A stretch of DNA of 64,000 nucleotides from positions 179,867-243,866 of the forward strand of contig NZ_ML974131.1 in assembly GCF_004143485.2 (NCBI RefSeq). Direction: 5' to 3'. Positions 1 to 64,000 of the stretch are shown piece after piece. The position numbers and the translations under genes are program-made. Below the pieces are notes generated by a model. That model had not been told where the DNA came from. It saw only the letters and a list, made by a program, of their open reading frames with translations, and searched no databases. The stretch is from Halorussus amylolyticus. Its GTDB lineage: Archaea; Halobacteriota; Halobacteria; Halobacteriales; Haladaptataceae. How positions within the stretch are numbered: position 1 is the stretch's first letter; every line of letters begins with the position of its first letter.

Positions 1-1
1 G

Positions 2-49
2 GGTCGGACGATGAGCGACGAGGATTTCGACGACGTTCTCGAATTCTAA
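2..49 (+). CDS. C-terminal end of an upstream gene (partial)
   Basis: The first 48 bases read as an open frame ending GRTMSDEDFDDVLEF-stop. The acidic tail is typical of haloarchaeal proteins, so this is probably the 3' end of a gene whose body lies outside the window. An internal ATG at 11 could also start a 12-residue peptide, which is less likely. Nothing can be said about function. Confidence 0.45.
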   Translation, partial: GRTMSDEDFDDVLEF

Positions 50-105
50 TTTAACGCTTCCGAAGCAGTTTAGGTGGTAGTCTATATAGTCACTGCTGAG
101 AACGC

Positions 106-555
106 GTGCAGACCGTACCGCTCTCCGACGACGAAAACTACGCGATTCTTGCCGAGCAGTTTGGGGATGGCCTCTCTTCGTTGGGCGCGTCGGACCAGCA
201 ACGAGTCGTCAAGCGACTTCACACCGTCTTGGCCAGTAGCACCCCGCAGTACTATATCTACGAGACCGTCGAGGGGTGTGACGAACTGGAGATAATTCGA
301 GAAGGGGACTCACTGCGCCTCTACTGTCGTCTCGTCATGGGCCTCCCACAGAACGACGCGCGGTACAACGTTCTTTTCGCGTTCTACGTCGATGACCACG
401 GTTACGACCCTTCGAGGCTGTCACACTTCGACGACGCGGCAGAACGGTGGCTCGACGAGATAACGGATTTTGCGACCGTCCAAAACGTGGACGCGTATCT
501 CGAAGAACACGACGCGAAGAAAGCGGAGTTCTTCGCGAAGCGACTCGACGAATAA
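106..555 (+). CDS. hypothetical acidic protein, 149 aa
   Basis: A GTG start lies about 20 bases downstream of a TATA-like CTATATAG (82-89), suggesting a leaderless or near-leaderless transcript. The protein mixes alpha and beta segments, with a middle part that could be beta-rich (around residues 60-90) and a charged, helical C-terminus ending AKKAEFFAKRLDE. I do not recognise the family. The general pattern is not inconsistent with a small toxin-like or phage-derived protein, but no catalytic motif is visible. It runs convergently with the dephospho-CoA kinase gene that ends at 585. Confidence 0.75.
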   Translation: MQTVPLSDDENYAILAEQFGDGLSSLGASDQQRVVKRLHTVLASSTPQYYIYETVEGCDELEIIREGDSLRLYCRLVMGLPQNDARYNVLFAFYVDDHGYDPSRLSHFDDAAERWLDEITDFATVQNVDAYLEEHDAKKAEFFAKRLDE

Positions 556-584
556 GTCCGGGAACGTTCCTTCCGCGCGAACCC

Positions 585-1136
585 TCAACTCTCGTCTAGA
601 ATCTCGAACACCGCTTCCAAGTCTCCCTCCATCCGACCCAACAAATCGCGCATCTCGGCTTTCGCCTCCTCGGTCACTCGCGCGCGGACCATCCCCTCAT
701 CTGGCTGACCGTACACTACAGTCGCACCGAGCGGCGCGGCCGCGATTGCGGGGAGCGCCGCGAGGTCCTCCTCGCCATCGACCACGATGACGGTCGGGTC
801 GGGGTCGGCGATGGCGTCCCGGAGCGCGACCAGCAGGTCGCGCGTCAGCGTCCCGGCCGGATTCTCGACGCGGACCTCGCGCGCGTTTTCGGTGACGCGC
901 GCAACGCTCTCGGCCACCTCGTCGCGGACCGTCTCGCGCTTGGTCAGGCCGTCCACGAGCGCCACGTCGGGGGTGACGCCCGCCCGCACGAGGTGGGCGG
1001 TCACCACGTCGCCCACCGCGACGAGCGGCGGGTCGGCGTCCAAAAGCAGCCGCTCGGCGTCGGTGAAAATCGGCCCGAGCGGCTCCTTGAGTTCCCCGCG
1101 CATCTCGGCGGGGAGCGAGACGAGGATTTCGGCCAT
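585..1136 (-). CDS. GTP-dependent dephospho-CoA kinase (DUF359 family)
   Basis: This archaeal-type enzyme phosphorylates dephospho-CoA with GTP in the last step of coenzyme A synthesis. The 183-residue protein shows the DUF359 pattern: VAVGDVVTAHLVRAG, VDGLTKRE, an ENPAGTLT segment, VVDGEEDLAALPAI and VVYGQPDEGMV. The ATG at 1134-1136 is chosen because the family begins just ahead of the conserved LKEPLG segment; longer upstream frame is shadow. It is the last gene of a leftward block with Spt4, Rpo7, a PIN protein and aIF2-gamma, a synteny I recall from many haloarchaea. The specific function rests on family knowledge. Confidence 0.88.
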   Translation of the reverse strand: MAEILVSLPAEMRGELKEPLGPIFTDAERLLLDADPPLVAVGDVVTAHLVRAGVTPDVALVDGLTKRETVRDEVAESVARVTENAREVRVENPAGTLTRDLLVALRDAIADPDPTVIVVDGEEDLAALPAIAAAPLGATVVYGQPDEGMVRARVTEEAKAEMRDLLGRMEGDLEAVFEILDES

Positions 1137-1150
1137 TCTAGTCGGTCTCG

Positions 1151-1348
1151 CTACCGGACTTTCAGCGCGTACCGGCCCGGCTTCGTGACCTCCATCTCGC
1201 GCGCGATTTCGCTCTCGTCGGGGTGGGCGACGATGACGTACCCGGCCCAGTCCTCGGTGAGACTGGTCGAGCCACAGATGGAACAGGTGTCCTCGTCGGG
1301 GTCCACGACGGCGTGGCACTCCCGACAGGCGAGGCGGTCACCGGCCAT
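1151..1348 (-). CDS. spt4: transcription elongation factor Spt4 (RNAP subunit E'')
   Basis: Spt4 pairs with Spt5 (NusG) and clamps RNA polymerase on DNA to promote processivity. The 65-residue protein carries a four-cysteine zinc site: CREC near residues 8-11 and CSIC near residues 22-25, followed by WAGYVIV and a C-terminal GRYALKVR, all characteristic of archaeal Spt4. It lies 14 bases upstream of the kinase gene and two bases downstream of Rpo7, so the three are probably one transcript. Confidence 0.95.
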   Translation of the reverse strand: MAGDRLACRECHAVVDPDEDTCSICGSTSLTEDWAGYVIVAHPDESEIAREMEVTKPGRYALKVR

Positions 1349-1350
1349 GA

Positions 1351-1923
1351 TTACTCACTCTCTGTGGCCGCTTGGCGCTGCTCGCGGTCGTCTTTGAGCC
1401 AGCCGTGCTTGCCGAGTCCCACCTGTTTCGCGGTGAGACCGATTTTGCTCTCGCGGGGGTTGCGCTCGTCGATGCTCTTGGTAACGATGCGCGCGCGCAC
1501 GGAGTCGCCGACTCCGAGGGTGCGGTTCGACTCGCGCGAGGCGAGCTGTTGGTTCTCCTCGTCGTAGGCGAGATACTCGTCGGAAATCTGAGAGACGTGG
1601 AGCAGGCCGTCCACCGGCCCGATGCCGACGAACGCGCCGAAGTTGACGACCTCCACGACTTCGCCGTCCACGACCTCCTGCATCTGGGGGTCGAAGGTGA
1701 CGGCGTCGAACTCCGCCTCGTAGTACACGCCCGGCCGGTTCGGGAGGACCGCTCCGTCACCGATATCGTGTACCTTCACGACGCTGACGACGCTTCCGGC
1801 GTCCTCGTCCATCCGACCTTCGAGTTTGTCCTGCAGGAGCTTCTTGACCAACCGCGGCGTGACCTCCGCGAGGTGCTTGGGCGGCACCTCGACCGTATCT
1901 TTGAGTCTGACCCGTTTGTACAT
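1351..1923 (-). CDS. rpo7: DNA-directed RNA polymerase subunit Rpo7 (E')
   Basis: Rpo7 forms the polymerase stalk with Rpo4, binds exiting RNA and helps open-complex formation. The 190-residue protein has the N-terminal RNP-like half (starting MYKRVRLKDTVEVPP) and an S1/OB domain from about residue 80 (VDGEVVEVVNFGAFVGIGP, then DGLLHVSQISDEY). Length fits archaeal homologues, with an extra charged tail. It is directly followed by spt4. Confidence 0.96.
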   Translation of the reverse strand: MYKRVRLKDTVEVPPKHLAEVTPRLVKKLLQDKLEGRMDEDAGSVVSVVKVHDIGDGAVLPNRPGVYYEAEFDAVTFDPQMQEVVDGEVVEVVNFGAFVGIGPVDGLLHVSQISDEYLAYDEENQQLASRESNRTLGVGDSVRARIVTKSIDERNPRESKIGLTAKQVGLGKHGWLKDDREQRQAATESE

Positions 1924-1924
1924 G

Positions 1925-2344
1925 CTAAGGTTTGCTAACTGCGAGTTTGTTCCGGCCCCTTATATGAATTACCGGTGTGCCCGCGTCGAGCACCCGCCGT
2001 TTGAGGGGGCCGTCGTTCGTGACGACGTAGTCGAACTCGGGCGCGAGTTCGACCAGCGCGTCGTCTGCGTACGATACTTCGTGTTCGACGGTGCGACAGC
2101 GGTCGGCCGCGAGGTCCGCGCCGACGCTCGCCGCGACGGCTTCCTGTCCAGCGCCGTCCGCGAGTTTCGCTAGCTCGTCGCGGACCGCGCGGGGGACGAC
2201 GTACTCGATGCCGCGCGTCGGTTCGTCCGAGTCGCGAGGCGACTCGGACGAACCGAGCAGGCGTTCGACCTCCTCGAACAGTCGAACGTCGGATTCGACC
2301 GGCATCATGAGCGCGCTCGTGTCGAGGGCGACCGTCGTGACCAT
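1925..2344 (-). CDS. PIN-domain protein (rRNA-processing/Fcf1-like nuclease fold)
   Basis: A 139-residue PIN-type protein. It shows the acidic metal-binding residues expected of the fold: D8 in ALDTSALMMPVE, a central glutamate in VRDEL, and aspartates in YADDALVELA and YVVTNDGPLKRR. Such single-domain proteins are placed with rRNA processing in archaea (family inference). It lies between aIF2-gamma and Rpo7 with almost no spacing. An oddity is a serine/aspartate-rich stretch at residues 30-42, encoded by a perfect 17-bp inverted repeat (2219-2255), that looks like an in-frame insertion between two conserved parts of the fold. Confidence 0.88.
   Translation of the reverse strand: MVTTVALDTSALMMPVESDVRLFEEVERLLGSSESPRDSDEPTRGIEYVVPRAVRDELAKLADGAGQEAVAASVGADLAADRCRTVEHEVSYADDALVELAPEFDYVVTNDGPLKRRVLDAGTPVIHIRGRNKLAVSKP
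2219..2255. repeat. perfect 17-bp inverted repeat inside PIN gene, loop GAG
   Basis: Arms CGGTTCGTCCGAGTCGC (2219-2235) and its exact reverse complement (2239-2255) are separated by GAG. The element encodes residues 30-42 of the PIN protein. Confidence 0.95.
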
Positions 2345-2348
2345 TCGA

Positions 2349-3581
2349 CTACTCGCGCAGGGTGCCGATGCCGATGAGCCGCCACCGCGCACCGATGCGG
2401 CGGTTGATGGCTATCTTGGCTCCCTCGGGCGCGCAGACCGGGCGCTTGAGCGCGACTTCGCACTCGCCCGACCGGGCGCTCGTCACGGAGCCGACCGTGG
2501 TCGCGGTGCCGACGGTCAGCATCAGCGGCTCGCCCGTCGAAATCTCGTCGATATCCTGGTCGTCCACGCCCACGAGACGTTTGAGCAGGTCCACTTCCAT
2601 CGTGAACTGTCGCCACGTCGGCGGGAGACTGCCGGGCGGTCCGGCGATTTGGCCCGCCAGCGCGTCGCCTTTCGTCAGGCTCGGGTCGAGTCCGGTCCCG
2701 ACGCCGAGCAGACCGCCGGGCGTGACTTCATCGACCGTGTCGCCGCCCGCCTGAAGCGAGCGCACGTCGGTTTCGATGGGTTCCCAGCGAGTCTCGCCGC
2801 CCTCCTCGACCTCGTGGCCGGGGCGGAGTTCGAGGTCGTCGCCCGTCGTGAGCTTGCCCTCGACCAGACTGCCGCCGAGGACCCCGCCCATCAGGCCGTC
2901 CCACTCGGTGCCGGGGCGGTTGATGTCGAAGCTCCGCGCGACGTACATCCGCGCGTCGGCGTTCGGGTCGCGGTCGGGCGTCGGAATCTCGCGCTCGATG
3001 GCGTCGATGAGGAGGTCGATGTTGACCTCCTGCTGGGCCGAGATGGGGACGACCGGCGCATCCTCGGCGACGGTGCCCTCCACGAACTCCTGAATCTCGC
3101 GGTAGTTCGCTTCGGCCTGCTCGCGGTCGACCAAATCGACCTTGTTCTGGGCGATGACGATGTTGTCGATGCCGATGATGTCGAGCGCCATCAGATGTTC
3201 TTCGGTCTGAGCCTGTGGGACGGGTTCGCTGGCCGAAACGACCAGCACCGCGCCGTCCATCAGCGCCGCGCCCGAGAGCATCGTCGCCATCAGCGTCTCG
3301 TGGCCCGGCGCGTCCACGAACGACACCGTGCGAAGCGGTTCGCTTTCGGTTCCGTCCGGGCACGTCTCATCGACCGTGTAGCACTCCGGTTCGTCCATCT
3401 CGGGACAGCGCCGGAACGTGGCGTCTGCGTACCCGAGCCGGATGGAGATGCCACGCTTCATCTCCTCCGAATGTTGGTCGGTCCACTCGCCACTGAGCGC
3501 CTGTACGAGCGTCGTCTTGCCGTGGTCTACGTGGCCGACCAGTCCGATGTTCACCTCCGGTTGGGTATGATTTCCTGTCAA
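2349..3581 (-). CDS. eif2g: translation initiation factor aIF2 subunit gamma
   Basis: This GTPase core of archaeal aIF2 delivers Met-tRNAi to the ribosome. The G1 motif GHVDHGKT is at residues 16-23, the G3 motif [12 protein letters not shown] follows, and [10 protein letters not shown] is G4. Cysteines 59, 67 and 74 form the family's zinc knuckle region. Two beta-barrel domains follow the G domain, with a conserved end at [13 protein letters not shown]. At 410 residues it has standard length. A promoter should lie in the 200 bases up to the divergent gene at 3787. It heads the leftward block that continues through the PIN, Rpo7, Spt4 and kinase genes. Confidence 0.97.
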
Positions 3582-3786
3582 CGTTGACCTCCTGAAGTAA
3601 TTCTACTGGAAGATTCGCCCCGAACGACTGATAAACCTACTGTTCTGGTTCGGGTCGTCGCGCACAATCGAAGGACGTGTCGTGTTACCGAACCCCGAAT
3701 TACGGCTCGTCGCTCGGAATCATAACACAACTTACAAAACTGCGATTAAGGCAACACTTTAGCCGAACGCTACCGCACGCCCCTGT

Positions 3787-4713
3787 ATGAGCGAGACGAG
3801 CGGGCCGAACGCGAGCATACAGGAGTGCGACGACTGCGTGGCCCCGGCCGAGGCGTTCTCGGTCATCGCCAACGAGACGCGCCTGTCGATTCTGGAGGCG
3901 CTCTGGGCCGCGCCCGAGCGCCCGGTGACCTTCTCGGAACTTCGCCGGGAGGTCGGCATGCGCGACAGCGCGCAGTTCAACTACCACCTCAAACAGCTCA
4001 CCGACCACTTCGTGGTCCAGACCGACGCGGGCTACGATTTCAGGCAAGCGGGCCAGAAGGTCGTCCGGGCGATACTGGCGGGGTCGTTCAACGAACATCC
4101 CGAGATGGACCCCTTCGAAGTCGTGGGCAGCTGTGCGGCCTGCGAGGGGGCGCTGTGGGCGCGCTACGAGGACGAGATGCTCGCCATCGACTGCGCGGAG
4201 TGCGGCAAGCCCCACGGGAAGTACCCCTTCCCGCCGGGCGGCCTGAACGACCGCACCGAGTGCGAAATCGCCGAGGCGTTCAATCAGCGCGTGCGCCACC
4301 TCCACTGCCTCGCCGCGGACGGCGTCTGCCCCGAGTGCAACGGCCGGATGACCACCACCGTCACTCACGACGACGAGGCGTACCTCGGTCTCGAAGTCCG
4401 GGTGGACCACGAGTGCGAGCAGTGTCACCACCAACTCTACTCGGCGGTGGGCCTGTCGCTGCTCGACCAGTCGGACGTGGTGACGTTCTACCGCGACCAC
4501 GGTATCGACCTCTGCACCAAGCCGTACTGGTGCCTCGCGTGGTGTGTCAGCGACGAGCATACCACGGTCGTCTCGACCGACCCGTGGGAGATTCGAATCG
4601 AAATCGCGCTCGACGACGAGGTGCTTCGGGTGACGCTCGACGGGAATCTGGACGTGTTGGAGTTGGAACGCGAGAGTCGGTCGGCGGCCTCGGAAGGTGC
4701 GAAGGCGATTTGA
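3787..4713 (+). CDS. ArsR-type winged-helix protein with zinc-ribbon C-terminal part
   Basis: The 308-residue protein starts with a winged helix (AFSVIANETRLSILEALW, then a recognition helix in DSAQFNYHLKQLTDHF, residues about 20-90), the arrangement of haloarchaeal ArsR-like regulators. The C-terminal two thirds contain paired cysteines: CAAC and CAEC about residues 117-142, CPEC about 182 and CEQC about 215, suggesting two zinc-binding modules. Such proteins are annotated in haloarchaea as DUF7351-type HTH regulators (from memory). Ligand and targets are unknown. Confidence 0.85.
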   Translation: MSETSGPNASIQECDDCVAPAEAFSVIANETRLSILEALWAAPERPVTFSELRREVGMRDSAQFNYHLKQLTDHFVVQTDAGYDFRQAGQKVVRAILAGSFNEHPEMDPFEVVGSCAACEGALWARYEDEMLAIDCAECGKPHGKYPFPPGGLNDRTECEIAEAFNQRVRHLHCLAADGVCPECNGRMTTTVTHDDEAYLGLEVRVDHECEQCHHQLYSAVGLSLLDQSDVVTFYRDHGIDLCTKPYWCLAWCVSDEHTTVVSTDPWEIRIEIALDDEVLRVTLDGNLDVLELERESRSAASEGAKAI

Positions 4714-5117
4714 AATCGGGTGTTGGGAGTTGATGGTCGTGTTTCGTGAATCGTCGCGGTGGTGTCGAACGGAGGAGTGAGTCGGTGGGGTGTGGAGAGT
4801 TGGAGTGAGTCGGTGGAGTCGCGGCAAAGCTAGCTACTTCCGGCACCTATGAGGACCGCACAGCACCGCGACCGCGGGCCACACCCTCCCCAACCGACTC
4901 CCTCACTCGCGCCTTCGGCGCTCGCTCGGTCGTCCCTCGCACGCATGGGCGCACCCACGAGGGGTGCGCCAGCGCGCGCCGTCTGCTAAATTCCTTTGTT
5001 TTGTGCCCATTTGAAATACAGATTACAGAAATCGAGTCCGGTAACGCCGACTACAAAAATGTATTCCAGATTATACTTTTGGTTGTGGCGGCCCTCCACC
5101 TAGATGAGGAGAGACCG
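4714..5117. other. 404-base intergenic region containing structured repeat copy A
   Basis: No credible gene is seen. The region holds GT-rich sequence (4720-4820), then repeat copy A (4830-4980), then an AT-richer stretch (4985-5075) that probably contains the promoter of the membrane protein gene at 5118. Confidence 0.7.
4830..4980 (+). repeat. GCTAGCTA structured repeat, copy A (short form)
   Basis: It begins GCTAGCTAC, continues through a CTATGAGGACCGCAC segment and a CCACACCCTCCCCAACCGA block, and ends with a hairpin GGCGCACCC-acgag-GGGTGCGCC (4948-4970) followed by AGCGCGCGCC. The same block order occurs at 12681 and 48208. It lacks the first hairpin module present in the other two copies. 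Not protein coding. Confidence 0.85.
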
Positions 5118-5402
5118 ATGAAACCGAACTACTCTCGAAGGGTCGCACCGCTCGTCCGAACGCCCCGCCGACGCGGCGGCGTCGGCGGTCGCGTCACCTC
5201 GACGCTCGCGCTCCCGATTACCGCGCTGGCGCTCGTGGTCTCGTCCCTGCTGACCGGCACGGCGTTCGCCACCGCGCTGGCCGTCGTACCGACCACGGTT
5301 CCGACCCTGCTCGTCGGATGGGCCGCGTCGATTGGCTTCGCGTTCGCGCTCCCGCTGGCGGTCGTCCGGGGCGTGGTCGCGGTGGTCGAACGAACCGAGT
5401 GA
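5118..5402 (+). CDS. small membrane protein, 94 aa
   Basis: After a basic N-terminus (MKPNYSRRVAPLVRTPRRRG) two hydrophobic helices are predicted, about residues 32-52 and 58-82, with a short acidic end. The ATG at 5118 is preferred over upstream starts because upstream codons are AT-rich and unlike haloarchaeal coding sequence. I do not recognise the family. Many such small two-helix proteins exist in haloarchaea. Confidence 0.7.
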   Translation: MKPNYSRRVAPLVRTPRRRGGVGGRVTSTLALPITALALVVSSLLTGTAFATALAVVPTTVPTLLVGWAASIGFAFALPLAVVRGVVAVVERTE

Positions 5403-5479
5403 GATTTTTCGCCGACCTGTCGGTACGCGCCGAAAATAGTTACTGTCGTTCGCGCCCAAGTCGCCTGTGGTGGGACAGC

Positions 5480-5716
5480 ATGTGCCACGAAAGGGTCGTT
5501 CGACTACGAACGTCCGGCAGAGCCGCCGAATCCGACCGCGAGGACGAAACTCCGACCGACCGCGAAACCGAGACCGAACGCGAGCGCCGCGGACCGACCG
5601 GACCGGTCGCGCTCGTCGGGGGTCGTCTCGCGCCGTTCGTCGCGTCGAAGCTCGCCGAGCGTGACGACGAGAGGGGCGAGAAGGACGAGCGTCGAGAGAC
5701 GCCGATTTCGCGCTAA
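5480..5716 (+). CDS. possible small charged protein, 78 aa
   Basis: The frame starts MCHERVVRLRTSG and is rich in D, E and R (TPTDRETETERERRG). Codon third positions are mostly G or C and the codons are typical of the neighbours, which supports coding. No family is recognised. The reverse strand also has an open frame (5504-5755) with two hydrophobic stretches, so the assignment is not certain. Confidence 0.4.
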   Translation: MCHERVVRLRTSGRAAESDREDETPTDRETETERERRGPTGPVALVGGRLAPFVASKLAERDDERGEKDERRETPISR

Positions 5717-5766
5717 GGACTTCGCCGAACGACGACCTTTTTCTCGCCTCGCCACCGAGTAGGCGT

Positions 5767-6729
5767 GTGCGCGAATTTCCCTTCGAGTTGGCGCTGTGCG
5801 CGCACCTCGAAGCCACCGAAGATTGGGTCGTCGGCCGGCAAATCGGCGGCGGCGTCCGCGCGCCAGCCAACCGAATCCTCGACGTGGTCTGCGTCGAACC
5901 CGGCCCGGAGATGGACACGCGGGCCGAACTGACGCCCGAGACCGTCCCCGACGCCGCCGTCGAGAGCGACGTGGGCGTCGGGCGCGCCCGCGACCCCCGG
6001 ACGGCGTTCGACTGCTCGCCCGAACACGCCCGCGCGGTCGCCGAGCGCGCGGTCGAAATCGGCTTCTTCGAGCGCGAAGTCGGCGGCGGCGTCCGACAGG
6101 TCGCGCGCTACCCAGACGACTGGTTCGGGCGTATCGTCGGCATCGAGAACAAGCCCGACCTCGATTCGCCTGGCGACCTGCTGACCCAACTCCGGAAGGA
6201 CGTGAGCATCGCGCTCGCCGATGAGGTGATTCTCGCGACCGAGAGCTACGTCACCGGGGCGCACCTCAATCGAATCCCCGAGGCGGTCGGCGTCTGGCGG
6301 TTCGACCCCGAGACCGGCGACCGCGAGGTCGTTCGCGAGGCCGAACCCCTCGCCACCTCCGGGCCGGGCGTCGAACTCCTCGAAAAGCATCCGCTTCGGA
6401 CCGATGTCGCACCGGTCTCGGCCGACGAGAAGGCCCGCCAGCGCAGGCGGATGGCCGAGCGCGCCTACGGAAAGGGGTGGCGGACCTACGACTTCCCGGC
6501 GTGTGGCGAGATTGAGAGCGCGGAACGCGAAGGGAGCGACGGACTCCCGTACTGCGCGTGGAAAGGGCGGGTCGTGAACCCCACCGAGTGCGGGCCGAAC
6601 TGTCCCGGCCACGACCCCGCCGACCCGCCGGACGTGGACGTGGCGGACGCGCGCGACGGTCGGACGCCGTGGGTCGCGGAACCCGAAGGGAAGGCTCGGC
6701 GGCAGTCGGGGCTGGACCGGTTCGGGTAG
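5767..6729 (+). CDS. DUF5787-type haloarchaeal protein, 320 aa
   Basis: Starts with GTG at 5767 (MREFPFELALCAHLE). Recognisable blocks are ILDVVCVEPGPEMD, VARYPDDWFGRIVGIENKPDL (residues about 112-135) and VILATESYVTGAHLNRIP. The E-x-K in IENKPDL, together with an upstream aspartate in LDVVCVEPGPE, resembles a nuclease-like PD-(D/E)XK core; that is my inference. A late cysteine group (YCAWK, CGPNCPGH) may bind metal. The family name is from memory of similar haloarchaeal proteins; function is unknown. Confidence 0.8.
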   Translation: MREFPFELALCAHLEATEDWVVGRQIGGGVRAPANRILDVVCVEPGPEMDTRAELTPETVPDAAVESDVGVGRARDPRTAFDCSPEHARAVAERAVEIGFFEREVGGGVRQVARYPDDWFGRIVGIENKPDLDSPGDLLTQLRKDVSIALADEVILATESYVTGAHLNRIPEAVGVWRFDPETGDREVVREAEPLATSGPGVELLEKHPLRTDVAPVSADEKARQRRRMAERAYGKGWRTYDFPACGEIESAEREGSDGLPYCAWKGRVVNPTECGPNCPGHDPADPPDVDVADARDGRTPWVAEPEGKARRQSGLDRFG

Positions 6730-6768
6730 AGGACGGGCTTGTTACAGTGGGACTTGCAGTTGGATACC

Positions 6769-6776
6769 TATAAATA
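6769..6776 (+). promoter_or_regulatory. TATA box candidate
   Basis: CTATAAAT lies about 50 bases before the ATG at 6823 in an AT-rich pocket (6755-6822), so the expected transcription start gives a leader of roughly 20-25 bases. Confidence 0.55.
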
Positions 6777-6822
6777 CCGCTAAAATTGATGAACTTGAGT
6801 CAATAAGCATACAAAAGCGATA

Positions 6823-7263
6823 ATGTCAGATTCACCAGCAGACGACGAACCGCTCGTCACGAGACTCGAAGGCGACGAGGCGCGACGGATGCTCGAAGAC
6901 CTCTCGACGGAACCGAAATACGACCAACTGAAGGACGAAGTACTCCGACGCGGCGAAGCGTTGCGCCCCGAGGACGTGATAGTCGTTCGCGTCGACGGCG
7001 AGCAGCACGGCGTCATCGCCGACGTTCCGCTCGCCGACACCGACGCCGACGAGGGACATCTCGCCATCGGGCAGAACGTGGAGACCGGCGAGATCACCCT
7101 CGCGGCTCTCGAATACGAGAACGAACGCGACGGGAAGACCGAAGAGACGACGCTCGAACTGACCAACAGTTCCTCATTCGAAGAAACGACGCGAGTGTTC
7201 GACCCGGATACCCTGAACGACATCGAGTTCGACGTTCCCGACGACTTCGAAAACGAATCGTAG
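6823..7263 (+). CDS. hypothetical acidic protein, 146 aa (possible halocin-immunity-like fold)
   Basis: A highly acidic, soluble protein without a signal peptide. The order of elements (a helical segment KYDQLKDEVLRRGEA, then a beta segment VRVDGEQHGVIADVP, then ALEYENERDGKTEETT) weakly resembles the propeptide part of the halocin C8-like precursor in this window (residues 60-150). No catalytic motif is visible. It has its own promoter and lies between DUF5787 and UspA genes. The relationship is a guess from pattern only. Confidence 0.75.
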   Translation: MSDSPADDEPLVTRLEGDEARRMLEDLSTEPKYDQLKDEVLRRGEALRPEDVIVVRVDGEQHGVIADVPLADTDADEGHLAIGQNVETGEITLAALEYENERDGKTEETTLELTNSSSFEETTRVFDPDTLNDIEFDVPDDFENES

Positions 7264-7340
7264 GGGCGTCCGTCGGCGAACCCGAACGGCGGCCACGCAC
7301 AGTGACGGGACTTTTGAGGGTCGCCGTCGAACCCTCACAC

Positions 7341-7982
7341 ATGTACGACCGCATCCTCGTGCCGACCGACGGGAGCGACCAGCCACCGGTCACGACCCAC
7401 GCGCTCAACGTGGCCGAACTCTGCGACGCCACGGTTCACGCGCTCTACGTCGTGGACGAGAAGGCGCTGAACTACCAGCCCTCCGAGTCGGGCCGCGAGG
7501 AGACCCTGCGCGCTCGCCGCGAGGAGGGCGAGTCCGCGACCGAGAAAATCGCCGAGAAGGCGGCCGACCGCGGCGTGCAAGTCACCACCGCCATCGAGAC
7601 GGGAACGCCCTCGGATGTCGTCGTCTCCTACGCCGAGGACAACGACATCGAGATGATAGTGATGGGGACCCACGGCCGCTCCGGCGTGGACCGGTACGTC
7701 CTCGGGAGCGTGACCGAGGAGGTGGTCCGCGCGAGCGAGGCCCCCGTCCTCACGGTGAACCTCTCGCGCCAGCGCCGGGCGGTCCGCGACGACGAGACCG
7801 CAGTCGAGCGCGCCCGGCAGGTCCTCGCCGACGAGGGCCACGAAGTCGCCGCGGTCCCCGAGGAGCCCTACCGCGAGAGCAACACGTGGATAGTTCGGGC
7901 GGTCACGGCCGACGACGAGACGTTCAACGTCCACATCGACGCCTCCTCCGGGGAGGCCCGAATCGCCCGAATCGGAACGTGA
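7341..7982 (+). CDS. universal stress protein (UspA) with C-terminal extension
   Basis: Residues 1-140 are a UspA domain: MYDRILVPTDGSDQ at the start and the nucleotide-binding GTHGRSGVDRYVLGSVTE motif, followed by APVLTV. A second part (about residues 150-213) ends VRAVTADDETFNVHIDASSGE and is probably a small beta-rich domain with peptidase-propeptide-like character. The stop codon overlaps the GTG start of mobA (GTGA), so the two are translationally coupled. ATP-binding type is inferred from the G-2x-G-9x-G(S/T) motif. Confidence 0.93.
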   Translation: MYDRILVPTDGSDQPPVTTHALNVAELCDATVHALYVVDEKALNYQPSESGREETLRARREEGESATEKIAEKAADRGVQVTTAIETGTPSDVVVSYAEDNDIEMIVMGTHGRSGVDRYVLGSVTEEVVRASEAPVLTVNLSRQRRAVRDDETAVERARQVLADEGHEVAAVPEEPYRESNTWIVRAVTADDETFNVHIDASSGEARIARIGT

Positions 7983-8590
7983 CGACGCGCGCCGGGGTCG
8001 TCCTCGCGGGCGGTCGCTCGACCCGATTCGGCGGGCGCGACAAGGCGGTCGCCGACCTCGCTGGCGTCCCGATGATTCGCCGGGTCGCCGACCGACTCGC
8101 GCCCGTCGTGGACTCGCTCGTGGTCAACTGCCGGACCGACCAGCGCGAGGCCGTCGCCGACGCGATGGCGGGGTACGACCGCCCCGTCTCGTTCGCCATC
8201 GACCCCGACCCCGACGAGGGACCGATGGCGGGAATCCGAACCGGACTCCGGGCGACCACCGCGGCGTATGCCGCGGTGGTCGCCTGCGACATGCCGTTCG
8301 TGGACCCCGCGCTCGTCGCGCACCTGTTCGAGCGCGCGGACGGTCGGGACGCCGCGGTGCCCCGCCCCGACGAGTGGTTCGAGACGACGCACGCCGTCTA
8401 TCGGGCGGACGCGATGGCCGACGCCTGCGAGGCCGCGCTCGACCGGGGCGACCGGAAGATAATCGCGCCGCTGTTCGAACTGGACTACGTCGCGGTCGGT
8501 CCGGACGAACTAGCCGATTTCGACGCCCGAAGCTTCGAGAACGTCAACACCCGCGAGGAACTGGCCGCGGCGGCCGACCGGCTCGAATAG
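7979..8590 (+). CDS. mobA: molybdenum cofactor guanylyltransferase MobA
   Basis: MobA attaches GMP to molybdopterin to form the guanine dinucleotide cofactor used by DMSO-reductase-family enzymes such as nitrate reductases. The nucleotidyltransferase signature VVLAGGRSTRFGGRDKAV is at residues 6-23, DEGPMAGIRTGL follows, and the metal-binding CDMPFVDP is near residue 103. At 203 residues it has normal length. The GTG start overlaps the UspA stop. A perfect 15-bp inverted repeat (8251-8284) lies in the coding sequence just before the CDMPF motif. Confidence 0.93.
   Translation: MTTRAGVVLAGGRSTRFGGRDKAVADLAGVPMIRRVADRLAPVVDSLVVNCRTDQREAVADAMAGYDRPVSFAIDPDPDEGPMAGIRTGLRATTAAYAAVVACDMPFVDPALVAHLFERADGRDAAVPRPDEWFETTHAVYRADAMADACEAALDRGDRKIIAPLFELDYVAVGPDELADFDARSFENVNTREELAAAADRLE
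8251..8284. repeat. perfect 15-bp inverted repeat inside mobA, loop GTAT
   Basis: GGCGACCACCGCGGC (8251-8265) pairs exactly with GCCGCGGTGGTCGCC (8270-8284). It encodes residues 91-102 (RATTAAYAAVVA). Confidence 0.95.
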
Positions 8591-8609
8591 CTCACAGAGT
8601 AGACCGCTG

Positions 8610-9335
8610 TCACTCCACGACCCCGACCACGGGGTCGTCGCCGACCATCCGCGTCAGGACGACTCGGGGAACGTCGGCGCGCGCGAGGACTTCCCCGGCG
8701 ATTTCGCGAGCCACCGTTTCGAGCGCCGAATCGTCCACCATGTTGACGACCGGAATCGCAGTCGCACCCTCGGGAACGCCCTTCAGTCCGGCCTCGTCGC
8801 TGGCGAGGACGTGCGCCGCGTCTTCGGCCCGGATTCGGTCGCCCGCCTCGCGACCCGTGACCGCGGCCACGCGCTCGGGCCGATGGACGTGCTCGGCCGA
8901 GAGCGGCTTGCCGACCACCTTCGCGCTCGCGATTGGAATCACGGTGTCGGCGACGGCCGGAATCTGGGGTTCGCGGTCGTCGGGCGCTTTCAGCCACCGG
9001 GTTCGCGCGCCGTCGGCTTTCACGAGGACCGGCCCGTCGTGGGCCGCCGCGATGTCCGCGACGATTTCGGGGTCGTACCCCCGGTAGCGGTCCTCGCGCT
9101 CGCGTTCGGGCACGAGACCGAGGGGCCAATTTTCGGCGTCGGTGAGCATTGAGCGCAGGTCGTCGCCGACCCGGACCTCGGCGACCTCCGGGTCGAAAAT
9201 CGGGATGCGGACCGTTGCGGTCACGACCGCCCGGTCGAGTCGGGCGGCGAGCGCGTAGAGCGTCGATTTCTTGCCGCCCGCGCCGACGACCGCGAGGACG
9301 CCCGAGTCGGCGTCGAGCGCCTCGGGGAGAGTCAC
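8610..9335 (-). CDS. yqeC: YqeC-like accessory protein (selenium-dependent hydroxylase/molybdenum hydroxylase maturation family)
   Basis: The 241-residue protein has a P-loop-like VVGAGGKKSTLYAL at residues 15-28, VLVKADGARTRWLKAPDDREP and VVNMVDD, the pattern of YqeC proteins that travel with molybdenum hydroxylase maturation. A GTG at 9333-9335 is taken as start because the conserved part begins directly after it. It is adjacent to mobA (convergent), consistent with molybdoenzyme biology, but the precise reaction is not known. Confidence 0.82.
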   Translation of the reverse strand: MTLPEALDADSGVLAVVGAGGKKSTLYALAARLDRAVVTATVRIPIFDPEVAEVRVGDDLRSMLTDAENWPLGLVPEREREDRYRGYDPEIVADIAAAHDGPVLVKADGARTRWLKAPDDREPQIPAVADTVIPIASAKVVGKPLSAEHVHRPERVAAVTGREAGDRIRAEDAAHVLASDEAGLKGVPEGATAIPVVNMVDDSALETVAREIAGEVLARADVPRVVLTRMVGDDPVVGVVE

Positions 9336-9799
9336 GCCGCCTCCCGGTCGTCGCACTCGGTTGTCTCCCGGTCGTAGAGCTTCGCCATCTCGTTCACGAA
9401 CGCCAGTTTCAGCCCCATCGTGACCGCGGTGGCGAGCGCGGTCGCGCGAGGCTTCCGGCGGACGGCCGCCCGAAGTGCGAGGAAGAACACGGGGACGTTC
9501 ACGACGTTCAGGAGGTTCGCCCGGCCCGCGTCGGCCCCGCCGAGCCAGAGCCGTTCGCCCCGGACGCCCTTGGTCATCCAGCCCTCGTCTCCGGGTGGGG
9601 CGGGGTCGCGCTCGGGGAACAGAATCGGATTCACGAGGACGAAGCCGACCACCGCCGCGAACAGCCGCCACTTCCGGACGTAGATGGCGTACAGCAGGAG
9701 CGGACCCGTCAGCACGCGCGACCATCCGCTCGCGGGGTTCGCGTGGCGGTTCCAGAAGAACTCCGAATCGGCGAATCGTCGCTTGAGCCTCGAAATCAT
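9332..9799 (-). CDS. membrane protein, DUF6653-like, 155 aa
   Basis: The sequence FFWNRHANPASGWSRVLTGPLLLYAIY, two or three hydrophobic helices (about residues 36-75 and 108-128) and WMTKGVRGERLW match my memory of DUF6653 proteins. Its last codons overlap the GTG start of the YqeC-like gene, so the two are cotranscribed. Function unknown. Confidence 0.75.
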   Translation of the reverse strand: MISRLKRRFADSEFFWNRHANPASGWSRVLTGPLLLYAIYVRKWRLFAAVVGFVLVNPILFPERDPAPPGDEGWMTKGVRGERLWLGGADAGRANLLNVVNVPVFFLALRAAVRRKPRATALATAVTMGLKLAFVNEMAKLYDRETTECDDREAA

Positions 9800-9875
9800 G
9801 CGTCCAGATACGCGGGAGGGGCACAAAGCGTTCACGAGTGCTGAGTCGAGAGATTTGATTCACCCGAAACGCTCG

Positions 9876-9910
9876 GTTCGGCGGGCGCTCGACGCGAGCG
9901 CCCGCCGAAC
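9876..9910. repeat. perfect 16-bp inverted repeat between divergent genes, loop ACG
   Basis: GTTCGGCGGGCGCTCG (9876-9891) pairs exactly with CGAGCGCCCGCCGAAC (9895-9910). It lies upstream of both the DUF6653-like gene and the surface protein gene at 9951, so it could be an operator, a transcript hairpin or a mobile palindrome. Confidence 0.93.
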
Positions 9911-9950
9911 AACTAAACATTCAAAAGCGATACCGCCGATAGGGAACTCA

Positions 9951-11399
9951 ATGCGAACGTCGTCCAGACGGTGGGCCGCCGCCGTCACGGCGCTGTTGTG
10001 TTGTCTCTCGATGGTCGGTCCCTCCGCGGCCGTCGGCGGTGGAGCGGCCGCCGGAGCGACTGGAGTCGCTCCGGCGGGCCAGAGCGCGCCCGACAATCCC
10101 TGCGTCGGGACCGTCGAAGAGGCCGCCGAGGGAACCACGGTCATCAGCGTGCAGGGGATGCGCTTCGGCGAGGGCGGCGGCAAGCGCGCGGCGAAGTTGG
10201 TCGGTGTCGGGCCGACCGGCGAAATCGAGTGGGTCCACCAGAGCGCCGAGGCCCACGACGTGGTCTGGGGCTACGACGTGGACCCGATGGCGAACGGCAA
10301 CGTCTTCGTGACCGCGACGGTGCGGGGCCACGAGACCATCGTCTACGAGTTCGACCCCGAGACCCAAGAGACCGTCTGGACCGAGCGATTCGACCTCGCC
10401 GACACCCACGACGCTGACCTCATCAACGGCGGCGAGGAGATTCTGCTCGCCAACATGCGGAACTACGACGCCGAATCCGGCGAGAACGAGGACCGAATCT
10501 TCGTCTACAACCGCACCACCGAGGAAATCGAGTGGGAGTGGCACTTCGACGACCACTACGACCGCGCGGAGATGAGCGCGAACTACACCGACGACTGGAG
10601 CCACGTCAACGACGTGGACAAGGTCGCCGACGGCGAGTACATCGTCTCGCCCCGGAACTTCGACCAGGTCATCGTCGTGAATCGCTCGACCGACGAAATC
10701 GACATGAAACTCGGCGAGGACGGCGACCACGACACGCTCGACAAACAGCACAACCCCGACTACCTCGAAAGCGAGAACGGGACGCCCACCGTCATTGTGG
10801 CCGACAGCGAGAACGACCGCCTCGTGGAGTACACCCGCGAAGGCGAGCGAGACTGGAACCGAACGTGGACGCTCGAAGGTGACTTCCACTGGCCGCGCGA
10901 CGCCGACCGCCTCGCGGACGGCGACACCCTCGTCACCGACTCCGGTCACAGTCGCGTGGTCGAGGTGAACCCCGAGGGCGAAGTCGTCTGGGAGTTCCAC
11001 GCGCCGTGGCTCGTCTACGACGCCGCGCGCCTGAGCCAGACGAACGAGAGCGGCGGCCCGACCGCCGCCGACCTGAACGCGACCGGCACCCACGAAATCG
11101 AAGGTGGTTCGGGCCTCCACGAGAACAATACCGACCTCGAACCCTGCGACCGACGACTCGAAAACGTGACCGGGTGGGCCGCCGGACAGGGACCGACCGA
11201 GACGGACGGCGACGATTCGACGTCCGAGGGCGCGCTGGCCGACGACTCCGCGGAAAGCGATGGAAATCACGCCGGGGACGGTTCCGGCGACGCCGAGGGG
11301 GGCGCGTCGAGCGAGACTCCCGGATTCGGTCCGGCCGCGGCGCTCGCGGGTCTCCTGCTCGCGCTCGGGGCCGTCGCCAGACGGAGTGACCGACGGTGA
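9951..11399 (+). CDS. PQQ-repeat/arylsulfotransferase-type secreted protein with PGF-CTERM anchor
   Basis: A 482-residue exported protein. A Sec-type signal peptide spans about residues 7-28. The body is a beta-propeller-like series (GEIEWVHQS, QETVWTERFD, EEIEWEWHF, DHYDRAEMSANYTDDWSHVNDVD, GEVVWEFHAP) typical of haloarchaeal arylsulfotransferase-domain proteins, many of which probably have no sulfotransferase activity. A long acidic Ser/Asp/Gly linker leads to PGFGPAAALAGLLLALGA-basic end, the PGF-CTERM signal processed by archaeosortase A. A perfect 14-bp palindrome follows the signal peptide codons (10048-10077). Confidence 0.85.
   Translation: MRTSSRRWAAAVTALLCCLSMVGPSAAVGGGAAAGATGVAPAGQSAPDNPCVGTVEEAAEGTTVISVQGMRFGEGGGKRAAKLVGVGPTGEIEWVHQSAEAHDVVWGYDVDPMANGNVFVTATVRGHETIVYEFDPETQETVWTERFDLADTHDADLINGGEEILLANMRNYDAESGENEDRIFVYNRTTEEIEWEWHFDDHYDRAEMSANYTDDWSHVNDVDKVADGEYIVSPRNFDQVIVVNRSTDEIDMKLGEDGDHDTLDKQHNPDYLESENGTPTVIVADSENDRLVEYTREGERDWNRTWTLEGDFHWPRDADRLADGDTLVTDSGHSRVVEVNPEGEVVWEFHAPWLVYDAARLSQTNESGGPTAADLNATGTHEIEGGSGLHENNTDLEPCDRRLENVTGWAAGQGPTETDGDDSTSEGALADDSAESDGNHAGDGSGDAEGGASSETPGFGPAAALAGLLLALGAVARRSDRR
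10048..10077. repeat. perfect 14-bp inverted repeat inside surface-protein gene, loop GG
   Basis: CCGCCGGAGCGACT (10048-10061) pairs exactly with AGTCGCTCCGGCGG (10064-10077). It encodes residues 33-42, just after the signal peptide. Confidence 0.93.
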
Positions 11400-11737
11400 A
11401 CTTCGGCGGCCTGCGTCTCGGCATCGGTCTCGGCACCGGTCTCACGTTCGGTTCGACAGTCGCGCTCGGCACGCCCACGCTCGGGGCGGTGGTGGCGCTC
11501 GCGGTCGTCGCGGCGAGCGTGCTCAAGTTCGCTCCGATGAACCGGGTCCGGGCCGCCGGAATCGGCACGGCGACCGTCGCCGTTGCGGGTGCGGCCGTCC
11601 CGGTGGTGGCGTTCGAGTCCGAGTGGACCGCCGACCTCGCGAGCGGGACGGCCTACGCGCTCGCGGTGTTCGGCGCGCTCGTCGTGCTCTGGGTCGGAAT
11701 CGAGGCGCTCGACGCCGCGACGGCTCAGAGCCGATAG
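11396..11737 (+). CDS. small integral membrane protein, 113 aa
   Basis: GTG start overlaps the stop of the preceding secreted protein (GTGA), so the two are coupled. About four hydrophobic helices with short loops (residues 8-22, 29-43, 55-72, 85-104). Its last 13 bases overlap the end of the convergent MBL gene. No family is recognised. Confidence 0.8.
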   Translation: MNFGGLRLGIGLGTGLTFGSTVALGTPTLGAVVALAVVAASVLKFAPMNRVRAAGIGTATVAVAGAAVPVVAFESEWTADLASGTAYALAVFGALVVLWVGIEALDAATAQSR

Positions 11738-12549
11738 CGCTCGCCGTCGATTGCGAGCGGTTCCTCGAACGCTTCCTCGACCGGGTAGTAGTGCGCGAGG
11801 TGGACGAGTCGCGTCTGTGCGGCGTCGAGTTCGTCGGCGAGCGCGAGCGCCCCCTCGCGGGTCATGTGCTTCGTGCCGAACGTCCGCGGAACCCCGTCCG
11901 GACCGGGGTGGTCGCCGCCCACGGGGTGGTGTTCACAGAGGCTCGCCGGGACGATGGCGTCGGCCAAGAGGAGGTCGGCGTCGGCGAGCGCCTCGCGCGA
12001 GGCGTCGGCGATGTCGTAGCTCGTGTCGCCGGTCAGCGAGAGTTTCGCGCCCGTCTCGGAATCCTCGACGACGACGCCGTAGCAGACCAGCGGCGGGTGT
12101 TCGACGGGAACGAGCGTGACGTCGAAGCCACAGGCCTCGAACGTCTCGTGGGGCGCGTGGTCGTGAACCGTGACCCGGTCGAGGTAGTCGTACTTCGAGC
12201 GAATCGTGTCGGCCACGCTCTCGCCGGTCAGCGGGTCGGTCTCTCCCGCGGCGTGGACCGGCAGGTCCTCGAACAGTCGGTAGGCGTTGCCGAGACCGTC
12301 GAGGTGGTCGAAGTGAATGTGGGTGATGATGGCTTCGTCGGGCAGGCACACGTCGCGGTGGAGGAACTGGTGACGGAAGTCGGGGCTGGCGTCGATGAGG
12401 AGCGACTCGTCGGTGCGCTCGTTGCGGACGTGGACCGAGAATCGGGAGCGTTCGACGCCGCGCTCTTTGGCGGCTTCGCAGGTGTCGCAGTCGCACCCCG
12501 GCGTCGGGGTCCCGGTCGTGTCGCCGGTTCCGAGTAGCGTGACCTCCAT
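11725..12549 (-). CDS. MBL-fold metallo-hydrolase (PhnP-like)
   Basis: A 274-residue metallo-beta-lactamase-fold phosphodiesterase-like protein. It starts MEVTLLGTGDTTGTPTPGCDCDTC, the N-terminal glycine turn and cysteine cluster of PhnP-type proteins, followed by the metal ligands in THIHFDHLDG and later SLTGDTSYD and VHLAHYYP. The cysteines in the N-terminal loop probably bind a structural zinc. Natural substrate not known. Convergent with, and slightly overlapping, the membrane protein gene. Confidence 0.87.
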   Translation of the reverse strand: MEVTLLGTGDTTGTPTPGCDCDTCEAAKERGVERSRFSVHVRNERTDESLLIDASPDFRHQFLHRDVCLPDEAIITHIHFDHLDGLGNAYRLFEDLPVHAAGETDPLTGESVADTIRSKYDYLDRVTVHDHAPHETFEACGFDVTLVPVEHPPLVCYGVVVEDSETGAKLSLTGDTSYDIADASREALADADLLLADAIVPASLCEHHPVGGDHPGPDGVPRTFGTKHMTREGALALADELDAAQTRLVHLAHYYPVEEAFEEPLAIDGERYRL

Positions 12550-12680
12550 CTGGTTCGGGGTATGCGTGTGGGGTACAAAGCTTTCGGGGAGTTCGAGGGG
12601 CTTGCGTGGAGTCGTCCACGCTCTTTCGACGGTAGTGATGCAGTCTCTGAGATGATTCGTTTTCCGGACACAACGGAGAC

Positions 12681-12925
12681 GCTAGCTACCGCCGATACCT
12701 AGAAGACCGCCCCGCACCGGCCACACCCTCCCCAACCGATTCGCTCCACTCCCTCCGGTCGTTCCGCTCATCCACCGGAAGACAAACCGCGTCTTCCGAG
12801 CCATCGGTCGCACCGTCGGACCACGGTCCGACGAGCCTGCACTCGCTTCGCTCGCGCAGACTCCGCTCCCGATGACCTCGCGCGACTTGGCGCAGGCCAA
12901 ACAGCGGCCTGCGCCAGCGCGCGCC
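12681..12925 (+). repeat. GCTAGCTA structured repeat, copy B (long form, three hairpins)
   Basis: It shares with copies A and C the GCTAGCTA start, a CCTA-GA--ACCGC segment and the CCACACCCTCCCCAACCGA block. Three perfect hairpins follow: CGGAAGAC-aaaccgc-GTCTTCCG (12776-12798), CGTCGGACC-ac-GGTCCGACG (12814-12833) and GGCGCAGGCC-aaacagc-GGCCTGCGCC (12889-12915), then AGCGCGCGCC. Copy C has the first hairpin with a different but compensated stem, and copy A has the last one with a different compensated stem. Confidence 0.9.
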
Positions 12926-13058
12926 GGGTTCCAAAGTCCGCCTCGAACGGAATTCGCAACGAAAAGTACCTCCTTCAGTGGTCGTGGCTGTGCCCGCCAG
13001 TACCCCGGATTCATGACTGGCCACTTCTGTGTCGGCCACGCGCGGAGAGTCCCACAGT

Positions 13059-13066
13059 TTTATATC
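13059..13066 (+). promoter_or_regulatory. TATA box candidate for antitoxin-like gene
   Basis: TTTATATC is centred about 27 bases before the ATG at 13089, the spacing of a leaderless archaeal transcript. Confidence 0.6.
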
Positions 13067-13088
13067 TACAAGTATCGTACGATTCTAC

Positions 13089-13238
13089 ATGTCTGCGGAT
13101 AAGGAAGCTACAGCAGACTCCGCTTCCGACGACGATGAGATCTCCCGCCGAGACGAACTCTACGAGGCAGTCGTAGAGTTCGAAGAGGGAGATACACCAA
13201 CTGAGGATGACGTTCGTTCGGCGTTCCTTTCGCAGTAA
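13089..13238 (+). CDS. small antitoxin-like protein, 49 aa
   Basis: An acidic protein (MSADKEATADSASDDDEISRRDELYEAVVEFEEGD) preceding a toxin-like frame by 59 bases. Size, charge and position suggest an antitoxin that neutralises the downstream product; no DNA-binding motif is obvious. ATG chosen from the TATA spacing. The toxin reading frame also has its own TTTAA box (13265-13269), so the two may be separately transcribed. Confidence 0.6.
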   Translation: MSADKEATADSASDDDEISRRDELYEAVVEFEEGDTPTEDDVRSAFLSQ

Positions 13239-13297
13239 TTTCTCGGTCAGGCTGTAGGGACATCTTTAAGCACACAATCTGACAGTTTCTAACTACT

Positions 13298-13743
13298 GTG
13301 CGCGAGTTTCCGTTGGACGGCGATACTGTCGTTGTCGAGTTCACCAGCAATGCGCTCGAAGATGTTTCGTCCGACATTCCGCGCGAAAAACGAGAGAAGA
13401 TTCTCGACAAACTCGTCGAGGTCGCAAAAAGTCCGAAGCCTGAACGGTATCTCGACTACTTCGATGGGTGTCGGAAGCTCGGAAAATATACATTGACGGT
13501 GAAATACGCACTATCTGTTGTATCGTGACTCGTCTGCCCGGTTACAACGTTCTACCGGTGTTCGCAATCACTGAACACGATTATCGGCAGTTAGGGAAAC
13601 ACGACCGGCGAGCAGTCGAGGCGGTCGAGCGGCTATCTGACCTTCAAACAAAAGCCGAAGTAGAACAGTATCTCGAAAACCGACCAAACACCTTCGATGT
13701 TACCGACCTACAACATCTCCGTGACGACCTACTCGAAAAGTGA
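13298..13743 (+). pseudogene. toxin-like gene split by a -1 frameshift at an A-run
   Basis: Frame 1 (GTG 13298) reads REFPLDGDTVVVEFT, then PREKREKILDKLVEVA and YLDYFDGCRKLGK, and soon stops at 13528. The -1 frame continues from the four adenines at 13483-13486 as IYIDGEIRTICCIVTRLPGYN, then VFAITEHDYRQLGKHDRRAVE, to 13743. Joined after GGA-AAA, the product is about 148 residues with continuous RelE-like alternation of helix and strands. One extra A in the run restores the frame. It is either a decayed toxin, a sequencing or assembly error, or a frameshift-expressed gene; the family assignment is uncertain. Confidence 0.65.
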
Positions 13744-13755
13744 CCGACGACAAAC

Positions 13756-15138
13756 TCAGTGGTCGTGAGAGTGCCCGCCGTCCGCACTCGCATCCCCACT
13801 GCCAGAGATGTCGCCGCCCGCGACGAGCGCGTCGTGGTCGCCCTCTATCATGTCCATGTCCTTCAGGTGGTCGCGCTCCTCGAAGTCCTTGATGGCGTCC
13901 ACGAAGTCCTCCTGAGTAAGTTCGGTTCGCTCCTCGGTCAACGCGTCGAGGACCGCCTCCCGGAGGACCATCCGGAGGTCGCTCCCGGTCAGGCCTTCCG
14001 TCTCCTTGGCGAGCGCCATCGGGTCGAACTCCGAAATCTTCATCGGACGGGTGATGAGTTTGAGGATGTCAGAGCGCATCCCCTCGTCGGGCTTCGGGAA
14101 GTTGACGATTTCGTCGAAGCGCCGCCACGCCGCGGCGTCGAGTTGGTCGGGGTGGTTCGTAGCACCGATGAGGAGCACGTCGTCCTGAATCAGGCTGATG
14201 TTGTCGATGGACTTGAGCAGGGTGTTGACCGCGCGCTTGATGGCGGCGTGTTCGTCGCTCGCGCGGGTCTTGGCCACGAAGTCGAACTCGTCCATGAACA
14301 GGATGCAGGGCGAGAGTCGCTTCGCCACCTCGAACACCTTCTCGACGTTCTTCGCGGTCTCGCCGAGATACTGGCTCGTAATCATCGAGAGCTTGACCTC
14401 CACGAACGGGAGGTCGAGGTCGTACGCGAGCGCCCGCGCGGTCGAGGTCTTCCCGGTCCCCGGCGGCCCGACGAACAGGAGCTTCCCGATTTCCCGGAGA
14501 CCGATGTGCGCGAGGTACTCGCGGTGCTCGATGGCCTTCACGATTTTCTGAATCTCGGCCTCCTGGTCGGCGGTCAGCACGAGGTCGTCGAGGGTAGTCT
14601 CTATCTCCTCGGGTGCGCGGATGTCCACGAGGTCGAGCATCTCCTCTTCTTCCTCGTCGGCGAAGTACTCCGAGAGGAGTCCGTCTATCCACGCCCGGTC
14701 GGCCTGGACCGGACGGTTGGCGTCGCGGGCCGCCTCGTGGTCCGCGCCGTCCACCTCGCCCTCGAAGGCGTAGGCCAGCACGGGGTTGTGAAGCACGCGT
14801 TCCTCGGCCCGGCCGAGGAACCACTCCTCGGCCATGTCGGGCTGGGTCAGTTCGAGCGACCCCGAGAACTCGTCGCGGTCGGTGAACATCAACTCCGAGA
14901 TGGCGCTCCACGGATTCTCGACGCCGGTCGCTCGGCGGGTCGTTTCGATGGTCGGTCGAATCGGGCGCTCGATGCCGACCGGCGAGTCGTCGCCGGGTCG
15001 GTCGCCGTCGGTCGAACCATCGGGCCAGAACACCTGTCTGTAGCGTGGGGGAAGGTCGTTTTCGTCCAACGCTCGGTTGTCGTTGTACAGTCTCGCGGTG
15101 AGCAGGAACTCGACGACTTCCAGAGCCGCATCGCTCAT
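13756..15138 (-). CDS. AAA+ ATPase, haloarchaeal CDC48-like single-domain protein
   Basis: A 460-residue protein. The N-terminal 190 residues are unique to the group and include an acidic run (FADEEEEEMLDLVDI). The AAA module follows: Walker A GPPGTGKTS, pore-region KLSMITSQYLGETAKN, Walker B CILFMDEFDFVA, sensor-1 LLIGATNHPDQLD, arginine finger in AAWRRFDE, and a sensor-2 region LTGSDLRMVLRE. The C-terminus is Gly/Asp/His-rich and ends GGHSHDH, possibly metal-binding. Start taken at MSDAALEVVEF. Substrate or partner unknown. Confidence 0.9.
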   Translation of the reverse strand: MSDAALEVVEFLLTARLYNDNRALDENDLPPRYRQVFWPDGSTDGDRPGDDSPVGIERPIRPTIETTRRATGVENPWSAISELMFTDRDEFSGSLELTQPDMAEEWFLGRAEERVLHNPVLAYAFEGEVDGADHEAARDANRPVQADRAWIDGLLSEYFADEEEEEMLDLVDIRAPEEIETTLDDLVLTADQEAEIQKIVKAIEHREYLAHIGLREIGKLLFVGPPGTGKTSTARALAYDLDLPFVEVKLSMITSQYLGETAKNVEKVFEVAKRLSPCILFMDEFDFVAKTRASDEHAAIKRAVNTLLKSIDNISLIQDDVLLIGATNHPDQLDAAAWRRFDEIVNFPKPDEGMRSDILKLITRPMKISEFDPMALAKETEGLTGSDLRMVLREAVLDALTEERTELTQEDFVDAIKDFEERDHLKDMDMIEGDHDALVAGGDISGSGDASADGGHSHDH

Positions 15139-15213
15139 TCCCGGGAGTTTTGTCGCCAAAGGTGCTTAAGCGCGTCGAAGCCCGTGGTGACAGACCGAAG
15201 AGATGACCGAACC

Positions 15214-16986
15214 TCACTCCCGCGAGGCGTCCTCGTCGATGTAGATGGCGACCGTGCTGACGGTACACCCGCTGTCGTGGAGGTACCTGTTCGCCTCGTG
15301 GCGCTCGTAGCCGTCCATCGCGGCGTCGATGTCGTCGGCGTTGTCGTAGCTTTCCGAACACGTGCTCGCGTTGGTGAGCGCGATAACGATTGGCGGCTTG
15401 TCGTCCATTCCTTCGATGAGGTCGGCGCGGTCGGTGCTATCGTGTTCGGCGTCGTAGGCCTCGAAGTACCACGCGAACGGAAGCCGTTCGAACCATCCGG
15501 ACCCACTGGGCGCGGGCGGCACGTCGTGAGACGATTCGTCGGCCGAATAGAACTCCTCGCCGTAGTACATCACGTCGATGCCGTCGTTCGCTTGGCTCAC
15601 GTCGCGCATCTCGTGGAGCACCGGCTTCATGTCGCTCGACGACTGGGCGTACTGGACGAGGTCGTTGTCCGAACTCTGGTACTCGACGTACGACGCGGTG
15701 ACCGCGGTCGCGCCGACCTGCGCGGTGACGAGGAGCAGGACCAGCGCCGCGGCGCTCGCGGAGATGGCGTCGCCGTCGGCCACGCTGTCGAGTCCGAGGC
15801 GGACGATGAGCGCGAGTCCGACTGCGGCCGGGACCACGAGCGGGACCACGGCGTGGATGACCTCCCACGGGAAGGTGTTTTCGACGATGACTGGGTAGCC
15901 GAGGATGCTGGAAAAGCCCCAGTAGGCGGTGAACGCCACCACGTCGCGCGGGCGCTCGCCGGAGTAGCGGTCCACGACGAAGCCGAGGATTGCGAACGCC
16001 AGCACGACGAGTGCGCCCTCGGTGTAGGCGGGGAGGAGTTCCTCGAATACGGTGAGATACGACTCGGTGCTCCCCTCTCCCCAGACGCCCATGAACTCGT
16101 TCCACGACCCGACGGTCGCCTCCTCGACCATCGCGGGGAGGAGGACCGGGTTTCCGAGCGCCTCGTAGAGACCGGGGGCGTCGTTGTCCGAGAGCAGGTG
16201 GGTGTTTCGCGGTGCGTAGAAGAACACCACGATGGCGAAGAACTCCACGACCGCGAGAACGAGGTGGAGCCACCAGTTCCGAAGCCCACGGAGGGCGTCA
16301 CGGACTTGGTCCCAGACGGTCGCGAGCAGGCCGCGCTCGCCAGCGCGCTCGGCGAACAGTCGGTGGTCCCAGAGCAAGACGAACGCGCCCGCCCAACAGA
16401 CCGGATACACCAGCGCGTTCTCCTTGGTCGTGAACGCCAGCGCGAAGATGGCGGTCCCGGCGTAGAGATACCGGGGCTTCCGGGTGTCGTAGGTCCGGAC
16501 GTAGAACCCGAACGCCGCGAGCATGAACCCCGCGAGCAGCACGTCGTTGCGGTAGAACCGCGAGTAGTAGAGCAGGATGGGGTTCGCCGCGAGCAGGAGC
16601 GCGAGCGCAATCGTCTCCGAGTCTCGGAGGTGCTTGCGGAACAGGAGCGCGACGAGCGGAAGCAAGCCGCCGATGAGCGCGACCACGAGGCGCATCGAGA
16701 AGTCCGACGGCCCGATAATTCCGAACAGGTGGCCGTCCACGATGGTCAGGAAGGGGCCGTGGACGCGAGCGCGGTACTGGTACGCGCCGTTCTCCATGTA
16801 CCGGAGCGCCCAGTAGGCGACCCGGGCCTCGTCCTGATGGGCGATTCTGGTTCCGAGGTCCACGAGGCGGGCCACCAGCGCGAGGACGGTGACGCCGACG
16901 ACTGCCAGTTGGGTTCGCGAGGCGTAGCCGGTCAGCGTCTCGCGGGCGGTCGCGGTCGAGGGTCGGGATTCAGTTTCGGATGCCAT
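15214..16986 (-). CDS. Agl23-type flippase-associated membrane protein (TIGR03663 family)
   Basis: A 590-residue polytopic membrane protein with a PMT/ArnT-like N-terminal part: an acidic first loop (GTRIAHQDEARVAYWALRYM), then a YQYRARVHGPFL loop, and about 11-12 hydrophobic segments to residue 420. The last 170 residues form an extracellular domain with a CSESYDN and a late DSGCTVSTVAIYI cysteine. This matches the family annotated as flippase activity-associated protein Agl23, thought to act in lipid-linked glycan handling for N-glycosylation; that role is family inference. Confidence 0.87.
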   Translation of the reverse strand: MASETESRPSTATARETLTGYASRTQLAVVGVTVLALVARLVDLGTRIAHQDEARVAYWALRYMENGAYQYRARVHGPFLTIVDGHLFGIIGPSDFSMRLVVALIGGLLPLVALLFRKHLRDSETIALALLLAANPILLYYSRFYRNDVLLAGFMLAAFGFYVRTYDTRKPRYLYAGTAIFALAFTTKENALVYPVCWAGAFVLLWDHRLFAERAGERGLLATVWDQVRDALRGLRNWWLHLVLAVVEFFAIVVFFYAPRNTHLLSDNDAPGLYEALGNPVLLPAMVEEATVGSWNEFMGVWGEGSTESYLTVFEELLPAYTEGALVVLAFAILGFVVDRYSGERPRDVVAFTAYWGFSSILGYPVIVENTFPWEVIHAVVPLVVPAAVGLALIVRLGLDSVADGDAISASAAALVLLLVTAQVGATAVTASYVEYQSSDNDLVQYAQSSSDMKPVLHEMRDVSQANDGIDVMYYGEEFYSADESSHDVPPAPSGSGWFERLPFAWYFEAYDAEHDSTDRADLIEGMDDKPPIVIALTNASTCSESYDNADDIDAAMDGYERHEANRYLHDSGCTVSTVAIYIDEDASRE

Positions 16987-17190
16987 GTGTCAGCGAGCGA
17001 CGTGAGGGAGTCAGTCGGCGCACAGCGCGGGCGGAGGGACTCATTATACACGCTATTGCCGTCGGTCCGAACAAATAGTTTCTGGACCGACGCGTCTCGG
17101 TAGGAACGACGACCGTTCGGCGCGGAAACTCGAAACGACAGGGGCGGAGTTCTACGGTCCTTTATGAGTATCGAGACCTGAACTACGTGC

Positions 17191-18333
17191 ATGGGAGACG
17201 ACACCACTCCAGTCATCGCCAAGGCGGTCCGAACGCCGCAGGGCAAAGAAGACGGCGTGTACGCCGACGTGCGGAGCGAAGACCTCTCGGTCCCGCTCGT
17301 GAACACCATCCTCGACGAGACGGGACTGACGGGCGACGAGATAGACGACCTGATGTGGGGCGTGGCACAGCAGCGCGACGAGCAGGACAACAACGTCGCG
17401 CGGGTCATCGCGCTCCTCTCGGACCTCGGCGAGGGCGTCCCGGCCGCGACCATCAATCGGTGGTGCGCCTCGTCGATGCAAGCCATCATCAGCGCGAGCG
17501 ACGCCATCCGGGCGGGCCAGCGCCAGGCCATCATCGCGGGCGGCGTCGAGAACATGAGCCGAATTCCGATGAGTCAGGGCTACAGCAGCGTTCACCCCCG
17601 ACTCGCCGAACTCTACAACGTCGGCGAACTCCAGATGGGGATGACCGCCGAGAAGGTCGCCGAGGAGTACGGCATCACCCGCGAGACCCAAGACGAGTAC
17701 GCGCTCGAGAGCCAGCGCCGGGCGGCCGAAGCCACTGACTCGGGGCGATTCGACGACGAACTCGTCCCCATCGAAACCGACGACGGACTCGTCGAAGAAG
17801 ACGAGGGCATCCGCCGCGACACCAGCATGGAAGCCCTCTCGGGACTCCCGACCGTGTTCAAAGGCGACGGCACCGTCACACCCGGAAACGCCTCCCAAAT
17901 TTCGGACGGCGCGGCCGCCACGCTCGTCACGAGCGAGGCGTTCGCCGAGGACCACGACCTCGAAATCCTCGCCTACGTGGGCGACAACAACGTCACCGGC
18001 GTGGACCCGACCGTGATGGGAATCGGCCCGGTCCCCGCGACTCGCGGCCTGCTCGAACGCACGGGCGAGTCCATCGACGAGTTCGACCTCGTGGAACTCA
18101 ACGAGGCGTTCGCCAGCCAGTGCGTCTACTCCCGGGACGAACTCGGCGTGGACCCCGAGCAGTTCAACGTCAACGGCGGCGCAATCGCCATCGGCCACCC
18201 GCTCGGGGCCTCGGGTGCGCGCTTGCCCGTGACACTCATCCACGAGATGGAAAAGCGCGACGCCGAGAAGGGGCTGGCGACGCTCTGCGTCGGCTTCGGA
18301 CAGGGTGCGGCGATTACGTTCGAGCGGAAGTAG
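17191..18333 (+). CDS. thiolase family protein (acetyl-CoA C-acyltransferase)
   Basis: This enzyme cleaves 3-ketoacyl-CoA in beta-oxidation or condenses acetyl-CoA in biosynthesis. The catalytic triad is intact: C92 in [13 protein letters not shown]336 in [17 protein letters not shown] and C366 in TLCVGFGQG. The NEAF motif is also present. At 380 residues it is standard for archaeal thiolases. The TTTATGAG around 17160 is a possible TATA element. With acyl-CoA ligase (22245) and enoyl-CoA hydratase (27312) nearby it fits fatty-acid or polymer metabolism. Confidence 0.94.
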
Positions 18334-18454
18334 CGCCGTAGGACGAGTCCAGCGTGGTTCTCCAAACCGTTTCGCCGGGCGACAGGAGCGCGACCGCAGA
18401 CGCGACGGTCGAAGGCGAGGGACAGACGACCGAAGAGTAGCTCTCCGTCATACG

Positions 18455-18586
18455 CTACTTTTCGAAATCGAGGCGCTCTTTGGCTTCCTCCAGACTCACC
18501 GTTCGCCCTCGTTCTACGTCTTCGACGCCTTCGTCAAGTCGGCGGATTGCTTTTGCAGTCAGTAGAAAATTCGTAGAATCGTTCAT
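18455..18586 (-). CDS. orphan antitoxin-like small protein, 43 aa
   Basis: Reads MNDSTNFLLTAKAIRRL, then DEGVEDVERGRTVSLEE and AKERLDFEK. The helical C-terminal segment with GRTVSLEEAKERL is the pattern of small prevent-host-death/RHH-partner antitoxins. The 121 bases downstream (to the thiolase stop) contain no toxin frame of normal length, so it is a solitary or degraded half of a pair. Too short for usual gene callers. Confidence 0.55.
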   Translation of the reverse strand: MNDSTNFLLTAKAIRRLDEGVEDVERGRTVSLEEAKERLDFEK

Positions 18587-18636
18587 TTCTATCTTGCTAT
18601 CACTACATTGGAGGGCTGAAAAAGTGTTCCGACAGC

Positions 18637-20325
18637 TTAGTCGTCCGCGCTCGCCGCGTCCGCGCCGCCCGAGACGTGCGCGTCGGGCACGGTTCCGTCC
18701 TCGTTCCAGCCTCGTTGGGCGTAGTACTCGTCCAGTGCATCCTCGAATCCCGGCAGTTCGTAGGGGAGGGTGTCGGCCTCGCGGGCGATGCCGCGCTGAT
18801 TGTTGAAGTGACGTTCGAGTTCCACGATTCGGTCGCCGATTTCGAGCAGGTCATCGAAGTCCGCGCCGAACAGCGACTCGTAGCGTTCGGGACTCATGAA
18901 GTCCCGCGAGAACTTACAGACCACGCCCGCGTCGTTGAGCGCCATCAGATTCTCGCGCTCGACGAGTCGCTCGGGCTTGCCCTCCAGTCCGGTCGGGTCC
19001 ATCGACTCCTCTTGGGGAACGAGCGGGTACTCGACCGAGTAGAACGTGGCGTACATGTGGTCGCCGCCGCGGTTGGCGACCGCGTAGGAGAGGCCCTGTC
19101 CGTGGAGGACTCGGCCCTCGTGGGCCGCGAAGTCCATCCCCTTCACGGTCCAGTTTCCGACGCCCAACTCCTCGTGAGCGCGGTCGATGCCCTCCGCGAG
19201 CAGGTCGCCGACGCCCTCGCGGTGGGCGATTTTCTCCACGAGGTCGAGGATGAGTTCCTCGTCGCCGAACTCGTCTTCGCTCGCGAGATACGCCGAGACG
19301 GTGTTTCCGGCCGAGATGGTGTCGAGACCGTACCGGTCGCAGAGTTCGTTCGACTTCATCACGTCCACGATGTCGTCGATGCCCGCGTTCGACCCGAACG
19401 CCATCGCGGTCTCGAACTCCGGCCCCTCGGTCTCGACGCCCGCCTCCTCGTCGCGGGTGGGGAGTTTGCACGCGAACGCGCACGCCGAACACGTCCCCGT
19501 CTTGTACTTCTTCTCGGCGACCGAGTCGCCGTTGATGCCGTCCGCGCCCTCGAACGACTGCTCGGAGAAGTAGTAGGAGGGGAGGCCGTCGATTTCGTTA
19601 GCGAGGTCCATCACCGCGACGGTGCCCTGCTCTTTCATGATGTGGTCTGCGGTCGCGGCCTCGCGGTGAATCTCCATCTGACTCGCGGGAATCTCGATTT
19701 CCGGGCGGGAGTCGCCCTCGAACGTGATGGCCTTCACGCCCTTCGCGCCGAGGACCGCGCCGAGACCGCCCCGACCGAACGCTCGCTCCTCGGTCGTCAT
19801 GATGGACGCGAACCGGACCTCGTTTTCGCCCGCGGGACCGATGCACGCGACGTGTTCGGGCCCAAGGCCGTGGGTCTCCTCGATGTACTCGCAGGTCTCG
19901 GGGACCGTGGCCCCTTCGAGGTCGGGGACCTCCTCGAACTCCACCCCGTCGTCGGTGACGTGGACGACGAGCAGGTCGTCGCTCGCGCCCGCAATTTCGA
20001 GCGCGCCCAGTCCGGTGTCGGCGAAGTTCCGGGACATGAATCCGCCCGCGTTCGACGACAGAAGGCCGCCGGTCAGCGGCGAGATTCCGGTGGCGTTCAT
20101 CCGGCCCGTGAACGACATGTTCGACATCTGCATCGGCCCGGTGGTGAAAAACAGGCTGTTGTCCGGCCCGAGCGGGTCGGCGTCGAACGCCACCCGGTCG
20201 TGTGCCAGTTTGGTCCCGACGCCCCGCCCCCCGATGAACGACGCCAGCACGTCGTCCACGTCTTCGGTTCGCGTCTCGCGCTCGCCCACGTCCGCGACGA
20301 GGAGCGGACCTTGACTGTGAATCAT
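18637..20325 (-). CDS. aor: aldehyde:ferredoxin oxidoreductase (tungsten pterin enzyme)
   Basis: AOR-family enzymes oxidise aldehydes to acids with ferredoxin, using a tungsto-bispterin and a [4Fe-4S] cluster. The 562-residue protein has an intact cluster motif TCSACAFACKLPTR (C-x2-C-x3-C) and the late cysteine in AGVVCKFSRD. FIGGRGVGTKLA near residue 30 is the N-terminal family signature, and GGFMSRNFADTGLGALEIAG and RAFGRGGLGAVLGAKGVKAI contain the pterin-binding glycines. Start ATG at 20323-20325. An adjacent ferredoxin is not seen. Confidence 0.93.
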   Translation of the reverse strand: MIHSQGPLLVADVGERETRTEDVDDVLASFIGGRGVGTKLAHDRVAFDADPLGPDNSLFFTTGPMQMSNMSFTGRMNATGISPLTGGLLSSNAGGFMSRNFADTGLGALEIAGASDDLLVVHVTDDGVEFEEVPDLEGATVPETCEYIEETHGLGPEHVACIGPAGENEVRFASIMTTEERAFGRGGLGAVLGAKGVKAITFEGDSRPEIEIPASQMEIHREAATADHIMKEQGTVAVMDLANEIDGLPSYYFSEQSFEGADGINGDSVAEKKYKTGTCSACAFACKLPTRDEEAGVETEGPEFETAMAFGSNAGIDDIVDVMKSNELCDRYGLDTISAGNTVSAYLASEDEFGDEELILDLVEKIAHREGVGDLLAEGIDRAHEELGVGNWTVKGMDFAAHEGRVLHGQGLSYAVANRGGDHMYATFYSVEYPLVPQEESMDPTGLEGKPERLVERENLMALNDAGVVCKFSRDFMSPERYESLFGADFDDLLEIGDRIVELERHFNNQRGIAREADTLPYELPGFEDALDEYYAQRGWNEDGTVPDAHVSGGADAASADD

Positions 20326-20457
20326 GGTTCGACGTTCTGTTTTATAAGTAATAAAGGTGGGCGACCCGGCAGGCGGACGACTGCTCCGACTCGTTCGACC
20401 ACGCCGACTTTTTTGCGGTCCGAAAGTATTTGAGAGAGACGCGGACAATACGGACGT

Positions 20458-21189
20458 ATGGAGACGACAACGGTCGTCGGCGGAGTCTTCGTCGCCCTCG
20501 GAGTCGCGTTCGCGTGGTACGCGCTCCGACCGCTCGCGGTCGTCCCGCGACTGCTTCGAGCGAGCGTTGCCGACCCGTCGGCGGTCGAGTCCGACGCCGA
20601 ATTCGCGATGTGTCGCGGACGGGCCGAGTCCGCGGGCGAGTCCTTCGCGGCACCGTTCACGGGAACCGAGTGCCTCTCGGTCGAGTACGAAATCGACGAG
20701 CGCGAACTCACACCGTCCGAAATTCCGTTCACGTGGTCTCGGATGGACGACGGGGTGGCGACCGCTCCGTTCGACCTGCGAGGCGACCCGGACCGCGGCG
20801 CGGTCCGGGTCGCCCCGGATTCGCGGCGGTTCGCGCTCGACACCGCGAGCGAGACGATTGGGGTGTCGGCGGGCGACGACCCGCCCGAGCGCATCCGGTC
20901 GTTCGTCGAAGCGCGCGGCGAACTCTCGCCCGTCTCGGGCGGTTTGCTCTCGTCGCTCGGCATCGGGTCGCGTCGCTACACCGAACGCAGGGTCGATGCC
21001 GGTGGGACCTACCTCGTCGCTGGCCGCCCCGAGTACGACGAGGGGCGGACCGTCCTCACCGACCCGCTCGTGATAACCGACCGCTCGCCGTGGGGCGTCG
21101 CAGTGAGCCGGCTCCGAACCGCCGCGTTCCCGCTCGTCGTCGCGTTGCTGTTCTGCGGGGTCGGCGCGGTGCTACTCGCGATTTCGTAG
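20458..21189 (+). CDS. GIDE-domain-like membrane protein, 243 aa
   Basis: An N-terminal membrane helix (residues 5-25), a soluble region of about 180 residues containing TGTECLSVEYEI and RRYTERRVDAGGTYLVAGRPEY, and a C-terminal helix (about residues 222-242). This is the layout of prokaryotic GIDE-like proteins related to the membrane-proximal part of MUL1/MAPL E3 ligases, but no RING finger is present. Function in archaea is unknown. Confidence 0.75.
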   Translation: METTTVVGGVFVALGVAFAWYALRPLAVVPRLLRASVADPSAVESDAEFAMCRGRAESAGESFAAPFTGTECLSVEYEIDERELTPSEIPFTWSRMDDGVATAPFDLRGDPDRGAVRVAPDSRRFALDTASETIGVSAGDDPPERIRSFVEARGELSPVSGGLLSSLGIGSRRYTERRVDAGGTYLVAGRPEYDEGRTVLTDPLVITDRSPWGVAVSRLRTAAFPLVVALLFCGVGAVLLAIS

Positions 21190-21254
21190 CCCGCGCCGAG
21201 CGGCCGAGTCCGGTCTCACCCGCCGAAAATAGTCGGGCAAGACGCGACGGTCGC

Positions 21255-22124
21255 TCAGAAGTACGGGATGTCCACGTCGATAATCTCCCCGGATTCGTCG
21301 TCGTCACACACGTCCACGACCGGGTGCTTGCAGATGGTCGCGCCGAGGTCGTCCCCACACCCGCTGGCGGCCTCCGCGACGTAGCAGACCGCCTTGACGA
21401 AGGTGACACACGAGACGGCACCGACGACGGTGACGCCGAGCGCACCGCACGCGAACGCGCCCACCGTGCTACAGAGCAGTCTGCACGTCCGGCTGGTCGC
21501 CCAGTAACAGCCGCTGCAGTAGCTAATGTTCAGGTAGTCGGGGAAGTCCGTCCAGTCCTGCGTCCCGGCATCCTGCTCGACGAACGCCGTGATGGCGTCA
21601 GGGTCGGGTTCGATGGTAGTGTGGGTGACGCCCGAGTCGGGGGTCGTTCGGTCGAGTTGAGTCGATTCGACCGCGGTCGCGGCCTCGTATCGCTCGGTCC
21701 GCTGTAGGACGCCGTCGTCGCGGTAGTGTTCGAAGTCGAGTTGGGCGAGTTCGATTTCGCTCCTGTCGAGGTCCCGCCCGACGACGATAGCGGCCCGCAT
21801 GTCGCTCCCCGCATCGAGGTTGTACGCGACGAGTTCGCGCCTGAACTCTCCGGCTTCGACGCGCGCGGCATCGAGGTTGTCGAGGTCCCACGTGAACTCG
21901 TAGCCCTTCTCGTTCGCGGTTTCGAGGAGCGCGTCGAACTGCTCGGTCTTCGATAGCTGACGGGCGAGCGCCATCTTTCGCCCCTTCTCCAGCATCGTAA
22001 TCGGCTCCTCCTCGGGTCCCTCGGCCGCGGCAACCGAGACCGATAGCATTCCGGCGGCTCCGGCGATACTCGCGCCACCGATTCCCTTCAGTACGTCTCG
22101 ACGATTCGGTTTCTCTTGAGACAT
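21255..22124 (-). CDS. halocin C8-type microhalocin precursor (propeptide plus cysteine-rich peptide)
   Basis: A 289-residue precursor. It begins with a twin-arginine signal (NRRDVLKGIGGASIAGAAG, residues 7-25). Residues 40-190 form the acidic region that in the known C8 precursor acts as immunity protein HalI. The last 90 residues hold ten cysteines (203, 206, 214, 218, 226, 239, 247, 256, 265, 273) in the C8 spacing with SGCGDD and FACGALGVTVVG blocks, as I recall from halocin C8. Secreted by Tat and cleaved into toxin and immunity parts by analogy. The AT-rich upstream 120 bases hold a promoter. The C-terminal ten residues after C273 extend beyond the known peptide. Confidence 0.85.
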   Translation of the reverse strand: MSQEKPNRRDVLKGIGGASIAGAAGMLSVSVAAAEGPEEEPITMLEKGRKMALARQLSKTEQFDALLETANEKGYEFTWDLDNLDAARVEAGEFRRELVAYNLDAGSDMRAAIVVGRDLDRSEIELAQLDFEHYRDDGVLQRTERYEAATAVESTQLDRTTPDSGVTHTTIEPDPDAITAFVEQDAGTQDWTDFPDYLNISYCSGCYWATSRTCRLLCSTVGAFACGALGVTVVGAVSCVTFVKAVCYVAEAASGCGDDLGATICKHPVVDVCDDDESGEIIDVDIPYF

Positions 22125-22244
22125 CAGATAAAATATAATATCGCGGGTAAATAACGTTTTTTGTAAATAAATTTATCTTCTTGAAAATTGGAACTAACCC
22201 GATGGGCTTCGTGAGAGCGAAGATTCCCTCCGAAGGCGCACAGA

Positions 22245-24212
22245 TTACGACTCGTTCCCGTACTCCGCGTCGTAAATCGCGTCTATCTCGTCGGCGAACC
22301 TATCGAGGATGTTCCGGCGCTTCTTCTTCATCGTCGGGGTCAGCAGGTCGTTGTCCTCGGTGAACTCCTCGGGCACGAGTCGGTACTGCTTGATTTGCTC
22401 GTACGGTTCGAACCGCTCGTTGATTCGCTCGACTTCCTCGTCCAGCCACGACTTCACGCGGTCGTCGCGACAGAGTTCCTTGGGGTCGTCGGGGAGGTCG
22501 ATGCCCTCGCTCTCGGCGCGCTTGCGGACGGTCTCGAAGTTCGGCACGAGGATGGCCGAGACGAACTTGTGGCCGTCGCCGACCACCATGCACTGCTCGA
22601 CCACGTCGCTCGCGGCGAACGCGTCCTCGATGGGACCCGGCGCGACGTTCTTGCCGGTCGAGAGGACGAGGAGTTCCTTCGCGCGCTCGCGGAACTCGAT
22701 GTAGCCGTCCGGGCGAATCTCCACGATGTCGCCCGTGCGGAACCATCCCTCCTCGTCGAACGCCTGCTCGGTGGCCTCCGGGAGTTCCCAGTAGCCGTCG
22801 GTCACGTTCGGCCCTTTCACGAGGAGTTCGCCGACGTCGCCGTCGGCGTCGTCGAACGCCGCGCCGACCATCGACTCGTCCACTCGCACCTCGGCATCCA
22901 CGACCGGCGGGCCGATGGTGCCGACCTTCGGCGCTTCGGGCGGATTCACCGCGATGACGGGTGAGGTCTCGGTCAGGCCGTATCCCTCCAGAATCGGCAG
23001 GCCCATCCCGTGATACAGCGCGCACAGGTCGGCCGAGAGGCTCCCGCCGCCGCTGATGAGGAACTCGACGTTGCCGCCGAGACCGTCCCGGACCTTCCGG
23101 AACACGAGTTTGTCGGCGACCGCGCGCTGGGCGCGGAGCGCCGCGCTCGGCGACTCGGCCTCGAAGTACCGCCTGCCCACGTCGGTCGCCCACTCGAACA
23201 GGCGCTCGCTGACCGGTGACGACTCGGCCTGCTCGCGGATGGCGTCGTAAATCTTCTCGTACACCCGCGGCACGCTGGTGCCCGTCGTGGGTCCGACCGC
23301 CTGAAAGTCCTCGCGGAGGGTGTCGGGACTCTCGGCGTAGGCCACGGTCGCGCCGCTCGCGAACATGAGGTAGTGGCCCGCGAGGCGCTCGAAGACGTGC
23401 GCGAGCGGCAGGAACGAGACGGTGCTCGACTCCCTGCTGATGACCGGCACGTCGGTCTTGTCGGGGCGCGGGCCGAACCGCTTGTAGCATTGGTTCACGT
23501 TCGACCGGAAGTTCCAGTGAGAGAGTCGGACTCCCTTCGGCGTGCCGGTGGTCCCGGAGGTGTAGATGAGCGTCGCCAGGTCCTCGGGGTCGCGGGCGTC
23601 GAGCCACGACTCGTACTCGGCCTCGTCGAACGCCTCGACTCCGCGCTCGTACACGTCGCCGAGCGAGAGCACGTCGAACTCCGCGTCTGCGACCGCGCCG
23701 TCGTCGCCGAAGTCGTCGAGGACGACCGCGAATTCGAGGTCGAGGTCGTCCTGTACCGCGACGACCGTTTCGAGCAGGTCGGTGTTCTCTACCACGACGC
23801 CAGAGGCGTCCGGGTCGCCGAGCAGGTGGGCGACCTGATTCGGCGACGACCCGCGGTACACCGTGGTCACGACCGCGCCCGCGGCCAGCAGGCCGAAGTC
23901 GCACTGCGCCCACTCCATCCGGGTCGCGGCGAAGATGCCCACGCGGTCGTCGAGTTCGACGCCGATATCTCGGAACCCCGCCGCGAGCGACCGAACGACC
24001 TCGCGCATCTCCGCGTAGGAAATCGCGCGAAACTCGCCGTCCGGGGCGGCCGAAATCGCCGTCCCGGCGAGCGACCGGTCGTATACGCCGCCCTTGTACT
24101 GTTGGGCCGGACGGTTCGCGTTCCGGGCCGCGCTCTCCTCGAACATCCGAGAGAGCGTGGTTCGACCCACCACTTCGTCGTCGTACTCCCGTTCCGCGTC
24201 ACGCCACTCCAT
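22245..24212 (-). CDS. long-chain acyl-CoA synthetase (AMP-forming)
   Basis: A 655-residue ANL-superfamily ligase that activates fatty acids via acyl-AMP. The P-loop-like YTSGTTGTPKGVRLSH, the LEGYGLTETSPV motif and the GWFRTGDIVEIRPDGYIEF hinge motif are intact, followed by ERAKELLVLSTGKNVAPGPIE. The family is the FadD/long-chain type judged from length and the FLPLAHVFER segment. It has a monocistronic look, with its start just left of the AT-rich junction at 24213-24275. Confidence 0.93.
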   Translation of the reverse strand: MEWRDAEREYDDEVVGRTTLSRMFEESAARNANRPAQQYKGGVYDRSLAGTAISAAPDGEFRAISYAEMREVVRSLAAGFRDIGVELDDRVGIFAATRMEWAQCDFGLLAAGAVVTTVYRGSSPNQVAHLLGDPDASGVVVENTDLLETVVAVQDDLDLEFAVVLDDFGDDGAVADAEFDVLSLGDVYERGVEAFDEAEYESWLDARDPEDLATLIYTSGTTGTPKGVRLSHWNFRSNVNQCYKRFGPRPDKTDVPVISRESSTVSFLPLAHVFERLAGHYLMFASGATVAYAESPDTLREDFQAVGPTTGTSVPRVYEKIYDAIREQAESSPVSERLFEWATDVGRRYFEAESPSAALRAQRAVADKLVFRKVRDGLGGNVEFLISGGGSLSADLCALYHGMGLPILEGYGLTETSPVIAVNPPEAPKVGTIGPPVVDAEVRVDESMVGAAFDDADGDVGELLVKGPNVTDGYWELPEATEQAFDEEGWFRTGDIVEIRPDGYIEFRERAKELLVLSTGKNVAPGPIEDAFAASDVVEQCMVVGDGHKFVSAILVPNFETVRKRAESEGIDLPDDPKELCRDDRVKSWLDEEVERINERFEPYEQIKQYRLVPEEFTEDNDLLTPTMKKKRRNILDRFADEIDAIYDAEYGNES

Positions 24213-24275
24213 ACTCTCCCATCAGAACCCAGTGACATTAAGTTGCACCCGAACTTTCGGGATGTTCATCCGGGT

Positions 24276-25490
24276 TTATTCGGAATTCGACCCCCCATCG
24301 GACTCGACCCCCGACGATTCCGCCACGATTTCCTCGCGGCCGACCTCCCGGCCCAATGCCGCCGAGCGGTAGATGCCGTCCATGACCAGCATGGTCTCCA
24401 GTCCCAATTCGGCGGTCGGCAGGGGGTCGGCCCGCCCGGCGAGCGACTCGACCCAGTGGTAGAGTGGGTCGGCGGCGAGACCGGACTTGTACGCGAGTTC
24501 GCCGCGTTCGCCGTCGAGGTACTGCTGGCGAAAGAGGTACTCGCTCAGATCGGCGCTCGCGCGCATCTCCACGTCGCCCACGGTCGAGAAGTACTCGAAG
24601 GGGTCGAGTCGCACCCCGCCCTCGGTGCCGACGACGGCGCTTCCCTCCTCGTCGAGGTAGCGTGACCAGCTCGCTCGAATCGAGAGGACGGTGCCGTCTT
24701 CAAACGTGACGAAGCCTACGCCCACGTCCTCCACGTCGTAGCCCGACTCCTCGACCCGGCGGCGGTAGCCGTCGTCTGCGGCGGCCCGCGCCCGGTCGGG
24801 CGTCGTCCGGAACGTCTGGCCGCGCACGCGCTCGACGGTCGGCGAGTCCATCAGGTAGAGCATCTGGCCGACGGTGTAGCTCCCGAGGTCGTACACCGCG
24901 CCGCCGCCCGCGGTCTCCTCGCGGACGAACGCGGGCGACCCGTAGCCGTCCACGTGCGGAACCCCGCGCCTGCGCGCGCCCATCGCCACGTCCTCGTTCT
25001 CGGGACCGAACGCCCACCCCCGAGATTTGGCCGCGATTCCGTGGTACACGTCGCCGAGTCCGCCAGCCTCCGCGACAGCTTTCGCGGCGCGCGTCTCGAC
25101 GGTGTAGAGGAGTTGGTTCTGGACCGCGAGGCGCTGGCCCGTCCGCTCGGCGGTCTCGTACAGTCGCCGGGCCGCGGCGTAGCTGTCGGCCATCGGTTTC
25201 TCGCAGAACACGTCCGTGCCCGCCTCCAGCGCGTCGATGCCGATTGGCGCATGGAGCGGGGCGTGAACGCAGAGATTCACCGCGTCGAGGTCGGTCGCTT
25301 CGAGCATGCTCCCGTGGTCGGGGTAGCTCTCCGCGTCGTAGACCTCCGCGAGCGCCCGGGCCTTCGTGGTGTCCACGTCCGCGACCGCGACGATTTCCGC
25401 GCCGGGAATCCGGTCGTATCGGAGCGCGTGATTCTCGCCCCTGTTTCCCGCGCCGACGATGCCGATTCGAACTGAATTGTCATCTCCCAT
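24276..25490 (-). CDS. Gfo/Idh/MocA-family NAD(P)-dependent oxidoreductase
   Basis: A 404-residue sugar or inositol dehydrogenase-like protein. The Rossmann motif GIVGAGNRGENHA is at residues 10-22, the EKP motif lies in FCEKPMADSY, and the C-terminal beta-sheet domain has ETAGGGAVYDLGSYTVGQM and GTEGGVRL. Substrate cannot be told; such genes serve pentose, inositol or nucleotide-sugar oxidation. The upstream 320 bases are AT-rich and without a gene. Confidence 0.9.
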   Translation of the reverse strand: MGDDNSVRIGIVGAGNRGENHALRYDRIPGAEIVAVADVDTTKARALAEVYDAESYPDHGSMLEATDLDAVNLCVHAPLHAPIGIDALEAGTDVFCEKPMADSYAAARRLYETAERTGQRLAVQNQLLYTVETRAAKAVAEAGGLGDVYHGIAAKSRGWAFGPENEDVAMGARRRGVPHVDGYGSPAFVREETAGGGAVYDLGSYTVGQMLYLMDSPTVERVRGQTFRTTPDRARAAADDGYRRRVEESGYDVEDVGVGFVTFEDGTVLSIRASWSRYLDEEGSAVVGTEGGVRLDPFEYFSTVGDVEMRASADLSEYLFRQQYLDGERGELAYKSGLAADPLYHWVESLAGRADPLPTAELGLETMLVMDGIYRSAALGREVGREEIVAESSGVESDGGSNSE

Positions 25491-25814
25491 TCGAGAATCA
25501 AAGAGAAATCGGCATAGATACCTAAAACATTGATGGATGTTATAAATTATGAATGAGATATCGGGTGGGTTATTCCGATTTTCACGCAGGTTTTGAAACA
25601 GTACAAATATATTGTATGTTAGCGTTTAAATCAAATCCGAGTCTTCTAATATATGCAGATATTCCGATTACCGAAGAGTTTAATGGCTATAGGAATCTAT
25701 AGACAACTGTCGGTATACGATGGTAGAAAGCCAGCCGGATCGACAAGCGTGATAAGTGGATCAACGCTGTAGTCGTGGTTCAAGTAACCACAAATAAAAG
25801 AAGTGGTTGGCGAA
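25491..25814. other. AT-rich 324-base region without a recognised gene
   Basis: Much lower GC than the surroundings. It contains a short hairpin GTGGTT-caagt-AACCAC (25775-25791) followed by AAATAAAA. Only very short frames are present (for example ATGGTAGAAAGCCAGCCG at 25720). It may be the edge of a decayed insertion. Confidence 0.5.
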
Positions 25815-25940
25815 CTACTCCGCTAACGCAATCGCGATCCCGGCCATAAACATTGGCCACCCTGCCTGCATGTCAGTGCTAATCAGGGCGCAGCCGCCAA
25901 TGATGAAAGCGGCCGGGATTTCCTTGTTGCTATCGCTCAT
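25815..25940 (-). CDS. possible small hydrophobic protein, 41 aa
   Basis: Reads MSDSNKEIPAAFIIGGCALI, then STDMQAGWPMFMAGIAIALA and a final E. It is one or two hydrophobic helices with a charged N-terminus, like other haloarchaeal mini-membrane proteins. An AT-rich ATTAAAAA lies about 20 bases upstream (25956-25963), consistent with a leaderless transcript. Shorter than usual annotation limits, so support is moderate. Confidence 0.45.
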   Translation of the reverse strand: MSDSNKEIPAAFIIGGCALISTDMQAGWPMFMAGIAIALAE

Positions 25941-26310
25941 TTGTGAGGGGCAGTCTTTTTAATGCACGTGACGGTACCCAGCGTCCCGTGCTACTTGTTT
26001 CCGAGTGTATCCTCCCAAATAATGCTTTGCTTTTTTACTTTCATTAAGAACAAATGAGTTTGTCTTAGATGGCTCTGTTTGAAAATAGAGGAATAGGCGA
26101 ACGATGGTATACTAAACAGCCCAACCCGCTCGCCGATTCTATCGCTCGGCACATTATACGGCATGGCCCGTAATAAACGTATGTATGCCTGAGTAAAGTG
26201 ATTAGGTTGGGAGAATACATATAAATACACTACTTTAAATAATCTTATACTATAGTTTTTTGTTATGAGACTCAATTGCGAATCCGAATTGCTGACGGCT
26301 AGTGGTCTGA
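25941..26310. other. AT-rich 370-base region, no gene seen
   Basis: Composition is unlike the rest of the chromosome. The stretch TGGCTCTGTTTGAAA near 26070 faintly resembles the terminal repeats of IS6-type elements, but no transposase fragment or second end is visible. Confidence 0.45.
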
Positions 26311-27228
26311 CTACTCTCCGCCCCGGTCGTCGAGATACGCCAGCACACCCCGGACGTTCATGGCAGTCTCCTGCCGGGCCTTGCGCTCGCCCCACACGTC
26401 GCCCATCTCGTTGTTCTCGGCGAAGAACGCCTCGACCGCGTCGTCGTCGCCGAGTTCCGCGCGCTTCGCCTCGACCGCTTCGACCCACTCGGTCAGCACG
26501 TCGGCGTACTCGTCCATGACGCCCGCCTCGTACTCCCTCGGGCCGAAGTGAGTGTAGAGCAGGACCTCGGGGTGGAGGTCCCGAATCGTTTCGAGGTCGG
26601 CGAGACACTGTTCGAGGTCGAAGTTCACCGGCGGGGAGGTCTCGCGAATCCGCTCGATTTCGGGGACCCAGATGCCCGCGGCGTCCGCGGTGAAGACGGC
26701 GTCGTCGTCGCGGTCGTGGTAGACGACCTGATGGGGCGCGTGGCCCGGCGCGTGGTACACGTCGAGGTGGTGGTCGCCGAGGTTGATTTCGTCGCCGCCG
26801 CTGAGTTCGACCACGCGATTTTCGGGGATGGGTTCGGGTTCGACGTAGAACTCCCACTGGTCGCCGACCGCGGCCTTCGTCCCGGCGACGAGTCGCGAGG
26901 GGTCCACGAGGTGGCGCGCGCCGATTTCGTGGACCATCACCTCGGCGTTCGGGCAGGCGTCGGCGAGAAAGCCCGCGCCGCCCGCGTGGTCGAGGTGGAC
27001 GTGCGTGGGTGCGATGACCGCCACGTCCTCGCGCGCGATGGAGAGTTCGTCGAGCGCGTCGAGGATTCGGTCGTGATTGGTGCCGATGCCCGTCTCCACG
27101 ATGGCGGGACGGGCGGCGTCGTAGATGTACGCCGCGCCGTACTCGTCGGTGTCGTACATCCCGGTGTCGAGGTAGTAGAGGTCCGAGCAGTTCCCGACCG
27201 TCACCTCGCGGAGGTCTCCGGCGTTCAT
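26311..27228 (-). CDS. MBL-fold metallo-hydrolase
   Basis: A 305-residue hydrolase of the glyoxalase II-like group. The metal site THVHLDHAGGAGFL (H-x-H-x-D-H) is at about residue 74-87, with further ligands in [24 protein letters not shown] and LYTHFGPRE. The ATG at 27226-27228 is chosen because the upstream 29 codons look non-conserved, although an alternative start at 27315 would overlap the enoyl-CoA hydratase stop. Probably cotranscribed with that gene. Substrate unknown. Confidence 0.88.
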   Translation of the reverse strand: MNAGDLREVTVGNCSDLYYLDTGMYDTDEYGAAYIYDAARPAIVETGIGTNHDRILDALDELSIAREDVAVIAPTHVHLDHAGGAGFLADACPNAEVMVHEIGARHLVDPSRLVAGTKAAVGDQWEFYVEPEPIPENRVVELSGGDEINLGDHHLDVYHAPGHAPHQVVYHDRDDDAVFTADAAGIWVPEIERIRETSPPVNFDLEQCLADLETIRDLHPEVLLYTHFGPREYEAGVMDEYADVLTEWVEAVEAKRAELGDDDAVEAFFAENNEMGDVWGERKARQETAMNVRGVLAYLDDRGGE

Positions 27229-27311
27229 GTCTCGTGGGTGGTCCGGACGCGACAAAAGCGGTTCGACCGCGGAACTCGACGTTCGAGGGGGTCGGTCTCT
27301 CTCGCCGAGCG

Positions 27312-28049
27312 TCATCGCCTGTCGGCGATGCGCTCGGCGTTGCGGGCCACGAGGCGGCCGAAGGTCTCGACTTCCCGAGCCTGTTGGTCGGCGACGGAGC
27401 TTCGGTCCCGGACCCGCGATTTAATCGCGCGCAGGGTTTCGGAGTCGTTTCCCGCGATTTCGTCGGCGACCGCCCGCGGGTCGTCGGTCACACGCGAGAC
27501 GAGACCCATCCGGAGCGCCGTTTCGGCGTCGATAGTTCGGCCCGAGAGCGCGAGGTCGAGCGCCTCGCCCTCGCCCACGATTCGGGGCAGGCGGGCGGTG
27601 CCGCCCCACGCGCCGAACAGTCCGAGTTCGACACCCGGTTCGGCGAATGTCGCGCCGGGTGTGGCGACTCGGAGGTCGCACGCCAGCGCCAACTCCACGC
27701 CGCCGCCGCGGGCCGGGCCGTCGATTCCGGCAACGACCACGCACTCGGCCGACTCGATGGCGTTGGCGACTCGCTGGCCCTGCTCGGCGAACGTCTCGGC
27801 TTCCTCGCGGCTCAAATTAGCCACCACGTCGAGGTCCGCGCCCGCGCAGAACGCCGGACCGTCGCCCCGGATGTAGAGGACCGACGGGGCGGTGTCGGCA
27901 TCAGCACTGCCGTCGGCAGTCGCATCTGCGTCGGCCGCCGCGATTGCGTCTTCGAGCGCGTCGAGTCCCTCGGGGGTCAGCGCGTTCCGGCGGTCGGGTC
28001 GCGCGAGCGACACGACCCGGACGCCGTCGGCGTCGTCGGTTCGAATCAC
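27312..28049 (-). CDS. enoyl-CoA hydratase/isomerase family protein
   Basis: A crotonase-fold enzyme of 245 residues. The oxyanion-hole segments are IRGDGPAFCAGADLDVV (residues 59-75) and IDGPARGGGVELALACDLRVA with the catalytic glutamate region near residues 108-140 (FAEPGVELGLFGAWGGTARLPRIVG split across it). A low-complexity insertion ADADATADGSADADT at about residues 39-53 is encoded by a small palindromic stretch (27905-27920). Neighbouring genes for thiolase and acyl-CoA ligase fit fatty-acid metabolism. Confidence 0.9.
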   Translation of the reverse strand: MIRTDDADGVRVVSLARPDRRNALTPEGLDALEDAIAAADADATADGSADADTAPSVLYIRGDGPAFCAGADLDVVANLSREEAETFAEQGQRVANAIESAECVVVAGIDGPARGGGVELALACDLRVATPGATFAEPGVELGLFGAWGGTARLPRIVGEGEALDLALSGRTIDAETALRMGLVSRVTDDPRAVADEIAGNDSETLRAIKSRVRDRSSVADQQAREVETFGRLVARNAERIADRR

Positions 28050-28133
28050 GTTCGCACCTCGGAGCCGGTTTTCAAAGCTCTCCCGGAGTCGGTTTCCAAA
28101 GGTCTTTGCCGGTGCCGTCGTTACCCTCGGTCA

Positions 28134-28805
28134 ATGGAAGCGGCTGTCCGGGCACGAAACGCGGGGCGACGAGCGGTGCGAGATGTCGCGCCGGACCCTC
28201 TCCGTGAGCGCATTCACGCACTGCTGGACGACTCGGCGATGGTGCCGGGCGTGCTCGCGCTCTCGTCCGCACGCGCGGTCGGGGGTCCGCATGGGACCGA
28301 CGGCGGGAGCATCGACGACCGCGCGGCTGGTGTCCAACTCATCTACGAAGGGCTTCGCCTCACCCGCGCGCTCGCCCACGACCGGCCGTGGGAGCGCGAC
28401 CTCCCGCACACCGACAGCAACATCGGCATCCTCGCGGCCGACGTAATGGTCGCCCGCGGTTTCTCGCTCCTGGCGAGCACCGAGGCCGCCGACAAGGCGG
28501 TCGAGACCGTCAAATCCTTCGGCCGCGACCAGACCGACGGCCAGCAGGGCCGGACGACGTCGCCGCACGCGCTGGAGGCCGACGTGTTCGAACTCGCGGT
28601 CCTCGCGGGCACGACCGCGTTCGGCGTCGAACCCTCCGACTCGCTGGTCGCGTACGCCGCCGACCTCGCGGACTCGCTCGGCGACGATTGCCCGGAACCG
28701 CCCGATTCGCTCCCCGAGGAGGTCGCACAGGCGATGGCCGACGTGCCCTCGCCGCGCCGACTCGGTCCCGCCGACGAACCCCGGACGTCGGCGACCGACC
28801 CCTAA
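28134..28805 (+). CDS. DUF7114-type haloarchaeal protein, 223 aa
   Basis: The protein has conserved blocks HTDSNIGILAADVMVARGFSL and DVFELAVLAGTTAFG. From memory these match DUF7114, a family seen near tRNA genes and lipid enzymes in haloarchaea. It is largely helical and could be a distant relative of polyprenyl synthases (inference). Its stop lies 63 bases before the tRNA-Thr gene. Confidence 0.75.
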   Translation: MEAAVRARNAGRRAVRDVAPDPLRERIHALLDDSAMVPGVLALSSARAVGGPHGTDGGSIDDRAAGVQLIYEGLRLTRALAHDRPWERDLPHTDSNIGILAADVMVARGFSLLASTEAADKAVETVKSFGRDQTDGQQGRTTSPHALEADVFELAVLAGTTAFGVEPSDSLVAYAADLADSLGDDCPEPPDSLPEEVAQAMADVPSPRRLGPADEPRTSATDP

Positions 28806-28867
28806 TGCGAATCGAAACGCCTAAAGTGGATTCCGGGCCTATCGTTGAATGCGAGGCGACGCAGTGC

Positions 28868-28939
28868 GCCTGGGTAGCTTAGCGGTAAAGCGCGTCCTTG
28901 GTAAGGACGAGAGCCCGGGTTCAAATCCCGGCCTAGGCT
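28868..28939 (+). tRNA. tRNA-Thr (anticodon GGT)
   Basis: All arms fold: acceptor GCCTGGG/CCTAGGC, D-arm GCTT/AAGC, anticodon stem CGTCC/GGACG with loop TTGGTAA (anticodon GGT), variable AGAGC, T-arm CCGGG-TTCAAAT-CCCGG and discriminator T. Total 72 nt, no intron, CCA not encoded. Its 3' part is duplicated at 43559, so it is the integration site of the element that follows. Confidence 0.97.
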
Positions 28940-28940
28940 T
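28917..28940. repeat. attL: left 24-bp direct repeat of the integrated element
   Basis: The tRNA T-arm to discriminator region plus one base (GGGTTCAAATCCCGG through GGCTT) is repeated identically at 43559-43582. The 14.6 kb between the two copies carries Rep, restriction and integrase genes, so these are the att sites left by a tyrosine recombinase. Confidence 0.93.
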
Positions 28941-29041
28941 GTAAGAAATTCTTCATATCTCACGTACACTACCCCCACAGCAACAGCCTTCTCCCCGTCT
29001 TGGCCGCGTCAATCGAGACCGCCGCATCGGAGGGGGGATGC

Positions 29042-30541
29042 GTGACCGACCATCGCCCCTCACCCGAGATGCCGACTGGGTGTCAAACAACCGGGGGTCG
29101 TGACACCACGGAGAACATTCCCTGGCGCGGAACTTCACGGGAACACGCGAAAACGAAATTGGCGCGCTACGTGCGTCGTACGCCCGAAGGCACGCCACTC
29201 TCGAAAATCGTCTGCGACGTATTCGACTACGCACCCGGCGAGTACAGCTCGGCGGACTACCAGCTCGCGCGTCGATTCTTCAAGCGCCACAACTGGTTCA
29301 AAATCGACCGACGTGGGGCGAATCTCTGGGTGGAGCCGACCCTCGAACACTTCACTTGTACCGTTAGTAAGCAAAAGAGAGGAACGCAAGACAGCGACGG
29401 GGAGGACGGTAACACAGTCGAAAACCGGTCCCACGACCGGTATGCGAAAGAACGTGCTCAAACGCTCCTGTCGAAGGTGACGAAAATCAACGCGGAGTCG
29501 CTTCAGAGAGACCTCCACCGCGAGCTGTGGACTGAATTGGAGTCTATCAGCGATGTCGTGAAAGTGCTGGAGCGGGTTCGGGGGTCCGGCCCGGAGTATC
29601 TCTTTCTGCCGTACAAGACACGGTTCAATGCGGCGGACCGTGCCCGTGCCCTGAAACGAAAGTACGACATGGCATGGGACCGGGCAACAGCCAGGTACGA
29701 GACAGCCGTGGCAGTGACGCTTACGACGGACCCAGCCAGACACGATTCGATTGCGGGTGCGACGGACGCTCTGCTGGAGAATTTCCGGCGACTGCACGGC
29801 GACTTCCTGACGTACGACCCAGAGGGAGGACCGTCACGGCCGGGACGACGACTCGACTACATCTCGACGCTGGAATTTACCGACAGTGGACTTCCCCATC
29901 TCCATGTCGTGTTCTTTGGCGTGCCGTGGCTCTGCCCGCATGCGACGCTCAAGCAGTACTGGAGCGTGGACTGCGAGCAGGGCAACATCGTTTATCTCCA
30001 ACGCCTCCATCAGCGTAACGGTCGGTGGGTTCCTGAAAGACGGAGAATTGCCGATGGCGGAAAGACGGCCTCCGGGACCAAAACGGCGGACTACGACCCG
30101 GCAGCGGGGAGGGACACACGTACGTACTTCGGGAAGCAAATCACAACGCTCGTCGAGGTAGCTGAGACAGACACCTCAAACGGACTCACTGATGCAGACG
30201 ATTGTGCCAAGCAGGTTCCTGCGGGCCGCCGTGAGTCGCGTGACTACTGGAAACTCGCGCTCTACTGGGCGTTGGGCAAACAATTTTGGAGCGGGTCGCA
30301 GAATCTCACCACAGACGACTCAGACGACGCAGAGCCGAAGCTTCCGCACGTCACATGCTATCGATTTTTGGGGGTAGCCAAGTACGGCAATCTCCCAGCA
30401 CACGTCCGGATGGCTGGTCGCCTTCTGACCGGAACACCGCCGGACGACCGGCTAAATCGTTCTGGCGGCGGGCAGCGTGACAAGGGACCACCAAACGCGG
30501 GACAGCAGAGTGCTGATTCCGGAGGTGATGGGCAGGCGTGA
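29042..30541 (+). CDS. HUH-family rolling-circle replication initiator-like protein (Rep)
   Basis: A protein of about 499 residues. Counted from the GTG at 29042, motif 1-like VAVTLTTDP is at about 223-231, the HUH motif LPHLHVVFFG at about 284-293 (H286 and H288) and a tyrosine in DTRTYFGKQI at about 362, the order of HUH nickases that start rolling-circle replication. The N-terminal 110 residues may be a winged helix (LSKIVCDVFDYAPGEYS, then WFKIDRRGANLWVEP). A TTG at 29000 or ATG at 29069 could also be the start. The stop overlaps the GTG start of the next gene. Assignment is by motif, not by alignment. Confidence 0.78.
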   Translation: MTDHRPSPEMPTGCQTTGGRDTTENIPWRGTSREHAKTKLARYVRRTPEGTPLSKIVCDVFDYAPGEYSSADYQLARRFFKRHNWFKIDRRGANLWVEPTLEHFTCTVSKQKRGTQDSDGEDGNTVENRSHDRYAKERAQTLLSKVTKINAESLQRDLHRELWTELESISDVVKVLERVRGSGPEYLFLPYKTRFNAADRARALKRKYDMAWDRATARYETAVAVTLTTDPARHDSIAGATDALLENFRRLHGDFLTYDPEGGPSRPGRRLDYISTLEFTDSGLPHLHVVFFGVPWLCPHATLKQYWSVDCEQGNIVYLQRLHQRNGRWVPERRRIADGGKTASGTKTADYDPAAGRDTRTYFGKQITTLVEVAETDTSNGLTDADDCAKQVPAGRRESRDYWKLALYWALGKQFWSGSQNLTTDDSDDAEPKLPHVTCYRFLGVAKYGNLPAHVRMAGRLLTGTPPDDRLNRSGGGQRDKGPPNAGQQSADSGGDGQA

Positions 30542-31182
30542 GATGCATCTATCACGGGGTGCCATCACCGCGAAAGATGAGACGCATCCGTGAGGTCGCA
30601 CCGTCGTGTGACCACGGAGCAGCGTGGAATCCCGACCGAATGACAGCACACGACTGGCCGTACATCCTCGACAATGGGGCGTACGCTGCCGACGTGAACG
30701 ACGAGGAATGGGACCCCGACCCGTTTCTCCGGCGACTCAACGAACTTAATGACCGTATGCATCGCGACCCGGAGTTCGTCGTACTCCCCGACGTGCGGGG
30801 CGATGCGGCAGCAAGCGAACGCCAGACGCGAATGTGGGCGAACCGCCTTGCTGCACGAGGGTTCGATTATCCTTGGGCGGTGGCTGTGCAAGATGGGATG
30901 ACACCCGACCAAGCGTGTGAATTGGCGGTAGATGTGGACGCCGACGTGCTGTTCGTCGGTGGGTCTGACCCATGGAAAGTATCAAATTCCGCCGCACTGG
31001 TTCGAGCCGCTCACGCAGCTGGCCTTCACGCACATATTGGTCGACCGATGGATTTGACGTTTGCCGACGCCGTGGGCGCAGACTCGGTCGATACGACGAG
31101 TATCGTGAGAAACGAGGACTACGCCCGACTTCAGGCATTTGAGGAGCAGACGACAGTAGCGGATTTCGCCCCGACCGAGTAG
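30538..31182 (+). CDS. DpdA/TGT-like protein (possible 7-deazaguanine DNA modification)
   Basis: A 214-residue protein of the type found in phages and mobile elements as small relatives of tRNA-guanine transglycosylase. Characteristic blocks are PYILDNGAYA (residues 41-50), FVVLPDVRGDAAAS (80-93), WAVAVQDGMTPDQ (113-125), VLFVGGSDPWKVS (137-149), HAHIGRP and the terminal GADSVDTTSI (180-189). DpdA enzymes exchange guanine in DNA for preQ0-type bases; haloarchaea make preQ0 for archaeosine. It is translationally coupled to Rep (GTGA overlap). No other deazaguanine gene is in the element. Family call is from memory. Confidence 0.7.
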   Translation: MRCIYHGVPSPRKMRRIREVAPSCDHGAAWNPDRMTAHDWPYILDNGAYAADVNDEEWDPDPFLRRLNELNDRMHRDPEFVVLPDVRGDAAASERQTRMWANRLAARGFDYPWAVAVQDGMTPDQACELAVDVDADVLFVGGSDPWKVSNSAALVRAAHAAGLHAHIGRPMDLTFADAVGADSVDTTSIVRNEDYARLQAFEEQTTVADFAPTE

Positions 31183-31211
31183 CGTCTTCCGCGTTGGCTG
31201 TGACGACAGAA

Positions 31212-31946
31212 TCAAATTTGGAGTGTATTCCCATGTAAGCGCAACCACTCTCGGCGGCGCTCGTAATCCGGGATGAGTGTGCCGACCGCGTTCCAGAACT
31301 GCTCGGAGTGTGTGTCGTGGTCGGTGTGGACGAGTTCGTGAACGACCACGTAATCCTGAATATCGGTGGGTGCGAGCAACAGTCGCCAGTTGAGCCGTAC
31401 CACGCCCTCCTGAAATTCACCCCATTTCGCGTGAAGGTCCGCGACGGAAACCTCGTCTGGTGTGACCGCGAGCTTCGTCCGGTATTTTTCAACCCGCGAC
31501 GGAAACTGCTCACGCGCCGTGGTCACGTACCAGTCTACGACCTCGCTGTGAATCCGATTGTATCGTGTTTGCCCGTCGAGGCGTGTTGGCACTCGGAGGT
31601 CGAAGGTACTCCCATCAAACGATAGAGACGGGTCGCTACGCTCTTCATGCGTAACACACAGCCGATAGCGCCGTCCGTTGTATCGAAGTTTCTCACCGCT
31701 CAGAAACTCTTTCTGTGTGGGTGGATGCGCTTGCTCAGACAGTCCCGCAAGCGTGCGGAGAATCCATTCCTTCCGGTCGTCAAGGGCGTCCTTGATGTCT
31801 TCGTGTGAGGCTGCGGGCGGGGCGGTCACAGTCAACTCCATCGATTGGTCGAGTGCAATCCCGATGGTCGAGCGGTCCGCACTCCATGTAACTTCATAGG
31901 GGACCGTGACTTGCCCAATGTGGAGTTCGTGCATCGTCGTGGACAT
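31212..31946 (-). CDS. YgjP-type metal-dependent hydrolase (M48/SprT-like)
   Basis: A 244-residue single-domain metalloprotease-like protein. The zinc motif VVVHELVHTDHDTHSEQFW (HExxH then downstream H and E) is at about residues 200-218, and AKWGEFQEGVVRLNWRLLLAP just before it is the typical YgjP/DUF45 block. These genes often sit beside type I restriction operons, as here, where hsdR follows immediately upstream on the same strand with a 15-base gap. Substrate is unknown. Confidence 0.87.
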   Translation of the reverse strand: MSTTMHELHIGQVTVPYEVTWSADRSTIGIALDQSMELTVTAPPAASHEDIKDALDDRKEWILRTLAGLSEQAHPPTQKEFLSGEKLRYNGRRYRLCVTHEERSDPSLSFDGSTFDLRVPTRLDGQTRYNRIHSEVVDWYVTTAREQFPSRVEKYRTKLAVTPDEVSVADLHAKWGEFQEGVVRLNWRLLLAPTDIQDYVVVHELVHTDHDTHSEQFWNAVGTLIPDYERRREWLRLHGNTLQI

Positions 31947-31961
31947 GGAACAGGCGAGGTC

Positions 31962-34958
31962 TTACTCGAAGTGGTAACGCGCAAGTTCGATAACTCTCGT
32001 GGTAATCGCTTCAATCTCGTCGGCGCTCACTTCGTGATTCTTCAACAGATAGAGCTTCACTTCCCGTCGCATCTCCTTTTGGACATTCGGTTTGCGCTTC
32101 CAATCGACCACACGGCGTGTTTGGAGAATGCTGACGATCTCCTCGGTGAGTTCGACTAACTCCGCTTCTGATGTCGTTATCCACTGTTGATCGTCTTTTT
32201 CCGTCGTCAGGACTGTCTCTAACGCGTGATAGAATGACAGTTCCGTCGCGTCGTTCAGTCCCTTCTCGCGAGCTAACTCGTGGCGTGACCGCATCTCGTC
32301 GATGAGCCGTCGGTACTCTTCGACGCGCTCGTACTCGCTCAGTCGTTTGTCACGGTACTGCTCGATGAGCTTCTCGACCCTCTCTTTCAGCGACTCGTAA
32401 AAGACGGGGTCCTCGTCGAACCGCACGCGAATCTCGTGTTTGAGCGCGTTCTCCATCTCGCTGGCTTTGGCTTCCTCAGTGTCGAAGTCGGTGAGCTTCG
32501 CCGCGAACTCCTCTTCGTCGAGGATAGAGACGGGTTCCTCGTTGAGCGGTTCGATGTCGGACGCCGTGATGTGGTCGTGGATGATTTCACGAACCTTCTC
32601 GCCACACCCGTCGAGGTTCATCTCCTCGTCGCGGTAGCGCTCTTTCGCCTTCGCGTGAATCTTCGCGAGGCGCTTGTGGTCCTCTTTGTACGGGTTGGCT
32701 ATCGGGTCCGGAAGGACGATGTCCATCATCTTCGAGAACTGCTTGAACGCCCGGTTGAACTCGATGCGCGTGTCCTCGTTTTCGAGGGCTTGGACGCACT
32801 CTTCACGGTCATCGAGGTCACAGTGCCCGAAGAACGAGACGGCATGCTGATGGGCCGCCTCTAACTTCGGCCGCTGGTCTTCGAGCGGCGTGAGCGCCTT
32901 CTCCACGTCCTTCTGGCTGAACTGATGGAGCGCCTCTTGGAGGTTGTCCGAGACGCCGTAGTAGTCCACAATCAGCCCGTAGTTCTTGTCCTCGTACGGG
33001 CGGTTCACGCGGGCGATAGCTTGGAGGAGTGAGTGTTCTTTGAGCGGCTTGTCGAGGTACATCACCTGTGCGATGGGCGCGTCATAGCCCGTGAGCAGCA
33101 TGTCGCAAACGATGAGGAACCGGAGGTCGTCGTCGGGGTCCTCGAAGCGCTCTTTGATGTCGCGCAGGTCCTCGTCGGAGGGCGTGTGGCGTTTCAGCTC
33201 CGGAGGGTCGTTGTGGTCGCCGGAGATAACGACCGCCGACCCAGGGCCGTGTAGGTCGTCCAACGTCTCTTTGTACGTGATGGCGGCGCGGCGGCTCGTC
33301 GTGACTATCATTCCCGTGAACGGGTCGGCGATTTTCTCCTCGAAGTGGTCGAGGAGGTCGAGACAAATCGTCTTGATGCGCCTCGGCGCTTCGGCGAGGT
33401 CCTGCTCTTGGGCATACCGCTGCTTGATTTCGGCCTTCTCTTCCTCGGAGCGGTCCGAAAACACGCGGTCGAACACCGCATCCAAATCCGTGCCGTCGAG
33501 GTGGATGTCGGCGAGACGCCCTTGGTAGAGGATGCGCTCGGTCGTCCCGTCCTCGATGGATTGGTCGATGGTGTACGTGTCGATGTAGTTACCGAACGTC
33601 TGGCGGGTGTCGCGTTTGTCCTTCTCGATGGGCGTGCCCGTGAAGCCGACATAGAAGGCGTTCGGCAGCGCCGACCGCATATTGTTGGCGAGGTACTTGT
33701 ATTGAGTGCGGTGAGCTTCGTCGACCATCACGTAGATATCCTCGGACTCCGAGAGCGTGGGGAATTCGTCCAGTTCCTCCTCGCCGTGCTCTTGGAATTT
33801 TTGGATGAGCGTGGTGATGGTCTCGCCCGCGTCGTGGCTCAGCTTCTCGCGGAGGTCAGCAATCCCCTCGGCCCGCTTCGGATTCGGGAACCCACAGCTC
33901 TCGAACGTGCCTTTGATTTGGCGGTCGAGCGCCTTCCGGTCCGTGACTAACACGAGCGTCGGATTCGGCTTCAATCGCCGGAGCTTCAGGCCCAAGAACA
34001 GCATCGAGAGCGACTTGCCCGACCCTTGAGTGTGCCAGACGACCCCGCCGTTAGCCTCGTCGGCCTCGCGCTTCTCAATGCGGTCGAGCGCCTTCTCGAC
34101 GGCGCGGTACTGTTGGTAGCGCGCGACCATCTTGATGCTCTGGCCGCCGGTCTTCTCCTCGAACACCGTGAAGTGCCGGAGGATGTCGAGCAAGCGGTCG
34201 GGCTTGAACAACGAGTACAGCAGGGTGTGCTGTGGTGAGACGTACTCGGTGTCGAATAGCTCGCGGAGGTCGGCCTCGTCGGCGGGGTACGGGTCCTTCC
34301 ACGCTTTGTACTCCTCGCGTGGCGTGCCGTACGTGCCCGCAACCGCCTCCTCGTACGCGGTGGCGATACTGAACTGATTGTACCAAAACAGCCGTTCGGC
34401 CCCTTCGCGTGCGGTGGGGATGTCGCTTCGCTGGTTCTGATAGCGTAGGAGCTGCGTGACCGCCTTCTCACGGGACTCTGGGCCGGACTGCTTGCATTCG
34501 ATGACGCCGAGCGGAATCCCGTTCACGAACGCCACGAGGTCCGGCACGATGGTCTCGGTCGGGCCTTCGACGCGGAACTGGTTCACGACCAGAAAGTCGT
34601 TGTTTGCGGGATTCTCGAAGTCGATGAATTTGACCGTCTGATGTTTCTTGCCGTGGCCGAGGTCCTGCTCAAGCGAGATGTACCGCACGAGCTTTTCGTG
34701 AATCTGCTCGTTTGCGTCCATCGCGTCCACCGCGTCGAGGGTTCGGAGTTCGCGGACGGCCTTGTGGAGGTTGTTCTCGTTTATCCACGGATTCAGACGT
34801 TCGATGGCCGACTGAAGACGGTCTTCGAGGATGACGTTCGTGAGCGAGTCACGGGGGTCAGCCCACTCTTCGCGTGTTTGGTCGATGGTGTCCCAGCCGA
34901 GGCGCTTGAAGGCGTCCAGCGCGGGGCGTTCGACTTCGTCGTATTCGTAGTCGGCCAT
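31962..34958 (-). CDS. hsdR: type I restriction enzyme subunit R (HsdR)
   Basis: HsdR is the translocase and nuclease subunit that cuts unmodified DNA. In this 998-residue protein the N-terminal nuclease core has D140 in IVPDLVAF and E154/K156 in GVIECKQ, helicase Walker A is HTQGSGKS (about 309-316), and the DEAH box is VMVDEAHRTQYK. FVGFTGTPIEKDKRDT and SLLQAIARVNRPYEDKNYG are later helicase motifs. The MADYEY start at 34958 leaves a 10-base gap to hsdS; a start at 34994 would overlap hsdS. All motifs intact, so an active enzyme is expected. Confidence 0.96.
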   Translation of the reverse strand: MADYEYDEVERPALDAFKRLGWDTIDQTREEWADPRDSLTNVILEDRLQSAIERLNPWINENNLHKAVRELRTLDAVDAMDANEQIHEKLVRYISLEQDLGHGKKHQTVKFIDFENPANNDFLVVNQFRVEGPTETIVPDLVAFVNGIPLGVIECKQSGPESREKAVTQLLRYQNQRSDIPTAREGAERLFWYNQFSIATAYEEAVAGTYGTPREEYKAWKDPYPADEADLRELFDTEYVSPQHTLLYSLFKPDRLLDILRHFTVFEEKTGGQSIKMVARYQQYRAVEKALDRIEKREADEANGGVVWHTQGSGKSLSMLFLGLKLRRLKPNPTLVLVTDRKALDRQIKGTFESCGFPNPKRAEGIADLREKLSHDAGETITTLIQKFQEHGEEELDEFPTLSESEDIYVMVDEAHRTQYKYLANNMRSALPNAFYVGFTGTPIEKDKRDTRQTFGNYIDTYTIDQSIEDGTTERILYQGRLADIHLDGTDLDAVFDRVFSDRSEEEKAEIKQRYAQEQDLAEAPRRIKTICLDLLDHFEEKIADPFTGMIVTTSRRAAITYKETLDDLHGPGSAVVISGDHNDPPELKRHTPSDEDLRDIKERFEDPDDDLRFLIVCDMLLTGYDAPIAQVMYLDKPLKEHSLLQAIARVNRPYEDKNYGLIVDYYGVSDNLQEALHQFSQKDVEKALTPLEDQRPKLEAAHQHAVSFFGHCDLDDREECVQALENEDTRIEFNRAFKQFSKMMDIVLPDPIANPYKEDHKRLAKIHAKAKERYRDEEMNLDGCGEKVREIIHDHITASDIEPLNEEPVSILDEEEFAAKLTDFDTEEAKASEMENALKHEIRVRFDEDPVFYESLKERVEKLIEQYRDKRLSEYERVEEYRRLIDEMRSRHELAREKGLNDATELSFYHALETVLTTEKDDQQWITTSEAELVELTEEIVSILQTRRVVDWKRKPNVQKEMRREVKLYLLKNHEVSADEIEAITTRVIELARYHFE

Positions 34959-34968
34959 AGGACTTTGG

Positions 34969-36318
34969 TTAGGTGTTGGCTTTCTCGGGGTCAACGCGGA
35001 CCTTTCCGGTGAGGAGGTCTTGCATTAGACCCTGTTTGAGTTCTTTCAGTATCTCCTTTTTGTCCTGTTCACGTTGAAGCTTTCTATTCGTTCGGTGGAA
35101 TGCTTCAGATATCTCTCGCTGTTCCTCAATTGGGGGAACCAAAATGGGCATTGTCTGAAGGTCAGTCTTCGAAAGTTCGATTTGTCCAGTCGAACCGGCA
35201 ACGCAGAAGGCGTACAGCATCTTCTGGCCGTGGTTCGATTCGAGGTAGAATCGGAAGTACGTCGGGTCTAAGACGGATTCGTCTGGGTGGACACGAGTGA
35301 TGTGGGAGTCAAGTGCGTAGTTGCCAGACTCCCGTGACCATTCGAGAGCACGGCCAAGCGTTCCTTTTCCAGTAGAATTGACAAGTACGTCGCCCTCTTT
35401 CACGAAATACTTATCCTTCCAATTTCCGGCGACTTCCGCATCAAGACGTTTCAGTTCCTCGGGATGGAACCCGTCCCAGTAGATGCAAGACTGGTTAAGA
35501 ACAGGGACACCACCTTCTTCGACGTAGGTTGGCTGCTTTCCGCGTGTTATGATTTCGGTGACATCTTCCAGTCGTGCTTTTTTCCATGAGGCAGGGATGT
35601 CTAACTTCCGGGGACCTAAGAATCGCGCTTGATATTCGTCGTGACTGATTCCGTGAATCAGGACATCCTGCATTAGGCCTTGTTTCAGTTCTTTAACCTT
35701 ATTGATGATGTCGTCTGTTTGCTTGATTTCCTCATCAACAGTCGAGAGAAGGTCGGCGATACGATACTGCTCCGAAATTGACGGAATCGGAACTCGAATA
35801 TTATTCTCGAAAATATCGTTGGGAATCCGCTGACGACCCGTCGAACCTTCCATGAGTGAAATCGTGACACTTCGGAACTGAGGCATATTGGTGAGATAGA
35901 ACGCAAACATCGGGTCCGTAACATCCTCCTTCGGGTGGAACACTAAGAACTCGGTCGAGCCGGAAGCGACCTCAGTATCTACATCCTTGACGAACGCGAT
36001 TTTGCCATTCTCGGCGCACGGTGTGATTTTCCCGTATATGGTATCGCCGTTCTTGAACCACGTTGTCGTGCAATCATCTTTCTCACGCTCCGTCCAGTAT
36101 TCGATGGCACGCTGTTCCTCGTTCACGGCGTCCATCGGTACGAAGTCGAATGTCTCGCGGTTTGGTTTATCATAGCGAGGGTTGCGCTCGATGGCTTCGT
36201 TGAAGTAAAGGAAATCCCACTCCTCTGGAATCGTGAGCGTCTTCGGACCCAGCTGAACCTCCTTGTAGCCTTCACAAGACTTCTCGTTCGACCTCTCAGT
36301 GATGGCTTCCTCGTTCAT
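34969..36318 (-). CDS. hsdS: type I restriction enzyme specificity subunit (HsdS)
   Basis: A 449-residue specificity protein with two target recognition domains (about residues 15-185 and 235-410), each followed by a conserved coiled segment: EQYRIADLLSTVDEEI-plus-VKELKQGLMQDVL and EQREISEAFHRTN-plus-LKELKQGLMQDLLTGKVRV. The repeated KELKQGLMQD is the standard internal repeat that spaces the two half-sites. GC content and codons are lower than neighbours, as expected for fast-evolving recognition domains. The ATG overlaps the hsdM stop. Confidence 0.95.
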   Translation of the reverse strand: MNEEAITERSNEKSCEGYKEVQLGPKTLTIPEEWDFLYFNEAIERNPRYDKPNRETFDFVPMDAVNEEQRAIEYWTEREKDDCTTTWFKNGDTIYGKITPCAENGKIAFVKDVDTEVASGSTEFLVFHPKEDVTDPMFAFYLTNMPQFRSVTISLMEGSTGRQRIPNDIFENNIRVPIPSISEQYRIADLLSTVDEEIKQTDDIINKVKELKQGLMQDVLIHGISHDEYQARFLGPRKLDIPASWKKARLEDVTEIITRGKQPTYVEEGGVPVLNQSCIYWDGFHPEELKRLDAEVAGNWKDKYFVKEGDVLVNSTGKGTLGRALEWSRESGNYALDSHITRVHPDESVLDPTYFRFYLESNHGQKMLYAFCVAGSTGQIELSKTDLQTMPILVPPIEEQREISEAFHRTNRKLQREQDKKEILKELKQGLMQDLLTGKVRVDPEKANT

Positions 36319-37886
36319 CGGTACGCCAATTCCTCCATGTACTGCTGAAGCTTCTCGTCCGTCTCACGCCGCTCTTGTTCCAATTCGTCCAGTTCACGCA
36401 GCTTCTCGGATACGTCGATGGGTTCCTCCGGTTCGGTCGTATCCACGTAGCGCGGGACGTTCAGGTTCCAATCGTTCTCCTCAATTTCATCGAGGTCGAC
36501 AAGTCGGCTGTGATGGTTCTCCTCACGGCCCTGCTGGTACGTCTCGGCGATGTAGGCTACACCTTCGTCGGTGAGTTCGTTTTGGTTCGAAAGCTCTTCG
36601 AACACCCGCACGCCGGATTCTCGAAGCTCTTGGTCCTCTGCGTAGATGAACTGGACCTTCTCCTTGCGGTCTTCGGACTTGTCTTTGTTCAGAATCAGTA
36701 TACAACCTGGCGACGAGGTGTTATAAAACAGATTTTCGGGAAGTGCTATGACGGTCTCCACAAGGTCGTCCTCCAGCACACTCTGGCGAATCGAACCCTC
36801 CGAGCGACTGCGGAACAGGACGCCGTTGTCCATCACGACGCCCGCCTTTCCCGTCTTGTTCAGGCTGGCGAGCATGTGTTGGACCCACGCCCAGTCGCCG
36901 CGATTCTTCGGCGGAAGCCCGTGGGGAAAGCGATTGTACGGTTCGTTGTCCTCAATCCATTCCTTGTCCCATTTCTTCTGGTTCCACATCGGATTCGCGA
37001 TGACGCGGTCGAACTGCATTAGGCCGCCCGAAGCGGGGTCCTTGAACTTCGGTTCGGTCATCGTGTTACCCTTCGCAATTTCCTCGCCCGGCAGGCCGTG
37101 GAGGAGCATATTCATCTCGCCGATGGCCCACGTGTTGAGGTTGCGCTCTTGGCCGTAAAGCGAGATTTGGTCCATTCGTCCGCCGTGTTCGCGGATGTGG
37201 TACGCCGAGTAGATGAGCATCCCACCAGAGCCACAGCACGGGTCATACACGCGGTGGCCGGGTTGGGGATCCACACACTCGACGATAAGTTGAACGACTT
37301 CACGGGGCGTGTAGAATTCGCCACCCTTCTTTCCGGCGTCGTCGGCGAACTGCCGGATGAGGTACTCGTAGGCGCGGCCGAAGATGTCGGGGTCGTCGAG
37401 GTTCTCGTTGCGGAGGTTGAGCTTGTCGAAGTGCGTGACCAGCTCGTCGAGCATGTCGTCGGGCAAGCGCTCTTTGTCGTTGAAGTCGACCGACGTGAGC
37501 ACACGCTCTTCGATGGTGTCGTTCTCGTTCTCGACGGCCTCCAACGCTTTCTGGATGGTCGCGCCGATGTCGGTGCTCTGCTCGCGGATGTGGTCCCACC
37601 GAGCGCGGTCGGGGATGTAGAACTCGTGGAGGTCCTCGTCGGTGTACGCGATGTCCTCGTCGATGCCTTGGTCGATGTACTCCTCGGCTTCCTCTTCGAA
37701 GCGGTCGCTGAGGCGCTTGAGGAACATCAGCCCGAAAATATAGTTTTTGTAGTCTGCCGAGTCGATACTGCCGCGCATGATGTCGGCCGCTTCCCAAAGG
37801 TGGCTCCGAAGCGTATCGAGGTTGAGGGTGTCGGTGGCGTCCCCTGCGCCGTCGGCACCCGGCAGCGTATCCTGCTCAGAATCCAT
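36315..37886 (-). CDS. hsdM: type I restriction enzyme methylase subunit (HsdM)
   Basis: The adenine methyltransferase of the complex, 523 residues. The AdoMet motif I is VYDPCCGSGGMLI and the catalytic motif IV is IANPMWNQKKWD, an NPMW variant of N/D-PP-Y/F. GEFYTPREVVQLIVECVDP and RNLNTWAIGEMNMLLHG are HsdM-typical. The first 160 residues are the N-terminal helical domain. Start chosen at MDSEQDTLPG. First gene of the operon hsdM-hsdS-hsdR, followed by the YgjP-type gene. Confidence 0.96.
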   Translation of the reverse strand: MDSEQDTLPGADGAGDATDTLNLDTLRSHLWEAADIMRGSIDSADYKNYIFGLMFLKRLSDRFEEEAEEYIDQGIDEDIAYTDEDLHEFYIPDRARWDHIREQSTDIGATIQKALEAVENENDTIEERVLTSVDFNDKERLPDDMLDELVTHFDKLNLRNENLDDPDIFGRAYEYLIRQFADDAGKKGGEFYTPREVVQLIVECVDPQPGHRVYDPCCGSGGMLIYSAYHIREHGGRMDQISLYGQERNLNTWAIGEMNMLLHGLPGEEIAKGNTMTEPKFKDPASGGLMQFDRVIANPMWNQKKWDKEWIEDNEPYNRFPHGLPPKNRGDWAWVQHMLASLNKTGKAGVVMDNGVLFRSRSEGSIRQSVLEDDLVETVIALPENLFYNTSSPGCILILNKDKSEDRKEKVQFIYAEDQELRESGVRVFEELSNQNELTDEGVAYIAETYQQGREENHHSRLVDLDEIEENDWNLNVPRYVDTTEPEEPIDVSEKLRELDELEQERRETDEKLQQYMEELAYR

Positions 37887-38287
37887 GTACGAAAGCAACA
37901 CAACGCCGTGGCTTATGAGTTTCTGTATCAGATGTTAGGTTGATTTGGGCGTCATCTACGAGTGGGGATCTTCGATACACACGGGGCTTCGAAGCATTGA
38001 GAAACACGGTGGGGGTAGTACTTCGACTGTGTTTAATGGTTCTCGCAAATTCAGAATGGGGCAGGGGTGTTTTGAGCGATGTGCTCACTTCATTTAATGC
38101 GGGGGGTAAGCTCATCAATCAGAGAGACCGCAAAACCAGTATCATAAAATATATAAATTATTTATTACTATTCTGTTCAATACTGCTCATTGCTCAGTCT
38201 CGAATGTAAATTTGTAGGAACCTATATTCACAAAATCATCTCCTTGTAAGTGAGCCTATGATAGCATTAGCTACCTGCTCTTGGATG
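37887..38287. other. 401-base region upstream of hsdM without a recognised gene
   Basis: Turns AT-rich after about 38130. It should contain the hsdM promoter. No frame of convincing codon use is present. Confidence 0.55.
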
Positions 38288-38797
38288 TTATTCCACAGTA
38301 GGGTACTCCCAAACAAAAAGAGGAATCGAGAAATCGAAATAATTCGCTAAAACCGCGTGAACGTCGTTCTGCGTGCGACCCAATGTCGGGAAGTTCACGT
38401 AGTCTGGAATTAGCAGAACTCCTACTTCGACGTTTAGGCTATCGTCGAGACCATTTGATTCACGATAAGCGGCTTCCATCTTCATCAGATGCCAGTTTGC
38501 TCGCATCTGTTCACCCTTCTCGTGTTCGACCAGAACTCCGTCTTTGTATGCATCAAAACTCCCCCGACGAGAAAACGTACCATCTACAGTCTTGGCCTCA
38601 AACTTTGTCGAAACTTCCTGTTGCCAGCCAAGTGGGTCTAACCGCTTTGCTCGCTCCGACATATACTGATTTCCACCACCGTGTTTCTGATACGCAGTAG
38701 CGATTTCAACCAAATCTGTCAGAAGTTGCTTCTCTTCGATGATTTTCTTACCATTATTGAATGACCATGAATTACTGGAACATATGTGTGTGGACAT
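38288..38797 (-). CDS. BglII/BstYI-like PD-(D/E)XK protein (possible orphan restriction nuclease)
   Basis: A 169-residue protein. GWQQEVSTKF (E61-like), SFDAYKDGVLVEHEKGEQM (D and E-x-E/K spaced as in PD-(D/E)XK) and VEVGVLLIPDY correspond in order to the BglII/BstYI-type nuclease core, where a helix with aromatic residues (RANWHLMKMEAAY) follows the catalytic strand. No cognate methyltransferase is adjacent. AT-richer than neighbours. Tentative functional call. Confidence 0.6.
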   Translation of the reverse strand: MSTHICSSNSWSFNNGKKIIEEKQLLTDLVEIATAYQKHGGGNQYMSERAKRLDPLGWQQEVSTKFEAKTVDGTFSRRGSFDAYKDGVLVEHEKGEQMRANWHLMKMEAAYRESNGLDDSLNVEVGVLLIPDYVNFPTLGRTQNDVHAVLANYFDFSIPLFVWEYPTVE

Positions 38798-39048
38798 GAG
38801 TTTGACTTTCGCTGGACAATAAATAGGAGTACCGCCGTTTGCGTGACTACCTAGAACCGACTACATTCGCTGAGTTACGGTTCTGCCTCCTCAAAGCGAG
38901 ATGTTAATACCTGCTGAAGCACCCTTGCTTTTGCTGTTGATTAGAACCGATTTTACGCAAGTTCACACGCTCACTTAACGCTAAATGGCCAACCGCGCCT
39001 CCGATGGACATCATTCTATAGCGAGAGGGTTGCCAGCGTTCCTATAGT

Positions 39049-39498
39049 TCATTCTCTAGTGAGCGTCCAGCGTCGACCGCCATCAACGGAAAATGCACCG
39101 AGTCTAGTTACTGTAGGTTCAAGCGCCGTCTGCCAAAACGACCGCTTCGTGTCGTATCCTTCGCTAATATCTGTGATAGCCCACGCTCCATCGAGGAGGT
39201 CCTGTTGTGTGACGGCATCTGAATACTGGAGTTGCGTATACGGTACTCGAACCCCCGGATGGAGCCACCAGACGCGAGCGCGTCCGCCAACTTTCTTCGT
39301 AGAGAGAATGTGACGGTCGTGTAGTTCGGTGAGTTTATTGAGCGCTGTGCGCCGTGCCCACCCAAGCGACTCCGCAACTTCCGTAGCAGTCAGCGGCGCG
39401 TAGGGGTCGGAACGGCCAGCAATGATTTCGATGATAGTGAAGGGGTCTTTGCGATCTGCATATTGGCCGTGGTCGTCTCGTTCGCGATCATTGTTCAT
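39049..39498 (-). CDS. winged-helix transcriptional regulator
   Basis: A 149-residue protein. Residues 20-75 form a winged helix: DPFTIIEIIAGRSDPYAPLT, then a recognition segment TEVAESLGWARRTALNKL, and the wing STKKVGGRARVWWLH. The C-terminal half is of unknown fold. Reads away from the SWIM gene; the 200 bases between contain GGCATA half-sites and hairpins that could be its operator. Confidence 0.8.
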   Translation of the reverse strand: MNNDRERDDHGQYADRKDPFTIIEIIAGRSDPYAPLTATEVAESLGWARRTALNKLTELHDRHILSTKKVGGRARVWWLHPGVRVPYTQLQYSDAVTQQDLLDGAWAITDISEGYDTKRSFWQTALEPTVTRLGAFSVDGGRRWTLTRE

Positions 39499-39592
39499 TA
39501 CGTGTGGGTTCGAGTGTCTCTCTCATAACCTTTGCCCACGAAGGCATAAATTTCTAACTACCCGCTCTGAACGCCAAGCGCACCTTTTTGGC

Positions 39593-39612
39593 CTATGCCG
39601 TTGTAGGCATAG
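39593..39612. promoter_or_regulatory. palindrome CTATGCC-N6-GGCATAG, operator candidate
   Basis: Perfect 7-bp arms (39593-39599 and 39606-39612). A third AGGCATA half-site lies at about 39541-39547, closer to the regulator start. Located between the divergent regulator and SWIM genes. Confidence 0.45.
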
Positions 39613-39656
39613 ATGAGAAGTACCAGTCCCTCGGGGCGCTCTGCTCGGAAGAACGC

Positions 39657-39704
39657 CCGCGTGGTGAGGCACGCGGACTGTGGCTTCTCAGGTAGGAGAA
39701 GCCA
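39657..39704 (+). promoter_or_regulatory. two tandem hairpins ending at a start codon
   Basis: CCGCGTG-gtgagg-CACGCGG (39657-39676) and TGGCTTCTC-aggtag-GAGAAGCCA (39681-39704). The second stem closes on the A of the ATG of the SWIM gene, so it could mask or present the start codon. Confidence 0.5.
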
Positions 39705-40297
39705 TGAGGAAAAACACAACCGACCGGCAAAAGCGCATCGTTCAGGAACTAACCTTCGACGGTCGCACGGCCAAACGCGTCCGGTGGACTGAATGGGAGT
39801 TCACCATCGACGCACCGCACAAAATTCGCGTGACGAACGCGAGCTATGGCGTAGAGAAATTCAACCATGAGTATCGTGTGACGGTCGCGAACCACGAGGA
39901 CTACGACGGACTCTACATCCCACTCGCGTGTGACTGCCCGGCGTTCCATTTCGGGGATGACGACGCCGCGTGTAAGCACATGGTCGCGGTGGCGGTCTGC
40001 GGTGGTCCCGTCCTGCTCGGCGCGGCGATGGCCTATACTGGAACCGAACAGATTGACGAGCGTATTGCTCTAACTGATGGTGGCCGTCCCTGTGTCCGAC
40101 ACGGAGACCGTGATATCGAACCGGAGCGTGCCCGTGAACCCGAATCGAAGGGCTACCCAGCAAGCATCCGCATGACGCCACGGGAGCGTGCGGATGCGCA
40201 TGGCTTCACGCACGCTGATGGGTGTGATGCCGATGATTCGGGGATTGCGTGCTGGCGGTGTTACTACATTCGCAGCATTGATGAGGAGAGAATCTAA
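39704..40297 (+). CDS. SWIM zinc-finger protein
   Basis: A 197-residue protein. The SWIM motif C-x-C-xn-C-x-H is seen as LACDCPAFHFGDDDAACKHMVAVAV at about residues 75-99 (written here in two halves of the motif: CDC and CKH). SWIM proteins of haloarchaeal elements bind DNA or protein. A second possible metal cluster is in the tail (CDADDSGIACWRC). ATG at 39704 selected. Role in the element unknown. Confidence 0.82.
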   Translation: MRKNTTDRQKRIVQELTFDGRTAKRVRWTEWEFTIDAPHKIRVTNASYGVEKFNHEYRVTVANHEDYDGLYIPLACDCPAFHFGDDDAACKHMVAVAVCGGPVLLGAAMAYTGTEQIDERIALTDGGRPCVRHGDRDIEPERAREPESKGYPASIRMTPRERADAHGFTHADGCDADDSGIACWRCYYIRSIDEERI

Positions 40298-40444
40298 CGG
40301 AATCAAGACAACAAAATTGGCATTTTATTAACCAGTAGGTTGTATTCGATTCGTTCGGGGGTACTGGGACAGGTGGGCGGGTGTAGGGCGAAATTGTGCT
40401 CCCGCGAGAGCATCGGTGGAAGGAACGCTACGCTGAGAAGACCA

Positions 40445-41176
40445 ATGACACACACAGCACGACGAACGCTACTCAAATTGGCCGGGGGCATTGCCGCGCT
40501 CGGCAGTACAGGACTTGCAAGTACCGACCAAGCAACGCAAGAGCTAGCTATCAACGCGCCGTCTGACCAGCAATATCAATACCAGTTCGCAGTTACAGGC
40601 CAGCTTGAACAGACTGACCATGCCACACAGGCACCCATCAATAACGCTCACGTCACTGCCGACGCCGAAGACGACATTGACCAATGCCGTGTTCACGGCG
40701 TAACCCGTGGGGGATACGACTGTTATCAGTATACCGGAGATCTCGTGGCGTTCGTCGTCCCCGAGCGTCACATCTCGAAGTACACCATCTATCACAACGG
40801 AGCGGAAACTCACGCGCGTGACCTCTTGACCGAAAGACATCCGAGCGACGTGGCGTGCGGTCCCACGGATATGAATACGACAACCGGTGGAGACCAAGAT
40901 GGGGGTGAAAGCAGAAACGAGGACTTCTGTCCTCTCGATAATCGTGTCGCGATTATTCGAAACGGACCTCAAAGTGTAGGTCCTGTTCAGTATACGATTG
41001 GGGTCTCTGGTGAACTGGAACTCCCATCCGGACGGCGAGTTCGTCAGACCGAGGGTACTATTCGCTTTTCTGGTGGGACGGAAAAACGTGAGTTTGTGTA
41101 CTCAGGTGAACTCGTGCAGCTCTCCGTGAGCAACCATGCGAGTGTGCGGGTAACACAGGAGTCGAGCTGTGAGTGA
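40445..41176 (+). CDS. Tat-exported hypothetical protein, 243 aa
   Basis: Starts MTHTARRTLLKLAGGIAALG, a twin-arginine signal with hydrophobic core; no lipobox cysteine follows. The mature part is beta-rich with paired cysteines (CRVHG, DCYQY, ACGPT, FCPLD, SSCE at the end). Repeated strands QYQYQFAVTGQLEQ and VQYTIGVSGELELPSG suggest two similar beta domains. Codon use is less biased than chromosomal genes. No family recognised. Confidence 0.8.
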   Translation: MTHTARRTLLKLAGGIAALGSTGLASTDQATQELAINAPSDQQYQYQFAVTGQLEQTDHATQAPINNAHVTADAEDDIDQCRVHGVTRGGYDCYQYTGDLVAFVVPERHISKYTIYHNGAETHARDLLTERHPSDVACGPTDMNTTTGGDQDGGESRNEDFCPLDNRVAIIRNGPQSVGPVQYTIGVSGELELPSGRRVRQTEGTIRFSGGTEKREFVYSGELVQLSVSNHASVRVTQESSCE

Positions 41177-41871
41177 TATGGAAGAAACTATCGTCCACAA
41201 ATAGATGGGGAAATTATCCTCGTACATGCGGGAACACCTGAATCGAAGGGGTATATTCGAAAGGGAATCAGTAAGATTCCAGATAAAACACGATACTCAT
41301 ACACAACCGCTTGAGTACCGGATTCTGTTCTCCGATAAGAATACAGTTCTAACAACTGTTATAGATTGGTCACGATAATAATGCTGTCTAAGAAGTGGAA
41401 GAGGTATTGAGATACTGTGATAGAGTGGTCGAAGGTATGGTTTTTCATCTTTGCGCCATTGACAGCCTCTCGCCATCTTATAACATACCCCGTATAGAGT
41501 ACCTGGTGCAATATGCGGGGTATAGCGTCTGAGAAGGCCACTCGCAGGGTTTATGGTCGCTGCGATATGACTCACTCACACAGACGGAGGTGAACCTCGC
41601 AACCGCTCATCGGTACCTGAATTCACAAAAACGGCGACTGGTCATGTGAGGGCGTGACAGTCGCCGTCATGCAATCGCTTGAACCTCGCTATCCCATATG
41701 TCGTTCACGAGACACCGAGGGACACGACCCAGTGATGTGAGTCGGCCGTCTTCTCCTACGTCTTTGAACGGCATTAAGAGTATGGTCTACGTGCAGGGCG
41801 GTCCGAGCCTGTCGCTCACGTGCGTATTGGGATGGCGGTGAATTGCGCTCAGGCTTCAACCACACCGAGAA
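41177..41871. other. 695-base non-coding region of the element
   Basis: No gene supported; AT-rich to about 41560. It contains an imperfect hairpin with perfect 10-bp arms ACGGCGACTG/CAGTCGCCGT (41631-41640 and 41658-41667), which is a candidate replication origin or terminator. Confidence 0.6.
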
Positions 41872-42066
41872 ATGTCGAACACAAACGCAGCATCCGACTC
41901 GACTTCAAACCAACTCGTTGCGCCGTCCTGTGGGCACTGCGACAATGCCGTCGGGATTCTTGCTCTCGTCGGAGAGCAGAATCTCTACTGCTCGATAAGC
42001 TGTCTCATCTTCGCCAACGATTCCCTACACCAGACGGCGACCCAGACCGAGGGGGGTGAGACCTAA
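41872..42066 (+). CDS. small zinc-ribbon-like protein, 64 aa
   Basis: Reads MSNTNAASDSTSNQLVAPSC, then GHCDNAVGILALVGEQNLYC and SISCLIFANDS. Paired cysteines CGHC and CSISC suggest one zinc site. The stop overlaps the next gene start (TAATG), implying translational coupling. Probably a DNA- or protein-binding accessory of the element. Confidence 0.65.
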   Translation: MSNTNAASDSTSNQLVAPSCGHCDNAVGILALVGEQNLYCSISCLIFANDSLHQTATQTEGGET

Positions 42067-42260
42067 TGAGTGAAGCAGAGCAATCTGATGTCGGCGAGTT
42101 CGTCCGTGAGAACAGGGCCTTGCTCGTGCGGGTTCTCGCCTACGGGGATGCAGAAGGCCGGAGCTACGCTCTTGCGCTTCTCGCAAATGGCGGTGAGTCA
42201 CGCGACATTGAGGAAATCGAGCGCTTGCTCAACGAACTGAAACGCGAGAAAAAGCCATGA
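42066..42260 (+). CDS. small helical protein, 64 aa
   Basis: An all-helical acidic protein (EQSDVGEFVRENRALLVRVL, then YGDAEGRSYALALLANGG and a helix to KREKKP). Coupled by a TAATG overlap to the zinc-ribbon protein and convergent with the integrase, which ends 12 bases downstream. Could be an integrase partner or regulator, an inference from position. Confidence 0.65.
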   Translation: MSEAEQSDVGEFVRENRALLVRVLAYGDAEGRSYALALLANGGESRDIEEIERLLNELKREKKP

Positions 42261-42271
42261 TGAACGTGCAG

Positions 42272-43519
42272 TCAGTCGTTCGAGAGCGCTTCCACGAACT
42301 CCCCGGCGTCTTCGTAGAGTTCAGGTTGTTCCTCGAACAGCGTCATGAGGTCTCGGGTACGCTCGAAATCGTCGAGCAGGTCTGGGTTCTCATGTGCGAG
42401 TCGGAAAACGGCCCGACGGACTTTCTGTTGCTCTTCCCGTCTCGTCTCGGGGGCGCTGTACTCCAGCGCTTGGTGACACCAGACGCATTCTTCCTCGTGC
42501 CGCGGCGTCTCTTTCTCGCACCGGGGACACTCGACGGGACCAATCGGCTCAGGCTCATCGCTCGCAACCTCCATGCCGTGCAAGCGCGCGTACTCATCGT
42601 CCGCTTCACCGCCGAAACGAGCGACGTAGTGGGCCGTCTTGGGGCTTCCACGTTTGCGGCCCTGGCGGTCGTTGATGAACGCCTCGGTTTTGTCTCGCTT
42701 GGCGAGAAACGTCGCGTTCGACTTTCGGAAATTTGTGGGCGTGACGGGCTTGGTGACGCCAGCACGGTCGGCGGCGTCCTGGAAGATGTTCCGAAACTGC
42801 CGATAGCTGATGTCCTCTGGCTCATGCAACTTCGACCACAACGGTGCGTCAGGGTCGTCTGTGGGATGGTCTCGCAACCAGCGACGGAGATACGGCACGC
42901 TCGGGATGAGCGTAACAGTTCGTTGTCCCTGCTTTCCATCGGCCAGAAGCTGAAACCCGTGACGATGGTCGTTTACGTCACTGACCGTGAGGTTCTGAAG
43001 TTCGCCGCTTCGTGCACCGGAGTCGAACGCAACGGCGATGAGCGCCGCGTCACGAGCGTTCCGCGTTTCGTCCAACATCGACAGTACGTCGGTTTCCCAC
43101 TCCAGCATGTCTGCGGGGTCCGGGACCGGGTCGTAGCTGTTGCTCGTGCCCGACGGTATCCACGCGATGCTGTCGGGTTTCTCTTCGATATCGCCTTCAG
43201 TCACACGACCTCCGAACACGCGGAGCGCGGTACGGTAGTCGTGCTTCGTGTTCTCGTTGTCGTAGGTCTCGTTTATCCACACGACGAGGTCTTCGGCAGT
43301 CTCACGGTCGTTGAGGGCCGCGGCGAGTCCACCGACTTCTTCGGCCATCCGCGTGCAGTGGCGCAGGAGCTTCTCGCGGCGGTGGTCGCTGTATTCGGAG
43401 TCGAGGAGCTTCATCCGCCGGTTGAACAGCAAGAGTTTCTCGCGGTCGGCATCGGTGATGATTTCCGAAGTCTCGATGCGGTCGACAAGGGTCTCGATTC
43501 TGGCCTGTGGGTCGCTCAT
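42272..43519 (-). CDS. int: tyrosine recombinase/integrase with C-terminal zinc ribbon
   Basis: A 415-residue site-specific recombinase next to attR. The catalytic region shows R in FDSGARSGELQNL, NFR in TPTNFRKSNATFLAK (the usual H-x-x-R, here with N at the first position) and the nucleophilic Tyr in TAHYVARFG. The N-terminal SAM-like binding domain lies before residue 140. A C-terminal extension has a zinc ribbon CPRCEKETPRHEEECVWC (about 335-352), seen in several haloarchaeal integrases. It catalyses integration at tRNA-Thr. Confidence 0.92.
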   Translation of the reverse strand: MSDPQARIETLVDRIETSEIITDADREKLLLFNRRMKLLDSEYSDHRREKLLRHCTRMAEEVGGLAAALNDRETAEDLVVWINETYDNENTKHDYRTALRVFGGRVTEGDIEEKPDSIAWIPSGTSNSYDPVPDPADMLEWETDVLSMLDETRNARDAALIAVAFDSGARSGELQNLTVSDVNDHRHGFQLLADGKQGQRTVTLIPSVPYLRRWLRDHPTDDPDAPLWSKLHEPEDISYRQFRNIFQDAADRAGVTKPVTPTNFRKSNATFLAKRDKTEAFINDRQGRKRGSPKTAHYVARFGGEADDEYARLHGMEVASDEPEPIGPVECPRCEKETPRHEEECVWCHQALEYSAPETRREEQQKVRRAVFRLAHENPDLLDDFERTRDLMTLFEEQPELYEDAGEFVEALSND

Positions 43520-43558
43520 CTCTCGACTATATCAATTACTTCGAGGATATTGAACCTA

Positions 43559-43582
43559 GGGTTCAAATCCCGGCCTAGGCTT
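43559..43582. repeat. attR: right 24-bp direct repeat of the integrated element
   Basis: Identical copy of 28917-28940. It follows the integrase start by 39 bases and marks the right end of the element. Confidence 0.93.
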
Positions 43583-43676
43583 TCCGTATTTTACATCGTT
43601 CTCACGCCTTGAGCCCCATCTTCACAGCCACCACGCAACGACAACCATAAAAAAGAGACTCGCCACACGCTCCACC

Positions 43677-44741
43677 TCACCCATCAGGCTCGGGGTCGAA
43701 TATCTCGGGTCGTTCCTCGCCTTCGGCCGCCACGACCGCCATGCACCCCTTTCGAGCCACTCTCGTCAGTGAGTGGTCCACCAGTTTAACCGGGCCGGGA
43801 ACCGGGAACTCCATCGTCGCGACGGTCGCGGTGCCCGGCGGAACGGGCGTCGTCTCGACGTGCTTCTGCGTCGGGGATTCGAACGAACCTCTCGGATACA
43901 GCTCTTTCCAGACGTTCCCGATGGGGTGGAAACTGCTGGTGAGGTTCGGGCCGCCCGTGACGAAGTACACCCGCGCGGTGTCGCCCGTCTCGACGCTCAT
44001 CGCGCCGTGGCCGTCGGGCGTGATGGCGTACTGCTCGCCGTTCATCACGACGTAGGACGGTTCCTCGCGGGCCATTGCCGCAACGTCGAAGGCGTGGTGG
44101 CCCTCCTCGCCCGCGCGCTTGTCGGTGTAGAGTTCGTGCTGGCCGAGGTAGAATTCGTGGTCCACCTCGGGCAACCCCTCCTCGGGTTCGACGAGGATGA
44201 TGCCGAACATGCCCGCCGAGATGTGGGTGTCCATGTTCGGGACCGCGCAGTGGTAGATGAACGCGCCGGGGTAGGTCGCCTTGAACCGCAGGCGGGCGCT
44301 CTCGCCCGGCGCAATCGTGGTGGCGTCCGCGCCGCCGCCCGGTCCGTAGCACGCGTGGAAGTCCACGTTGTGGGGCAGTTCGTTCTCCTCGCCGTTCTCG
44401 AAGGTCAGGTCCACGGTGTCGCCCCGCCGGACTCGGACCATCGGTCCGGGGACTCGACCGTCGAACGTCATGTAGTCGAACGTGACGCCGTCCTCGATTT
44501 CGGCCGTCACCTCCTCCGAGCGAAGCGTCACCGAGACGGTCTCGGGTTCGCTCCGGTCTATCGGGTCCGGGATGTCAGTCGGGTCGGCCGCGACCCGCTG
44601 GGACGTGGTTTCGGCCGTCGTCTGTTGGTTCGTGGTCGTCTCGGTCGCTTGCGGTGTCGCGTCGCTCGAACATCCCGCGAGGGATGCCGCACCACCGAGG
44701 CCGATGCCCTGCAAGACGGTTCGCCGGGAAGTCGCTGGCAT
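43677..44741 (-). CDS. nirK: copper-containing nitrite reductase NirK
   Basis: Reduces nitrite to nitric oxide outside the membrane. The 354-residue protein has a Tat signal SRRTVLQGIGLGG and a lipobox LAGC. Two cupredoxin domains hold type 1 copper ligands (His in LPHNVDF, C-A-V-P-N-M and the Met in SAGM) and type 2 histidines (VDFHAC, IYHCAV, SSFHPIGNV). All are intact. The electron donor is probably the halocyanin encoded at 50954. Its upstream region has a TATA-like box (44841-44848) and a CGAA-N4-TTCG site. Confidence 0.95.
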   Translation of the reverse strand: MPATSRRTVLQGIGLGGAASLAGCSSDATPQATETTTNQQTTAETTSQRVAADPTDIPDPIDRSEPETVSVTLRSEEVTAEIEDGVTFDYMTFDGRVPGPMVRVRRGDTVDLTFENGEENELPHNVDFHACYGPGGGADATTIAPGESARLRFKATYPGAFIYHCAVPNMDTHISAGMFGIILVEPEEGLPEVDHEFYLGQHELYTDKRAGEEGHHAFDVAAMAREEPSYVVMNGEQYAITPDGHGAMSVETGDTARVYFVTGGPNLTSSFHPIGNVWKELYPRGSFESPTQKHVETTPVPPGTATVATMEFPVPGPVKLVDHSLTRVARKGCMAVVAAEGEERPEIFDPEPDG

Positions 44742-44820
44742 TGGGAGTCACCTCACGTGTGGTACTGGTGGCTGTACCACCTTCAAGCGAGGTCGTGATT
44801 CTCAGCGTTCTGAACGCCGA

Positions 44821-44832
44821 CGAATCGGTTCG
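44821..44832. promoter_or_regulatory. CGAA-N4-TTCG palindrome upstream of nirK
   Basis: CGAATCGGTTCG, about 85 bases before the nirK start. One of seven such sites in the denitrification region; its position relative to the TATA box is unusual. Confidence 0.5.
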
Positions 44833-44840
44833 GCTGGCGG

Positions 44841-44848
44841 TTTATACA
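44841..44848 (-). promoter_or_regulatory. TATA box candidate of nirK
   Basis: On the minus strand the sequence reads GTGTATAAA, giving an expected start near 44815 and a leader of about 74 bases. Confidence 0.5.
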
Positions 44849-44863
44849 CCTCGAAATCTGACA

Positions 44864-44896
44864 GCGGGCGGCGTCGAGGGACTCGACGCCGCCCGC
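44864..44896. repeat. perfect 15-bp inverted repeat between norZ and nirK, loop GGA
   Basis: GCGGGCGGCGTCGAG (44864-44878) pairs exactly with CTCGACGCCGCCCGC (44882-44896). It lies 110 bases beyond the norZ stop and before the nirK TATA box, so it may act as a terminator hairpin, but it has no U-run. Confidence 0.9.
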
Positions 44897-45005
44897 GAGC
44901 GGAAAAAGGGGCTGGAACTGCGACGAGGAGAGGGGCGAAATTGCGACGAGCGAGAAAAGGGTGACACTGCGATTCGGAGCGAAAACGAATCTCGAAACCG
45001 GAGCG

Positions 45006-47297
45006 TCAGTCGTCGTCCAGCGCCGACTCGGCCACCACCGGGGCGTCACCCGGCGCGTCGCTCGGGGTGGAGTCGCGCCGGACGCGCACCTTCTGGACCA
45101 CGTCGTAGCCGAACACCAGCGTCCCGAGGATGAGGAGCGTGTCGCCCGGCATCCGCGCCCAGAACAGGAGCTGGACCAGTTCGCCCTCGTAGAACGCGAG
45201 GCTCCGGGCGGCGTCGTAGCTCTGGGTGAACGCCACCTCCAACTGGAGGAAGCCGACCGGGAGGAGCGAGAGGCCGACCATCAGCGCCAGCCCGACGTTC
45301 CAGAGCCAGAACGCCCGCCGGAGGTTGGTCTCGCGCCACTTCGATTCGGGCACCGCGATGCGGAGCATGTACGTCACCATCCCGAGCGCGAGGAAGCCGA
45401 ACGCGCCGAACATCGCGGCGTGGGCGTGAGCCACCGTGAGGTAGGTGCCGTGTTCGAAGTAGTTGATGATGGGGAGATTGATGAAGAACCCGAGCACGCC
45501 CGCCCCGACGAAGTTCCACACGCCGCTCGCGACGATGAACATGAACGGGAGCGTGTAGGGGAACGACTCGCCGCTCGTCGCCATCGCGCGGTACTGGCCG
45601 ATGGCCTCGTAGAGGATGAACACGAGCGGAATCAGTTCGAGCGTCGAGAACGCGCTCCCGATGGGCACCCACATGTCGGGCTGGCCGACCCACCAGTAGT
45701 GGTGCGAGACGCCGATGACGCCCGTGCCCATCACGAGCAGGGCCTGGACCATCACCGCTTTCTCGGCCGACCGCTTGCTCAGGAGGTTCATGCTGACCAG
45801 CGTGACGCCGACCAGCGCGACGATGAAGAACTCGAAGGCCCCCTCGACCCACATGTGGACGACCCACCACCGCCAGAACTCCGTGACGACGATGTTGGTC
45901 TGTGGCGTGTAGAGGAAGCCCGCGCAGAACAGCAGGGCGATGGAGCCACCAGCGTACAGAATCATGTGCGCGAGTCCGTAGCGCGGCTCGCGGTCGAGCA
46001 GGGGCTTGAGACCGCGCGCGGTCAGCACCGCCCACGCGAGGAAGCCGACGAGGATGCCGACCTGCCAGAGACGGCCAATTTCGAGGTACTCCAGCCCCTC
46101 GTTGCCGAGAATCCACCAGAGCGCGCCGTCGAAGTAGCCGTTCGCGCCGAACCAGATGCCCGCGAGCCCGCCCACGACCACGACCACGAGCGCGGCCAGC
46201 AGTCCGTTGACGTACCGGCCCTGATTCTTCGGTTCGCGGCCGGTCAGCAGGGGCGGGAGGAACAGCCCCGCACCGAGCCACAGCGTCGCAATCCAGAGGA
46301 TGCCGAGGTCGATGTGCCACGTCTTGGCGATGGCGAACGGAATCAGCGAGAGGAAGTCGATGCCGAGCGCCTCGCCGATGCCGAAGAAGGCGTCGCGCTC
46401 GACGTAGTAGTGCGCGAGCAGGCCGCCGAGCAGGACCTGCCCGACGAACAGGCCCGCACCGACCACGGCGAACCGGAGCGCGGCGGCCTGCCCGGGGAAC
46501 AGGCTCACCTCGCTCGGTCGGGGGACCGAGACGCCCTCGGTATCGGGTTCGGGGAGTTCGATGGACTTGTACAGCCACACCCCGAATCCGGCCCCCGCGA
46601 CGAGCAGCACCATGGCGATGACGCTCCACGTCATCGCCGCACCGGTGGCCTCGTTTCCGGCGGCGGGGTTGTACGGCCAGTCGTTGGTGTAGGTGTGTTC
46701 GGCACCGGGTCGCTCAGTGTGGGAGAACCACGCGGTCCAGAGCGCGAAGTCGGCGAACTGGCGAGCGTCCTCCTCGCTGGAAATCATCCCTCCCGGAACA
46801 CCGCGCTCGGGACTTCCCTCGTGGTAGCGCTCGACGTACACCTCGCGCACCTGCTCGTGGGCGTGCGCCTCCGCGGCGGAGTACTCGATGGTGTCGCCGG
46901 GCGCGCCGTCGCCGAGGTCGCTCTCGACCGACACGTCCACCGTCGCCTGCTGGCTCTCGTCGAGGTCGGCGTAGGACGCGCCGTACTCCTCGTCGGCGTA
47001 GTACTCGCGCATGTACTCGACCTTCAGGTCGAGCGCATCGGCGGTGAAGTCCTCGCCGTAGTACGCGCCGTTCCCGAGAATCGACCCGTGGTTCATCAGT
47101 CCGTTCGACTGGAACGCCACCTTGCCGTCCCGGACCTGCTCGGCGGTCACGAGCGTCTCGTCGTCGGGACTGACGACCTCTTTCGGAATCGGCGGCGACT
47201 CCTCGTAGGAGTACCACGCGCCGACGCCCATCACCGCCAGATTCAGGACGAACACGCCCGCGATTATCTTCGCAAGTGTCTCTCGTCGTACTCTCAT
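45006..47297 (-). CDS. norZ: quinol-dependent nitric oxide reductase (qNOR type)
   Basis: Reduces NO to N2O in the membrane using quinol. The 763-residue single polypeptide has a periplasmic-type N-terminal domain fused to the 12-helix catalytic core: one TM helix, an extracytoplasmic domain to about 250, then many hydrophobic helices. Heme and non-heme ligands are seen as WWVVHMWVEGAFEFF, VSHHYWW, and AHAHAAMFGAFG. This architecture (no NorC partner) identifies qNOR. Start ATG at 47295-47297. Located between nirK and the cupin genes; a CGAA-N4-TTCG site is 70 bases upstream. Confidence 0.95.
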   Translation of the reverse strand: MRVRRETLAKIIAGVFVLNLAVMGVGAWYSYEESPPIPKEVVSPDDETLVTAEQVRDGKVAFQSNGLMNHGSILGNGAYYGEDFTADALDLKVEYMREYYADEEYGASYADLDESQQATVDVSVESDLGDGAPGDTIEYSAAEAHAHEQVREVYVERYHEGSPERGVPGGMISSEEDARQFADFALWTAWFSHTERPGAEHTYTNDWPYNPAAGNEATGAAMTWSVIAMVLLVAGAGFGVWLYKSIELPEPDTEGVSVPRPSEVSLFPGQAAALRFAVVGAGLFVGQVLLGGLLAHYYVERDAFFGIGEALGIDFLSLIPFAIAKTWHIDLGILWIATLWLGAGLFLPPLLTGREPKNQGRYVNGLLAALVVVVVGGLAGIWFGANGYFDGALWWILGNEGLEYLEIGRLWQVGILVGFLAWAVLTARGLKPLLDREPRYGLAHMILYAGGSIALLFCAGFLYTPQTNIVVTEFWRWWVVHMWVEGAFEFFIVALVGVTLVSMNLLSKRSAEKAVMVQALLVMGTGVIGVSHHYWWVGQPDMWVPIGSAFSTLELIPLVFILYEAIGQYRAMATSGESFPYTLPFMFIVASGVWNFVGAGVLGFFINLPIINYFEHGTYLTVAHAHAAMFGAFGFLALGMVTYMLRIAVPESKWRETNLRRAFWLWNVGLALMVGLSLLPVGFLQLEVAFTQSYDAARSLAFYEGELVQLLFWARMPGDTLLILGTLVFGYDVVQKVRVRRDSTPSDAPGDAPVVAESALDDD

Positions 47298-47364
47298 ACA
47301 GTTCGGCGTTCCCCGTCGAGGGGCTTTTAATCGGGCCGCAGTTCCAGAAATTTGGAAACGCAGG

Positions 47365-47376
47365 CGAACGTGTTCG
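47365..47376. promoter_or_regulatory. CGAA-N4-TTCG palindrome upstream of norZ
   Basis: CGAACGTGTTCG, centred about 73 bases before the norZ ATG. Confidence 0.6.
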
Positions 47377-47432
47377 GACGATGCACGACACCGATATCGG
47401 ACGCCCGAACTGGCGGGCGGGGGAGGGCGCGC

Positions 47433-47482
47433 CCGGTGACACAAACAGCCGAGAAACGGCCGGTGACACAAACAGCCGAGAA
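47433..47482. repeat. two-copy tandem repeat, period 27 bp
   Basis: The 23-base unit starting CCGGTGACACAAACAGCCGA occurs at 47433-47455 and again at 47460-47482. It lies between norZ and the cupin gene, just beside the CGAA-N4-TTCG site. Confidence 0.9.
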
Positions 47483-47521
47483 CCGACGCGTCCGAAAAAA
47501 CAGAATCGACGCCTGCTCGAC

Positions 47522-47827
47522 TCACTCGTCCGAACGCGGAGCCAACACCAGTACCGCCACGCTGTCCACTTCAGCCTTGGGCGACACCTCCTCGCGGCCG
47601 TCGAATCGAAGGAGGTCGCCGGGTTCGAGGACGTGGCCCTCGCCGTCCACACGCACGTCGAGTCGGCCCGACACGAGGTGAACCACGATTTCGCGCTCGG
47701 GGTGGCGGTGGGCGGGCACCTCCTCGCCAGCGTCGAGCGAGAGGCGCACCGTTTTCGGCTCCGAACCGGGGAACGCGACTTCTCGCGGCGCGACTTCGAG
47801 GTCGTCTAAACTGACTGTCTCGACCAT
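47522..47827 (-). CDS. cupin-domain protein, 101 aa
   Basis: A small beta-barrel protein with the cupin motif 1 AGEEVPAHRHPEREIVVHLVSG (histidines for metal; positions 34-55) and motif 2 LEPGDLLRFDG. Probable metal-dependent sensor or isomerase. Start ATG overlaps the stop of the preceding DUF2249 gene by one base (TGATG), so the two are an operon. Confidence 0.9.
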   Translation of the reverse strand: MVETVSLDDLEVAPREVAFPGSEPKTVRLSLDAGEEVPAHRHPEREIVVHLVSGRLDVRVDGEGHVLEPGDLLRFDGREEVSPKAEVDSVAVLVLAPRSDE

Positions 47828-48054
47828 CACTTCTTGGGGAACTTCGCGACGAACTTCTCCGTCCCTTCGCGCTCAACCTCGTAGCCGTCGGCGTCGAAGG
47901 CTTCGACCTCGGCCTGCATCTCGTAGAACAGCGGCTTCGGGTCGTGGTCGTTGACGATTTCGAGGGTCTCTCCGGTGTCCATCGCCGCGAACGTCTCGTG
48001 TATCTTGGGGTGTCGTTTCGGCGGCGGCATCTCGCGTACGTCTAAGGTCGGCAT
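47827..48054 (-). CDS. DUF2249-domain protein, 75 aa
   Basis: Reads MPTLDVREMPPPKRHPKIHE, then a TLEIVNDHDPKPLFYEMQ block and KFVAKFPKK. It is a TusA/SirA-like small fold in which the HDPKPL motif is characteristic. Such proteins accompany denitrification and NO-handling genes; the biochemical role is unknown. It heads an operon with the cupin and has a CGAA-N4-TTCG site 47 bases upstream. Confidence 0.85.
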   Translation of the reverse strand: MPTLDVREMPPPKRHPKIHETFAAMDTGETLEIVNDHDPKPLFYEMQAEVEAFDADGYEVEREGTEKFVAKFPKK

Positions 48055-48095
48055 GACGGGTGAAGGTAGTCGCGGCCGGCTATTCGGGGTTGTCC

Positions 48096-48107
48096 CGAAC
48101 GTGTTCG
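48096..48107. promoter_or_regulatory. CGAA-N4-TTCG palindrome upstream of the DUF2249-cupin operon
   Basis: CGAACGTGTTCG flanked by CC and GG, centred 47 bases before the DUF2249 start. Confidence 0.6.
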
Positions 48108-48207
48108 GCGTCGGTCGACGGCGGGTGTAGTGGTTTGGTTCCGAAGAGTCGTCGGAGACGGTGGTCGGGCCGGAGAAGGTGTCAGAAAGCACGCGGGAAC
48201 CGGAGGA

Positions 48208-48395
48208 GCTAGCTAACACTTGAGCCTATGAGAAACCGCACCGCCACCGCACCGGCCTCGAACCTCCCCAGCCTCCTGCGCTTCTCGGCCTCCGCTTCGC
48301 TTCGGCCTCCGATGCTCGTCCACCGGCGGACAAATCGCGTCCGCCGAGCATTCGGTCGCTCCGTCGTCGCTCCCGAAGACCTCGCGCGCGCCGAG
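48208..48395 (+). repeat. GCTAGCTA structured repeat, copy C (medium form)
   Basis: GCTAGCTAA start, then the CCTATGAGAAACCGC segment, the CCTCCCCAGCC block and one hairpin CGGCGGAC-aaatcgc-GTCCGCCG (48324-48346), followed by GCATTCGGTCGCTCC and a GAAGACCTCGCGCGCGCC end. Compared with copy B it lacks the second and third hairpins: its end joins the element directly to the terminal GCGCGCGCC. Confidence 0.88.
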
Positions 48396-48419
48396 CAAGC
48401 GAGTGGATTCGAAACGTCC

Positions 48420-49772
48420 TCACGAAAACGGCCCGTCGGCGTCGGAGTCCGACGCCGACTCACGCCCGCCGAGAAACCCGACCCGAAGCGACTCCGGGCC
48501 GTGCCTGACCACGACGCCGACCAGATTCGCGGCGAACACCCCGAACCCGATTGTCGTCGCGATGCCGCCCACCAGAACCGCCCCTTCGATTCGTGCGACT
48601 TCGCTGCCGACCACGAGCGAAAGCCCGCCGAGCGTCAGCCAGAAGTCGAGTCCAGCGAGGCGGTCGTCGTAGAGGTCGTCTATCATCGGCACTCGCTCCA
48701 GTCCCACGCGGTCGCTGTACCGGCGAATCCAGACGATGAACGGCACGACGTGGTAGAGCGTCCCGAGCAGGACGAACCCGACGACTCCGGCGAGCAGGAA
48801 GTGCCCCGCGACCGGGTAGCCGAACGTCGCGGCCGGGTCGAGGGGGTCGGCGAGCCACGCCGGAATCGTCGCGAGCGCCCACGCGGGGAGCGCGAGCGCG
48901 ACCACCGCGTACCGCGACAGCATCGGCGTGCGCTCGACGCGACTCTCGGCCAGTTTCCGGCAGAGGACCGCGGCGAACGCCGAGAGACCGACGAGGACGA
49001 GCGCGCCGCCAACGAGCGCGACCCGCTCGACGCCGGCCCCGCGTCCAAGCGCGAGCGCGATGACTCCGACCGGGTAGGTCCACTCCTCGACTCGCCTGAG
49101 CGCGTCGTCCGCTCGGTCGAACTCGGTCTGAGTGAACATCGTCCCGAGTTGGGAGAGCGCGCCCATCACCGTCGTCAGAACCACGCCGAACACCGCGAAC
49201 GTGGCGTGAGCCGCAACGATTCGGGGGCGAGCCAGTCCCGCGGATGCGAGCGTCGGCCGGGCGAAATCGAGCGCGAGGACGAGTCCGAGCGCGGTCACGA
49301 CGAGGACGTACCCGAGTGCGAGCGCGAAGTGGCGCTCGGTCGCGTCGAGGTCCTCGACTCTCCGGAGGGTCCGGCCGACGTTGTAGACGAACGTCCAGAA
49401 CCCCGCGAGCATCGCCACGCCCGCGACCGGGAGCCACCCGAGTTCGCCCGCCACCAGCAGACCCGCGAACCCCGAGACCCCGACCGAAACGAGACCAAGC
49501 GCGGCCGCCGCGAGTCGCCGGGAGTGGAGTTCGACGCCCGACCAGACCGGGACGAACTGGGTCATCGCGCCCATGATGGTGACACACACCCACCCGACGA
49601 GCAGGAGGTGGACGTGGGCCAGTTCGGCGAATCCCGGACCGACTCCCGCGACTCCGGCGACTCCGAGCGCGCTCCCAGCGACCAGAAACACGAACCCCAC
49701 CACGAAGTGGCCGAGCGGGACGACCATCGGCGGTCCGCGCTCGGCGTCGATGCCGCCCGGAATCGCGGTCAT
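48420..49772 (-). CDS. NnrS/oxidase-subunit-I-like multi-pass membrane protein
   Basis: A 450-residue protein with about 12 hydrophobic helices. Histidines placed inside helices (FAELAHVHLLLVGWV, AAHATFAVFGVV, PVAGHFLLAG, LYHVVPFIVW) suggest metal or heme binding as in heme-copper oxidase subunit I and NnrS. Genes like this sit in haloarchaeal denitrification clusters. Translationally coupled to the DUF2249 gene upstream (ATG overlaps its stop). Function is inferred from context. Confidence 0.8.
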   Translation of the reverse strand: MTAIPGGIDAERGPPMVVPLGHFVVGFVFLVAGSALGVAGVAGVGPGFAELAHVHLLLVGWVCVTIMGAMTQFVPVWSGVELHSRRLAAAALGLVSVGVSGFAGLLVAGELGWLPVAGVAMLAGFWTFVYNVGRTLRRVEDLDATERHFALALGYVLVVTALGLVLALDFARPTLASAGLARPRIVAAHATFAVFGVVLTTVMGALSQLGTMFTQTEFDRADDALRRVEEWTYPVGVIALALGRGAGVERVALVGGALVLVGLSAFAAVLCRKLAESRVERTPMLSRYAVVALALPAWALATIPAWLADPLDPAATFGYPVAGHFLLAGVVGFVLLGTLYHVVPFIVWIRRYSDRVGLERVPMIDDLYDDRLAGLDFWLTLGGLSLVVGSEVARIEGAVLVGGIATTIGFGVFAANLVGVVVRHGPESLRVGFLGGRESASDSDADGPFS

Positions 49773-49981
49773 CGTCGCCGTATTTCGACCCGCCACTCGT
49801 CGCGCGCGACCCGTTCGGTCTCGTGGTCGAACCCCCTCGCGTCGAGGACGGCGTACAGGGGTTCGGGTTCGAAGCTGTTGACGAGGACGAGCGCCTCGTC
49901 GTCTCCGAGGTCGCCGAGCGCCGCCGTAATCGCGCCGAACGGTTCGCTGTCGATGTCGCGGGTGTCGAGGGTTCTGGTCAT
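49769..49981 (-). CDS. DUF2249-domain protein, 70 aa
   Basis: Second DUF2249 protein: LDTRDIDSEPFGAITAAL, ALVLVNSFEPEPLYAVLDARG, then WRVEIRRR. It carries the F-E-P-E-P-L motif in place of HDPKPL. Its stop overlaps the start of the membrane protein. A CGAA-N4-TTCG site lies 44 bases upstream of its ATG. Confidence 0.85.
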   Translation of the reverse strand: MTRTLDTRDIDSEPFGAITAALGDLGDDEALVLVNSFEPEPLYAVLDARGFDHETERVARDEWRVEIRRR

Positions 49982-50019
49982 GCTCGAAGATGGTCGGCCG
50001 ACTTCGGTAGCGATTGCGC

Positions 50020-50031
50020 CGAAGGTGTTCG
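50020..50031. promoter_or_regulatory. CGAA-N4-TTCG palindrome upstream of the second DUF2249 operon
   Basis: CGAAGGTGTTCG, centred 44 bases before the start at 49981. Confidence 0.6.
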
Positions 50032-50079
50032 GCCGAGAGCACGCTGATTTTCGAGAGTCGCGGATTCGGAGACTGCTAC

Positions 50080-50196
50080 GAAAGCCCCCGCCCGCTGGCG
50101 GTCGCTCTGCAGGATATTCGGCTCGCTAACGCTCGCCGAATAGTGGCCTGCAGAGACGATCACGGGCCTGCGGCCCGCCAGCGGGCGGCCCCTTTC
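50080..50196. repeat. nested palindromic element of about 117 bases
   Basis: Outer arms of 14 bp (50088-50101 and 50175-50188, CCGCCCGCTGGCGG and complement), a middle 9-bp pair CTCTGCAGG/CCTGCAGAG (50105-50113 and 50147-50155), and an apical 7-bp ATTCGGC/GCCGAAT (50116-50122 and 50135-50141). GAAAG/CTTTC (50080, 50192) closes the outside. The whole strand can fold into one long branched hairpin. No coding frame is supported. Confidence 0.9.
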
Positions 50197-50280
50197 ATTC
50201 CCGTGAGGAACGAACGGGAAGCCGAAAGACGGGTCTTTCGGAATTCCCACCCTCGGTGGACTGTTCGACCTTCCGAAACC

Positions 50281-50835
50281 TCAGAACGGGGTCGCCGGGC
50301 CGTCGTCCGGTTCGTTGTTCGCTCTCCGTGACTCGTTTTCGGGGGTCCCCTCGCCGCGATACTGGCGTTCGAAATCGCCGAGCGTCTCGTTTATCCGGGT
50401 GCTGTCGTGGTGGAGCGGCGCGACCGCGACCGAGACGCGGTCGTACTCGTGGCGGTCGGCCAGTCCGTTCCACGCGCGAAACGACCCCTTGGTGAGGCTG
50501 TCGCTCTGCGGACAGAACTCGGTGGTCGGGGTGAACTCCGCGAGCAGGACCCTCGCGTCGTCGGGCGCGACCGCGTAGCGAAAGCCCGCGTTCGGGTGGC
50601 GCGAGTCGAGATTGAGACGCGCGAGGTTGTAGCCGAACGTCGCGTCGTACACGCCCCGCTCCTCGAAGATGTCGCGCGTGAGTCGGTGGAACGCGACGTG
50701 GTCGTCGCCGGTCAGCACGTCGGCACCGTCGAGGAACGGGCCGGGGTCCGGTAGGTGGGCCAGGACGAACTCGTCGTACCCGTCGAACGTCTCGTCGTCG
50801 GCGTCGGCGGTCGCGAAGGGGCGCGGGATTGGCAT
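50281..50835 (-). CDS. hypothetical protein of the denitrification cluster, 184 aa
   Basis: Conserved-looking blocks are EFVLAHLPDPGPFLDGADVL, TEFCPQSDSLTKGSFRAWNG and RVSVAVAPLHHDS. The lone cysteine in TEFCPQSDSL could be catalytic or metal-binding. I do not recognise the family. It is divergent from the halocyanin gene and shares a CGAA-N4-TTCG site with it (45 bases upstream of this gene). Confidence 0.8.
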   Translation of the reverse strand: MPIPRPFATADADDETFDGYDEFVLAHLPDPGPFLDGADVLTGDDHVAFHRLTRDIFEERGVYDATFGYNLARLNLDSRHPNAGFRYAVAPDDARVLLAEFTPTTEFCPQSDSLTKGSFRAWNGLADRHEYDRVSVAVAPLHHDSTRINETLGDFERQYRGEGTPENESRRANNEPDDGPATPF

Positions 50836-50873
50836 GTGCGAACGTTCCGTCGCGGCGCGGGTAGCCGTGGCCC

Positions 50874-50885
50874 CGAACGTGTTCG
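50874..50885. promoter_or_regulatory. CGAA-N4-TTCG palindrome between divergent genes
   Basis: CGAACGTGTTCG, 45 bases before the 50281-50835 gene and 74 bases before the halocyanin gene. It could control both. Confidence 0.6.
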
Positions 50886-50953
50886 GACGATTTTCACCGG
50901 GCGAGAATCGAAGATACGGGTATTTACGCGGGGTTGCAACTGCCGAACACAGC

Positions 50954-51466
50954 ATGACGACCCAACGCGACACATTCGACCGGCGGACGGTGCTGAAGAT
51001 GGCGGCTGTCGGCGTCGCTTCGACTGCGCTCGCTGGCTGTTCCGGCGACGCGGGCGGGTCGGGCGACGATTCGGGGGGCGACGGGAGCGGCGGCGACGAC
51101 TCCAGTGGGTCGAGCGGCGACTACGACTTTGGCGGGTGGTTCGACGACGTGGAGAACTACGACGGCGTGGCCGACGAGACCGGTGCCGACGAAGTGACGG
51201 TCATGGTCGGCGCGGAGGGCAACGGCGGCGGCTTCGCGTTCGGCCCGGCCGCGGTCGCCGTCTCGACCGGAACCACGGTCGTCTGGGAATGGACCGGCGA
51301 CGGCGACGCGCACAACGTCGTCGCCGAGGACGGCTCGTTCGAGAGCGAGCAGGTCACCGAAGCGGGACACACGTTCGAACACACTTTCGAGGAGACGGGA
51401 ACGTACGAGTACGTCTGTGTCCCCCACGAAGCGATGGGGATGAAAGGCGCAATCGTCGTGGAGTAA
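50954..51466 (+). CDS. halocyanin-type blue copper protein
   Basis: A membrane-anchored electron carrier, likely donor to NirK. The 170-residue precursor has a Tat signal (FDRRTVLKMAAVGVAS), a lipobox LAGC and a Gly/Asp/Ser linker. The plastocyanin-like domain has copper ligands in GDAHNVVAED (His) and the Cys-His-Met loop CVPHEAMGM. Short linker-rich version of the family. Confidence 0.93.
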   Translation: MTTQRDTFDRRTVLKMAAVGVASTALAGCSGDAGGSGDDSGGDGSGGDDSSGSSGDYDFGGWFDDVENYDGVADETGADEVTVMVGAEGNGGGFAFGPAAVAVSTGTTVVWEWTGDGDAHNVVAEDGSFESEQVTEAGHTFEHTFEETGTYEYVCVPHEAMGMKGAIVVE

Positions 51467-51473
51467 TCCGCCC

Positions 51474-52616
51474 ATGTCCGAGCCAGCCGGTCGGTCGGGG
51501 AAATCGGCTCGTGCAGGCCAATCGACTCGGTCCAGCCAATCGGCTCGCGCGGGCGGCCCGCCCGCGCGAGTCGAGACGGACGAGCGCCCGTTCGTCCTCA
51601 TCTGGGAACTGACTCAGGCCTGTGACCTCGCGTGCGAACACTGCCGGGCCGACGCCGAGGTGAATCGCCACCCCGACGAACTCACGACCGCGGAGGCGAA
51701 GGCGCTCCTCGACGAGACCCGCGAGTTCGGCGAGAACCAACTGGTCGTGTTCTCGGGCGGCGACCCGCTGAAGCGCGACGACGCGACCGACCTCGTGGCG
51801 TACGGCACCGACATCGGCCTGCACGTCACGATGACACCGAGCGGGACCGCCTCGCTGTCCCGGAGCGCGGTCGAGGACCTCGCGGACGCGGGCCTCCGGC
51901 GGATGGCGGTCAGCATCGACGGCGCGACCCCCGAGACCCACGACGCCTTCCGGGGCGAGGACGGGAGCTACGCCGAGACGATGGAGGCCGCGCTCGCCGC
52001 GGGAGACGAGGGACTTCCCCTGCAGGTCAACACCACCGTCTGCAAGCAGACCGTCTCGGACCTGCCCGCCATCGCCGACCTCGTCGCCGACCTCGGCGCG
52101 GTCCTCTGGAGCGTCTTCTTCCTCGTTCCGGTGGGCCGGGGCGCGGCGCTCGACCCCATTACACCCGACCGGGCCGAATCGGTGATGGAGTGGCTGGCCG
52201 ACAACCGTGAGGTGTGGCCCTTCGGGGTCAAGACGACCGAAGCGCCTCACTACCGCCGAGTCGCCGTCCAAGCGGCCGACGGGCCGCCCCGCCGTCAGAT
52301 GGGCATCACCGCGGGCGACGGCTTCGCGTTCGTGAGCCACGTCGGCGAGGTGTACCCCTCGGGCTTCCTGCCGAAGTCGGCCGGGAACGTCCGCGACCGG
52401 AGCGTAGTGGACATCTACCGGAACGCCGACCTGTTCGAATCGCTCCGCGAGAAGGACGACCTGAAGGGCAAGTGCGGCGCGTGTCCCTACCGGAACGTCT
52501 GTGGCGGGAGCAGGTCGCGGGCCTACGCGTACACCGGCGACCCGCTCGAGAGCGACCCGCTCTGTGCGTTCGTTCCCGAGGGCTACGACGGGCCGCTCCC
52601 GCGGGGGGTCGCGTGA
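51474..52616 (+). CDS. radical SAM/SPASM protein (TIGR04053-like; heme-synthesis type)
   Basis: A 380-residue radical SAM enzyme. The cluster motif CDLACEHC follows IWELTQA at about residues 51-60, and FSGGDPL is the AdoMet-binding GGxP region. A SPASM tail has CGACPYRNVC and a late SDPLC. This family includes AhbD-like enzymes acting on Fe-coproporphyrin in the alternative heme route, in line with HemG next door. The first 38 residues are a low-complexity SARAGQ-type repeat encoded partly by a perfect 13-bp palindrome. Stop overlaps the next ATG. Confidence 0.88.
   Translation: MSEPAGRSGKSARAGQSTRSSQSARAGGPPARVETDERPFVLIWELTQACDLACEHCRADAEVNRHPDELTTAEAKALLDETREFGENQLVVFSGGDPLKRDDATDLVAYGTDIGLHVTMTPSGTASLSRSAVEDLADAGLRRMAVSIDGATPETHDAFRGEDGSYAETMEAALAAGDEGLPLQVNTTVCKQTVSDLPAIADLVADLGAVLWSVFFLVPVGRGAALDPITPDRAESVMEWLADNREVWPFGVKTTEAPHYRRVAVQAADGPPRRQMGITAGDGFAFVSHVGEVYPSGFLPKSAGNVRDRSVVDIYRNADLFESLREKDDLKGKCGACPYRNVCGGSRSRAYAYTGDPLESDPLCAFVPEGYDGPLPRGVA
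51544..51570. repeat. perfect 13-bp inverted repeat in the radical SAM gene, loop C
   Basis: CTCGCGCGGGCGG (51544-51556) and CCGCCCGCGCGAG (51558-51570) are exact complements. Encodes residues 24-33 of the low-complexity N-terminus. Confidence 0.92.
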
Positions 52617-52969
52617 TGTCCGCGCTCGACCGAACACGTTCGGGACAGTCGCTTCGGGCGTCGGACTCGGACTCAGAATCCGTGACCGAAGTCGCCGAGC
52701 GCGAACCGCCGGAATCCGACGATTCGCCCGACCCCGAACCGGCGGTCGCCCACCTCCGCGAGCGCGGCGAGCGCGTGGCCCGGCGGGAACTCGACACCGC
52801 GCTCGCGCGCTTGGCGGCCAGCGGCGAGGTAACGCCCGCCGAGCGCGCCGCGGTCGCTCGCCTCGCGGATGACCTCGCCAACACGCTAATCGAGGAGTGG
52901 GCGTCGAACCTCGCCGACGCCGAGCGCACCGACATCGAAACCGCCCTCGACCTTCTGCTGGAACGATGA
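52616..52969 (+). CDS. GluTR dimerisation-domain-like small protein, 117 aa
   Basis: After a disordered acidic N-terminus (about 40 residues), the sequence AVAHLRERGERVARRELDTAL, then LAASGEVTPAERAAVARLAD resembles the helical C-terminal dimerisation domain of glutamyl-tRNA reductase (HemA). No catalytic or NADPH domain is present. Coupled between the radical SAM gene and hemG (ATGA overlaps on both sides), which supports a role in tetrapyrrole metabolism. A CGAA-N4-TTCG site overlaps its first codons. Confidence 0.8.
   Translation: MSALDRTRSGQSLRASDSDSESVTEVAEREPPESDDSPDPEPAVAHLRERGERVARRELDTALARLAASGEVTPAERAAVARLADDLANTLIEEWASNLADAERTDIETALDLLLER
52631..52642. promoter_or_regulatory. CGAA-N4-TTCG palindrome inside the GluTR-like gene
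   Basis: CGAACACGTTCG within codons 6-9. It could be an internal promoter element for the remaining part of the operon or a chance match, since it lies inside a coding frame. Confidence 0.4.
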
Positions 52970-54261
52970 CAGTCGGCGTCGTGGGCGGCGGACTCACCGG
53001 TCTCGCGGCCCACCACTACCTCCGGGAAATGGGCGTCGAGAGCCACCTCTTCGAGGCCGATTCCGAACCCGGCGGGGTCGTGCAAAGTCGTCGGGTCGAG
53101 GGCCGCGTCCTCGACCTCGGCCCGCAGCGAACTCGCCTCACGCCGACTCTGGCCGAACTCGTCGAGTCGCTCGGACTCGGTGACGAACTCCGGGAGGCCG
53201 CCGACGTGCCGCTCTACGTCTACCACCACGGGAAGCTCCGACGGGTGCCACAGACGCCCCGCGAGGCGGTCGCGACCGACCTGATTTCGTGGCCCGCGAA
53301 GCTCCGCGTCCTGCTCGAACCCCTCACAGGACCGCCCCGAGACGACGAGACGGTCGAAGAATTCCTGACCCGGACGTTCGGCTCCGAGGTCGCCCGGAAC
53401 TACTTCGGGCCGCTGTACGGCGGTCTCTACGGTTCGCACCCCGACGAGATGCCGATGGGATACTCGCTCTCGCGGGCGCTCGATTCGGCGGGCATCGAGG
53501 GGAGCGTCCTCCTCTCGGTCGCGAAAAAGGCCTTGAGCGGCCGGGACCCGCCGCCAATCGCGTCGTTCGACGCCGGACTCCAGCGACTTCCCGAGGCGCT
53601 CGCCGAGGCGCACGCCGGGAGCGTGCGCCTCGGCGCGCCGGTCCGGGGGGTTCGGCGCGCCGGAACGGGCGAGGGCGGCGACGAAGGCGACCGGCCGCGG
53701 TTCGTCCTCGAAACGCCCGACGACGAGGTCGCGGTCCGCGACCTCGTCGTCACCACCCCGGCCGACGTGACTGCCGACCTGTTCCGGGACCTCGCGCCCG
53801 ACTCGGCGGCCGCGCTCGACGACCTGCGGTACAATCCGCAGGTGCTGGTCCACCTCCGCTCGGACGCCGACCTGACCGGCGCGGGCTATCAGGTCCAGTA
53901 CGACGAGTCGTTTCGGACCCTCGGGACGACGTGGAACGCCAGCCTGCTCGACCGCGACGGCGTCTACACCTGCTATCTCGGCGGTGCGCGAAATCCCGAG
54001 CTGGTCGAGTGGGGCGACGACCGACTCGAATCCGTGGCGGCCCGGGAGTTCGAGGCGATTACGGGCGAGTCGGCGCGGGCGCTGTCGGTGCATCGACTGG
54101 AGCGCGGGATGCCAGCCTACGACCGGAGTTGGACCGCGCTCGACCGGGTTTCGATGCCCGAGGGCGTGCATCTGTGTACGAACTACGCCGCGCGGGCCGG
54201 GATTCCGGGGCGGATTCGGGAGGCGAAGGCGGTCGCCGGCCGACTGGCCGAAACCGCGTAG
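52966..54261 (+). CDS. hemG: protoporphyrinogen/coproporphyrinogen oxidase-like flavoprotein (HemG/PgoX type)
   Basis: A 431-residue FAD enzyme. The dinucleotide-binding motif VGVVGGGLTGLAAHHYL is at residues 3-18, then a RVLDLGPQRTRL region and FGPLYGGLYGSHPDEMPMGYSL. It oxidises a porphyrinogen in late heme synthesis (family function); whether it acts on coproporphyrinogen or protoporphyrinogen cannot be read here. Heme supply would serve the NO reductase next to it. Confidence 0.88.
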   Translation: MTVGVVGGGLTGLAAHHYLREMGVESHLFEADSEPGGVVQSRRVEGRVLDLGPQRTRLTPTLAELVESLGLGDELREAADVPLYVYHHGKLRRVPQTPREAVATDLISWPAKLRVLLEPLTGPPRDDETVEEFLTRTFGSEVARNYFGPLYGGLYGSHPDEMPMGYSLSRALDSAGIEGSVLLSVAKKALSGRDPPPIASFDAGLQRLPEALAEAHAGSVRLGAPVRGVRRAGTGEGGDEGDRPRFVLETPDDEVAVRDLVVTTPADVTADLFRDLAPDSAAALDDLRYNPQVLVHLRSDADLTGAGYQVQYDESFRTLGTTWNASLLDRDGVYTCYLGGARNPELVEWGDDRLESVAAREFEAITGESARALSVHRLERGMPAYDRSWTALDRVSMPEGVHLCTNYAARAGIPGRIREAKAVAGRLAETA

Positions 54262-54270
54262 GGTCCCGTC

Positions 54271-55089
54271 TCAGATTTCGGGACAGGCGTCTTCGTCCTC
54301 GACGATGTCCGGCAGTTCTATCGAGACGGGTTCGTAGGTCACGTCGTATCGGATATCCTCCTCCACCGTGGGACCGAACGACGACCCCCGTTCGACTTCG
54401 GTTCGGACTCGAACCGGTCGGTCTTCGACCAGCCACTGAGTGAGGGAGACGGTGTCGGGAGTCGGAGTGTTTTCGTCTGCGCCCCCGAGCCGTCGCTGAT
54501 ATCGGTCGTATTTCTCGGGGTTGACCGCGAACTCCACGACGCGAGCCTCGCCTCCGAAGCGGTCCTCCGTCCCGCGGTCGTACACCTCCGATATCTCCAA
54601 CAGGGACTGTTGGGAGCCGAGAAGCGTCGCTTTCGCCCAATCCACCTTCGTTTCCGTCGGATACCACACCTCATCGACGTTGGTGTATCGAGACGAGTCA
54701 CATCGCTCGTAGAGGGTCTCGTCGTCGAGGTATTGTTCGTCGCGATTGGTGGTGGTCTCGACGAACGCGTGGGACCGGCGAGCCGTCTCGTCGATTCGTT
54801 GCTCCCCGTCGAGAACTGTCGTCGAGGTCTCACCACTCGCCCTCGCCTCGACACTACCGCCTATCTCGACCGCGTAGCCTTCGATGTCGTCCAGCGCGTC
54901 GAAGGTCGCCTCTATCGCTTCGATTGCCGACGAGTCGCTCGGCTCGCGACGGTCGAGACACCCCGCGAGACTGGACGCGGTCGCGAGAGAGCTTACTGCG
55001 ACTCCGGTCTTCTCGAGAAACCGTCGTCTCCTCCACTGTGTTTGGTCGCTCTCGGCCGACTCGCTCTGGGGCGTATTCGCGGAGGGCAT
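54271..55089 (-). CDS. Tat lipoprotein of unknown function, 272 aa
   Basis: N-terminus RRRRFLEKTGVAVSSLATAS with lipobox LAGC (lipid-anchored cysteine near residue 44). The mature domain has repeated EGYAVEIGGSVEARASGE and VWYPTETKVDWAKA blocks and ends in DEDACPEI. Haloarchaea have many such secreted lipoproteins of unknown role. Convergent with hemG, ten bases apart. Confidence 0.82.
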   Translation of the reverse strand: MPSANTPQSESAESDQTQWRRRRFLEKTGVAVSSLATASSLAGCLDRREPSDSSAIEAIEATFDALDDIEGYAVEIGGSVEARASGETSTTVLDGEQRIDETARRSHAFVETTTNRDEQYLDDETLYERCDSSRYTNVDEVWYPTETKVDWAKATLLGSQQSLLEISEVYDRGTEDRFGGEARVVEFAVNPEKYDRYQRRLGGADENTPTPDTVSLTQWLVEDRPVRVRTEVERGSSFGPTVEEDIRYDVTYEPVSIELPDIVEDEDACPEI

Positions 55090-55229
55090 CGTCCGATGTT
55101 ATTGACTCGCCGACAAATGCGTTTTGCTGTCTGGGCTTCGGAACCGTCGTGTCTCCACCTCGGACGAACGGTTCCACCTCGGGCTTCGCCGTCACCTAGG
55201 ACTTTGCCGACCGGCGGGCTGACCGTCGC

Positions 55230-55853
55230 TTACCCCTCGATGTACTGCTTGATTATCTTCTCTTCCACACGATGCAACGTCTCGCTCGCGGTCGATTTCG
55301 CCACGCCCGCCGTCTCGGCCAACTCCGTCAGCGAACACTCCCGCGGGGTGTCGTAGTACCCCTCGGAGACGGCGGCCGAGAGCAGGTCGCGCTGGCGGTC
55401 GGTGAGCAGGCTCTCGGAGCCGACCATCTCGCGGACGTACTCAACGTCGAAGCGCATGCCGAACGCCTCCAGTTGCGTGGTGAACGCCGAGAGGCGGTCG
55501 CGAGAGGCCGTGACCTCGACGGTGGCCTCGCCGTCGCGGATGGTGAACGGGAGTTCGAGCGGCATCGCCGACTCCTGAACCGAGAACAGCAACAGCGGTG
55601 CGGTGGTCTCGAACTCCACGAGGGCGGCGTCTTCGGACGCCTGTTGGAGGTCGAGCCGAACGATTTCGTCGTGGCGCTCCATCTCGCCGACGACGCTCGG
55701 CAGGTCCGGCCCGGAGAGTTCGAGGAGTCCGACCCCGGTGGCGTCGGCCGGAAACGCCGCCAGCACGCGGAAATCGGTGTCGGGGTGCGCAGTCGATAGC
55801 TGGTGAATCCAGACGCTCTCGGGCAGCGTGATGTGGAGTTTCGCGGTCGGCAT
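55230..55853 (-). CDS. bacterio-opsin-activator-type HTH regulator (HTH_10)
   Basis: A 207-residue regulator. The first 150 residues form the sensor-like N-terminal module (MPTAKLHITLPESVWIHQLS at the start). The C-terminal HTH_10 is LLTDRQRDLLSAAVSEGYY and TPRECSLTELAETAGVAKST with the final recognition helix. In haloarchaea such regulators (including NarO and DmsR) control denitrification and DMSO respiration. It has no N-terminal cysteine cluster. A CGAA-N4-TTCG site sits 49 bases upstream, hinting at autoregulation. Confidence 0.9.
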   Translation of the reverse strand: MPTAKLHITLPESVWIHQLSTAHPDTDFRVLAAFPADATGVGLLELSGPDLPSVVGEMERHDEIVRLDLQQASEDAALVEFETTAPLLLFSVQESAMPLELPFTIRDGEATVEVTASRDRLSAFTTQLEAFGMRFDVEYVREMVGSESLLTDRQRDLLSAAVSEGYYDTPRECSLTELAETAGVAKSTASETLHRVEEKIIKQYIEG

Positions 55854-55895
55854 CTGTGTTCGAAGCTTCTCGTTCCGCACTCGCATAAGTCCTCC

Positions 55896-55907
55896 CGAAC
55901 ATGTTCG
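55896..55907. promoter_or_regulatory. CGAA-N4-TTCG palindrome upstream of the HTH_10 regulator
   Basis: CGAACATGTTCG, a perfect palindrome within CCGAACATGTTCGG, centred 49 bases before the regulator start. Confidence 0.6.
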
Positions 55908-55957
55908 GTACCTCGCCCGGGTGACTTGGACGACCGGCGAACGGATTCGGGATAAAC

Positions 55958-56272
55958 GTGGTAGCAGTGCGCACCATCCGTGAGAACGTGACTTCAAAGC
56001 AGGCCGACTTCGCGGCGAGAGGCGTCAAACGGACCGACGCGCCGACCGACCGGCCGCGGCGTGCGCTCGACGTGCGCGCGGCGGGACCGCCGAAACCCCT
56101 GACCGAGACGCTCGAAACGCTCGCGGACCTCGACGACCGGACCGTGCTGGTCCAGCGCAACGACCGCGCCCCCCAACACCTCTACCCCAAACTCGGCGAC
56201 AGGGGCTACGAGTTCGACACGGTTCGGGACGGCGACGACGTACTCACGGCCATCTGGCGGTCCGAGACGTAG
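55958..56272 (+). CDS. DUF2249-domain protein, 104 aa
   Basis: Third DUF2249 protein: RRALDVRAAGPPKPLTETLE, then VLVQRNDRAPQHLYPKLG and VLTAIWRSET. Starts with GTG at 55958 or 55988 (ATG absent), so the exact N-terminus is uncertain. It is divergent from the regulator and follows the same association with denitrification genes. Confidence 0.75.
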   Translation: MVAVRTIRENVTSKQADFAARGVKRTDAPTDRPRRALDVRAAGPPKPLTETLETLADLDDRTVLVQRNDRAPQHLYPKLGDRGYEFDTVRDGDDVLTAIWRSET

Positions 56273-56286
56273 TTCGAGGACCCGCC

Positions 56287-56724
56287 CTACGCCGAGGTGT
56301 CGCCGATGTTCACCGTTAGCACCGGAACGGACGCCAGCGTGACCACCTTCTGGGAGACGCTTCCGAGCATGTCGCGAGTCGGGTCCGAACCGTGCGTGCC
56401 CATCACCACGAGGTCCGCGTCGGCCTCGTCGGCGTAGGCCAGAATCTCGTCGGCGGGGTTGCCCTTCCGGACCGCGGCGGTCACGTCGAGGCCGTCGCCT
56501 TCGAGCGCTTCGGCGGCCTCGGCGGTCGCGTGCTCGCCCTCGTCGCGGAGTTCGTCGGTCACTCCCGGAATCCGGTCGTCGTCGAGAGTCAGAAACGCCC
56601 GGTCGTCCACGACGTAGAGGACGTGGACCGCGGCGTCCCGGCGCGCGGCGATGTCGCGGGCGTGTTCGACGACGCGTTCCATAGCTCGACTTCCATCGGT
56701 CGGAAGCAACACGGTGTCGTACAT
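56287..56724 (-). CDS. universal stress protein (UspA)
   Basis: A 145-residue single UspA domain: MYDTVLLPTDGSRAMERVVE, VLYVVDDRAF, and the ATP loop GTHGSDPTRDMLGSVSQKV, then VPVLTVNIG. Convergent with the DUF2249 gene (15-base gap). Divergent from the response regulator at 56992, with GCAACG repeats in the space between. Confidence 0.94.
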   Translation of the reverse strand: MYDTVLLPTDGSRAMERVVEHARDIAARRDAAVHVLYVVDDRAFLTLDDDRIPGVTDELRDEGEHATAEAAEALEGDGLDVTAAVRKGNPADEILAYADEADADLVVMGTHGSDPTRDMLGSVSQKVVTLASVPVLTVNIGDTSA

Positions 56725-56900
56725 GACAATCGGTGGTTTGCGCTCCCGAAATAAATAAACACGTCCGATTCTCGCGCGGTGGAAACGACCCGATACGCCG
56801 GGACTCGGCCAGACGTGTCGCGTGAGAACCGCGCGCTGAATCGCCGGCGAAAGACCGCGAAAGGGCCGCCGGTCCTGCGGGACGAACCGAGGCCGCGACT

Positions 56901-56925
56901 GCAACGGTTGCAACGCTCTGCAACG
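56901..56925. promoter_or_regulatory. three GCAACG repeats between divergent genes
   Basis: GCAACG occurs at 56901, 56910 and 56920, close to helical spacing (9 and 10 bp), with GCAACGGTTGC palindromic. Located in the intergenic region between UspA (minus) and the response regulator (plus). Possible operator. Confidence 0.5.
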
Positions 56926-56991
56926 AACTGCCCATTCGTTATGCGTGGGGTTCCATCGGCCGAGTAGAGCGTAGTGCCTGACAATACGAGT

Positions 56992-57354
56992 ATGACTCAA
57001 GACCCGACCGTACTGGTGGTGGACGACAACCGCCCGCTCGCCGACGGGTTCGCGAAAATTCTCTCCGAGGAGTACGACGTGCTGACGGCGTACAGCGCGG
57101 CCGACGCCCGCGAACTGTTCGACACCGACCTCGACGTGGTGTTGCTCGACCGGCGACTCCCCGACGGGTGCGGCGACGACCTCCTCGGCGAAATCCGAGC
57201 CGAGGGGCTCGACTGCCGAGTCGCCGTGATTTCGGCGTCGAGTCCGTCGCCCGACCTCGACTGCGACGCCTACCTCACCAAGCCCGTCGGAGACGCCGAG
57301 CGCCTCTACGAGACCGTGACCGAACTGGTAGACGGTCGCGAGACCTCGCGGTAA
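56992..57354 (+). CDS. response regulator receiver protein (stand-alone), 120 aa
   Basis: A receiver domain without output domain. The acidic pocket is VLVVDDNRPL, the phosphoacceptor aspartate is in VVLLDRRLPDG and the lysine in YLTKPVGDAE. Typical of haloarchaeal single-domain regulators (HalX/taxis-type). A GTG at 56974 would add six residues. Partner histidine kinase is not in the window. Confidence 0.9.
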   Translation: MTQDPTVLVVDDNRPLADGFAKILSEEYDVLTAYSAADARELFDTDLDVVLLDRRLPDGCGDDLLGEIRAEGLDCRVAVISASSPSPDLDCDAYLTKPVGDAERLYETVTELVDGRETSR

Positions 57355-57452
57355 GCGCGCGTCGCAGACTTCATCCCGCCGCGAATTTCGCCCCGTCGAG
57401 AGCGTTCGAACCCGCGCCAACCCTTTTGGTTCTTCCCGGAGTAGAGGCGTCC

Positions 57453-58127
57453 ATGCGATTCGTCATCGTCGGTGCGGGCCGCGTGGGCCTGCGCACCGCC
57501 CGCATTCTCAAAGAGGAAGGTCACGAGGTCACGGTCGTGGAGAACGACCCCGAGAAGGCCGACCGAGCGCGCTCCGAGGAGTTTCTGGTCGTCGAGGGCG
57601 ACGGGGCAAACGAGGACGTCCTCGAAGGGACCGACCTCGAAACCGCCGACGCCATCGCGGGGCTGACCGGCGACCTCAACGTCAACTTCGCGGCGTGCAT
57701 GATTGGCAAACATTACGGCTGTCGGACCGTCATGCGCATCGACGAGGACTACCGGGGCGACATCTACCACAAGTTCGCCGACGACGTGGACGAGGTGGTG
57801 TACCCCGAGCGACTCGGCGCAGCGAGCGCGAAGACCGCGCTCCTCGGCGGCGACTTCAACGTCATCGCCGACCTCACCGAGGGGCTTCAGTTGACGACGA
57901 TGACTATCTCCGAAGGCTCCCCGGTGGTCGGCGACCGGGTCACCGCAATCGAACTCCCCGAGAACGCCCGAATTTACGCCCACGGTCGAGCACGCGAGCG
58001 GATGACGATTCCGCTGCCTCAGACCACCGTCGAGGCGGGCGATAGGCTCGCGGTCATCGCCGACCGCGACGCGCTGTCGGCGGCGCGCGAGCAGTTGCAG
58101 GGCGACAGTGCCGCGGCTTCCGACTGA
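57453..58127 (+). CDS. trkA: TrkA-type NAD-binding potassium-uptake regulator (TrkA-N plus TrkA-C)
   Basis: A 224-residue RCK protein that gates K+ transport. TrkA-N is MRFVIVGAGRVGLRTARIL with the acidic ribose-binding VVENDPEKAD, then a TrkA-C domain LTTMTISEGSPVVGDRVTAI. No membrane segment, so it works with a partner TrkH. Monocistronic, followed by structured intergenic sequence. Confidence 0.94.
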   Translation: MRFVIVGAGRVGLRTARILKEEGHEVTVVENDPEKADRARSEEFLVVEGDGANEDVLEGTDLETADAIAGLTGDLNVNFAACMIGKHYGCRTVMRIDEDYRGDIYHKFADDVDEVVYPERLGAASAKTALLGGDFNVIADLTEGLQLTTMTISEGSPVVGDRVTAIELPENARIYAHGRARERMTIPLPQTTVEAGDRLAVIADRDALSAAREQLQGDSAAASD

Positions 58128-58791
58128 GACTGTCGGCTGTACTGCTTCGAACAGCGGTGCGTAGAAGACGAGGGTAGAGCCGAGGGAACGTCCACTCCTC
58201 AGCGGTGATTTCCACGGACGTACAGCCGACAGTATGAAAAAGCGGAGGGCGAGTGGACAGCGCGGGGTCGTCGGCACCCGAGACGAGAACTTTCGTGGGA
58301 GGATTGGTGACACTGTGGCGAGAAGCCAACTCGCCGCCAGGGCCTCCGGCGTCGTCGGGTCGCTCGACCGGGAGACTGCTGCACGCGTGCGCCCGAACCG
58401 TCGGGCGCGTTCCCTTCTCCGGCGAGTTCGGACTTTGTTATGGGCCGTCTGTAGCGGTCGTAGGCTGTGACTGTCCGGCGCTGTAATGGTCGTTACGCGT
58501 CGCCTACGCAACCGCACTCCCGAATCGCACGACTCCTGTGGCGGTCCAAAATGGGAGCGGATGAGGGGGGAGAGGGGGGAAGGTGTGGTGGTGTGCCGGG
58601 CGCGCGTGTGGGAGGATGGGGGAGAGGCCGTCGTGCGCGCCCAGTCGGGCGTGTGTACGGCGCTGACTTAAAAGTGCGTCAGACGCTCGGCGGACGTCTC
58701 GGTCCGGTACTTCGCGACCAAACGCAGTTCGTCGTTCGAACCCGTCGGCCGAGGGTTCAAATTTATGACTTTTCAGCACCTACCGACGACC
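58128..58791. other. 664-base region with structured non-coding elements
   Basis: No gene is supported: the open frames have poor codon use. It holds a 14-bp inverted repeat at 58129/58220, a hairpin GCGCCCGA-accg-TCGGGCGC (58389-58408), a G-rich tract (58565-58600), and a TATA-like AAATTTATGAC near 58758-58768. Confidence 0.7.
58129..58233. repeat. 14-bp inverted repeat enclosing 77 bases downstream of trkA
   Basis: ACTGTCGGCTGTAC (58129-58142) is the exact reverse complement of GTACAGCCGACAGT (58220-58233). The left arm begins two bases after the trkA stop. It could be the stem of a small RNA, a transcript end, or the terminal repeats of a tiny non-autonomous element. Confidence 0.9.
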
Positions 58792-59088
58792 GTGAACACG
58801 AGCGCGCTCGTCGTCGGTGCGACCGCCCTCGCCCTCCTCGCCGCTGGCGTGAGTATCGCTCGCGGGAATCTGTGGCTGTTGGCGAACTACGACCCGGAAA
58901 GAGCCGCCGGTGACTCGCGCGTCGCGCGAGTCACCGGCGGCACAATCGTCGCGTACGGCGTCGTCACCGCGGGTCTCGCGGTGGCCCTCCGGAGGGGTCC
59001 GGTCGCCGACGGGTGGTGGCTCGCGTGGACGCTCCTCACGCTAATCGTCGCGTTCGGGGTCGCCGCGGTCGCGTCGGGCCGGGCGTAG
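58792..59088 (+). CDS. small integral membrane protein, 98 aa
   Basis: About three hydrophobic helices (residues 4-25, 52-68, 75-95) joined by a charged loop RGNLWLLANYDPE. GTG at 58792 is chosen since the TATA-like TTTATGA is about 25-30 bases upstream; ATG 58765 would add nine residues. A perfect 19-bp palindrome (58903-58941) encodes residues 38-50 (AAGDSRVARVTGG). I do not recognise the family. Confidence 0.72.
   Translation: MNTSALVVGATALALLAAGVSIARGNLWLLANYDPERAAGDSRVARVTGGTIVAYGVVTAGLAVALRRGPVADGWWLAWTLLTLIVAFGVAAVASGRA
58903..58941. repeat. perfect 19-bp inverted repeat inside small membrane protein gene, loop T
   Basis: GCCGCCGGTGACTCGCGCG (58903-58921) and its exact complement (58923-58941), single-base loop. 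Longest palindrome seen in the window. Confidence 0.95.
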
Positions 59089-59135
59089 ATTTCCGCGTCG
59101 GCCAGATTCAAGGCCGGTCGGGACGAGGACTCCGT

Positions 59136-60002
59136 ATGCGAGGCACTGGCGTTCCCCTGATTACGCCCTTCGACGAGGGCGGCGAACTCGACACCGACCG
59201 ACTCCGCGAACTGGTCGCGTGGGTCGAAGACCGCGGCGTGGACTTCATCGTCCCGTGCGGGTCGAACAGCGAGGCCGAACTGATGAGCGTCGAGGAGCGC
59301 GACCGCGTGACTCGAATCGTGGCCGAGGAGGCCGACGGGCCCGTGTTGGCGGGGACCGGCCACCCCGGACTCAGCGAGACCCTGCGCCAGACCGAACTCG
59401 CGGCCGAGTCGGGCGCGGACGCCGCGCTGGTCGTGACCCCGTTCTACTACGGCCACGACGACGACGGACTCGAAGCCTACTACCGCGAAGTCGCCGACGA
59501 GAGTCCGATTCCGGTGTACCTCTACAGCGTCCCGGCGTACACTCATGTGAAGCTGAACCCCGAAGTCGTCGGCCGACTCGCGAGCCACGACAACGTCGCT
59601 GGGATGAAAGACTCGTCGGGCGACCTGACGACGCTCCAGCGCGAGCGCGCGCTGACCGACGACGAGGAGTTCGACCTCCTCGTGGGGAGCGGGAGCGTCT
59701 ACGCCCACGCGCTCGCGTCGGGCGCGGACGGCGGCATCCTCGGCCTCGCGAACGTCGCGCCCGAGCGCGCGAGCGAAATCCACCGACTCCACGTCGGCGG
59801 CGACGACGCGGCGGCCCGCCAACTCAACGCGAGTCTCGTGGAACTCAACCGCGCGGTCACCTCACGCTTTGGCGTGCCCGGCGCGAAGGCCGCGATGGCC
59901 GAGCGCGGTGCGCCCGCGGGTCACCCGCGAAAGCCCCACCGGCCCGCCGACGACGAGACGGTGGAAATCGTGGCCGAACTAGTCGAAGACGCCGAGGTCT
60001 GA
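59136..60002 (+). CDS. DapA/KdgA-family aldolase or dihydrodipicolinate synthase
   Basis: A 288-residue TIM-barrel lyase. RGTGVPLITPFDEGGELD is the N-terminal loop, VPCGSNSEAELMSVEERDRV takes the place of the usual GTTGE loop, PVYLYSVPAYTHV carries the catalytic tyrosine and NVAGMKDSSGDL the Schiff-base lysine. In haloarchaea paralogues act as 2-keto-3-deoxygluconate aldolases, so it may be sugar-acid degradation or lysine synthesis; the PCGSNSE loop favours the former. Confidence 0.88.
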   Translation: MRGTGVPLITPFDEGGELDTDRLRELVAWVEDRGVDFIVPCGSNSEAELMSVEERDRVTRIVAEEADGPVLAGTGHPGLSETLRQTELAAESGADAALVVTPFYYGHDDDGLEAYYREVADESPIPVYLYSVPAYTHVKLNPEVVGRLASHDNVAGMKDSSGDLTTLQRERALTDDEEFDLLVGSGSVYAHALASGADGGILGLANVAPERASEIHRLHVGGDDAAARQLNASLVELNRAVTSRFGVPGAKAAMAERGAPAGHPRKPHRPADDETVEIVAELVEDAEV

Positions 60003-60111
60003 CCGACCGAAACAGAGTTGCCGCGTATCCGTCATTTTCTGCCCCGACTCCGAGCGGACCGTCCGACAGAGAGGCCAACCATTAAGTCCGCGCTCTCTCA
60101 ACTCCAACCGA

Positions 60112-61005
60112 ATGGCTGGCGAAGATGTCAGCGAGTCGCCGCCCGGGGGCGGCGACTCGCTGGAGGGGTGGCTCGATTCGAAGGCCGAGGAGTTGGGGGT
60201 GAGTCGGGACGAACTGCTCGCGCAACTCCGAACCGGTAACGGCGACGGCCCCGACGCGTCTCAGACTCTCGACACGTCCGAGGAAATCGAGGCGCTCCGC
60301 CGGGAGTTCGTGGACCGACTCGAAGCCACTCACGACGACTTCGAGACTGAAGTCGAGGACGCGCGCGAGGAGTTCGACGAGAAGATTCAGGACGTGCGCG
60401 ACCGGGTGATTCAGGTCAAGCGCGAGACCGACGGGAAGGCCCCGAGCGACCACGACCACGCCGAACTCGCGCCCGCGTCGGTCGCGGACCGCGCCGACGA
60501 CCTCGCGGCCGAACTCGACTCGCTCACGGAGCGAGTCGCCGAGTTGGACGAGACCGTCGAGACCGGCTTCGAGAACTACGAGGACGTGTTGGAGTATCTG
60601 ACCGACGCGACCGACGACGTCGAGACCAAACTCACCACGCTCGCGGAGGTCACCGTGGACCTCCGCGACCAGGTCGAAATGCTGTCGGCCCGCCACGCGA
60701 CCCGCGCGGCCGCCGACGAACTCGCTACGCTCGCCAATCGTCGCGGGGTCGAGAGCGCCGCGTGCGGCCACTGCGGCCAGACGGTTCACGTCGGCCTGCT
60801 CGCCTCTCCGAAGTGCCCTCACTGCGCGAGCACGTTCAACGACGTCCAGCCCAAACAGGGCTTCTTCGGGTCGCACACGCTCGTCGTGGGCGACCCGCCC
60901 GCGCTCGAAGGCGAGCGCGCCGACTGGGACATCGACCGCGTGGCCGAAAGCGACGCCGCCGACCACTCGGCGGCGCTCGACGACATGCTGGAGGACGACG
61001 AATGA
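60112..61005 (+). CDS. coiled-coil protein with zinc ribbon, 297 aa
   Basis: After an acidic head (residues 1-55), long heptad-like helices run from about 55 to 205 (EEIEALRREFVDRLEATHDD, LDSLTERVAELDETVETGF). A zinc ribbon CGHCGQTVHVGL and CPHCASTF is at about residues 220-245, then an acidic tail. A perfect 16-bp palindrome encodes residues 6-17. Its stop overlaps the start of the next gene (ATGA). Possibly a structural or DNA-associated protein; not recognised. Confidence 0.82.
   Translation: MAGEDVSESPPGGGDSLEGWLDSKAEELGVSRDELLAQLRTGNGDGPDASQTLDTSEEIEALRREFVDRLEATHDDFETEVEDAREEFDEKIQDVRDRVIQVKRETDGKAPSDHDHAELAPASVADRADDLAAELDSLTERVAELDETVETGFENYEDVLEYLTDATDDVETKLTTLAEVTVDLRDQVEMLSARHATRAAADELATLANRRGVESAACGHCGQTVHVGLLASPKCPHCASTFNDVQPKQGFFGSHTLVVGDPPALEGERADWDIDRVAESDAADHSAALDDMLEDDE
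60129..60162. repeat. perfect 16-bp inverted repeat in the coiled-coil gene, loop GG
   Basis: CAGCGAGTCGCCGCCC (60129-60144) pairs exactly with GGGCGGCGACTCGCTG (60147-60162). It encodes residues 6-17. Confidence 0.94.
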
Positions 61006-61547
61006 CCGACGGCGGCGACGATTCCTCGACTCGCGCCGACGACTCCCCGAACCGCGACGCGCCGCTCGGCGACCTCGCCGACGAAATCCGGTCGCGGGCG
61101 GGCGAGGGCGAGCGCGCCGACGACCGGCCCCCTCGGGACGGCCCGCTCTCGGGCGTCGCCTCCGAGGTGGACGAACGCCGTCGCCGACGCCGTGCGACCG
61201 ACGACGACCCGTTCGAGTCGGTCGAAGTCGGCGAACTCGACGGCGAGAAGCTCTGGGAGCAGTTGGCCGAGGGCGACGGTGACGACGGAATCAGCGTGGC
61301 GGTGCCGCCCGACGAACCCGACGCCACCGGGCGGTTCGCTGGCCGCGACGTTCGCACCATTCCGAAGCGAACGTGTCACGGCTGTCCGCACTTCGGCGAC
61401 CCGCCCGAACTCGCCTGCACGCACGAGGGAACCGACATCCTCGAAATGCCCGACACCGACCACTTCCGGGTGGCCGACTGCCCGATGGTGGTGGACGAGA
61501 CGGAACTCGGCGACCTCGGATTCGACGCGGACGACGACGGCGAGTAG
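61002..61547 (+). CDS. hypothetical acidic protein with four-cysteine motif, 181 aa
   Basis: A disordered acidic N-terminal two thirds (RSRAGEGERADDRPPRDG) and a C-terminal CHGCPHFGDPPELACTHEGT, then VADCPMVV which could bind a metal or iron-sulfur cluster (C-x2-C-x10-C-xn-C). Coupled to the coiled-coil gene. Seen next to that gene in my recollection of haloarchaea; function unknown. Confidence 0.8.
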   Translation: MTDGGDDSSTRADDSPNRDAPLGDLADEIRSRAGEGERADDRPPRDGPLSGVASEVDERRRRRRATDDDPFESVEVGELDGEKLWEQLAEGDGDDGISVAVPPDEPDATGRFAGRDVRTIPKRTCHGCPHFGDPPELACTHEGTDILEMPDTDHFRVADCPMVVDETELGDLGFDADDDGE

Positions 61548-61642
61548 CGCGACGGCGTTGAGCAGGCGACAGCGAATCGGTCGCGTCGTCGCGGACCCGC
61601 CGGAACGTGGCGCTTATCAGTAGCCGTCGTCTACCCCCGGCC

Positions 61643-61972
61643 ATGCAATTCTGCGACGAATGCGGCTCGATGATGAAGTCCATGGGGTCGAAGATGGTGT
61701 GTGCGAACGACGACTGCCAGCACACCACCGGCAAGGACGAGGAGAAGGCGGCGGAGTTCGTCAGCACCGAAGAGCAGGGCGACTCGGAGGTCATCGAGAC
61801 GAGCGAGGACGCTAACTTCGAGGGCAAACCCACCGCCAACGACGTGATTTGCGACAAGTGCGGTCACGACACGGCGTGGTACACTATCAAGCAGACCGGC
61901 GCGGCCGACGAACCGCCGACGCGGTTTTTCAAGTGTCAGGACTGCGGGTATCGGTGGCGCGAGTACAGTTGA
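61643..61972 (+). CDS. tfs: transcription cleavage factor TFS
   Basis: TFS rescues stalled RNA polymerase by stimulating RNA cleavage. The 109-residue protein has the N-terminal zinc ribbon MQFCDECGSMMKSM, CANDDC, and the C-terminal ribbon ICDKCGHDTAWYTIKQTGAADE with the catalytic acidic pair D-E, then FKCQDCGYRWREYS. Start ATG at 61643. Confidence 0.96.
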   Translation: MQFCDECGSMMKSMGSKMVCANDDCQHTTGKDEEKAAEFVSTEEQGDSEVIETSEDANFEGKPTANDVICDKCGHDTAWYTIKQTGAADEPPTRFFKCQDCGYRWREYS

Positions 61973-62038
61973 TCAAGCGAAAGCTCAACGCTGCCGAGAA
62001 TTGTATAGCGGGTTTTCCAAAACTAAATATAAATAGGT

Positions 62039-62794
62039 TTAAGAATAGCTAGTTTGTAAAATAGTGGTTCTAAACGACTCTAATTCTTCCAATTTCCTTT
62101 CCAGCTCTTCTATATCGTCTTCCAGATCATTATAATAATATAACTCTTTAAAAACCTCTTCTCCCAACTCCTCAGCTGATTCAAAATCGCTAACGTTCAA
62201 TGAAAACGATTGCGACTCCTCAACGAGATGATTGGAATGCTGTCTGAGCATGGACCTCAGATGAGATTTTAAATTTTTGAGTAATTCCTCATCAAAATCC
62301 TCAATCACGTCGCCAAATTCTTGCTCCACATCCGAAACCTGATCATAAAAGTACGAGGAATAGCTAAATGGGTCGGTTATCAAAAACTGGCGGTCAGAAG
62401 CATAGAATTCGTCTGGATTTCCCACTCTCAATCGGATATGGAAACGTTCTCCGTTAATGTATTTGTCAAAAATCTTTTCTGAATTGTTCAATTCTTTTGA
62501 ATCTTCGCCGTAGCCAGTTTCAATTTTGACAGATATTGTCACCTCATCCTGTCCTGTTTTATAATGGCAGGCAAGCATATCTCTAGGAATTTCATACAGT
62601 CTCAGATCTAAATCTTCATGTGAGTGTGGGTTTTGCAAAGTTTTAGGGATATATTTTAAATTCTCCCGGATGGTCTTCAGTTTCCCAGCTAAATCTCTTA
62701 GACGGTCTTTCTCTCGTTGTTTGTATTTAGTATGTAATGCTATTAGAATTGCAACTAAAGAAAGGCCAATTCCAATAAACTCCTGAACCGGCAT
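62039..62794 (-). CDS. AT-rich hypothetical membrane-anchored coiled-coil protein, 251 aa
   Basis: Starts MPVQEFIGIGLSLVAILIAL, one N-terminal membrane helix, followed by a charged KYKQREKDRLRDLAGKLKTI helix. A soluble domain with TISVKIETGYGEDS and FHIRLRVGNPDEFY follows, ending in a coiled coil (DLEDDIEELERKLEELESFR). Codon use (AAT, TTT, AAA, TTA) is unlike all neighbours, a sign of lateral transfer. No family is recognised; the layout would suit an accessory or defence-related protein (inference only). Confidence 0.85.
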   Translation of the reverse strand: MPVQEFIGIGLSLVAILIALHTKYKQREKDRLRDLAGKLKTIRENLKYIPKTLQNPHSHEDLDLRLYEIPRDMLACHYKTGQDEVTISVKIETGYGEDSKELNNSEKIFDKYINGERFHIRLRVGNPDEFYASDRQFLITDPFSYSSYFYDQVSDVEQEFGDVIEDFDEELLKNLKSHLRSMLRQHSNHLVEESQSFSLNVSDFESAEELGEEVFKELYYYNDLEDDIEELERKLEELESFRTTILQTSYS

Positions 62795-62925
62795 ATGAAC
62801 TTCATCCGAAAGAACCAATTTAAATCATCGGATTCTTGGCGAGTTATATCGTGATTCACTCACCTCCGAGTGGCAATTTTCGCGTCGTCCCGACACTTTA
62901 GCCCCCTCGCCCCGAATGGTGTGGT

Positions 62926-64000
62926 ATGAAATTGCACGCCAGAGACGTGCGTCAGGACGTGCGCGAACTCGGCGCGCTCCTCGGCGACGTGCTCGAAGCC
63001 CAAGCCTCCGGCGAGGCGTTCGACCTCGTGGAGTCGGCCCGAACCGCCGCCATCGACTACCGGCAGGGCGAGACTGACTCGCGCGACTCGCTCCGAATCA
63101 CGCTCGACGGCCTCTCGTCCGAGAACGAGGCAGCGGTCGCGCGGGCGTTCACGACCTACTTCGAACTCGTAAATCTCGCCGAGGAGCGCGAGCGCGTCCG
63201 AGCCATCCGCGAGGGGTCCCAAGCGGGCACCCTCTCGGACAGCGTGGCCGCGGCCGCCGACGCGCTCGCGGAGGCGGGCGCGGACACGGAGACCGTCCGG
63301 GGCGTCCTCGACGACGTGCTGGTCGAACCCACGTTCACCGCCCACCCGACCGAGGCGCGTCGGAAGACCGTGAAGGCGAAACTCCGAGCGGTCGCGGGCG
63401 ACTTAGAAACGCTCGACGAACACCGCCTGACCGACCGCGAGCGAGCGCGCGTCGAGCGCGACCTCGAATCCGAGGTCACGAGCCTCTGGCAGACCCCGCA
63501 GGTCCGGGACCGCCGCCCCGAGGTGACCGACGAGGCGCTCAACGTCCAGTGGTACCTCGAAAACGTGCTGTTCGACGTGGTCGGCGAGGTGTACGACGAA
63601 CTCGAACGCGAACTCGGCGACCGGTTCGAGGACGCTCGGATTCCGAAGCTGTTCGAGTTCCGGTCGTGGGCCGGGAGCGACCGCGACGGCAACCCCTACG
63701 TCACGCCCGAGGTGACCGCCGAGACCCTCGCGCGCCAGCGGGAGGTCGCGGTGTCGCGCTACCGGACGGAACTCGAACGCCTCTCGGGCGTCCTGAGCCA
63801 GGACGACCGGAGCGTCGAACTCGGCGACGACCTGCGCGCGCGTCTCGACGCCGACCGCGAGCGCCTGCCGACCGTCGCTTCGGAGGCCCGAGAACGCTAC
63901 CCCGACGAACCCTACCGCCAGAAGCTCAGGCTGATGCGCGAGCGCCTCGACAGGGTCGGCGACGTGCGCCCCGGCGAGTACGAGGACGCAGACGAACTCC
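62926..64000 (+). CDS. ppc: phosphoenolpyruvate carboxylase, 5' part (partial)
   Basis: The window ends inside this gene. The first 358 residues run from MKLHARDVRQDVRELGALLGD through VLVEPTFTAHPTEARRKTV (catalytic His region) and FRSWAGSDRDGNPYVTPEVT, the classic PEPC signatures. It carboxylates PEP to oxaloacetate for anaplerosis. GC-rich codons, in contrast to the AT-rich gene before it. 3' end beyond 64000. Confidence 0.96.
   Translation, partial: MKLHARDVRQDVRELGALLGDVLEAQASGEAFDLVESARTAAIDYRQGETDSRDSLRITLDGLSSENEAAVARAFTTYFELVNLAEERERVRAIREGSQAGTLSDSVAAAADALAEAGADTETVRGVLDDVLVEPTFTAHPTEARRKTVKAKLRAVAGDLETLDEHRLTDRERARVERDLESEVTSLWQTPQVRDRRPEVTDEALNVQWYLENVLFDVVGEVYDELERELGDRFEDARIPKLFEFRSWAGSDRDGNPYVTPEVTAETLARQREVAVSRYRTELERLSGVLSQDDRSVELGDDLRARLDADRERLPTVASEARERYPDEPYRQKLRLMRERLDRVGDVRPGEYEDADEL

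Follow-up and report, generated by a model that had tools for sequence, protein, structure and literature searches.

The small mobile repeats (SMRs) of Haloquadratum represent the nearest described kind of element that the repeats considered here appear to resemble. SMR-A and SMR-B of Haloquadratum walsbyi measure 80-110 bp, have prominent terminal inverted repeats and are highly identical in sequence; they encode no protein, cause no target duplication and insert in the palindromes of other mobile elements, and their mobilisation has been called enigmatic (PMC3119063). The 'SwitchRepeats' of Haloquadratum are a case in which one place carries the repeat in the opposite orientation (PMC3119063). 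The PATEs and IS605-type elements of haloarchaea show near-terminal palindromes, lack target duplication, are heterogeneous in their copies and are attacked by smaller repeats (PMC3119063). From bacterial phyla, CGTC- and GTAG-tagged REP sequences, including the Rickettsia RPE, have been reported as lone stem-loops, 20-40 bp in size, that carry an invariant unpaired tag, and the CGTC repeats form inverted dimers, vary in their stems, have intragenic copies and are not associated with a transposase (PMC3733652).

In Halorussus amylolyticus we identify a non-coding repeat, the arm, and, nested within this arm, another element: the double hairpin that we term module X. By description, X is like the SMRs in being tiny and present in many copies, in the lack of a transposase and of target duplication, and in its insertion in the palindromes of mobile elements; the opposite repeat orientation at one place that typifies the SwitchRepeats is a further likeness. 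X is unlike them in its length of 48-59 nt, two internal hairpins, variable stems and lack of terminal inverted repeats, and it is because these terminal repeats are missing that we do not file it as an SMR. Near-terminal palindromes, no recognised target duplication, heterogeneous copies and attack by smaller repeats are also reminiscent of the PATE and IS605-type elements, but this genome has no Y1 transposase (PF01797) and the arms combine a fixed head with an inverted-pair arrangement. The dispersed palindromes, variable stems, inverted dimers and in-frame gene copies recall REP and RPE and, as in the CGTC type, there is no transposase; however, X comprises two stem-loops with no fixed GTAG or CGTC tetranucleotide tag, and the RAYT (Y1) transposase of the GTAG type is missing here. 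Fungal and algal mitochondria contain double-hairpin elements with two adjacent hairpins that are both dispersed and nested. Their two adjacent hairpins, dispersal and nesting make them like X by description, a lead offered across unrelated genomes.

The window, i.e. the whole analysed stretch of 64,000 nucleotides, contains three copies of the arm (A, B and C; Table 1). A sequence-only reading had proposed a non-coding element of which three sites share the same blocks in a fixed order together with covarying hairpins. Inspection of the sequence bore out the shared order at all three sites: GCTAGCTA occurs at 4829, 12681 and 48208, the CCTCCCCA(A/G)CC block at 4885, 12727 and 48263, and the GCGCGCGCC end at 4972, 12917 and 48384. 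A fourth GCTAGCTA in the window, at 40543, was found without the other blocks; taken singly, GCGCGCGCC is at the level of chance (7 observed vs 5.8 expected) and CCTCCCCARCC at one mismatch gives a weak signal. Each copy is a non-coding arm of ~150-250 bp; no protein is encoded, as had been stated. The stems and 7-nt loops that had been quoted are exact in copies B (CGGAAGAC-AAACCGC-GTCTTCCG at 12776-12798) and C (CGGCGGAC-AAATCGC-GTCCGCCG at 48324-48346). They are not common to the three sites, for copy A is devoid of them, and copy C in turn lacks the last hairpin of the arm. Copy A lacks the quoted hairpins because they constitute a separate inserted element, module X; the covarying hairpins are thus not part of the GCTAGCTA element, as had been supposed, and belong instead to a second, class-wide element inserted into the arm. 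The stretch adjoining copy B (window 12926-13760) contains small genes here and is absent in two other genomes (G018 and G022); it is flanked on either side by CAGTGGTCGTG..GTGCCCGCC, as if a gene end had been duplicated where something inserted.

Table 1. Arms, modules X and F hairpins in the 64,000-nucleotide window
Feature	Window position	Strand	Details
Copy A, solo arm, no module X	4829..4980	+	head 4829-4859, CCTCCCCAACC 4885-4895, F hairpin, GCGCGCGCC end
F hairpin of copy A, GGCGCACCC-ACGAG-GGGTGCGCC	4948..4970	+	type matches the 69 F hairpins
Copy B, solo arm, two nested modules X	12681..12925	+	head 12681-12710, CCTCCCCAACC 12727-12737, end 12916-12925
Module X1 of copy B, 53 nt	12774..12876	+	split by X2 into 12774-12811 and 12862-12876
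Module X2 of copy B, 50 nt	12812..12861	+	in the second-hairpin loop of X1; 68.1 bits, E 6.8e-14
F hairpin of copy B, GGCGCAGGCC-AAACAGC-GGCCTGCGCC	12889..12915	+	
Copy C, solo arm, one module X, no F hairpin	48208..48392	+	head 48208-48239, CCTCCCCAGCC 48263-48273, end CTCGCGCGCGCC 48381-48392
Module X of copy C, 59 nt, enlarged second loop	48322..48380	+	56.9 bits, E 2.6e-11

Examination of further copies revealed that the arm consists, in order, of a GAAGCTAGCTACTCCCGG-type head, a run of ACCGC-like pentamers (which in some copies forms a perfect hairpin of its own), CCTCCCCA(A/G)CC, a TCGCTC-rich stretch, CATCCCTCGCGCG, a terminal hairpin (the F hairpin) with a short loop such as ACGAG or AAACCGC, and the GCGCGCGCC end. 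A second type of arm (type II) has CCTCCCCGCG followed by a single long hairpin. Using the strict head pattern GCTAGCTA-N4..30-CCTA-N2..6-ACCGC we recovered 34 matches in the 3.78-Mb genome and, with the reversed pattern as a control, 0, and the further genome-wide copies that the sequence-only reading had called for are therefore many. A DNA similarity search with copy B recovered 87 matching pieces of the genome, which together with the pattern matches make up ~60 clusters, some of them matching copy B through module X only; E-values between copies reach 1e-32. The catalogue was built from these searches and from retrieved stretches, with only part of the first-look candidates scored, so that its counts are lower bounds. 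Of the 28 family genomes 19 have the head, almost all being Halorussus, and in a class-wide sample of 391 genomes matches came from family members only. Pieces matching the arm are present on five Halorussus plasmid records, and none were found in phages.

Paired arms form 14 clusters in this genome, always inverted (10 tail to tail, 4 head to head and 0 direct; p about 1e-4), and all other arms are solo. A comparison of orthologous sites in two species (L065 and L070) shows that a partial arm can arise through deletion. The arm of site A is absent at the orthologous place in G022, and among ten relatives retrieved for site C an arm is seen in the same intergenic region of G022 alone, with a different head; in neither case are the exact ends fixed. 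Owing to divergence of the intergenic DNA in the relatives, base-precise empty sites for copies A and B could not be placed. We also considered a single conserved 'master' copy, given that several genomes have one copy with CTGCCGACTCCTATCATACCGC, and rejected it since these copies, each an ordinary arm or pair, lie at different sites. Immediately left of one convergent arm pair (L132; G000:C2:601025-601475) there is a short tandem array of GTGACGGTACGAG-like units.

Module X is too short for a transposase and has the layout (A/G)CCG-stem1-loop-stem1'-GAGCC-stem2-TCGCTTCGCTC-stem2'-GAC, in which the inner loop of the second hairpin is 11 nt long. Its ends, RCCG...GAC, are not inverted repeats, both hairpins being internal, and the base after GAC varies, leaving no fixed tetranucleotide. 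In copy B, X1 is inserted between CATCC and CTCGCGCG; arms without X read CATCC|CTCGCGCG uninterrupted, such that X is present or absent at one and the same site of the arm. It additionally occupies further positions in arms, type II arms carrying it in reverse, and other copies lie within the F-hairpin loop or in coding DNA. A covariance model built from nearly perfect copies (R1) recovered 70 copies in this genome at E<=1e-5, and extending the search to other haloarchaea, as had been suggested from the sequence alone, recovered many more across the class: X occurs in 28/28 genomes of the family, ranging from 14 to 146 copies inside one genus, and in 125/145 haloarchaeal genomes representing 52/58 genera. 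In a sample of 120 genomes from the phylum it was present in 17/19 haloarchaea and in 0/101 genomes outside them. In several genera X is preceded by the same upstream words (L173, L150, L175 and L203, near 1480-1500), namely CTCGACCAAAAGC or, in others, CCCTTTCAGTCC; these may represent further haloarchaeal repeat families hosting X.

Two insertions reveal that X is mobile. First, the gene of this genome for the DNA helicase Hel308 (G000:C1:24568-24615; L158 1501-1548) contains a 48-nt X inserted in frame, and the gene is uninterrupted in 16 other Halorussus species; at most 3 bp of the target may have been duplicated at this insertion. It amounts to 16 codons (the GVSASEASGGSSDLSDG stretch) that are seen in this genome only. 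Second, once X2 is deleted from copy B, X1 is again a perfect double hairpin of 53 nt whose loop is the canonical TCGCTCCGCTC, and the junction shows no target duplication. X thus moves without evident target duplication and nests in itself, supporting the mobile repeat that had been envisaged as one outcome. Of 67 classified X copies in the genome, five lie in frame in coding-like sequence with lengths all divisible by three, a property partly imposed by the in-frame test, and the copies in coding genes occur on either strand.

The stems of these elements vary strikingly and nearly always on both sides. The seed alignment of X (21 copies) contains 78 cells with two-sided changes and 1 with a one-sided change. 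A set of 66 copies, most of them taken from Halorussus and its family and others from elsewhere in the class, has 235 two-sided and 2 one-sided changes; shifting the partner by 1-3 columns abolishes the signal. The claim that stem changes are compensatory therefore holds in both sets. The 69 F hairpins likewise display 45 distinct stems; of their 632 pairs, 621 are Watson-Crick, 2 are G-U and 9 are of other kinds. In both X and F the loops are conserved in sequence and the stems are free to vary, which suggests that the loops are recognised by something. G-U pairs are scarce, with 5 among the roughly 1008 paired cells of X. As a control we took 15 tRNAs from the same DNA, with pairs as drawn by ARAGORN, and counted 307 Watson-Crick, 19 G-U and 0 other pairs (19/326 G-U). 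Given that the F-hairpin finder penalises G-U equally with any mismatch, and that R1 was built from near-perfect copies, the absolute rates are lower bounds and it is the share among mismatches that carries the argument: G-U accounts for 7/38 of the non-Watson-Crick pairs in the repeats, which is the share due to chance, vs 19/19 in the tRNAs (Fisher p = 1e-9). A selected folded RNA should tolerate G-U and the repeats do not, which argues against selection on RNA.

Polymerase template switching between inverted repeats has been described as leaving two footprints, namely homogenised arms and inverted spacers (PMC8604942), and compensatory changes in RNA stems have been proposed to arise from it (PMC8794818). 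Perfect arms are seen throughout the repeats, and a clear spacer inversion at one site only: at an orthologous site in two species (G011/G026; L063 1478-1500 vs L077 1478-1500) the 23-bp spacer between head-to-head arms is in opposite orientation, with 22/23 positions agreeing once it is inverted and both arms staying in place. GCTAGCTA at this locus is a possible flip site. The inversion could also stem from recombination between the inverted heads; there was no inverted loop in X among 47 copies, nor did close relatives reveal any individual event of arm copying, and the conserved loops of X and F weigh on the same side. The chance-level share of G-U among the mismatches together with the orthologous spacer inversion favours DNA-level arm copying or DNA-hairpin selection over selection on RNA. 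Our preferred reading, to which we would give about two chances in three, is that the sites are transposase-less, non-coding mobile repeats of Halorussus hosting the class-wide X, with stems kept perfect by DNA-level arm copying. One arm would be copied onto the opposite arm through replication template switching between inverted repeats, a process that would keep the stems perfect by homogenising the arms and could flip the spacer. Selection for the perfect single-strand DNA hairpin required for mobilisation may contribute, the likeliest route for both X and arms being an enzyme that would act in trans on single-stranded DNA hairpins. Neither the arm nor X is, on this reading, a conserved functional RNA.

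The main rival assigns the perfection of the stems to selection by a mobilising enzyme alone: a hairpin-recognising transposase supplied in trans, of the HUH/Y1 type or another, would propagate only perfectly paired copies, and a variant would survive only where its two arms match. Such selection may act together with arm copying; as the sole cause we consider it possible, though doubtful. The conserved loops with freely varying stems, the insertions into hairpin loops, inverted pairs as in REP dimers and the near-terminal palindromes of haloarchaeal PATE and IS605 elements (PMC3119063) all speak for it. However, it accounts for the perfection and not for the spacer inversion, and X copies in coding genes are equally perfect. 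Moreover, the Y1 family PF01797 is without a match in this genome with its 70 X, for which reason we rejected RAYT/Y1 as the mobiliser here, and is likewise absent in G014, G017 and G020 (64, 113 and 58 X respectively); in other species no X lies near the Y1 genes. Head-like repeats beside one Y1 gene (G019; L284) were considered as a CRISPR array and rejected, being a 64-bp tandem repeat (2250-2680) that contains TAGCTAGC and adjoins the transposase gene.

It is rather unlikely that the arms represent a classical MITE, of which the pair would be the entire element, its terminal inverted repeats beginning with GAAGCTAGCTAC, moved by the transposase of a same-ended insertion sequence, and the solo copies deletion remnants. 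Convergent pairs, and these only, do have long terminal inverted repeats, and an arm that is whole in L065 is deleted in L070. Nevertheless, solo copies are the majority, head-to-head pairs also exist, a pattern search recovered no transposase-bearing relative with these ends at the spacing of an insertion sequence, and no target duplication was recognised at arm ends, for which there is no base-precise empty site. A more far-reaching version of the preferred reading, which we regard as a long shot, would make X a selfish, haloarchaea-wide double hairpin of ancient origin, able to spread and nest without a dedicated transposase because template switching during the cell's own replication would both copy it and keep its stems perfect, with the GCTAGCTA heads as places where DNA flips.

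Strong covariation, two helices and conserved loops are what a structured RNA family, be it a small RNA or a cis-regulatory element, would present were its hairpins kept through selection on the transcript. Yet G-U is nearly absent and not favoured over other mismatches, Rfam returned no match, and the neighbouring genes (14 convergent, 10 divergent and 24 tandem) show no bias to gene starts or ends, on which ground a terminator or promoter role was also rejected. Copies of X furthermore lie within coding genes on either strand, are nested in one another and vary from 14 to 146 in a single genus, making this explanation very improbable. Of the selection on folded RNA or DNA that had been read from the compensation, the RNA half is thus unsupported by G-U share, Rfam and gene position, and the DNA half may hold. 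Finally, chance resemblance of G+C-rich, low-complexity DNA, to which the ordinary frequency of GCGCGCGCC taken singly might point, is refuted by the 34 ordered heads vs 0 in the control, the E-values between copies and the exact insertions in Hel308 and of X2 in X1.

The three sites belong to a real, repeated and mobile family of non-coding DNA with a second mobile element nested inside it. The literature searched, with most subscription journals outside it, yielded no published description of X or of the GCTAGCTA arm, and this supports their novelty weakly. Changes on both sides of a base pair are commonly taken to prove that an RNA is functional. In the present case the covariation is very strong, with hardly any G-U, in a DNA repeat found in intergenic DNA, in coding genes and in itself; it is genuine yet no demonstration of a functional RNA. 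The repeats offer a natural test case both for RNAs called falsely and for template switching at the origin of compensatory change. Undescribed in the literature searched, X would, by its presence in most haloarchaeal genera, be a widespread source of small in-frame protein insertions in archaea.

Follow-up and report, generated by a model that had tools for sequence, protein, structure and literature searches.

Template switching is a rare source of clustered mutations. Rickettsia palindromic elements and REP, which can also place palindromes in frame within genes, are repeated families of one sequence. For yeast, the available part of PMC8604942 describes spacer inversion and multi-nucleotide amino-acid changes by template switching, with a signal in 39 genes over the evolution of S. 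cerevisiae. The accessible text of PMC4060949 reports a small excess of 6-9-bp repeats in coding sequences. In nematomorph mitochondria, the portion of PMC6649704 at hand describes perfect coding inverted repeats with few imperfect ones, which are gained and lost between species and have a biased pairing phase. Its authors propose template switching, and contrast the Rickettsia elements with the nematomorph palindromes. The same class of object as that studied here, perfect inverted repeats with arms of at least 10 bp and short spacers, has been surveyed in 118,019 genomes (PMC13155455); in its accessible passages archaea have the lowest density, and no word of the main text starts with 'Halo'. 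The literature searched (inverted repeat, palindrome; palindrome matches judged by title and the start of the abstract) contained no report of such hairpins for Halorussus.

Perfect hairpins in the window

The window, i.e. the whole 64-kb stretch of DNA that was analysed, lies in contig C2 of a 3.78 Mb haloarchaeal genome (G000, the window genome), which its relatives place in the genus Halorussus. It contains 11 perfect hairpins with arms of at least 13 bp and loops of at most 6 nt, the arms being 13-19 bp long:

58903-58941, plus strand: 19-bp arms, 1-nt loop; encodes AAGDSRVARVTGG in the gene at 58792-59088 (+)
2218-2256, minus strand: 18-bp arms, 3-nt loop; in the PIN_9 gene at 1925-2392 (-)
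8251-8284, plus strand: 15-bp arms, 4-nt loop; in the MobA-like NTP-transferase domain gene at 7979-8590 (+), encoding RATTAAYAAVVA ahead of CDMP
9876-9910, no strand: 16-bp arms, 3-nt loop; between the divergent predicted genes at 9332-9799 (-) and 10011-11399 (+)
10048-10077, plus strand: 14-bp arms, 2-nt loop; N-terminal part of the arylsulfotransferase-like gene at 10011-11399 (+)
20782-20814, plus strand: 16-bp arms, 1-nt loop; in the predicted gene at 20458-21189 (+)
44864-44896, no strand: 15-bp arms, 3-nt loop; between the predicted gene at 43677-44714 (-) and the NorB/COX1-like gene at 45006-47525 (-)
51544-51570, plus strand: 13-bp arms, 1-nt loop; N-terminal extension of the radical SAM gene at 51474-52616 (+)
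53601-53635, plus strand: 15-bp arms, 5-nt loop; in the HemG-like amino oxidase gene at 52966-54261 (+)
53719-53751, plus strand: 16-bp arms, 1-nt loop; in the same HemG-like gene, 52966-54261 (+)
60129-60162, plus strand: 16-bp arms, 2-nt loop; near the N-terminus of the acidic predicted protein at 60112-61005 (+)

An exhaustive scan recovered all eight hairpins listed in an earlier note on this DNA; the total is 11 because that list missed those at 20782 (16 bp), 53601 (15 bp) and 53719 (16 bp). The hairpin at 58903-58941 has exactly the 19-bp arms and 1-nt loop given there, and the one placed at 2219 exists but starts one base earlier. The note had also read six of the hairpins as in-frame linkers. 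Judged by Pfam matches and gene calls this is only partly right: 8251 sits in the core of the NTP-transferase domain, 2218 lies within the PIN_9 domain, 53601 and 53719 lie within the oxidase, and 9876 and 44864 are outside predicted genes. Those at 10048, 51544 and 60129 are near N-termini.

A dispersed intergenic repeat of Halorussus occupies 12700-12930 of the window and contains an 11-bp hairpin at 12888; pieces of it, 72-100% identical, occur at many loci (L017, L072, L142, L124, L071, L119 and others). An Rfam scan of three sources returned a tRNA and a piece of 16S rRNA, and nothing else.

Abundance and specificity

With the same limits, 73 hairpins were found in the 460-464 kb sampled from the window genome, about 157-159 per Mb. 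This extrapolates to some 600 in the whole genome, if the rest is similar. The sister species G006 has 272 per Mb in a 500-kb sample, and 300 per Mb in a smaller sample of 100 kb. Poly-G/C tracts were excluded from the hairpin counts that follow, except for the tally of 113 loops given below.

Under a second-order Markov null (Markov-2) for the 464-kb sample, 1.1 hairpins with arms of 12-14 bp and 0.00 with arms of at least 15 bp are expected, against 26 and 56 observed. Shuffling of synonymous codons within predicted genes gave 0.40 hairpins with arms of at least 15 bp against 40 observed in the window genome, 0.10 against 35 in G006, and 0.00 against 0 in nine pooled hairpin-poor Halorussus genomes. 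The earlier claim that such hairpins are rare by chance thus holds under both controls, including the codon shuffle, which the note itself had proposed and which fails to reproduce the count.

The excess is specific to inverted repeats. Those of at least 13 bp occur at 159, 272 and 233 per Mb in three genomes versus 5 in a pool of nine, whereas the corresponding values are 28, 96 and 50 versus 29 for direct repeats and 2, 2 and 0 versus 3 for mirror repeats. A general excess of slippage or repeats was rejected as an explanation, as neither direct nor mirror repeats are raised in the window genome. In G006, close direct repeats of at least 13 bp are about three times commoner than in hairpin-poor congeners.

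Unlike chance repeats, the arm-length counts of the window genome drop from 8 to 14 bp and then rise at 15-17 bp; G006 has a broad plateau at 13-18 bp, and the longest arm is 26 bp. Loops are 0-4 nt in 85 of 113 matches (arms at least 12 bp, loops at most 12 nt, overlaps and poly-G/C tracts still included). Complementarity directly beyond the stems is at background (about 0.3), i.e. the edges are sharp. Stems of 15 bp with 0, 1 and 2 internal mismatches number 55, 10 and 8, so that decayed copies are few; the hairpins are young or maintained perfect. In a loose clustering of the pooled hairpins of the window genome and G006, 165 out of 209 were singletons, and most of the linked ones had GC-rich motifs alone in common.

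Two further structures were seen in the window genome. Back-to-back poly-G/poly-C tracts, in one case 16 G and then 24 C, occur at L008 17785-17824, L018 19730-19763 and L021 10843-10880; they may be phase-variable or reflect problems in the assembly. Two copies of a 198-bp element (92% identity), at L013 6925-7117 and L017 1129-1323, carry a pair of neighbouring GC-rich hairpins, which were included in the counts.

GC content and genomic context

When the window genome was divided into 2-kb bins, no hairpin was found in the 90 kb below 60% GC, and the density was 36 per Mb at 60-65%, 287 at 65-70% and 500 at 70% GC or more, the last from 10 kb only. High GC is needed, but it was rejected as the sole cause because G009 (69% GC) has none in 60 kb and Nonomuraea (72% GC) has no arm above 10 bp in 50 kb. 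The hairpin-free part of the window from 20.8 to 44.8 kb fits this dependence, as an AT-richer island takes up part of it. This island (32000-44000, GC 0.53-0.57), possibly a recent acquisition, has no hairpin with an arm of at least 10 bp and a loop of at most 12 nt.

The spacing of the hairpins is irregular. Predicted genes contain 49 out of 73 hairpins in the window genome and 68 out of 136 in G006, and on these positions a role as intrinsic terminators was rejected. The view in the earlier note of a recurrent, non-random, hairpin-forming class that does not consist of terminators is supported, codon shuffling failing to reproduce the count and most orthologues lacking the palindromes. Outside predicted genes lie 62 of the 136 in G006, in about one fifth of the sequence, and 23 of the 73 in the window genome, in 23% of it (both with crude gene calls). 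Partial purging of coding hairpins would lead to such a higher density outside genes.

Comparison with orthologous sequences

Palindromes are missing from most orthologues. Only 36 of the 209 hairpins could be aligned between the window genome and G006, so that most events are unpolarised, and one locus is perfect in both species. The net length change is zero in 11 of the 36, positive in 20 and negative in 5, and of the 25 differences other than zero, 19 are divisible by 3. Palindromic insertion, as suggested in the earlier note, therefore describes some sites, exemplified by the 2218 hairpin, which is an exact in-frame insertion of 39 nt relative to G006, but it fails as a general account: zero net change leaves room for rewriting in place, the sequences are mutually unrelated, and several lie in conserved domains.

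Differences inside gapless hairpins are spread evenly over the three codon positions (41/46/47), whereas those in the flanks are not (50/43/102), which indicates a process that rewrites regardless of the protein. Pairing of codon positions 1-1 and 2-3 is found in 4 of 117 hairpins versus 218 of 1680 six-bp repeats. The use of reading-frame phase as proof of selection was set aside as weakened, because the 6-bp background repeats already carry most of the bias.

The gene with the 58903 hairpin encodes a membrane-like product of 98 residues without a Pfam match, and its only good orthologue was found in G009 (60% amino acid identity). An alignment counted by eye gives, relative to G009, 9 differences among the 19 bases of the left arm and 4 among those of the right arm; with this single outgroup, the comparison suggests that the left arm was rewritten, and it is consistent with copying from right to left. 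G006 appears to lack the gene, its alignment having a gap between 58685 and 59058 of the window.

Relative to G006, the 20782 hairpin is 6 nt longer, with an identity of 0.61 in the hairpin and 0.71 in the flanks, and that at 60129 is 3 nt longer. The right arm at 51544 equals the G006 sequence, and most of its left arm lies in a stretch absent from G006. The 53719 hairpin has been rewritten without an indel relative to most orthologues, its outer 9 bp being common to G006. The 53601 hairpin is perfect also in G006 and G003 and quasi-palindromic in other Halorussus; the G006 spacer is the inverse of that in the window genome with one mismatch, an inversion seen at this one locus.

A further hairpin of the window genome, C2:19509, lies in a P-type ATPase gene. 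Polarised by an outgroup, it has a right arm equal to G010 over 14 nt and altered codons in the left arm and loop, which turn D-A-D-R-E into G-D-D-R-A (three amino acids); compared with most of the 18 other genomes there is no indel. Since G006 and G016 also have Gly at the first of the altered positions, that change may be older than the hairpin. At both 53601 and C2:19509 the orthologues are partly paired and the carrier is perfect, i.e. an imperfect repeat has become perfect in its original position. C2:19509 exemplifies arm copying without net length change; in several other gapless cases both arms have changed. G006 has a hairpin elsewhere in the P-type ATPase gene with changes on both arms. 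The G006 hairpin C1:2019257 has six differences on alternating sides, all at third codon positions and with one amino-acid change. Both strand polarities of copying seem to occur, among few polarised sites.

Distribution within Halorussus and beyond

Densities per Mb (arms at least 13 bp, loops at most 6 nt, samples of 60-80 kb unless stated) fall into three tiers within the genus: 157-300 in three species, 33-67 in five and 0-17 in nine. The first tier comprises the window genome (157, 464 kb), G006 (300, 100 kb) and G012 (233, 60 kb). The intermediate values rest on 2-4 hairpins each and are 67 in G003 (60 kb) and G015 (60 kb), 50 in G002 (60 kb), 38 in G001 (80 kb) and 33 in G007 (60 kb). 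Densities are 17 in G005 (60 kb) and G014 (60 kb), 12 in G010 (80 kb), and zero in G004, G008, G009, G013, G016 and G017 (60-80 kb each) and in G011 (13 kb). The sister species G003 (L215 1272) and G001 (L218 4845) have a common 15-16-bp hairpin near the ATPase gene, with one loop base different.

Outside Halorussus, G018 has none in 60 kb, and 20 of 23 genomes sampled at 20 kb each have none, the others (G019, G033 and G053) having one each. E. coli K-12 has one arm of at least 13 bp in 50 kb (14 bp, loop 6). In a covariance-model survey of 145 genomes of the order, 127 had no match and the highest counts were in G006 (10), G012 (9), G002 (6), the window genome (4) and G021 (4); with only 150 or 49 candidates scored per genome, this survey is a rough index. 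A single origin in the genus was rejected, as the starred branches of a tree of the rpoB region force at least three changes; this tree is poorly resolved, was scored with a trait cut of our choice (30 per Mb) and leaves out G011.

Proposed origin of the hairpins

We propose, with a probability of roughly 0.7, that the hairpins are scars of local, sequence-independent template switching associated with quasipalindromes, which is unusually intense in GC-rich DNA. While DNA is replicated or repaired, a nascent 3' end would fold onto a short inverted seed with a turn of 0-5 nt, be extended by about 10 more bases along its own complementary arm and then go back to the normal template. This would leave a perfect, sharply bounded stem of about 13-20 bp, which replaces the other arm in place or, if the return slips, comes as an added arm or an added complete hairpin. 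Frame-breaking and harmful products would then be purged by purifying selection, so that the surviving hairpins lie between genes, in variable segments of proteins and, in some cases, in conserved domains. The excess, the specificity for inverted repeats, the short loops, the sharp edges, the GC dependence, the patchiness among congeners, the rewriting in place, the one inverted spacer and the mostly in-frame length changes are direct observations; the fold-back step of the polymerase itself, and a lineage-specific change in replication or repair that would raise its rate, are what we infer from them. Edges this sharp speak against an origin by correction of quasi-palindromes that were already long, and the seeds must be short. 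Template switching alone is challenged by the several gapless cases with changes on both arms, which need either more than one switch or mismatch-by-mismatch correction in an extruded hairpin. Furthermore, gains in length reach +115 nt, and some of them are larger than a single fold-back would yield. The small share of alignable hairpins (36 of 209) also counts against the proposal, as does the failure of every gene tested to explain the patchiness.

Such correction could also be taken as the whole explanation. Mismatch or excision repair would act on each mismatch in an extruded hairpin or cruciform separately, in one direction or the other and with no template switch, purifying selection keeping the harmless direction. 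The mosaic patterns on both arms, the alternating third-position differences at C1:2019257 of G006 and the strong local GC dependence speak for it. As the full account we consider it unlikely, since mismatch repair adds neither single arms nor entire hairpins and produces neither the rewriting of one arm seen in the ATPase gene nor the spacer inversion, and the MutS and NucS families are present in hairpin-rich and hairpin-poor genomes alike. Template switching from short inverted seeds accounts for the rewriting in place, the spacer inversion, the gains of one arm, the short loops and the sharp edges. Repair of extruded hairpins may explain mosaic two-arm cases such as C1:2019257, and both processes may act.

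The presence of the Rad50 hook, ExoVII, MutS, DinB and NucS families does not track the hairpin trait; the Rad50 hook (PF04423) matched only 4 of 20 genomes and was silent in a Haloferax control, so this test says little. In 17 of 19 genomes (Halorussus and two relatives) the best NucS_C match carries a flag for one in-frame stop codon, which is perhaps the stop of the gene itself followed by read-through rather than a broken gene.

Selection for a function in DNA or RNA, such as transcript processing, attenuation or chromosome structure, would account for the perfect pairing with few decayed copies and for the 53601 hairpin being kept in three species. It is nevertheless improbable in our view: a single alignable locus stays perfect in the sister species, nine congeners are almost without hairpins, spacing is irregular with no common sequence, and the differences are not steered to synonymous sites. 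We give very little weight to palindromic mobile elements (REP, RPE or MITE-like) inserted into genes, which the gapless rewriting, the freely varying arm lengths and sequences, and the 165 singletons among 209, with GC-rich motifs alone linking most of the rest, contradict, in spite of the clean 39-nt in-frame insertion at 2218 and the few hairpins that are part of a dispersed intergenic repeat. DNA amplification can produce perfect fold-back chimaeras, but a sequencing or assembly artefact is hardly credible, given that several separate assemblies, with contig numbers from 4 to 80, contain hairpins, that these are located in open reading frames and that length differences are mostly in frame.

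Returning to template switching, we put forward tentatively a further idea, towards which we would not yet lean. Some Halorussus lineages might possess a heritable hairpin-writing mutator of fixed reach (stems of about 13-18 bp, loops of 0-4 nt, sharp edges), which converts GC-rich DNA genome-wide, drives in-frame protein change and is switched on or off within the genus.

Comparison with known systems

In this group of salt-loving archaea, genomes contain hundreds of hairpins each, apparently rewritten in place by an error in DNA copying. These rewrites alter many proteins, and in many close relatives the error is hardly seen. Template switching here appears to be a major shaper of the GC-rich parts of the chromosome. 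Clustered amino-acid changes or linker insertions in such genomes can be mutational scars and not adaptation.

The Halorussus hairpins resemble Rickettsia palindromic elements and REP in being palindromes within genes and in frame, but differ in that nearly all are unique. Quasipalindrome template switching in E. coli and yeast likewise yields perfect short-loop inverted repeats from imperfect ones and homogenises arms. Its signal is weak or local in the available parts of those reports, whereas the Halorussus samples contain about 160-270 stems of at least 13 bp per Mb, in some species of the genus only. The type of mutation is known; the literature searched does not describe it at such intensity, across an archaeal genome or with an on/off pattern among the species of one genus.

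Going by the portion of PMC6649704 at hand, the published case that comes closest is that of the coding palindromes in nematomorph mitochondria, which share the perfect repeats inside protein genes and the scarcity of imperfect copies (here 55/10/8). Those are mitochondrial and reach 284 bp, whereas the Halorussus hairpins are archaeal, have arms no longer than 26 bp, occur at hundreds of sites and are a trait that some congeners show and others lack. Hairpin-rich and hairpin-poor species within one culturable genus offer a natural comparison for the control of fold-back synthesis, a question that the same portion of that paper leaves open for nematomorph mitochondria.
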